Of a stretch of 24,819 bases of DNA, positions 1 to 24,819 are shown piece after piece. Position 1 is the stretch's first letter. Each line of letters begins with the position of its first letter. The stretch comes from Azonexaceae bacterium (GTDB taxonomy: Bacteria > Pseudomonadota > Gammaproteobacteria > Burkholderiales > Rhodocyclaceae). The translations under genes were made by a program, and so were the position numbers. Where the stretch lies: positions 1-24,819 of the forward strand of contig SSTB01000241.1 of NCBI GenBank assembly GCA_009469665.1, in the 5' to 3' direction. The notes under the pieces are model-generated. The model saw only the letters and a list, made by a program, of their open reading frames with translations. It was not told where the DNA came from and did not search any database.

Positions 1-3000
1 CTGGCCACCGACGCCATCGCCGCCGTTCCCACCGCCGTGGTCGCCAGCATGACCACGGACCAGATCGCCGCCCTCACCACCGACCAGGTACGCGCCCTGT
101 CCACGGCCCAGATCGCCGCCCTTACCAATGACCAGGTCGTCGCCCTCGGCACCGCCCAGTTCGCTGCCTTCCAGACCAGCCAGATCCAGGCCTTCACGTC
201 GACCCAGTTCCCGGCCGTCGAAACCATCGATCTCGCCGCCCTGTCCACCGCCCAGATCGTCGCCCTCACCACGGCCCAGGCGGCCTCGCTGACCTCGGCC
301 CAACTGGCGGCGCTGACCACCGCCCAGGTGAGCGCCCTGGAAACTGCCGACGTGGCGGCCATTTCCGCCACCGTCATCCCTGGTCTCACCACGGCCCAGA
401 CCCACACCCTGTCGGTGGCTCAACTCACCGCCCTGACCACCGCCCAGGTGCGCGCCCTGGAAACCGCCGACCTCGCCGCCCTCGACAGCGACCAGATCGC
501 CGGCCTCAGCACCGCCCAGGTCGCCAGCCTCACCACGGGCCAGATCGTCGCCCTGTCCACCGACCAGATCACCTACCTCACCACGGCCCAGGTCGCCGCC
601 CTCACCAGCACCCAGTTGCGGGCCCTGGAAACCGTCGACGTGGCCGCCCTCACCACGGCCCAGATCGCCGCCCTGTCGTCGAGCCAGATCGCCTCCCTGA
701 CCACCGATCAGTTCGCCTCCCTGACCACCGCTCAGATCGCCGCCATCGAAAACGCCGACATCCCTGCCCTGACCACGGCCCAGATCGTCGCCCTCACCAC
801 GGATCAGGCCCCGGCCCTGCGCACGGGCCAGGTAGCCGTCCTGACCACCGCCCAGATCGTCGCCCTGGAAAGCGCCGACCTGGCCGCGCTCACCACGGCC
901 CAGATACAGGCCATGACCACGGCCCAGATCGCCAAGCTCACCACGACCCAGATCTCCAAGCTCACCACCGCTCAGGTGGCCGCCCTCGAGACGGCCGACA
1001 TCGTCGCCCTGTCCACGGCCCAGGTGCAGCAATTGACCACCGCCCAGGTGGCCGCGCTCACCACCGCCCAGGTGGCCGCCCTCACCACCGCCCAACTGAC
1101 CACCCTGACGACGGCCCAGATCGCCGCCCTGACCACCACCCAGGCCCCGGCGCTCACCACCACCCAGGTTCAGGCCCTGACCACCGCCCAGGTCGCCGCC
1201 ATCGAGACCGCCGATCTCGCGGCCCTCACCACGGCCCAGGTCGCCGCCCTCACCACCAGTCAGATCGTCGCCCTGGGCACCGCCCAGCTCGCCGCCCTGA
1301 CCACGGCCCAGATCGCCGCCATTGAAACCGTCGATCTCGCGGCCCTGTCGGTCGCTTCCATCCAGAGCCTCACCACCGACCAGGTGGCCAACCTCACCAC
1401 CGCGCAGGTCGCCGCCCTCACCACCGCCCAGGTGGCGGGCATGGAAACCGCCGACATCGCCGTCCTGACGCCCACCCAGGTCGCCGCGCTGACCACGGCC
1501 CAGATCGCCAAACTGACCACGGCCCAGGTCGTCGCCCTCACCTCGGACCAAGTTCCTGCTATCGAAACCGCCGATCTCCAGGCCATGACCACGGCCCAGA
1601 TCGTCGCCCTGACCACGGCCCAGACGGCCACGCTGACCACGGCCCAGATTGCCGCCCTCACCACCGCCCAACTCCGGGCGCTGGAGACGGCGGACATCGC
1701 CGGCCTCAACAACGGGCAGTTGCAGGCCCTCACCACTGCCCAGGCGGCGGCCCTCACCACGGCCCAGGTGGCGGCCATTCCCACCAACCGCATCAGCGCC
1801 CTGGAAACGGTTGATCTCGCCGCCCTGACCACGGATCAGAGCGTCGCGCTGTCCACCGCGCAGGTGGCCAACCTGAGCACGGCCCAGGTGGCGGCCCTCA
1901 CCACCACCCAGGTGCGCGCCCTGGAGACCGGCGACATCGCCGCCCTGACCAGCGACCAGCTTCCCGCCCTGACCACCACCCAGGTGGCGGCGCTGACCAC
2001 TACCCAGATCGTGGCCCTGGCATCCACTCAGGTCGCCGCCCTCACCACCGCCCAGATCGCCGCCCTCACCACCGCCCAGATCCGGGCTCTGGAAACGGCC
2101 GACATCGCGGCGCTGTCCACCGCCCAGATCGTCGCCCTGACCACTGCTCAGGCCGCTGCGTTGACCACGGCCCAGGCCGCGGCTCTCACCACCGACCAGA
2201 TCGTCGCCCTGGAAACCGCCGACTTGGCGGCCCTCAGCACCGATGCCATCGCCGCCCTGAGCACCAGCCAGATCGCCGCCCTTACCACCACCCAGGTCGC
2301 CAACCTGACCACGGATCAGGTCCGCGCCCTGGAAACCGCCGACGTGGCAGCCCTTACCACCGCCCAGGTGGTCGCCCTCGGCACGGCCCAGTTCGTTGCC
2401 CTGGCGACGGCCCAGGTCGCTGCCCTCACTACGGCCCAGGCCGCCGCACTGCAGACGGTCGATCTGGCTGCCCTCTCCACCGCCCAGATTCGCGCCGTCG
2501 AAACGGTCGATCTCGCCGCTCTGTCCACAACGCAGATCGCCGCGCTTACCACCGCCCAGGTCGCCGCCCTCAGCACAGCCCAGATCGCAGCGCTCACCTC
2601 GGACCAGGTGGCGGCCTTGTCCACCACGCAATTCCAGGCCCTCACAACCGGCCAGGTCTCCGCCCTCACCACGGCCGATATCGCCGCACTGACCACGGAT
2701 CAAGTTGTCGCGCTCACTACAGCCCAGGCTGCCGCCCTCACCGCATCTCAGGCCGCCAAGCTGACCACCGCCCAACTGGCCGTGCTCGAGACCGCAGATC
2801 TGGTGGCCCTGACCACAACCGCCCTCGCCGGCATGACCACCACGCAGGTCGCTTCCCTCACCACCGCCCAGGTGGCGGCCCTGACCACCGACCAGATCGC
2901 CGCCCTCACCACGGGCCAGGTGGCCGCGCTGGAAACCGTGCAGATCGGCGCCCTGTCCACCAGCCAGCTCAGCCACCTGACCACGGCCCAGATCGTCGCC

Positions 3001-6000
3001 CTGACCACTGACCAGGCCTCCAGCCTCACCACCACTCAATTCGCAGCCCTCACCACCGCCCAGGTGGCGGCTCTCGAGACCGTCGATCTCGCCACCCTCT
3101 CAACCGCGCAGATCGTCGCCCTCACCACCTCCCAGGCCGCCGCGCTGACCGGCAGCCAGGCCGCCGCCCTCACCCTGGACCAGCTTGCTGCCCTGCAGAC
3201 AGCCGACCTCGCCAGCCTGAGCACCACGGCCGTCCAAAGCCTGACCACCACCCAGGTCGCCAACTTGACCACCGCCCAGGTGGCCGCCCTCACCACCACC
3301 CAGATTGCCGCCCTGGAAACCGTCGATCTCCAGGCCCTGTCGCCGCAGCACATCGCCGCCCTGACCAGCGCCCAGTTCGCCGCCCTCAGCACCACGCAGC
3401 TCGCCGCCCTGACCACCGGCCAAGTGGCGGCCATTTCCACCGCCAACCTCGCCAGCCTGACCACGGCCTCGGTGCGCAGCCTGGGCAGCGACCAGATCGC
3501 GGCGCTCACCAGCGCCCAGATCGTCGCCCTCACCACCGCCCAGGTCCATGCCTTGGAAACCGAGGACATCGCGGCTCTGACGACCAATCAGGCCGGTTGG
3601 CTGACTTCGGGCCAGATCGCCGCCCTCACCACCGCCCAACTCGTCGCCCTCACCACCAGCCAGGTACCGCAACTGGTGGTGACCGGCATCGCCGCCCTCA
3701 GCACCGCCCAGGTGGCGGCCCTGGAAACGGCGGACTTCGCTGCCCTGACCACCGACCAGATCATCGCCCTGACCACTGAGCAAGTGGCTTCCCTGGGCAC
3801 GGCCCAGCTCGTCAGCCTGACCACCGATCAGATTGCCGCCCTGCAGACCGCGGACCTGGCCGTCCTGTCCAGCAGCCAGATCGCCGCCCTGTCCACCGAC
3901 CAGGTCGCCGCCCTGAGCTTCGAACAGGTCCTCGCCCTGAGCACGGCCCAGATTCGCGCCCTTGAAACCGCCGACGTGGCAGCCCTGACCACCGACCAGG
4001 TCTCCCTCCTCAGCCCGACCCAGGCCGGCGCCCTCACTTCGGCCCAGCTCGTCGCCCTGTCCACCACGCAATTGCAGGCGCTCCAGCCGGCCGCCCTGGC
4101 CGCCCTTTCCACCGCTGTCGTCCCCGCCCTCTCGACCGCCCAGGTGGTGGCGCTCACCGATGACCAGCTCCTCTCGTTGACCACGGCGCAGATTCGCGTT
4201 CTGGAAACTGCCGATCTCGCCGCCCTGACCACGGCCCAGTTGCAGGTTCTCGATCCCACCCAGGTCGCCGCCCTCACCTCCGCCCAGATCGTCGCCCTCT
4301 CCACCGCCCAGGCGGCGGCCCTGACCACCGACCAGATCAGCGGCCTCACCACCGCCCAGGTGGCAGCCCTGGAAACCGTCGATCTCGCCGCCCTGACCAC
4401 GGCCCAGATCGCCGCCCTGGAAACCGCCGACGTCGCCGCGCTCACCACGGCCCAGATCGTCGCGCTTTCCACCGCCCAGGTCGCCGCCCTGGCCACCGAC
4501 CAGATCCGCGCCCTGACCACGGCCCAGGTGGCCGCCATCCAGACCGTCGATCTGGTGGAACTGTCCACCACCCAGGTGGCGGCCATGACCACCGCCCAGA
4601 TCGCCGCCCTCACCACCGCCCAGATCGCCGCCCTCACCACCGCCCAGGTGCAGAACCTGACCACGGCCCAGGTCGTCGCCCTGACCAGCGCCCAGGTGGC
4701 GGCCTTGGAGACCGCCGACCTGGTGACCCTGAGCACCGATCGCATTGCCGCCCTGGATACCGTCGACGTGGCGGCCATGGGCACGACCCAGATCGCCGCT
4801 CTGACCACCGACCAGGTGCAGGCCCTGACCACGGCGCAGATCGTCGCTCTCTCCAGCGACCAGTTCGTCGCCCTGGGCACTGCCGGCATCGCCGCCCTCA
4901 CCACCGACCAGTTGGTCGCGGTCGAATCGGGCGATCTCGCCGCCCTCACCACCGCCCAGATCGTCGCCCTGAGCACCGATCACGCCGCAGCCCTGTCGTC
5001 GCGGCAGTTGTCGGCCCTGAGCACCGCGCAACTGGCGGCCATGGAGACTGCCGACCTCGCCGCAGTCACCACGGCAGCCCTGCAGGGCCTTACCACGGCC
5101 CAGGCCGCCAACCTCACCACGGCCCAGGTCGCCAATCTGACCACCGACCAGATCGCTTCCATCAAGACCTCGCCCCTGGCGGCGCTCACCACGGCGCAGA
5201 TCGCCGCTCTGGCCACCGACCAGGCCGCAGCGCTCACCAGCACGCAGTTGCAGGCCCTCACCACCGCCCAGGTGGCGGCCATCGAGACCGCCGATCTTGC
5301 GGCCATTACCGCCGCCCGCTTCGCCACCCTGCGCACCTCCAGCATCGCCGCCCTGACCACGGACCAGATCGTGGCCATCACCACGGATCAGGCCGCCGCC
5401 CTCACCTCGGCCCAACTGGCGGCCATGAGCACCGCCCAGGTCGCGGCCCTGGAAACCGCCGACCTGGTCAACATCGCCACCACCGTGGTGCCCAGCTTCA
5501 CCACCGCCCAGGTGGCAGCCCTCACCACGGACCAGGTCGCGGCGCTCACCACCGACCAGGTCGCAGCCCTGGAAACCGCCGACGTCGCCGCACTCACCAC
5601 GGCGCAGATCCAGGCCCTCACCACCGCCCAGATCCAGGCCCTCACCACCGCCCAGGTGGCAGGTCTCACCTCGGCCCAGGTCGGGGCTCTGGAGACCGTC
5701 GATCTGGCCGCCCTGACCACGGCTCAGGTCGCCGCCATCGAAGGCGTTGATCTGGGAGCCCTGAGCACGACCCAGATCGTGGCACTTACCACGGATCAAG
5801 TCGGCGCCCTGACAACAGCCCAGATCGTTTCGCTGACCGCAGCCCAGGTGGCGGCCCTCACCACCGACCAACTCGGCGCGCTCTCCACCGCCCAGGTGGC
5901 GGCCATCCAGGGCGGAGACCTGGCTGCCATGAGCACCGATCAGATCGTCGCGCTTTCCACGGCCCAGGTTGCCGCGCTGACCACGGCCCAGATCGTCTCC

Positions 6001-6573
6001 CTCACCTCCGCTCAGGTCCAGGCCCTGGAGACGGTGGACGTCGCTGCCCTAACCACCGCTCAGGTAGCCGCCATCCAGGGCAGCGACTTGGCAGCCATGA
6101 CCACCGGCCAGATCGTCGCCCTGGGTACCGACGTCTCCGCCCTGACCACGGCCCAGATCGTCGCCCTGACCACGGTGCAGTACGCCAACATGACCACGGA
6201 TCAGATTGCGGCCCTGACCACCACCCAGGTCGAAGCCATGCAGATCACCGACCTGCAGGCCCTCACCACGGCCCAGATCGAAGCCCTCACCACCGCCCAG
6301 ATCGGGGCCCTCACCACCGCCCAGATCTTCGCCCTGACCTCGGCCCAGGTGGCGGCCATCGAGACCGCCGACATCGCCGCCATGACCTCGGAGCAATTCG
6401 GCGCCCTGAAGACCTCTCAATTCGCGGCCCTCACCACCGACCAGATCGCCGCCATCGAGACCGCCGACATCGCCGCCCTCACCACGGCCCAGCTCTCGCA
6501 CCTCAGCATGCCGCAGCACGACGCCTTCACCGGCGGCCAGCTGGGCGCGATGACCGCTGAGCAATTGGCTGCG
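1..6573 (+). repeat. 24-bp tandem array encoding octads, with a 120-bp super-period
   Basis: Units start at base 1 and every 24 bases after it. I checked the row starts every 120 bases from 1 to 6121 and all are in phase, giving 255 octads. Bases 6121-6141 encode a single seven-residue unit (LGTDVSA), and 18 further octads run from 6142 to 6573. Position 1 is L/I/M/V, positions 2-3 are mostly T/S-T, position 5 is Q, position 6 is I/V and position 8 is A. A variant with E at position 2 and D at position 5 (LETADLAA) occurs at 217, 337, 457, 625, 745, 865, 985, 1201, 1321, 1441, 1561, 1681, 1801 and 1921. It continues beyond these, most often 120 bases apart. Synonymous variation, for example ACC or ACG for the second Thr, is common, so the DNA is less uniform than the protein. 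Confidence 0.97.
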
Positions 6574-7203
6574 CTGGCCCTATCCACCCCGCTGGTCCTC
6601 GACCTGAACGGGGACGGCGTCGATACCGTGGGCCTCTCCGCCGGCGTCGAATTCGACTTGAACGCCACCGGCCAGGCGGTCGCCACCGGCTGGGTCGGCA
6701 AGGATGACGGCCTGTTGGCCATCGACCTGGACGGCAACGGCCGCATCGACGACGGCCGCGAACTGTTCGGCAGTGCCTTCATCCTGGAGGATGGCAGCAC
6801 CGCCGCGAATGGCTTCGAGGCCCTGGCCAGCCTGGACGACAACGGCGACGGTGTCGTCGATGCGGCGGACAGCGGCTTCGCCAGCCTCGTGGTGTGGAAG
6901 GACGTGAATCAGGATGGCACCAGCCAGACTGACGAACTCTTCGACCTCAGCGCCCTGGACATCACTGCCCTGGGCACCGGCGCTACGGCCTCCACGGCCC
7001 TGGACGACGGCAACTGGCTGGGCCTTACCGGCAGCTACAGCACAGCCGACGGGGCCACCCACGCCCTGGCGGACGTCTGGTTCCAGACCGCGCCCGCCGA
7101 GGCCCCTGCGGCCCCCAGCACTGCGGCCGATGAAACCGCCCTGTTCTCGGAAGACGACTTCCTCATGCCGCCGGCGAGCGACAGCCAGGACTGGTTGCTA
7201 TAA
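1..7203 (+). CDS. Giant octapeptide-repeat type I secreted protein (5' end outside window)
   Basis: The reading frame is open from base 1, and the first codons already encode repeat units. The GTG at 37 is therefore not a believable start and the gene begins upstream. Bases 1-6573 encode octads of consensus LTTAQ[I/V]xA, rich in Thr, Ala, Leu and Gln, with no cysteine and almost no aromatics. From about 6592 the protein changes to a calcium-binding domain with loops LDLNGDG (6598), IDLDGNG (6721), LDDNGDG (6832) and DVNQDG (6901). It also carries WVGKDDGLLA and GRELFG, which are hallmarks of the C-terminal domain of RTX/FrpC-like proteins. There are no GGxGxDxxx nonapeptides. The last residues are acidic and end in DWLL, as in type I secretion signals. 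A glycosyltransferase and a type I exporter follow. I infer a secreted or surface fibre/adhesin. The repeat itself I cannot assign to a known family. Confidence 0.9.
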   Translation: MATDAIAAVPTAVVASMTTDQIAALTTDQVRALSTAQIAALTNDQVVALGTAQFAAFQTSQIQAFTSTQFPAVETIDLAALSTAQIVALTTAQAASLTSAQLAALTTAQVSALETADVAAISATVIPGLTTAQTHTLSVAQLTALTTAQVRALETADLAALDSDQIAGLSTAQVASLTTGQIVALSTDQITYLTTAQVAALTSTQLRALETVDVAALTTAQIAALSSSQIASLTTDQFASLTTAQIAAIENADIPALTTAQIVALTTDQAPALRTGQVAVLTTAQIVALESADLAALTTAQIQAMTTAQIAKLTTTQISKLTTAQVAALETADIVALSTAQVQQLTTAQVAALTTAQVAALTTAQLTTLTTAQIAALTTTQAPALTTTQVQALTTAQVAAIETADLAALTTAQVAALTTSQIVALGTAQLAALTTAQIAAIETVDLAALSVASIQSLTTDQVANLTTAQVAALTTAQVAGMETADIAVLTPTQVAALTTAQIAKLTTAQVVALTSDQVPAIETADLQAMTTAQIVALTTAQTATLTTAQIAALTTAQLRALETADIAGLNNGQLQALTTAQAAALTTAQVAAIPTNRISALETVDLAALTTDQSVALSTAQVANLSTAQVAALTTTQVRALETGDIAALTSDQLPALTTTQVAALTTTQIVALASTQVAALTTAQIAALTTAQIRALETADIAALSTAQIVALTTAQAAALTTAQAAALTTDQIVALETADLAALSTDAIAALSTSQIAALTTTQVANLTTDQVRALETADVAALTTAQVVALGTAQFVALATAQVAALTTAQAAALQTVDLAALSTAQIRAVETVDLAALSTTQIAALTTAQVAALSTAQIAALTSDQVAALSTTQFQALTTGQVSALTTADIAALTTDQVVALTTAQAAALTASQAAKLTTAQLAVLETADLVALTTTALAGMTTTQVASLTTAQVAALTTDQIAALTTGQVAALETVQIGALSTSQLSHLTTAQIVALTTDQASSLTTTQFAALTTAQVAALETVDLATLSTAQIVALTTSQAAALTGSQAAALTLDQLAALQTADLASLSTTAVQSLTTTQVANLTTAQVAALTTTQIAALETVDLQALSPQHIAALTSAQFAALSTTQLAALTTGQVAAISTANLASLTTASVRSLGSDQIAALTSAQIVALTTAQVHALETEDIAALTTNQAGWLTSGQIAALTTAQLVALTTSQVPQLVVTGIAALSTAQVAALETADFAALTTDQIIALTTEQVASLGTAQLVSLTTDQIAALQTADLAVLSSSQIAALSTDQVAALSFEQVLALSTAQIRALETADVAALTTDQVSLLSPTQAGALTSAQLVALSTTQLQALQPAALAALSTAVVPALSTAQVVALTDDQLLSLTTAQIRVLETADLAALTTAQLQVLDPTQVAALTSAQIVALSTAQAAALTTDQISGLTTAQVAALETVDLAALTTAQIAALETADVAALTTAQIVALSTAQVAALATDQIRALTTAQVAAIQTVDLVELSTTQVAAMTTAQIAALTTAQIAALTTAQVQNLTTAQVVALTSAQVAALETADLVTLSTDRIAALDTVDVAAMGTTQIAALTTDQVQALTTAQIVALSSDQFVALGTAGIAALTTDQLVAVESGDLAALTTAQIVALSTDHAAALSSRQLSALSTAQLAAMETADLAAVTTAALQGLTTAQAANLTTAQVANLTTDQIASIKTSPLAALTTAQIAALATDQAAALTSTQLQALTTAQVAAIETADLAAITAARFATLRTSSIAALTTDQIVAITTDQAAALTSAQLAAMSTAQVAALETADLVNIATTVVPSFTTAQVAALTTDQVAALTTDQVAALETADVAALTTAQIQALTTAQIQALTTAQVAGLTSAQVGALETVDLAALTTAQVAAIEGVDLGALSTTQIVALTTDQVGALTTAQIVSLTAAQVAALTTDQLGALSTAQVAAIQGGDLAAMSTDQIVALSTAQVAALTTAQIVSLTSAQVQALETVDVAALTTAQVAAIQGSDLAAMTTGQIVALGTDVSALTTAQIVALTTVQYANMTTDQIAALTTTQVEAMQITDLQALTTAQIEALTTAQIGALTTAQIFALTSAQVAAIETADIAAMTSEQFGALKTSQFAALTTDQIAAIETADIAALTTAQLSHLSMPQHDAFTGGQLGAMTAEQLAALALSTPLVLDLNGDGVDTVGLSAGVEFDLNATGQAVATGWVGKDDGLLAIDLDGNGRIDDGRELFGSAFILEDGSTAANGFEALASLDDNGDGVVDAADSGFASLVVWKDVNQDGTSQTDELFDLSALDITALGTGATASTALDDGNWLGLTGSYSTADGATHALADVWFQTAPAEAPAAPSTAADETALFSEDDFLMPPASDSQDWLL

Positions 7204-7222
7204 GATCGCCGCGTCCCGAACC

Positions 7223-7259
7223 ACAGCCGGCGGGGGCCTCCCCTGCCGGCTGTTTTCTT
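7223..7259 (+). terminator. Strong rho-independent terminator after the giant gene
   Basis: The nine-base arm ACAGCCGGC pairs with GCCGGCTGT. Inside it GGGGG pairs with CCCCT (one G-T wobble), leaving a CCT loop: a 14-pair stem followed by TTTTCTT. It lies 19 bases after the stop codon at 7201-7203 and just before the glycosyltransferase start. Most transcripts of the giant gene should end here, so the glycosyltransferase depends on read-through or on a promoter I could not identify. Confidence 0.88.
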
Positions 7260-7271
7260 GAGCCAGCCCCC

Positions 7272-9098
7272 ATGACCGAAACCCGTGCCGCCGACCTGGA
7301 TACCGCCCTGGCCGAGGCCCGCAGCCTTGCCGCCGCGGACGCCCTCGACCCCATGGCGGTCATCGGACTGGCCGACCGCCTGGGAGGCGCCGGTCGCACG
7401 GCCGAGGTGGTCGATTTCTACCGGCTCTGGCTGCAACACACCCACTCGCCTCTGGCCCACATCGTCCGCTTCAACCTGGCCGTCGCCCTCACCCAGATCG
7501 ATCGATTTGCCGAGGCCGAGGAAAGCTACCGCAAAGCGATTTTTGAAAAGCCGGATTTCGTCCAGGCCTGGTTCAACATCGGCACTGTCATCGAGCGCCA
7601 GGGGCGAGCCCCCCAGGCCCTCGCCGTCTGGCAGTCCATGCTCGACCACCCCCTAGTCGGCCCCCAGCTCAACCGGGATCTCTACATCCTGGTTCTCAAC
7701 AGCATGGGCCGCCTGCAGGAAGAGAACCGCAATTTCCACGCGGCAGAAGAAAAACTGGCCGCCAGCCTGAGCGTCGATCCAGACCAACCCAAGGTCATCC
7801 AGCACTGGGTCCACCTGCGCCAGAAGCAGTGCGCATGGCCGGTGTTCTGTGACTTCCCCGGCCTCTCCGTGGGCAACATGCTGCGCGCCACCTCCCCCCT
7901 GGCCATGCTCTCCGCCAGCGACGACCCGGGGCTGCAACTTGCTACCGCGGTCCACTTCGCCCAGGAACGCATCAACACCCGCGTTCCCGTTCTGGCTCCC
8001 TCCCAGGGCTATGCCCATCCCCGCCTGCGCTTGGGCTTCCTGTCATCGGACTTCTGCCTGCACGCCGTGTCCCTGCTCACCGTCGAACTCTTCGAACTGC
8101 TCGACCGCGAACGCTTCGAACTCTACGGCTTCTGCTGGAGCCGGGAAGACGGCTCGGCCATGCGGGCCCGCGTCATCCGCGCCTTCGACCACTTCTTCAA
8201 GATCGGCGGCCTGGACGACGCCACCGCGGCCCAGGCCATCCGCCAGAACGAGATCGACATCCTCATCGACCTGCAAGGCCTCACCTCGGGCGCCCGGCCC
8301 AACATCGTCGCCTACCGGCCGGCGCCGGTGCAGATGACCTACCTGGGTTTCCCCGGCCCCACCGGCCAGCCGGGAATCGACTACGTCATCGCCGATCGCT
8401 ACCTCATCCCCGACGCCGAACGTCCCTATTACACCGAGAAACCCCTCTATCTCCCCAAGGTCTTCCAAAGCAGCGACCGCCAGCGCCCCGTGTCACCTTT
8501 ACCCACCCGGCAGCAGTGCGGACTGCCCGAGGCCGGATTCGTGTATTGCTGTTTCAACAACAACTACAAATTCACCGAGGCCATGTTCGAAACCTGGCTG
8601 CGCATCCTGACGCGGGTTCCCGACAGCCTCCTCTGGCTGCTGTCCGACAACCCCTGGGCCCAGGCCAACCTCACCGCCCGGGCCGAGGCCCGCGGCATCG
8701 ACAAGGGCCGCCTCCTCTTCGCCCCGAGGGTTGCGCCGCCCGACTACCTCGCCCGCTACACCGCGGCCGACCTCTTCCTCGACGCCTATCCCTTCAACGG
8801 CGGCACCACCGCAAACGACGCGCTGTGGATGGGGCTCCCCGTCCTCACCCTCTCCGGCCGCACCTTCGCCTCCCGCATGGCCGGGGGCCTGCTCACTTCC
8901 CTAGGCGTACCCGAACTCATCGCCACCGACTTATCCGCGTACGAGGAAAAGGCCGTCGCCCTGGGCAAGGACCCCGCCCGCCAACGGGAACTGCGCCGCC
9001 GCGTCGAAGAGGCGCGGCAAACGTCGCCGCTGTTCGACATGCCCGGCTTCGTGCGGGATTTCGGCGACGCCATCGCCGGGGTGGCGATGCGGCGCTGA
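7272..9098 (+). CDS. GT41 (SPINDLY/OGT-type) TPR protein O-glycosyltransferase
   Basis: A 608-residue protein with tetratricopeptide-like helices at about residues 65-170 (for example FAEAEESYRKAIFEKPDF) and a GT41 catalytic region after that. Recognisable blocks are LRLGFLSSDF with the following HAVSLL, DILIDLQGLTSGARP, RPAPVQMTYLGFPGPTGQPG, DYVIAD, CCFNNNYKFT (the conserved Lys region that contacts the nucleotide sugar in OGTs), and LDAYPFNGGTTANDALW with GLPVLTL. The family transfers GlcNAc or another sugar from UDP to Ser/Thr, or to Asn in HMW1C relatives, in the cytoplasm. The ATG at 7272 has only a weak ribosome binding site. Its position directly after a Thr-rich giant protein makes that protein the obvious acceptor; this is inference. 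The sugar donor cannot be read from sequence. Confidence 0.93.
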   Translation: MTETRAADLDTALAEARSLAAADALDPMAVIGLADRLGGAGRTAEVVDFYRLWLQHTHSPLAHIVRFNLAVALTQIDRFAEAEESYRKAIFEKPDFVQAWFNIGTVIERQGRAPQALAVWQSMLDHPLVGPQLNRDLYILVLNSMGRLQEENRNFHAAEEKLAASLSVDPDQPKVIQHWVHLRQKQCAWPVFCDFPGLSVGNMLRATSPLAMLSASDDPGLQLATAVHFAQERINTRVPVLAPSQGYAHPRLRLGFLSSDFCLHAVSLLTVELFELLDRERFELYGFCWSREDGSAMRARVIRAFDHFFKIGGLDDATAAQAIRQNEIDILIDLQGLTSGARPNIVAYRPAPVQMTYLGFPGPTGQPGIDYVIADRYLIPDAERPYYTEKPLYLPKVFQSSDRQRPVSPLPTRQQCGLPEAGFVYCCFNNNYKFTEAMFETWLRILTRVPDSLLWLLSDNPWAQANLTARAEARGIDKGRLLFAPRVAPPDYLARYTAADLFLDAYPFNGGTTANDALWMGLPVLTLSGRTFASRMAGGLLTSLGVPELIATDLSAYEEKAVALGKDPARQRELRRRVEEARQTSPLFDMPGFVRDFGDAIAGVAMRR

Positions 9099-9695
9099 AC
9101 CGCCAGCGCGATGCCCCTGCGGCATTCCATGGGGACGAGCACCGTACGCTGTGCGATCGCGGACAAAATCTCAGCCCGGAGGGTCTTGCTTGCCCTGGGC
9201 GTAGCCGAGCAATTCAGGCGCCCCGTCTCCCGATCAATATGCCCCGGCGGACTGATGGCCGTGCCCCGCGAGGGCCAAGCGCTTCGGACAACGTTCTTCG
9301 CCGCGAAAGCGCGATGATGCAGACATCGAGAAGGATCACGCAGCCCATGATCACCAGAACCCAGGAGAAGACTGGTCCGTAGAAGATGTGAACCGCCCGC
9401 GGACCGGAGGAGGAACCGAGCAGGGCCAGCATCGAGTCGAAAAATCCTGTTCGAAGCGGCTGCCGCAAATACTGCAACCTTATGGACTCCAACTCCCGCT
9501 GCTCTTCGCGCTAATGCAACTTGCGCCAGCGCATCCGCCAAAATCCCCAGGCCATGAGGAGTGCTCCCGCAATGAACTTGTTTGGCAGGAGTGTCGTCAT
9601 GAAGTTGCTGACGCGGAGTTGCGATCCGCAAGCGCAGGCGAGGCTGAAGACGGCAGGGCCAGCATCGCTCTCGAACTCGGACGAACCATACCCGT
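9099..9695. other. 597-bp region with no convincing gene
   Basis: This lies between the convergent ends of the glycosyltransferase and the methyltransferase. Plus-strand open frames here have no recognisable composition or domain. On the minus strand there are membrane-protein-like fragments, listed separately. I see no tRNA and no insertion-sequence ends. The sequence may be a decayed gene or filler at an accessory locus boundary. Confidence 0.5.
9214..9600 (-). pseudogene. Possible remnant of a small membrane protein, split by a TAG stop
   Basis: Read from the ATG at 9600, this frame gives 29 residues containing a hydrophobic helix (KFIAGALLMAWGFWRMRW), then a TAG at 9511-9513. It stays open in the same frame for about 98 more codons to 9214. 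The second part has an amphipathic start (REEQRELESI), a Pro-Leu-Arg segment, and a strong hydrophobic helix (FSWVLVIMGCVILLDVCII) followed by Arg residues, as expected for a positive-inside membrane segment. The two pieces could be one gene broken by a nonsense mutation, two tiny genes, or a chance open frame. I do not recognise the family, and no clear ribosome binding site precedes either part. Confidence 0.25.
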
Positions 9696-10475
9696 TCAGC
9701 GCTTGAGCACCAAGCCCTGCCCCGTGGGCAAGGGGAAGACCCGGTAGCCCCGGGCCTCGAACCAGGGGTCTTCCGCCTGTTTCTGTTTGCGATAGACCCC
9801 TGCCCATTCATAGTCGTCGAGGATGACGATGCCGCCGCTCACCACGCGGTCGAAGAGTCCCTCCAGGGCGGCGAGCTCGCCTTCGGCGTTGTTGAGGTCG
9901 ATGTGTAGGTAGGCGAGTTTTTCCGGCATGCCCTGGGCGAAGGAATCGGGGATGAAGCCGGCGATGAGCCGCACCTGGGGATAGGCGGCGAAGCGGGCCT
10001 TGACCTTGTCGAAGAAGCCCGCTTCCTGACCGGCGAAGTGGTGGCCTTCGACCGGGTTGTAGTCGAAGGTGTCGTAGCCCCAGAAGGTCTTGGGAAAGGC
10101 GGCTCCCCCCAGGTAGTCCATGACGGTCTTGATGCCGGTTCCGGTGTAGACGCCGCACTCGGCGAAATCGCCCTCCAGTTGGACGCAATGGAAGGCCGCG
10201 CAGGCGAGAATGTAGCGCCGCCAGGCGATGGCCTGGTCGGCGTCGTTCTGGATGTTGGAGCCCCAGGCCTCGCGGAAAGCGTCGTCTTCGAAGAGGGAGT
10301 TGTTGCGCCCCCAGGTCAGGAGGTTGTCGCCGAGGTAGACGCCCGAAGTGAGCAGTTTTTTGGCTTCTTCGAGCAGGGCCATGAAGCGGACCGGATCGCT
10401 GATCCCCCAGGATTTGGGCGTGGAAAAGTTGATCACCTGTTCAAGGGAAAGGGGTTTCAGACGGGGGAGGTCCAT
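9696..10475 (-). CDS. TylF/macrocin O-methyltransferase-like SAM methyltransferase
   Basis: A 259-residue protein counted from the ATG at 10475, which has AGAGG nine bases upstream. A longer open frame to 10553 adds a Pro/Arg/His-rich leader that looks non-coding. The SAM-binding glycine loop is DFAECGVYTGTG (103-114). FWGYDTFD follows at 131-138. The metal and sugar-binding block HIDLN (191-195) and the ILDDY motif with Asp220-Asp221 match the TylF family, which methylates hydroxyls of sugars in antibiotics, O-antigens and flagellar or surface glycans. It is transcribed against its neighbours, between the GT41 gene and the type I exporter, and diverges from the exporter. I infer that it methylates the sugar attached by, or supplied to, the neighbouring glycosyltransferase. 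The acceptor is unproven. Confidence 0.85.
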   Translation of the reverse strand: MDLPRLKPLSLEQVINFSTPKSWGISDPVRFMALLEEAKKLLTSGVYLGDNLLTWGRNNSLFEDDAFREAWGSNIQNDADQAIAWRRYILACAAFHCVQLEGDFAECGVYTGTGIKTVMDYLGGAAFPKTFWGYDTFDYNPVEGHHFAGQEAGFFDKVKARFAAYPQVRLIAGFIPDSFAQGMPEKLAYLHIDLNNAEGELAALEGLFDRVVSGGIVILDDYEWAGVYRKQKQAEDPWFEARGYRVFPLPTGQGLVLKR

Positions 10476-10636
10476 GGGGATACGCCTCTGAGGATGGCCG
10501 TGCCGGTGAAGGGGAGAGGATGCCGGAAGCGCCGGAACGCGGCGCGGGGCCATGCTACCAGCTTGGCCCGCCCGGGGAAACGTCCCCTCCGGGTGACGCC
10601 GCGTCGATCTCTGATGCCAGGGCGCAGCTGCCGCTT

Positions 10637-10642
10637 TACAAT
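10637..10642 (+). promoter_or_regulatory. Possible -10 element of the type I exporter operon
   Basis: TACAAT matches the sigma-70 -10 consensus at five of six bases and lies about 50 bases before the exporter ATG, inside the 219-bp divergent spacer with the methyltransferase. No good -35 is present at 17 bases; TGATGC at 19 bases is poor. An activator-dependent promoter is possible. Confidence 0.35.
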
Positions 10643-10694
10643 CCCGCGTCCGCCGCCTTCGTCACTCCCCCAGGAGCGACTTCCCCCGCCGCCC

Positions 10695-12356
10695 ATGAAA
10701 GCTCTGCTCCGCCCTTACCGTTACGTCGTGATCCTGGCGGCGGGGATCAGCTTCTTCCTCAATCTGCTTCTGTTGGCGCCGACCTTCTACATGATGCAGA
10801 TTTTCGACCGGGTGTTCATGAGCCGCAGCCTGGACACCCTGGGCTGGCTGTCCTTCATCGTCCTGCTCATGCTGCTTTTCTACCTGGCGGTCGATTGGCT
10901 GCGGGGCCGCATGATGACCAGCGCCGCCCTACTTTGTGACCGCCTCCTCGGCGAGCGGGTCCTGCGCGTCGTCCTGGACGACGCCGTGCAGCCCGGCTTC
11001 GGCCGCCACGGCTTCCTCATGCGGGACGTCGCCGCCATCCGCCGCTTCATCGCGGGCAATGGCCTAAGCGCCCTGCTCGACAGCCCCTGGCTGCCGGTCA
11101 TGCTGCTGCTCATTTTCCTCTTCCACCCGGTCCTGGGCCTTCTTGCCTTCGTGTGTTCGGCGGCGCTGGTCATTCTGGCGGTTTTGAACAATCGCGTCAG
11201 CCAGAAGCCGGTGGAAGACCTGCAAATGGTCAGCCGCAAGGCCAGCGGCTATATCGATTCCAGCCTGCGCAACGCGGAAGTGGTCCGCGCCATGGGCATG
11301 TTTCCCGCCCTCGCCCAGCGCTGGGACGCCATCAATCACCAGGCCCTGCGCCATCAGCACGAAAGTGGGCGCATTTCGGCGCTGGTGAGTGGTCTCTCAC
11401 GCTTTTCCCGCCAGATCGTCCAGGTCATCATGGTCGGGGCCGGGGCATACCTGGTGGTGGGGCAGAACGCTACGCCGGGCATCATGCTCGCCACCACCCT
11501 CATCCTGGGCCGCGCCCTGGCCCCGGTAGAGCACCTGATCGCGAGCTGGAAGGACATCCTCGAAGCCCGCGCCGCTTACCGCCGCCTGGAAGAGGCCTTC
11601 GCGCAAAGCGCCCACCAGGCGCCGCGCACCCGCCTGCCCGAACTCAAGGGCGCCCTGGAAGCCGACCGGGTGGTCTATGCCCTGGCCCCCAACAGCCCTC
11701 CCCTGGTCAAGGGAGTCAGCTTTGCCCTGGCCGCGGGCGAATTCCTCGGCATCATCGGTGCCAGCGGCTCCGGCAAGTCGTCGCTCTTGCGCCTGCTCAC
11801 CGGAACCTGGCGGCCCCAGGCCGGCAGCGTGCGCTACGACAACGCGGAAATCGCCCAGTGGCTGCCCGAGGAACTGGGGCGCCAGATCGGCTACCTTCCC
11901 CAGGACATCGAGCTTTTTCCCGGCACGGTAAGCGACAACATCGCCCGCATGGGCGTGCCTGACAGCGAGGCGGTGGTCACCGCCGCCCACCGCGCCGGCG
12001 TGCACGACATGATCCTGCGCCTACCCCAGGGCTACGACACCGAGATCGGCCCCGGTGGTGCGGCGCTTTCTGGAGGGCAGCGGCAGCGCATCGCCCTGGC
12101 CCGGGCGCTGTACGGGGGACCGCGCCTCCTCCTGCTCGACGAGCCCAATTCCAACCTGGATGCGGAAGGGGAAACGCTCCTGCAGCAGATCCTCGGCCAG
12201 TTGAAGGCAGAGGGCGTCACCCTGGTGGTGGTCACCCACCGTCGTTCCCTGGTGGCCGCCAGCGACAAGCTCCTGGTGCTGCGCGAGGGCGCCGTCGCCC
12301 TCTACGGGCCCAGCCGCGAGGTGGTGGAAAAGCTCTCCGGCGGAGGCGCCGCATGA
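10695..12356 (+). CDS. Type I secretion ABC transporter (PrtD/HlyB-type permease-ATPase)
   Basis: A 553-residue fused permease-ATPase. The N-terminal membrane region has hydrophobic segments at about 11-30, 52-68, 132-166 and 240-275. The ATPase has Walker A GASGSGKS (355-362), Q-loop YLPQDIELFPGT (400-411), signature LSGGQ (458-462), Walker B LLLLDE (478-483) and switch His515. There is no C39 peptidase domain, so the substrate is expected to carry an uncleaved C-terminal signal, as RTX-type proteins do. The start chosen is the ATG at 10695, where the hydrophobic N-terminus begins; the frame is open far upstream over the methyltransferase gene, which is a shadow. The stop overlaps the next start (ATGA at 12353-12356), indicating translational coupling. 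The likely substrate is the giant repeat protein 3.5 kb upstream. Confidence 0.95.
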   Translation: MKALLRPYRYVVILAAGISFFLNLLLLAPTFYMMQIFDRVFMSRSLDTLGWLSFIVLLMLLFYLAVDWLRGRMMTSAALLCDRLLGERVLRVVLDDAVQPGFGRHGFLMRDVAAIRRFIAGNGLSALLDSPWLPVMLLLIFLFHPVLGLLAFVCSAALVILAVLNNRVSQKPVEDLQMVSRKASGYIDSSLRNAEVVRAMGMFPALAQRWDAINHQALRHQHESGRISALVSGLSRFSRQIVQVIMVGAGAYLVVGQNATPGIMLATTLILGRALAPVEHLIASWKDILEARAAYRRLEEAFAQSAHQAPRTRLPELKGALEADRVVYALAPNSPPLVKGVSFALAAGEFLGIIGASGSGKSSLLRLLTGTWRPQAGSVRYDNAEIAQWLPEELGRQIGYLPQDIELFPGTVSDNIARMGVPDSEAVVTAAHRAGVHDMILRLPQGYDTEIGPGGAALSGGQRQRIALARALYGGPRLLLLDEPNSNLDAEGETLLQQILGQLKAEGVTLVVVTHRRSLVAASDKLLVLREGAVALYGPSREVVEKLSGGGAA

Positions 12357-13684
12357 AGGCGCTCCTGGCTTTCCTCGCCGGTCGGCCCGACCTGGATCCA
12401 GCGGAAAGGGAACTCCGGCTGTGGGCATTCGCGGCTGGCGCCACGGTCCTCCTGGCCGGCCTCGCCTTCCTGGCCTGGGGACTCCTCGCCCCCCTGGACG
12501 GCGCCGTGGTGGCCTCGGGCAGCATCCGGGTCGAGAACGCCCGGCAGCAGGTCCAGCATCAGGAAGGCGGCCTGGTAAAGCGCATCCTGGTCAAGAATGG
12601 CGACAAGGTGCAGAAGGACCAGGAGCTGCTTGAGATCGAGGATTTGCGGGTTTCCGCCAGTACCGGAATCATCCGCCAGAGCATCGCGGGAGAACTCGCC
12701 AAACAGGCGCGCCTCGCCGCGGAGCGGGATTTCCGCGAGCGCATCGTCTTTCCCCCCACCTTGACCCAAAAGGCCGACGATCCTTTCATCAGCAGTATCC
12801 TAGCCAAAGAGCAGGAGCTGTTCGAACAGCGACGCAGAACGCTGCACGAACAACTCGACGTTCTTGGCCAGCAGATCGCCGAAACCGGGCGAGAGATCGA
12901 AGCCACCCGGCAGCAGGTCGCCGCCGACGAGGCCTCCAGCAAGGCCATGGAGGACGAGCTCAAGGCCCATCAGGGTCTGCTGGAAAAAGGCTTCATCTCG
13001 CCCACCCGCATGTACGGCCTGCAACGCAGCGTGGCCGAGTATCGCTCCCGCCTGGCCGAGCACCGGGCGGACCTCTCCCGCGCCCTGCAAAAGCAGAACG
13101 ACCTGCGTCTCAAGCAGCAGGATGTCCGCAACACGGCGCGCCAGACCGCCCTGGCCGAACTGAAGGATTCTTTCTCCCGCCTCGCGGACCAGGAGGAACA
13201 ATTGCGCCCGGCGCAGGATGCAGACCGACGCCAGATGGTGCGCTCCCCCACCGACGGCGTCGTGGTCAACCTCAAGGCCAACACCATAGGCGCCGCCATC
13301 GGACCCCGGGACGCGATCATGGAAATCGTCCCGGAGAACCAGGAACTCATCGTCGAGGTGCGCCTGCCTCCGGATTCCATCCTGCAACTGCGTACCGGCA
13401 TGGCGGCCGAAGTGCGACTCCTGGCCTACGACGCCCGCACGACGCCCCTGGTCGCCGGCCATCTGAAGTATCTCTCCGCCGACGTGTTGAGCGACCCCAA
13501 TGGCGCCACCTATTACGTCGGCCAGGTGTCCCTGGACCCCCGCTCCCTTGCCGAGGCCCGCATCGACATCGTCCAGGCGGGCATGCCGGCAGAAGTGTAT
13601 ATCCGCACCACGCCGCGCACGGCTTTCCAGTACCTTGCCGACCCGGTCACCAGCTCCCTCACCCGGGCTTTTCGCGAGCGCTGA
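12353..13684 (+). CDS. Type I secretion membrane fusion protein (HlyD/PrtE family)
   Basis: A 443-residue periplasmic adaptor. A short cytoplasmic N-terminus is followed by a membrane helix (about 24-46, WAFAAGATVLLAGLAFLAWG). Next come the family block GAVVASGSI (50-58) and the lipoyl-like half QVQHQEGGLVKRILVKNGDKV (66-86, shared by almost all family members). A long helical, coiled-coil-like region rich in Gln, Glu, Arg and Ala spans about 125-290. The second lipoyl half is around RSPTDGVVVNLKANTIGA, then a beta-barrel region, and the tail ends in SSLTRAFRER, as in other PrtE-type proteins. It links the ABC transporter to an outer-membrane TolC channel. It overlaps the transporter gene by four bases. 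No TolC homologue follows in the window, so the channel must be encoded elsewhere. Confidence 0.94.
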   Translation: MKALLAFLAGRPDLDPAERELRLWAFAAGATVLLAGLAFLAWGLLAPLDGAVVASGSIRVENARQQVQHQEGGLVKRILVKNGDKVQKDQELLEIEDLRVSASTGIIRQSIAGELAKQARLAAERDFRERIVFPPTLTQKADDPFISSILAKEQELFEQRRRTLHEQLDVLGQQIAETGREIEATRQQVAADEASSKAMEDELKAHQGLLEKGFISPTRMYGLQRSVAEYRSRLAEHRADLSRALQKQNDLRLKQQDVRNTARQTALAELKDSFSRLADQEEQLRPAQDADRRQMVRSPTDGVVVNLKANTIGAAIGPRDAIMEIVPENQELIVEVRLPPDSILQLRTGMAAEVRLLAYDARTTPLVAGHLKYLSADVLSDPNGATYYVGQVSLDPRSLAEARIDIVQAGMPAEVYIRTTPRTAFQYLADPVTSSLTRAFRER

Positions 13685-13694
13685 CCGGGGAAGG

Positions 13695-13719
13695 GCGCGT
13701 GGCAGGGAAGCCCACGCGC
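13695..13719. terminator. GC-rich stem-loop after the exporter operon
   Basis: GCGCGTGG and CCACGCGC form a perfect eight-pair stem with a nine-base loop, 10 bases after the membrane fusion gene. There is no T-run after it, so it may be a transcript-end stabiliser or a weak terminator. Confidence 0.3.
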
Positions 13720-13830
13720 GCGGCAGGGCAGGCGCGGATTAACAAGTCCTAACAGGGCGTAACAGCGCTGCCGCAGCCGACGGCCTAGATTCTGCCGGTC
13801 GCACGCCTCCCGGGCGTCGGAAAGGCCCCC

Positions 13831-14181
13831 ATGAAATCCACCCTCGTCGTCGCCCTTGCCACTACCGCCCTTGCGGCCTGTAGCGCCCTGTCTCCTGGTC
13901 ACGGGCACCCCCAAGGTCCACCCGTGGCCGTCGTGCCCCCGCCCGCCCAGGTGGAAGACGTTCCCGTCGGCCCGCCACCCCCCCGGCACGAACTGGCCGG
14001 CCCACCGCCCGCCGTAGGCCTGATCTGGATCGACGGTTACTGGAACTGGTCGGAAGGGCGGCACGCCTGGGTTCCCGGTCATTGGGAAGCGCCCCGTCCC
14101 GGCCACCACTGGGTACCCCGCCGCTGGGAACAGCGTGGGGGCCAGTGGGCCCTGCGCGGGGGCTACTGGAACCGACACTGA
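13831..14181 (+). CDS. Small lipoprotein with YxWxxGxW-like Trp-rich repeats
   Basis: A 116-residue protein with a lipoprotein signal peptide: basic start, hydrophobic core, and lipobox LAAC with the acylated Cys at residue 17. A Pro-rich linker follows (about 25-60). The C-terminal half has aromatic repeats such as WIDGYWNW, HAWVPGHWEAPRPGHHWVP and GGYWNRH, typical of the YXWXGXW/WxxGxW-repeat envelope proteins common in Betaproteobacteria (the BcpO-like group). The function of that family is not established; a periplasmic or outer-membrane location is expected. A GGAAAGG sequence precedes the ATG at about the right distance. It is followed by its own terminator, so it is probably a single-gene unit rather than part of the exporter operon. 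Confidence 0.85.
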   Translation: MKSTLVVALATTALAACSALSPGHGHPQGPPVAVVPPPAQVEDVPVGPPPPRHELAGPPPAVGLIWIDGYWNWSEGRHAWVPGHWEAPRPGHHWVPRRWEQRGGQWALRGGYWNRH

Positions 14182-14242
14182 GGAGTGCCGGCTACGCTTG
14201 CAATCCTTTTGACAAGCCGCAACAATAGTCCTTCGGTACGAG

Positions 14243-14268
14243 AGGGGGCCACAAGCCCCCTTGCTTTT
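14243..14268 (+). terminator. Rho-independent terminator after the lipoprotein gene
   Basis: AGGGGGC and GCCCCCT form a seven-pair stem with loop CACAA, followed by TGCTTTT. It sits 61 bases after the lipoprotein stop codon and 42 bases before the next start, so it separates the two genes. Confidence 0.8.
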
Positions 14269-14310
14269 GGGCGAGTCCTTTCGCCGCCCTCCCTCCAGAC
14301 AGGAGCCGCA

Positions 14311-14586
14311 ATGCTGAAGTGGGTGTATATCTTCTGGCCGTCCTTCGCGACCGCCATCATCGGCGAAGCCGTGTTCTTCGCCTTCATCAATCCCCAGGAA
14401 CTGTATCTGATGGGCAAGCCCGTCTATTGGAGCCCGCTGGCCATCTACTCGACGGGTTTCCTCATGTTCTGGGGGCTCACGGCCCTCACCACCTGGGCGA
14501 TGCTTTTCTTCCTCAAACCGGCGGACGAAATCAACCGCCCCATCGAATCCCGGCCGGGCGCCGCGCGGGAACGCCCCCAGTCCTGA
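14311..14586 (+). CDS. Small two-helix inner-membrane protein of unknown function
   Basis: A 91-residue protein from the ATG at 14311, preceded by AGGAG at an ideal six-base spacing. Two hydrophobic helices are clear: about residues 4-26 (WVYIFWPSFATAIIGEAVFF) and 42-68 (containing STGFLMFWGLTALTTWAMLF). They are joined by a short polar loop, and the tail is charged and Pro/Arg-rich. The frame is open upstream to 14185, but that part runs through the terminator and is not coding. It resembles small conserved membrane proteins annotated as hypothetical in Betaproteobacteria. I cannot assign a role. Confidence 0.8.
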   Translation: MLKWVYIFWPSFATAIIGEAVFFAFINPQELYLMGKPVYWSPLAIYSTGFLMFWGLTALTTWAMLFFLKPADEINRPIESRPGAARERPQS

Positions 14587-14612
14587 AGCGCTTGCGGGGG
14601 CAGCCACGGACG

Positions 14613-14630
14613 CCCTTGGGACAAGGGTTT
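14613..14630 (+). terminator. Short hairpin after the two-helix membrane protein gene
   Basis: CCCTTG-GGA-CAAGGG is a perfect six-pair stem with a three-base loop followed by TTT. A second hairpin, CGTGAA-TTGC-TTCACG, lies at 14651-14666 and is followed after a few bases by CGTTTT. Either could end the transcript, but both have short T-runs. Confidence 0.4.
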
Positions 14631-14727
14631 CCGGGGCTTCAATAGCGCCTCGTGAATTGCTTCACGGGCTCGTTTTCGGGTTTCTGGGATCATCCATTCT
14701 AAGGACACGCCCTTTTGGAAACCCGCC

Positions 14728-14913
14728 ATGCTGGCCCTCAAGAAAGACCTCTCGCAGCCCCCTCTCCCGGTTCCCCCAGGTGCCGCGATGAAGGCCGCCG
14801 AGGGTTTCGAGGTGGACCTGCGGGACGCCCTGGCCCACACCACGGTACGCGAACTGTCCCTGGAAGAGTTCCTGCGCGTGCGGGACGATCTCTCCCACCG
14901 CAAGGCATCCTGA
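14728..14913 (+). CDS. Possible 61-residue small protein
   Basis: An ATG at 14728, with GGAAA nine bases upstream, opens a 61-residue frame. It has a Pro-rich start (QPPLPVPPGAAM), then a charged, probably helical part (VRELSLEEFLRVRDDLSHRK). It ends 10 bases before the convergent stop of the FmdE-like gene. I recognise no family. The acidic-basic helix pattern looks protein-like, but a frame of this length can occur by chance at this GC content. Confidence 0.35.
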   Translation: MLALKKDLSQPPLPVPPGAAMKAAEGFEVDLRDALAHTTVRELSLEEFLRVRDDLSHRKAS

Positions 14914-14923
14914 CCTAGAAACC

Positions 14924-15532
14924 TCAGTCGTAAAAACGCACCAAGGCCGGGTGATCGAAGTATTCGAGCAGCAGGCGCTCGACCCTGGCCTGCCAGCGGG
15001 CCGCGAATTCAGCCCTCTGCTCCGCCCCGGCCTCTCCCGCCAGTATGCCGCCCAGGAGTCGCGCCAGGGCGGGATCGCCCGGAACCGGGCCCAGATCGAG
15101 GCTCGCTGTGCAGCGCGCTCCCGTGTCGTCCCGGGTCAAACGAACATCGCCCGGCACGTCCGCAATAGCGAAGCCGAGGCGGCCACAGCGCCCGTAAGCC
15201 CCCCCCAGTCCCTTGAAGCCGCCCGAGCCGGCGGCCCCGGTCAGGAGTCCGAAGACGGCCGCCTGCACCCCTACCGTCCCTTCCGTTTCGCCGCGTCTGA
15301 ACTCGACCCGCAGGCTCCCGCGCTGCGGGGGACCATCCGGGTAAAGGCGGCGCAGCATGCGACTGGCCAAGACGTAGGTTCCGGCAACCGTGGGACAGGA
15401 ATGCCCAGCCAGACGCACTGCGTCCTCATAGCGATAGTGGAGGAGACCTTCACTGGACGCCCCGAGCAGCGCCGCCAGCGGGTCGACGACCGTGACCTCG
15501 GGCACTCGGGCAAAGAATTCTGGAAAGGACAT
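14924..15532 (-). CDS. FmdE-like domain protein
   Basis: A 202-residue protein from the ATG at 15532; a TTG four codons earlier is also possible. The segment YRYEDAVRLAGHSCPTVAG (33-51), with His44 and Cys46, resembles the His/Cys metal-binding region of FmdE-type domains (H-x-C-P then a small-residue helix). A Gly-rich stretch follows (GAAGSGGFKGLGGAYG, about 99-114). FmdE was named after a gene of the formylmethanofuran dehydrogenase operon, but most bacterial relatives have unknown roles and often bind zinc or another metal. It lies 58 bases downstream of gloA on the same strand and may be co-transcribed. Family assignment is moderate, function unknown. Confidence 0.65.
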   Translation of the reverse strand: MSFPEFFARVPEVTVVDPLAALLGASSEGLLHYRYEDAVRLAGHSCPTVAGTYVLASRMLRRLYPDGPPQRGSLRVEFRRGETEGTVGVQAAVFGLLTGAAGSGGFKGLGGAYGRCGRLGFAIADVPGDVRLTRDDTGARCTASLDLGPVPGDPALARLLGGILAGEAGAEQRAEFAARWQARVERLLLEYFDHPALVRFYD

Positions 15533-15590
15533 GTCTGGCCCCAAAAGGGCGCAGTATGGCCTTGCCGGGGGGAAGCGGCCTTGATGCGCG

Positions 15591-15974
15591 TCAGGCGCGC
15601 TGGATCAGCTCGATCTTGTAGCCGTCGGGGTCTTCGGCGAAGGCGATGATCGTGCTGCCATGCTTCATGGGCCCCGCTTCGCGCACCACCTTACCGCCCC
15701 GGGCGCGGATTTCGGCGCAAGCTGCGGCTGCGTCGGGAACCGCCAGGGCGACGTGGCCGAAGCCGTTGCCAAGCTCGTAGGCCGCGGTATCCCAGTTGTG
15801 CGTCAATTCAAGGACCGCAGCTTCGCTTTCCGGCCCGTAGCCGACGAAGGCAAGAGTGAAACGGCCATCGGGGTAATCCTGTCGCCGCAGGAGCTGCATG
15901 CCGAGAACCTCGGTATAGAAAGCCAGGGAACGGTCCAGGTCGCCGACCCGGATCATGGTGTGCAGAATGCGCAT
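15591..15974 (-). CDS. gloA: Lactoylglutathione lyase (glyoxalase I)
   Basis: A 127-residue protein of the usual length for the nickel-dependent bacterial type. All four metal ligands fall at the same positions as in the E. coli enzyme: His5, Glu56, His74 and Glu122. It starts [20 protein letters not shown] and contains FGHVALAV and [11 protein letters not shown], which are family hallmarks. It converts the hemithioacetal of methylglyoxal and glutathione to S-lactoylglutathione in the cytoplasm. GAGGA lies six bases before the ATG. It begins nine bases after the upstream metallopeptidase gene, so it is probably in the glyQ operon. Confidence 0.96.
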
Positions 15975-15983
15975 GGGGTTTCC

Positions 15984-16694
15984 TCAAAAGGTGGGCAGGC
16001 CTGCCCCTCGGAGGCGAAGTTCGCGACGGCGTTCGCGCCAATCGGGACAGAGGCCTTCCACCAGGGACCAGAAGCGGGGACTGTGGTTCATTTCCCGCAG
16101 GTGGGCAAGTTCGTGCACGACGACGTAATCCACCAGGTTCAGGGGCATGAACCCCAGACGCCAATTGAGACGCACCACGCCGCGGCTGGAGCAGCTCCCC
16201 CAGCGGGTGCGAGCCGCGCTGAGGGCGATGGGCGGCACGGCAAGCCCCAACTGCGGCGCCCAGTGGGCGACGCGCTGCCCAAAAACTTCCCGAATGCGCT
16301 GCCGTAGCGCTCTTTCCAGGGCCGGCGCCGCAGCATCGGGGGCCTGGGGCAGACGAAGCTCACCGCCGTCGGCTGACCATCGCGCGCGGGCCGTTCCGCC
16401 GAACCGGAGCCCCAGCTCGCCCCCCAGCCACGGCAGGCGCGCACCCTCGGCCAGAGGGAGTGCGGCGGAAAGCGTCCGTTCCCGCCAACGGTCCAGGTGC
16501 TCGACCACCCAGACACCGTGACGCCGCACGACGTCGTCTATGGCAGCCAGGGTGGCGCTCGCCGGGGCACCGACGATCAAGCCCCGGTGATCGATGCGAA
16601 GCCCCACGGTGCGCCGGCGGCTGCGGCGCAACAGGTAGGGAACATCCCGGCCGGCGAGCCGGACGCTGCGGGCGACAGCCTCAGGCAGCGCCAC
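15984..16694 (-). CDS. YgjP-like (DUF45/M48-related) zinc metallopeptidase
   Basis: A 236-residue protein if it starts at the GTG at 16694, which overlaps the end of plsC by 14 bases. No ATG fits the conserved length, and the frame upstream of 16694 shadows plsC. The zinc-binding motif is HELAH (194-198), with a third His at 204 in EMNHSPRFW. RTRWGSCSSRG (163-172) and NWRLGFMPLNLVDYVVVHE are the other conserved blocks of the YgjP/DUF45 family. The substrate is not established. The tight packing with plsC and gloA suggests co-expression rather than shared function. Confidence 0.9.
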   Translation of the reverse strand: MALPEAVARSVRLAGRDVPYLLRRSRRRTVGLRIDHRGLIVGAPASATLAAIDDVVRRHGVWVVEHLDRWRERTLSAALPLAEGARLPWLGGELGLRFGGTARARWSADGGELRLPQAPDAAAPALERALRQRIREVFGQRVAHWAPQLGLAVPPIALSAARTRWGSCSSRGVVRLNWRLGFMPLNLVDYVVVHELAHLREMNHSPRFWSLVEGLCPDWRERRRELRLRGAGLPTF

Positions 16695-17430
16695 CGGTTT
16701 CCGGATAACGGTGGGGCGAGATGCGGCGCATTTCGCCCTCGATCCAGGCCTCGGCGCGATCGTTGATTTCCTGTTCCGAGAGTCCCGTCGCATCGAAGGC
16801 CGGGCCGATGCTGACCGTGATGGTCCCGGGGCGCTTGAGGAAGGCCTGGCGGGGCCACAGCTCGCCGGCATCGTGGGCCACCGGGACGACCTTGCAGCCG
16901 ACATGGTTGGCCAGGTAGGCGCCGCCGACCTTGTAGCGCCGTTTCTGTCCCGGCGCGACCCGCGTCCCTTCGGGAAAGACGATGACGTAGCAGCCGTCTG
17001 CCAGCCGCTCGCGCCCCTGTTCGACGACCTGATCCAGGGCCTGCCTGCCTGCCGTGCGATCGATGGAGATGTGACGCATGGCCGCCAGGGACCACCCGAA
17101 GAAGGGCAGCCGCAGCAGTTCCTTCTTGAGCACGAAGACACAGTTGGACCCCGAAGGAACCAGCTCCTGCAAGGCCACGGTCTCCCAGGCCGACTGGTGC
17201 TTGGCCAGAATGACGGAGGGCTCTGCGGGCATGTTCTCACGCCCCAGGACTCGGCAGCCGATACCGAGAATCAGCGCCACCGCTCCCAGGAACCCGCGGC
17301 GCCAAAGGGCGACGACACGAAAGGCGGCGCCCCGCGCCCCAAGCAGAGCGAATAGGATGATGAACGGCGCCAGCACCACGGTCAGGACGATGACCCAGGC
17401 CATGAACAGGGCGGAACGAATGACGATCAT
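16681..17430 (-). CDS. plsC: 1-acyl-sn-glycerol-3-phosphate acyltransferase
   Basis: A 249-residue membrane acyltransferase with hydrophobic segments at about 4-31 and 44-60. The catalytic block is HQSAWE (78-83), an HX4E form of the usual HX4D. The glycerol-phosphate-binding motif is FPEGTR (152-157). The family acylates lysophosphatidic acid to phosphatidic acid at the inner membrane in phospholipid synthesis. Its start overlaps the gmhB stop by four bases (ATGA). Its neighbour GmhB makes heptose for lipopolysaccharide, so this pair links phospholipid and LPS supply. Confidence 0.93.
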   Translation of the reverse strand: MIVIRSALFMAWVIVLTVVLAPFIILFALLGARGAAFRVVALWRRGFLGAVALILGIGCRVLGRENMPAEPSVILAKHQSAWETVALQELVPSGSNCVFVLKKELLRLPFFGWSLAAMRHISIDRTAGRQALDQVVEQGRERLADGCYVIVFPEGTRVAPGQKRRYKVGGAYLANHVGCKVVPVAHDAGELWPRQAFLKRPGTITVSIGPAFDATGLSEQEINDRAEAWIEGEMRRISPHRYPETGGAA

Positions 17431-17978
17431 GCGGAGCGCCCCCTCAACAGCCAGTCGACCACTGTCGCCAGATTCGCGAACTCAAGGGTTCCCTCGGGCA
17501 GCTGACCTTCGCTGCTGGTCTTCTGGCCTTTTCCGGTCAATACCAGGATGGGCTGGCAGCCAAGGATGGAGCAGGCCTGCAAATCGCGCAGCGAATCGCC
17601 AACCGCAGGAACGCCCTTCAGGTTAACGTTCAGGGTGTCCGAAATGCGCCGGAACATGCCCGCCTTGGGTTTGCGGCACTCACAAGCCGAATCCGCTCCA
17701 TGGGGGCAGTAGAAGATGGCGTCGACCCGTCCCCCGGCAGCAAAGAGCGCCTTGTGCATCTTTTCGTGGATGGCGTTCAGGGTATCCATGTCGAAGAGGC
17801 CCCGCCCCACGCCGGACTGATTGGTCGCCACGACCACCCGGTACCCCGCCTGGTTGAGCCGGGCGATGGCCTCCAGGCTTCCCGGAATCGGCTTCCACTC
17901 CTCCGGACTCTTGATGTAATTGGGTGAATCGACGTTGATGACGCCGTCGCGGTCGAGGATGACGAGTTTGGTGGGCAT
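17427..17978 (-). CDS. gmhB: D-glycero-beta-D-manno-heptose 1,7-bisphosphate 7-phosphatase
   Basis: A 183-residue HAD-family phosphatase. The nucleophile motif is DRDGVIN, with Asp9 and Asp11. TNQSGVGRG (52-60) is the second motif, and GDSLRDL around Asp128 is the metal-binding motif. A zinc loop with Cys91, His93, Cys99 and Cys101 (YCPHGADSACECRKPK) is diagnostic for GmhB and related histidinol phosphatases. It removes the 7-phosphate during ADP-heptose synthesis for the LPS core, in the cytoplasm. It begins eight bases after glyS and overlaps plsC by four bases. This gmhB placement next to glyQS is common in Betaproteobacteria. Confidence 0.95.
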   Translation of the reverse strand: MPTKLVILDRDGVINVDSPNYIKSPEEWKPIPGSLEAIARLNQAGYRVVVATNQSGVGRGLFDMDTLNAIHEKMHKALFAAGGRVDAIFYCPHGADSACECRKPKAGMFRRISDTLNVNLKGVPAVGDSLRDLQACSILGCQPILVLTGKGQKTSSEGQLPEGTLEFANLATVVDWLLRGRSA

Positions 17979-17986
17979 GTTGGGCT

Positions 17987-20089
17987 TCAGGCAGAAAGCT
18001 TCGACAGGTCCGCCACCCGGTTCATGGCTTCGTGCAGCGTCGCCAGAAGACCTTGCCGGTTGGCGCGTAGCGCCGGATCGTCGGCATTGACCATGACCTG
18101 GTCGAAGAAGGTATCCACAGGCGCCTTGAGGGCCGCCAGGGACTGGAGCGAAGCGGTGTAGTCGCCGGCGGCGAAGGCGGCGTCGGCCCGAGGTTTGATC
18201 GATTGCAAGGCCCCATTGAGGGCAATTTCGGCGTTTTCCTTGAGTACCGCCGCATCGACCTTGGCCGCCACCCCCCCTTCCACCTTCTTGAGGATGTTGC
18301 CCACACGCTTATTGGCAGCGGCCAGGGCGGCGGCTTCCGGCAGGGCGGCGAAGGCGCGCACGGCGGCGAGACGCTTGGCGATGTCGCCCAGACGCTGGGG
18401 CCGCTGAGAGACCACGGAGTCGACCTCCTGGGCGGTGTAGCCCTGGTCCTTGAGACTGCTGGCCAGGCGGTCGTAGATGAAGTCGGCCAGGGCGGCGTCG
18501 TTGGCCTTGAAGCCATCGAGCGCCGCGAAGGGGGCGGTGGCGGTAGCCAGCAGGCGATCCAGGGGCAAATCCAGGTCGCCCTCGCTCAGCATGCGGATGA
18601 CGCCCAGCGCATGCCGGCGCAGGGCGAAGGGATCCTTGTCGCCGGTGGGAATCTGTCCGATGCCGAACATACCGACCAGGGTTTCCAGCTTGTCGGCCAA
18701 GGCGACGACAGTTCCTACCTTGCCCCGGGGCAGGCTGTCGCCAGCAAAGCGGGGCTTGTAATGGTCCTCGACGGCATCGGCGATTTCCGGCGCCAGGCCG
18801 TCGTGGAGCGCGTAGTAGCGGCCCATGATGCCCTGCAGTTCCGGGAATTCGCCCACCATGTCGGTCAGCAGGTCGGCCTTGGCCAGCAGTGCGGCCTGCT
18901 CGGCCTGCAACGCCAGGGATTCGCCGCCCAGGGCTTCGCCGACGGCCTTGGCGATGGCGCAGACCCGCTGCACCCGCTCGCCCTGGGTACCCAGCTTGTT
19001 GTGATAGACCACCTTGGCCAGGCCGAGGACGCGGGATTCCAGCGTCTTCTTACGGTCCTGGTCGAAGAAGAATTTGGCGTCGGCGAGCCGGGGGCGCACT
19101 ACCCGCTCGTTGCCGCCGATGACGGCGCTGGGATCGGCCGGGCAGATGTTGCTCACCACCAGGAACTTGTTAGTCAGCTTGCCCCGGGCATCCAGCAGCG
19201 GGAAGTATTTCTGGTTGGCCTTCATGGTGAGAATCAGGCACTCCTGGGGCACGGCCAGGAATTCCTCTTCGAACTGGCCGATAAGCACGTTCGGGCGCTC
19301 CACTAGGGCGGTGACTTCGTCGAGCAGGGCCTCGTCCTCGATGGGCCTGCCGCCGGCCTTCTCGGCGGCGACGCCCAACTGGCGGGCGATCTCGGCCCGA
19401 CGTTCGGCGAAGCTGGCGATGACGGCACCGTCACGCCTCAGGGTTTCGGCGTAACTGTCGGCGTCGGCGAACACAACGGGCTCGACGGCGGCCTCGAAGC
19501 GATGGCCCTGGGTCGCGCGGCCGGATTCCAGGCCGAGGACGGAAACCGGCACCACGTCGGCGCCTTGCAGGGCCACCAGACGGTGGGCGGGGCGCACGAA
19601 ATGCACGCTGCTCCAGCCGTCCTGCAGCTGGTAGCTCATGACCTTGGGGATGGGCAAGGCGGCGAGCGCCGACTCGATGGCCTTCTGCAGGCCTTCGGCC
19701 AGGGTTGCGCCCTTGGCCAGGCTATCGTAGAAGAGCACCTCGGCCTTGCCGTCGGATTCGCGGCGCAGTTGCGGCACGACGGAAGCGTTGGCGCCCAGGG
19801 CGGCGAGCTTTTTCAACAGCGCCGGGGTGGCGTTGCCGGCGGCGTCGAGGCCCACGGCTACGGGCATCAGCTTCTGCACCACCGGCTTGTCGGCGGCAGC
19901 GGCAACGACACCGCTGACGTGGGCGGCCAGCCGACGGGGCGACGCGTAGGCGGTAACGACGGCGTGCGCCGGGGCGAGGCCCTGGGTCTTGAGGGATTCG
20001 CCGAGGGCCAGGGCGAAGGCTTCGCCCAATTTCTTCAGGGCCTTGGGCGGGAGTTCCTCGACGAACAGTTCAACGAGCAGGTTCTTCAT
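17987..20089 (-). CDS. glyS: Glycyl-tRNA synthetase beta subunit
   Basis: A 700-residue protein, close to the E. coli length of 689. It begins MKNLLVELFVEELPPKAL, the standard GlyS N-terminus, and contains VPQECLILTMKANQKYFPL, GNERVVRPRLADAKFFFDQD and the C-terminal DALR-type anticodon-binding helices (about 590-690). With GlyQ it forms the alpha2beta2 enzyme that charges tRNA-Gly. The gap to glyQ is two bases, indicating translational coupling. No frameshift or missing block was seen. Confidence 0.98.
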   Translation of the reverse strand: MKNLLVELFVEELPPKALKKLGEAFALALGESLKTQGLAPAHAVVTAYASPRRLAAHVSGVVAAAADKPVVQKLMPVAVGLDAAGNATPALLKKLAALGANASVVPQLRRESDGKAEVLFYDSLAKGATLAEGLQKAIESALAALPIPKVMSYQLQDGWSSVHFVRPAHRLVALQGADVVPVSVLGLESGRATQGHRFEAAVEPVVFADADSYAETLRRDGAVIASFAERRAEIARQLGVAAEKAGGRPIEDEALLDEVTALVERPNVLIGQFEEEFLAVPQECLILTMKANQKYFPLLDARGKLTNKFLVVSNICPADPSAVIGGNERVVRPRLADAKFFFDQDRKKTLESRVLGLAKVVYHNKLGTQGERVQRVCAIAKAVGEALGGESLALQAEQAALLAKADLLTDMVGEFPELQGIMGRYYALHDGLAPEIADAVEDHYKPRFAGDSLPRGKVGTVVALADKLETLVGMFGIGQIPTGDKDPFALRRHALGVIRMLSEGDLDLPLDRLLATATAPFAALDGFKANDAALADFIYDRLASSLKDQGYTAQEVDSVVSQRPQRLGDIAKRLAAVRAFAALPEAAALAAANKRVGNILKKVEGGVAAKVDAAVLKENAEIALNGALQSIKPRADAAFAAGDYTASLQSLAALKAPVDTFFDQVMVNADDPALRANRQGLLATLHEAMNRVADLSKLSA

Positions 20090-20091
20090 GT

Positions 20092-21189
20092 TCAGGCGGC
20101 TTTCTTGGCGTTCTGTTCTTCGTGCTTGGCCAGCACTTCGGCGGCCCAGGCCTTCGGCGCCATGGGGAAGCCCAGGCGGGCGCGACTGTCGACATAGCTC
20201 TGGGCAACGGCGCGGGCCAGATTGCGGATGCGGCCGATGTAGGCGGCCCGCTCGGTGACGGAGATGGCGCCGCGGGCGTCCAGCAGGTTGAAGGTGTGGG
20301 CGGCCTTCAGCACCTGTTCGTAGGCGGGCAGCGCCAATTGGGCGCCCATCAGGTGCTGGGCCTGCTTCTCGTGGGCGCCGAAAGCGGTGAACAGGAAATC
20401 GGCGTCGGAATGCTCGAAATTGTAGGCCGACTGCTCGACCTCGTTCTGGTGATAGACGTCGCCGTAGGTGAGGCCCTCGGTCCAGGTCAGGTCGAAGACG
20501 TTTTCCACGCCCTGCAGGTACATGGCGAGACGCTCCAGACCATAGGTGATTTCACCGGTGATGGGTTTGCAGTCGATGCCGCCCACCTGCTGGAAGTAGG
20601 TGAACTGGGTCACCTCCATGCCGTTCATCCACACTTCCCAGCCCAGGCCCCAGGCGCCCAGGGTCGGATTCTCCCAGTCGTCCTCGACGAAGCGCACGTC
20701 GTTCTGCTTGAGGTCGAAACCGAGGGCCTCCAGGGAGCCGAGGTACAGCTCGAGGATGTTCTCGGGGGCCGGCTTCAGGACCACCTGATACTGGTAGTAA
20801 TGCTGCATGCGGTTGGGATTTTCGCCGTAGCGGCCGTCCTTGGGCCGGCGGGAGGGCTGGACGTAGGCGGCCTTCCAGGGCTCGGGACCGAGAGCGCGCA
20901 GAAAGGTAGCGGTATGGCTGGTGCCGGCGCCGACCTCCATGTCGTAAGGCTGCAGCAGGGCGCAGCCCTGTTGGCTCCAGTATTCCTGCAGGCGCAGGAT
21001 GACTTCCTGAAAACTCGGCTTTCGTTTCAGCGCAGACTCCTGGCCGTCCACGGCCGTGAGGTCGGAACCCAAGAGGGGCTTCCGGGCTACCGCGGCGCCC
21101 CCTCCTGCAGCGGGAATAGCCGTACGGGAGGACGGGGAATTCTGTCCCGCGGTCGCCGCCGCGGAAGGAGTTGCAAGCGAAGAGCTCAT
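20092..21189 (-). CDS. glyQ: Glycyl-tRNA synthetase alpha subunit
   Basis: The frame from the ATG at 21189 gives 365 residues, about 60 more than E. coli GlyQ (303). The core begins near [20 protein letters not shown] and includes [55 protein letters not shown] and [10 protein letters not shown], the class II catalytic motifs. The first 50 or so residues are Ser/Ala/Gly-rich and poorly protein-like. A TTG (in PLLGSD) with GGAAG six bases before it, or a GTG (in TAVDGQ), would give a normal-length protein. The catalytic call is certain; the start is not. It heads the operon with glyS, gmhB, plsC, ygjP and gloA. Confidence 0.96.
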
Positions 21190-21564
21190 GGACGCACTTG
21201 AAGAGACGGAAAGCCTTGAATTTTACTTGTTTTTCCCCCTTGCCGGCAGGCACCCGCCGGGCCAGAAACAAGAAACCCCGTCACCCCCCAAGCGCCCCTG
21301 CGCGGGGCTTTCCGCCATACCGCGCCGCACAACCACCACCCCGCGCGGAAAGCGGCATGTTTGACAAACCAGCACCAAATCAATAGACTGCGAATCTGCT
21401 GCGGTGCAACATCGTTCTGCGGGGCACCTTCACAGCAGGTTCCCACCGCCCCCGCCCGGCCACCCAGGATTCTCGCCTTGCCGGCATCGAACGAAGTCAC
21501 ACCCCCTGTAACCGTTCGCTGACGGGAGATCATCCCCGCAGTGGCAACAGTCAAGGAGAATCGC
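21190..21564. promoter_or_regulatory. Divergent regulatory region between glyQ and the transglycosylase gene
   Basis: This 375-bp spacer holds a likely plus-strand promoter (separate entry) and a possible minus-strand -10, TAAAAT, at 21220-21225. The latter lies about 30 bases before the glyQ ATG, with only a weak -35 (CTGCCG at 18 bases). A 9-bp inverted repeat, GCTTTCCGC at 21307-21315 and GCGGAAAGC at 21345-21353, sits eight bases before the plus-strand -35. A GCCCC-TGCGC-GGGGC hairpin overlaps its left side. Confidence 0.5.
21361..21389 (+). promoter_or_regulatory. Sigma-70-type promoter for the transglycosylase gene
   Basis: A perfect TTGACA (21361-21366), a 17-base spacer and TAGACT (21384-21389, four of six bases matching). 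This would give a leader of about 170 bases before the ATG at 21565. Confidence 0.55.
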
Positions 21565-22260
21565 ATGATCGCAACGGCAGCTCTATCGCCCAATCTGTTG
21601 CGCGCCACCTCGGCCCTACTCAACTTCTTCCAGGCCGCCCTGATGGCCGCCGGAACTGTGTTGATCATCGGCCTGGTGAGCCTGTACCAAGGCCAGACCG
21701 GCATCGTCGACGGCGCGCGCGCCCTGCTTCCGGAGGCCATCGCCGGCAGCTTTGGCCGCCCCGCCGAAGAACCCTCGGACGCGGACCGCCCGGCCGAGGC
21801 TCTGACGCCCCGCATGCGGAGCGCGCTGGATTATGTGAGTCGTCGCTACCGCGTCTCGACCGAGGCGCTGGAGCCGATTTTCGTCACGGCGCAGGCCACG
21901 GGACGGGACCTGCGTCTAGATCCCCTGCTCATCATCGCGGTGATCGGCGTCGAATCCGGGTTCAATCCGCTTTCCCAAAGCACGGCCGGCGCGCAGGGCC
22001 TGATGCAGGTCATGCCCCGTTACCACAAGGACAAGCTGCCCGAAGACGCCGGAAATCTTCCTTTTCTCGATCCTCTGACCAATGTGCAGGTTGGCGCTCG
22101 CGTCCTCAAGGATTCGATTCAGCGCTACGGTGGCGTGACGGAAGGCTTGCAGCAATTCGGCGGCGCCCTGAGCGACCCGGACCGCCGCTATTCGGGCAAG
22201 GTCCTGGCCGAGAAGCAGCGACTAGAGCAGGCCGCGCTGCGCCTTCGGGGTAACGTCTGA
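21565..22260 (+). CDS. Membrane-anchored lytic transglycosylase (SLT domain)
   Basis: A 231-residue protein from the ATG at 21565, which has AAGGAG seven bases upstream; the open frame begins eight codons earlier at a GTG without such a site. An N-terminal membrane helix or uncleaved signal anchor spans about residues 18-40 (FFQAALMAAGTVLIIGLVSL). The SLT catalytic block is IAVIGVESGFNPLSQST with the catalytic Glu, followed by AGAQGLMQVMP. Where most family members have a YNAG-type motif, this protein has LQQFGGALSDPDRRY. It is expected to cleave peptidoglycan glycan strands in the periplasm, leaving 1,6-anhydro ends. It has its own promoter and converges on lnt. Confidence 0.88.
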   Translation: MIATAALSPNLLRATSALLNFFQAALMAAGTVLIIGLVSLYQGQTGIVDGARALLPEAIAGSFGRPAEEPSDADRPAEALTPRMRSALDYVSRRYRVSTEALEPIFVTAQATGRDLRLDPLLIIAVIGVESGFNPLSQSTAGAQGLMQVMPRYHKDKLPEDAGNLPFLDPLTNVQVGARVLKDSIQRYGGVTEGLQQFGGALSDPDRRYSGKVLAEKQRLEQAALRLRGNV

Positions 22261-22272
22261 CCCACTCCCATC

Positions 22273-23736
22273 CTATCTTGTGAAGGCCCTTCCCGCCACG
22301 AGGGCGGCGAAGGCCAGGATGAGGAAGGCCAGGTTGCCCAACCGGGCATAGGGCGTCACTCCTTCGTAGGCCCGAATCTCCGAGTGCAGCACCCCCTGGG
22401 AAAAAGCAGGCAGGCTGGCCGCGACGCTGCCGTCGGGGTTCACCACGGCCGTCATTCCGGTATTGGTCGCCCGCAGAACGGGGCGTCCGGTTTCCAGCGC
22501 CCGCAGGCGGGCAATCTGGAGATGCTGGGGCTGGGCGAAGGAGCGCCCGTACCAGGCGGTATTGGATAGATTGGCGAGGATACCCGCCTCGGGCAGACTA
22601 CGGATGATTTCCTCGCCGAAAACGTCCTCGTAACAAATATCGACCGCCACCCTGAGCCCCGCCAAGGCGAGGGGGCGCTGCACCTCGGGGCCACGGGCGA
22701 ATTCGGACATGGGGATATCCGCCCAGCGCAGGAACCAGGAAAACCCGGGCGGGATAAACTCGCCGAAGGGCACCAGATGGGATTTGCTGTAGGTCTGAGA
22801 GGCCGAAGCCCCCAGGCTGACCGCACTGTTCCAGTAGCGCTCACTGTCGCCGGTCACCGTGCCGAACAGAATGTCGCCCCCATTGGCCAAGGCCAGTCGC
22901 TTCAGGTCGCTCAGGAATTCGGGTGGAACGGCGTCGAGAAAGGCAGGAACGGCGGTTTCCGGCAGCACGACCAGACGAGCGGGGTTTCCCGCCACCAATT
23001 GCCGATAGCGCGCTAAGGTGGCGAAAAACTGTTCCGGCCGCCATTTCAGTTCCTGGGGAACGTTGCCCTGCACCAGTGCCACGCTGACGGCTTCGCCCAC
23101 GGGCCGCGTCCAGGAGACGCCGCCAAGGACCGCGCCGAGGGCGACGCAGCCTGCGGCCACCAGCACACCCCGACGAACCTGGAGCAACAAGGCCGACGCC
23201 AGGGCGAGGACAAAACCTACCCCGTAGACACCGACCACCGGCGCGTAGCCGGCCAGGGGACTCGGCGGAGCCTGGGAATAGCCCCAGGCCAGCCACGGGA
23301 AACCCGTACCCAGCCAACCCCGCAACCAGTCGGCCAGGGCGATTAGGGAAGCGAAGGCCAGGGCTCTTCCGAGCGCCCCTTGCGGCCGCCAGCGGCGATA
23401 GAGACTGGCCGCGAGGGCGTAGTAGAGCGCCATCGCAGCACAGAAGAGAAAAGTGGCCGGGGCCGCCATCCAGACAGGCATGCCACCGAAGACGGAAAGA
23501 CTGACGTAAATCCAGGAAACACCGAGAAGGAAGAACCCTAGGCCAAAGGCAAAGCCTTCCCGGGCGGCCTGCCGAGCGCCCGGAGCGCTGTCCCAAAGCC
23601 ATAAAAGGCCCAGGAGTACCCCGGGGGCCAACCAGAACAGGCCGAAGGGCTCGAACGCGAGCACCCCGGCCGCGCCCGTCAGCGCCGCGAGGGCGGCCCG
23701 CAGGGCCGGCCGCTCAGGCCGTTGCGGACTCGGCAC
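22273..23736 (-). CDS. lnt: Apolipoprotein N-acyltransferase
   Basis: A 487-residue protein if it starts at the GTG at 23736, overlapping corC by 23 bases; the frame continues open into corC but that part is a shadow. Several membrane helices (about 12-50, 62-82, 88-112, 125-140, 165-186, 190-208) precede the nitrilase-fold domain, and a last helix lies at 466-483. The catalytic triad is Glu260 (VLPETAVP), Lys318 (YSKSHLVPFGE) and Cys368 (DICYEDVF). The enzyme adds the third acyl chain to the N-terminal Cys of lipoproteins at the inner membrane. Length is close to the E. coli protein (512). The start codon is the only doubtful point. Confidence 0.95.
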   Translation of the reverse strand: MPSPQRPERPALRAALAALTGAAGVLAFEPFGLFWLAPGVLLGLLWLWDSAPGARQAAREGFAFGLGFFLLGVSWIYVSLSVFGGMPVWMAAPATFLFCAAMALYYALAASLYRRWRPQGALGRALAFASLIALADWLRGWLGTGFPWLAWGYSQAPPSPLAGYAPVVGVYGVGFVLALASALLLQVRRGVLVAAGCVALGAVLGGVSWTRPVGEAVSVALVQGNVPQELKWRPEQFFATLARYRQLVAGNPARLVVLPETAVPAFLDAVPPEFLSDLKRLALANGGDILFGTVTGDSERYWNSAVSLGASASQTYSKSHLVPFGEFIPPGFSWFLRWADIPMSEFARGPEVQRPLALAGLRVAVDICYEDVFGEEIIRSLPEAGILANLSNTAWYGRSFAQPQHLQIARLRALETGRPVLRATNTGMTAVVNPDGSVAASLPAFSQGVLHSEIRAYEGVTPYARLGNLAFLILAFAALVAGRAFTR

Positions 23737-24571
23737 CGGCTGGCGCCGCTGGGCGGTCAACCAGGAGGGTATACAGGCGGCGGCTGTCGGCCCGCAGCAC
23801 CTGGAAGCGGGTGCCGTCGATCTCCATGATCTCGTTGCGCTTGGGCACCCGGCCCAGGTGGCGCAGCACGAGGCCGCCCACGGTATCGCACTCCTCGTCG
23901 GAGTAGGTGGTGCCGAAGGCCGCGTTGAAATCGGCGATCTCGGTGCGGGCCTTGACCCGATAGCGGCCCGAGGCATCCTGGCGGATGTTGTCGTGGGCTT
24001 CGTCGAAGTCGTATTCGTCCTCGATGTCGCCGACGATCTGTTCCAGTACGTCCTCGATGGTCACCAGTCCGGCGACGCCGCCATATTCGTTGACCACGAT
24101 GGCCATGTGGTTGCGGGAGACGCGGAATTCCCGCAGCAAGACGTTGAGGCGCTTGGATTCGGGGATGAACACCGCCGGCCGCAGCCAGTCACGCAGGTCG
24201 AAATCCTTTTCCGTATGGAGCCGAAGCAGATCCTTGGCCAGCAGGATGCCGAGCACCTTGTCGCGATCGCCGTCCACCACCGGGAAGCGGGAGTGGGCGG
24301 CATCGATCACCACGGCGATGATGTCGTCGATGGGGTCATCCACATCGACCACGTCCATCTGGGCCCGGGGCACCATGACGTCGGTGACGCGGGTTTCGGA
24401 GGTGGCCAAAGCGCCCTCGATGATGGTGAGGGCGTCGGCGTCCATCAGGTTCTTTTCGTAGGCCGAGTGCAGGAGCTGCATCAGCTGTTCGCGGTCCTCC
24501 GGCTCGCGCAGGAGCAAGGAGGAGAGCCGTTCAAAAAAGCTGGGTTTTTGCGAACTGGGGGAAGGGTCCAT
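23714..24571 (-). CDS. corC: CorC/YbeX CBS-domain protein
   Basis: A 285-residue cytoplasmic protein. Two CBS domains lie at about 65-120 (MVPRAQMDVVDVDDPIDDII then SRFPVVDGDRDKVLGI) and 128-185 (HMAIVVNEYGGVAGLVTIED). They are followed by a CorC_HlyC transporter-associated domain (about 198-272, with CDTVGGLVLRHLGRVPKRNE). Adenosine nucleotides are the usual CBS ligands. The family has been linked to magnesium/cobalt efflux and, through the conserved ybeY-corC-lnt cluster, to ribosome and envelope maintenance; its exact role is unsettled. It overlaps lnt and lies 76 bases from ybeY. Confidence 0.94.
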   Translation of the reverse strand: MDPSPSSQKPSFFERLSSLLLREPEDREQLMQLLHSAYEKNLMDADALTIIEGALATSETRVTDVMVPRAQMDVVDVDDPIDDIIAVVIDAAHSRFPVVDGDRDKVLGILLAKDLLRLHTEKDFDLRDWLRPAVFIPESKRLNVLLREFRVSRNHMAIVVNEYGGVAGLVTIEDVLEQIVGDIEDEYDFDEAHDNIRQDASGRYRVKARTEIADFNAAFGTTYSDEECDTVGGLVLRHLGRVPKRNEIMEIDGTRFQVLRADSRRLYTLLVDRPAAPAGAESATA

Positions 24572-24585
24572 GGCGCGATGAGCTG

Positions 24586-24660
24586 GGAGGAGTGAGGAGT
24601 GAGGGGTGAGGAACCAAGGCAGGTGGCCACTCCTTACCCCTCACTCCTTACCCCTCACTG
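24586..24660. repeat. Imperfect palindromic repeat between corC and ybeY
   Basis: The left arm (24586-24612) is built from GAGGAGT and GAGGGGT units. The right arm (24629-24660) is two copies of CACTCCTTACCCCT plus CACT. Folded together, the arms pair over roughly 25 positions, with most mismatches being G-T wobbles and a loop of about 16 bases. The right arm includes the stop codon and last two codons of ybeY. It resembles scattered intergenic repeats more than a terminator, since no T-run follows. Confidence 0.75.
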
Positions 24661-24819
24661 CTGTATGGGTCCGGAAAGCCCAGATCGGCGAGAATCCGTT
24701 TCTCCTCCGCCTCCATCGCGGCGGCATCATCGTCGTTGTCATGGTCCCACCCTTGGAGGTGCAGCATACCATGCACCACCAGGTGGGCGTAGTGAGCGGC
24801 CACGACCTTGCCCTGCTCC
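24648..24819 (-). CDS. ybeY: Endoribonuclease YbeY, C-terminal part (cut by window edge)
   Basis: The last 56 codons are visible, ending at the TAA at 24648-24650; the start lies beyond the right edge. The zinc site [11 protein letters not shown], with three His ligands, is the YbeY signature (HGxLHLxGxDH). The tail [18 protein letters not shown] is also typical. YbeY is a single-strand-specific RNase involved in 16S rRNA maturation and ribosome quality control. It sits upstream of corC and lnt, the usual order. The final residues after DPY (SSEG) are encoded by the GAGGGGT repeat, so that end probably changed when the repeat arose. Confidence 0.93.

What the first reader, a model, noticed from the sequence alone, without database searches (positions are those of the whole stretch)
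1..13684. Candidate self-contained system: glycosylated giant fibre with its own O-glycosyltransferase, sugar methyltransferase and type I exporter
The repeat protein offers roughly two Thr/Ser per octad, hundreds in total. It is followed by a GT41 protein O-glycosyltransferase, a TylF-type sugar methyltransferase, and a type I ABC transporter with a membrane fusion protein, while its own C-terminus looks like a type I substrate. Each part is a known family. The combination suggests cytoplasmic O-glycosylation of a repeat fibre, perhaps with O-methylated sugars, coupled to one-step export. I do not know of a described system with this exact architecture and octad substrate.
Basis: inference. 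Interest (0 to 1): 0.87.

Follow-up and report, generated by a model that had tools for sequence, protein, structure and literature searches.

The report
Sugar-coated giant repeat-protein secretion system
Many bacteria carry a gene for a giant, very regular repeat protein next to its own sugar-attaching enzyme and often a one-step export pump and a methyl-transferring enzyme, which together look like an undescribed kit for making a heavily sugar-coated surface fibre, although no one has yet shown the sugars.

Summary
The parts are real. Window 1-7203 is the 3' part of a giant gene: 273 nearly gap-free octads (Pfam ALTTAQ; 540 Ser/Thr), then a Ca-binding module related to the FrpC self-processing module but without its Asp-Pro site. 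GT41 follows after 68 nt, then TylF on the opposite strand and a PrtD-type ABC + HlyD pair. Exporter genes join the pair in 18 of 80 loci and elsewhere in other orders. New: a hairpin between repeat gene and GT41 (41 of 52 spacers); a small methyltransferase beside the pair or fused to GT41 (18 of 80); GT41 fused to second glycosyltransferases; a predicted mini-helix solenoid. TylF is in 3 of 80 loci. Flagellin-type genes lie near GT41 in 15 of 80. Glycosylation and export are inferred, not shown.

The parts
1..6573 (+). ALTTAQ octad array, 273 octads, truncated 5' by the window edge; predicted alpha-solenoid with one mini-helix per octad
   Evidence: PF20080 1812 bits; octad parse; AF2 pLDDT 95, pTM 0.84 on 240 residues
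6574..7203 (+). C-terminal Ca-binding module homologous to the FrpC self-processing module (about 6589-7080) plus a low-confidence tail ending DWLL; Thr replaces the Asp of the Asp-Pro cleavage site
   Evidence: PDB 6sjw E 2.4e-38; AF2 and fold match TM 0.82 by target; Ser/Thr in 33 of 34 ORFs
7223..7253 (+). Intercistronic hairpin, 14-bp stem, terminator-like, between octad gene and GT41
   Evidence: 6 terminator-like sites found in 7100-14900 against 5.2 in shuffles, so the scan alone is not evidence; spacer z -4.5; z < -2 in 41 of 52 spacers against 10 of 51 control stretches
7272..9098 (+). GT41 glycosyltransferase with N-terminal TPRs, 608 aa
   Evidence: PF13844 273.9 bits; nearest solved structure XcOGT E 8.8e-103; H264 and K433 conserved 81/81
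9696..10475 (-). TylF-family SAM methyltransferase, convergent with GT41
   Evidence: PF05711 46.2 bits; relatives beside GT41 in L006 and L007
10695..12356 (+). Type I secretion ABC permease/ATPase, PrtD subfamily
   Evidence: TIGR01842 628.7 bits against cut-off 510.15
12353..13684 (+). HlyD-type membrane fusion protein; start overlaps the ABC stop by 4 nt
   Evidence: TIGR01843 340.8 bits against cut-off 208.65

Best explanation
This is a dedicated glycoprotein-export module. The octad gene makes a giant alpha-solenoid fibre that presents about two Ser/Thr per 8-residue unit. The neighbouring TPR-GT41 enzyme O-glycosylates these residues in the cytoplasm at many sites; in some lineages a second glycosyltransferase extends the sugar and a SAM methyltransferase methylates it (TylF in this window; more often a small Methyltransf_11-type enzyme, sometimes fused to GT41). 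The ABC-HlyD pump, with a TolC partner, then exports the chain in one step, and outside the cell calcium folds the C-terminal module. A hairpin between the two genes is likely to keep the enzyme's level below that of its substrate. Shown: the gene families, their conserved linkage, the fusions, the hairpin, the loss of the Asp-Pro site. Predicted: the fold. Inferred: glycosylation of the octads, the sugar, its methylation, export by this pump, the hairpin's role, and the role as a surface fibre.
For: Linkage: octad gene in the held locus for 69 of 80 GT41 relatives; none seen for 11, of which 7 have under 3 kb of sequence upstream of GT41. All 37 genomes searched (those of 37 chosen loci of the 80) have ALTTAQ matches over the cut-off. 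Pseudomonas sample: 5 of 5 ALTTAQ genomes carry the adjacent GT41, 3 of 114 others any GT41, Fisher p 3e-7; without the centre genome G001, which was known to have the system, 4 of 4, p 5e-6. Phylum sample: 16 of 16 genomes with at least 6 ALTTAQ matches have GT41 against 88 of 283, p 2e-8; with any match 17 of 25 against 87 of 274, p 4e-4; without G001 15 of 15, p 6e-8, and 16 of 24, p 8e-4. Exporter: PrtD-type ABC + HlyD + OEP convergent with GT41 in 15 Pseudomonas loci; repeat-ABC-HlyD-GT41 in L044 and L051; GT41 divergent from ABC-HlyD-octad in 6 of 8 regions taken from the phylum sample; ABC-HlyD-OEP-octad in L110, the genome of L006, whose glyS is 82% identical to the window's, best of 19 genomes searched; octad, GT41, ABC, HlyD and a methyltransferase on C. 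sphaeroides 2.4.1 plasmid pA. Fusions: the methyltransferase at the C-terminus of GT41 in L029, L053, L063, L068 and at its N-terminus in L036, L060; GT4-type enzyme fused to GT41 in L055 and L072, GT2-like in L034. Hairpin. Precedents for cytoplasmic glycosylation of an exported protein by a soluble enzyme: HMW1C (PMC3983070, passages) and FlmG (PMC7591256, passages).
Against: No direct evidence of glycosylation. No ABC-HlyD pair was detected in the held DNA of 62 of 80 loci with my two ABC and two HlyD queries; many contigs are short and my flanks start at GT41, so a pump upstream of a giant gene is missed. In L019 and L021 (Pseudomonas) whole octad genes are held and no pump is near. Many octad proteins end in octads without the Ca module or a recognised export signal; among the 80 loci I saw no pump beside these, though L086 has such an end together with a pump. 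Flagellin, FliD or FlgL homologues lie within 10 kb in 15 of 80 loci. TylF is in 3 of 80 loci. Three of the six methyltransferase fusions (L029, L063, L068) have no octad gene in the held locus, although the genomes of L029 and L063 have ALTTAQ matches; L036 showed the fused domain by phmmer but not by Pfam. On pA an RTX/Calx-beta protein lies close by and could be the pump's cargo. Genomes are related (L081-L086 look like one clade), so the Fisher values are not corrected for phylogeny. 8 of 25 ALTTAQ genomes in the phylum sample lack GT41; these have 1-5 matches each, and only one (G345) was inspected: no octad ORF.
Confidence: 0.62

Rival explanations
1. The GT41 enzyme is primarily a flagellin glycosyltransferase, as FlmG is in Caulobacter, and the octad protein is an associated flagellar-region or surface protein rather than the substrate.
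For: Flagellin, FliD or FlgL homologues within 10 kb of GT41 in 15 of 80 loci; FliF and FliG beside the ABC-HlyD-octad genes in L107; FlmG is a TPR-containing cytoplasmic enzyme acting on flagellin (PMC7591256, passages).
Against: In 65 of 80 loci, in the window and in the three plasmid regions the same flagellin, FliD and FlgL queries found nothing, while an octad gene is in the locus for 69 of 80; in Pseudomonas ALTTAQ arrays and this GT41 go together although only 5 of 119 genomes have arrays. Many loci are short, so absence of flagellin there is weak evidence.
Confidence: 0.12
2. The octad protein is glycosylated but not exported by the neighbouring pump: it stays in the cell or leaves by another route, and the ABC-HlyD pair serves another cargo.
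For: Octad proteins ending in plain octads without a pump seen nearby; an RTX/Calx-beta protein beside the system on pA; in the window the pump is a separate transcription unit.
Against: Exporter genes recur beside octad genes in different arrangements and two exporter subtypes; the C-terminal module belongs to a class that the literature describes as folding after type I export (PMC7078468, passages); no signal peptide is evident by eye at the complete N-termini (no predictor was run).
Confidence: 0.17
3. GT41 acts mainly as a TPR chaperone that keeps the giant chain soluble and unfolded for export, with sugar transfer incidental or lost.
For: The GT41 proteins scanned carry TPRs; a chaperone role is discussed for HMW1C (PMC3983070, passages).
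Against: The His and Lys aligned with XcOGT are conserved in 81 of 81 sequences, and second glycosyltransferases and methyltransferases are fused to GT41, which fits a sugar-making enzyme.
Confidence: 0.06
4. The neighbourhood is coincidence, or reflects a hot spot that collects surface genes.
For: Other glycan genes are near some of these loci and three clusters sit on plasmids.
Against: The association in the two genome samples and the adjacency in the loci.
Confidence: 0.02

Closest known systems
HMW1A/HMW1B/HMW1C of Haemophilus influenzae
   Same: A GT41 enzyme encoded beside a giant adhesin modifies it in the cytoplasm before export (PMC3983070, passages).
   Different: HMW1C makes N-links on Asn, has an AAD fold instead of TPRs, and the adhesin leaves by Sec and two-partner secretion; the window's GT41 scores 29.9 bits against the NGT cut-off of 1000.
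FlmG flagellin O-glycosyltransferase of Caulobacter
   Same: Soluble TPR-plus-transferase protein glycosylating an exported protein in the cytoplasm (PMC7591256, passages).
   Different: Substrate is flagellin, exported by the flagellar route; here the partner is an octad solenoid with a type I pump in several lineages. The passages I saw do not place FlmG in GT41.
FrpC-type RTX proteins with a self-processing module
   Same: Homologous Ca-binding module in a type I export setting.
   Different: The Asp of the Asp-Pro site is Ser/Thr in 33 of 34 octad ORFs and no RTX family was among the Pfam matches of the octad protein, so clip-and-link is not expected.
Bacterial O-GlcNAc transferase XcOGT
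   Same: Best solved relative of the enzyme, E 8.8e-103.
   Different: All 81 enzymes aligned have GTT where XcOGT has HTT; donor sugar unknown.
Serine-rich-repeat adhesins with accessory Sec export (recalled, not looked up)
   Same: A repeat adhesin glycosylated in the cytoplasm by linked enzymes and exported by a linked pathway.
   Different: Gram-positive, unrelated enzymes, exporter and repeat.

Membership tests
ALTTAQ_rpt (PF20080) | Score above Pfam's gathering cut-off | tested here: met
   1812.2 bits against 26.4
GT41 / O-GlcNAc-transferase-like | Glyco_transf_41 domain with TPRs | tested here: met
   PF13844 273.9 bits; TPR_16 34.8 bits against 32.7
GT41 / O-GlcNAc-transferase-like | Conserved His and Lys of the active site (their role is recalled) | tested here: met
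   H264 and K433 in 81 of 81 sequences, aligned to H and K of XcOGT
GT41 / O-GlcNAc-transferase-like | Transfers GlcNAc to Ser/Thr | not testable with these tools
   No biochemistry
HMW1C-type N-glycosyltransferase | NCBIfam NGT equivalog cut-off | tested here: not met
   29.9 bits against 1000
Type I secretion system | PrtD/HlyB-type ABC protein | tested here: met
   TIGR01842 628.7 against 510.15
Type I secretion system | HlyD-type adaptor | tested here: met
   TIGR01843 340.8 against 208.65
Type I secretion system | TolC-type outer membrane protein | tested here: inconclusive
   No match to the two OEP queries in the window, which is short; OEP beside the pump in 15 Pseudomonas loci and L110
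RTX type I cargo | Glycine-rich nonapeptide repeats | tested here: not met
   No RTX family among the Pfam matches of the octad protein or its C-terminus
FrpC-type self-processing module | Ca-binding SPM fold | tested here: met
   6sjw E 2.4e-38; TM 0.82 by target
FrpC-type self-processing module | Asp-Pro bond at the module's N-terminal edge | tested here: not met
   Thr-Pro in the window; Asp in 1 of 34 ORFs
TylF methyltransferase | PF05711 above cut-off | tested here: met
   46.2 bits against 23
TylF methyltransferase | Methylates a sugar | not testable with these tools
   No biochemistry
FlmG-type flagellin glycosylation | Flagellin as partner | tested here: inconclusive
   Flagellin-type gene near GT41 in 15 of 80 loci, none found in the window or the three plasmid regions; substrate not testable

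The most novel reading that the evidence does not exclude
A widespread, undescribed class of bacterial 'glycofibres', found in Pseudomonadota and in loci labelled Geobacteraceae, Holophagaceae, Riflebacteria and Ozemobacter (many of them MAGs): a single chain of up to several thousand residues folded as a mini-helix solenoid and O-glycosylated at hundreds of Ser/Thr by a dedicated GT41 subfamily, with sugars extended and methylated by enzymes that have fused to GT41 several times, the enzyme's dose set by an attenuator hairpin, and the product pumped out in one step by type I exporters.
Probability: 0.42. Interest if true: 0.86.

Novelty: new variant of a known kind. Interest (0 to 1): 0.74.

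Why it matters
If true, it adds another cytoplasmic 'glycosylate, then export' route to the HMW1C and FlmG precedents, with an extremely dense and regular acceptor, and it gives a role to a Pfam repeat family for which my paper searches for its name and accession found nothing. A copy on plasmid pA of the laboratory strain Cereibacter sphaeroides 2.4.1 makes it testable at once. It would also offer a ready-made scaffold and enzyme pair for making uniform glycopolymers, and may bear on biofilm matrix glycoproteins of organisms such as Accumulibacter, Thauera and Nitrosomonas, whose loci are in the set.

Tried and rejected
Clip-and-link (FrpC-like self-cleavage and cross-linking) was considered for the C-terminal module and rejected because the Asp of the Asp-Pro site is missing.

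A relic of the small methyltransferase in the gap between GT41 and TylF was looked for by tblastn with six such proteins; the one low-E match (27 residues) overlaps TylF's own coding end in another frame, so no relic.

A GT41 motif that would mark the octad-linked enzymes (GTT instead of HTT) was tested on GT41 genes away from arrays (16 regions); both HTT and GTT occur among the few my pattern caught and it missed many, so it is not diagnostic.

A viral origin: no GT41 relative in viral contigs or in the phage collection at E 1e-20.

ALTTAQ and PF20080 gave 0 papers, one search gave 0. Of the GT41, glycosylation and type I secretion combinations I saw only listings: 20 of 360, 9 of 9, 20 of 69, 6 of 6, titles and abstract starts; none of those described this combination. 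on SwmB of Synechococcus gave nothing I used. Subscription papers are mostly not held, so 'undescribed' is limited to these searches. Papers opened: PMC7078468, PMC7591256, PMC3983070, passages only.
Full report
WHAT IS THERE. The left 7.2 kb of the window is one open frame, cut at the window edge. It encodes 273 octads of the form L-T-T-A-Q-V-A-A over 2191 residues with a single 7-residue break; 540 residues are Ser/Thr, 1.97 per octad. A marker octad with Glu or Gln at position 2 (mostly ETADLAA-like) occurs 47 times, most often every fifth octad (26 of 46 spacings). Pfam knows the repeat as ALTTAQ_rpt, PF20080 (1812 bits). AlphaFold2 on 240 residues gives one mini-helix of 5-6 residues per octad at mean pLDDT 95 and pTM 0.84. 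Structure comparison finds only generic matches.

C-TERMINUS. The last 630 nt encode a homologue of the FrpC self-processing module (6sjw, E 2.4e-38; TM 0.82 by target length) followed by a tail of pLDDT under 50. In FrpC a Ca-triggered break occurs at an Asp-Pro bond (PMC7078468, passages). Here the residue before Pro is Thr, and it is Ser or Thr in 33 of 34 octad ORFs in which a pattern search found the module; L064 alone has Asp. So the Ca-binding fold is kept and the cutting site is not.

GENES. GT41 starts 68 nt after the octad stop. TylF (10475-9696) faces it from the other strand, and the ABC-HlyD pair (10695-13684) is divergent from TylF across 219 nt. The ABC and HlyD genes overlap by 4 nt. 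Both pass NCBIfam type I secretion cut-offs. GT41's best solved relative is XcOGT (E 8.8e-103), and its HMW1C-type score is far below cut-off (29.9 against 1000).

CO-OCCURRENCE. A scan of genome contigs with GT41 alone as query found 138 relatives; the best 80 were kept. An octad gene, counted by its octads or by its C-terminal module where the contig cuts the array (as in L007, L014, L051), is within 300 nt on the same strand in 54 (52 upstream, 2 downstream), elsewhere in the held locus in 15, and not seen in 11. The genomes of 37 of the 80 loci were searched and all 37 have ALTTAQ matches. These loci were chosen by GT41 similarity, so two further samples were drawn. In 119 Pseudomonas genomes GT41 is in 8 and ALTTAQ in 5, and all 5 ALTTAQ genomes carry a 616-634 aa GT41 frame a few kb from the array (Fisher p 3e-7). 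One of the 5, G001, is the centre of the sample and was known to have the system; without it 4 of 4 and p 5e-6. In 299 genomes of the phylum GT41 is in 104 and ALTTAQ in 25; the 16 genomes with at least 6 ALTTAQ matches all have GT41 (p 2e-8; without G001 15 of 15, p 6e-8), and 17 of 25 with any match (p 4e-4; without G001 16 of 24, p 8e-4). One of the 8 exceptions was inspected and has no octad ORF. The p values ignore kinship.

EXPORTER. An ABC-HlyD pair is in 18 of 80 loci: 15 Pseudomonas loci with an ABC-HlyD-OEP triplet convergent with GT41, and L044, L051, L060 with another ABC subtype (a C39-like domain in L044) and HlyD beside GT41. Of 8 regions taken from the phylum sample, 7 chosen because listed matches of both families lay near each other on one contig plus one GT41 contig end, 6 show GT41 divergent from ABC-HlyD-octad, one shows only an ABC gene before the contig ends, one shows none; the six resemble each other and may be one clade. 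Of 5 further regions fetched to look upstream of octad genes or around a pump, 3 show ABC-HlyD beside the octad gene: L106 divergent by 93 nt, L107 and L110 in line; in the other two only octads were found. L110 is from the genome of L006, the closest to the window by glyS (82%) of 19 genomes searched; there ABC, HlyD, OEP and the octad start follow each other, and the array runs into the contig end. Of 57 plasmid records with a GT41 match, three were inspected, and all three carry octad genes, GT41 and type I exporter genes (in L113 only the ABC gene lies in the stretch). One is pA of C. sphaeroides 2.4.1, where the octad protein is called an ice nucleation protein.

METHYLATION AND EXTENSION. 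TylF matches are in 3 of 80 loci (L006, L007, L008). A different, small SAM methyltransferase is in 18 of 80 and in the three plasmid regions; in the 80 it is a separate gene close to the pair in 12 and fused to GT41 in 6, at the C-terminus in L029, L053, L063, L068 and at the N-terminus in L036 and L060. Pfam confirmed the fused domain in L053 and L063 but not in L036; the others were not scanned. L029, L063 and L068 have no octad gene in the held locus; the genomes of L029 and L063 do have ALTTAQ matches, that of L068 was not searched. GT41 is fused to a GT4-type enzyme in L055 and L072 and to a GT2-like domain in L034, all three with octad genes nearby. Two fusion orders in different lineages argue that methylation and sugar addition serve one product.

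HAIRPIN. The spacer between octad gene and GT41 holds a strong hairpin in the window (14 bp). Over 52 spacers (window plus 51 of the 52 loci with an upstream octad gene; L007 dropped because its spacer came out empty; spacers run to the first in-frame ATG and were cut at 160 nt) 41 have z below -2 and 48 a stem of at least 9 bp; equal-length stretches just after GT41 give 10 and 22 of 51 (p 1e-9 and 5e-8). The control may itself hold terminators, which makes it conservative. An attenuator that lets less enzyme than substrate be made is the likely role, inferred; a separate promoter for GT41 is not excluded.

AGAINST. No exporter pair was detected in 62 of 80 loci. A second class of octad proteins ends in plain octads. 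Flagellin-type genes lie near GT41 in 15 of 80 loci and FliF/FliG near the exporter in L107, so a flagellar link, or flagellin as a second substrate, is open in those lineages; the same queries found none in the window or the plasmid regions. No sugar has been seen.

VERDICT. TylF is a local extra. The system works like HMW1C and FlmG glycosylation; the HMW1C membership test was not met and the FlmG one is inconclusive.

Noticed in passing
window 14924-24571: Mostly housekeeping genes on the minus strand, read by eye as glyQ, glyS, gmhB, an acyltransferase, lnt and a CorC-like gene; only the YgjP-like metallopeptidase was confirmed by Pfam, and glyS found relatives in 18 of 19 genomes.
   Followed up: no
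L112 5778-8867: An RTX/Calx-beta protein next to the octad-GT41-exporter cluster on C. sphaeroides plasmid pA, a possible alternative cargo of the pump.
   Followed up: partly
L107 6681-11516: A sigma-54 activator, FliF and FliG lie beside the ABC-HlyD-octad genes, as if the cluster sits in a flagellar region.
   Followed up: partly
L111 6545-13836: The octad gene of the Pseudomonas asturiensis plasmid is annotated as three open frames, named heme utilization protein and hypothetical proteins; described only.
   Followed up: no
L087 3-10595: A 3531-residue open frame with several GT41 regions (phmmer score 1417) next to a 2084-residue octad frame.
   Followed up: no
L085 8933-11413: An 827-residue protein with a ParA-like N-terminus and many TPRs between GT41 and the exporter genes.
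   Followed up: no
L052 2-9703: Two octad frames in tandem, both with the Ca module, before GT41.
   Followed up: no
L112 21033-27226: Two sulfotransferases, dTDP-rhamnose genes (rfbABCD) and a glycosyltransferase downstream of the cluster on pA, which might hint at the sugar.
   Followed up: no
L044 10747-11586: A FdtA/WxcM-like sugar-nucleotide enzyme with a hexapeptide acyltransferase part directly after GT41, another possible sugar-tailoring gene.
   Followed up: no
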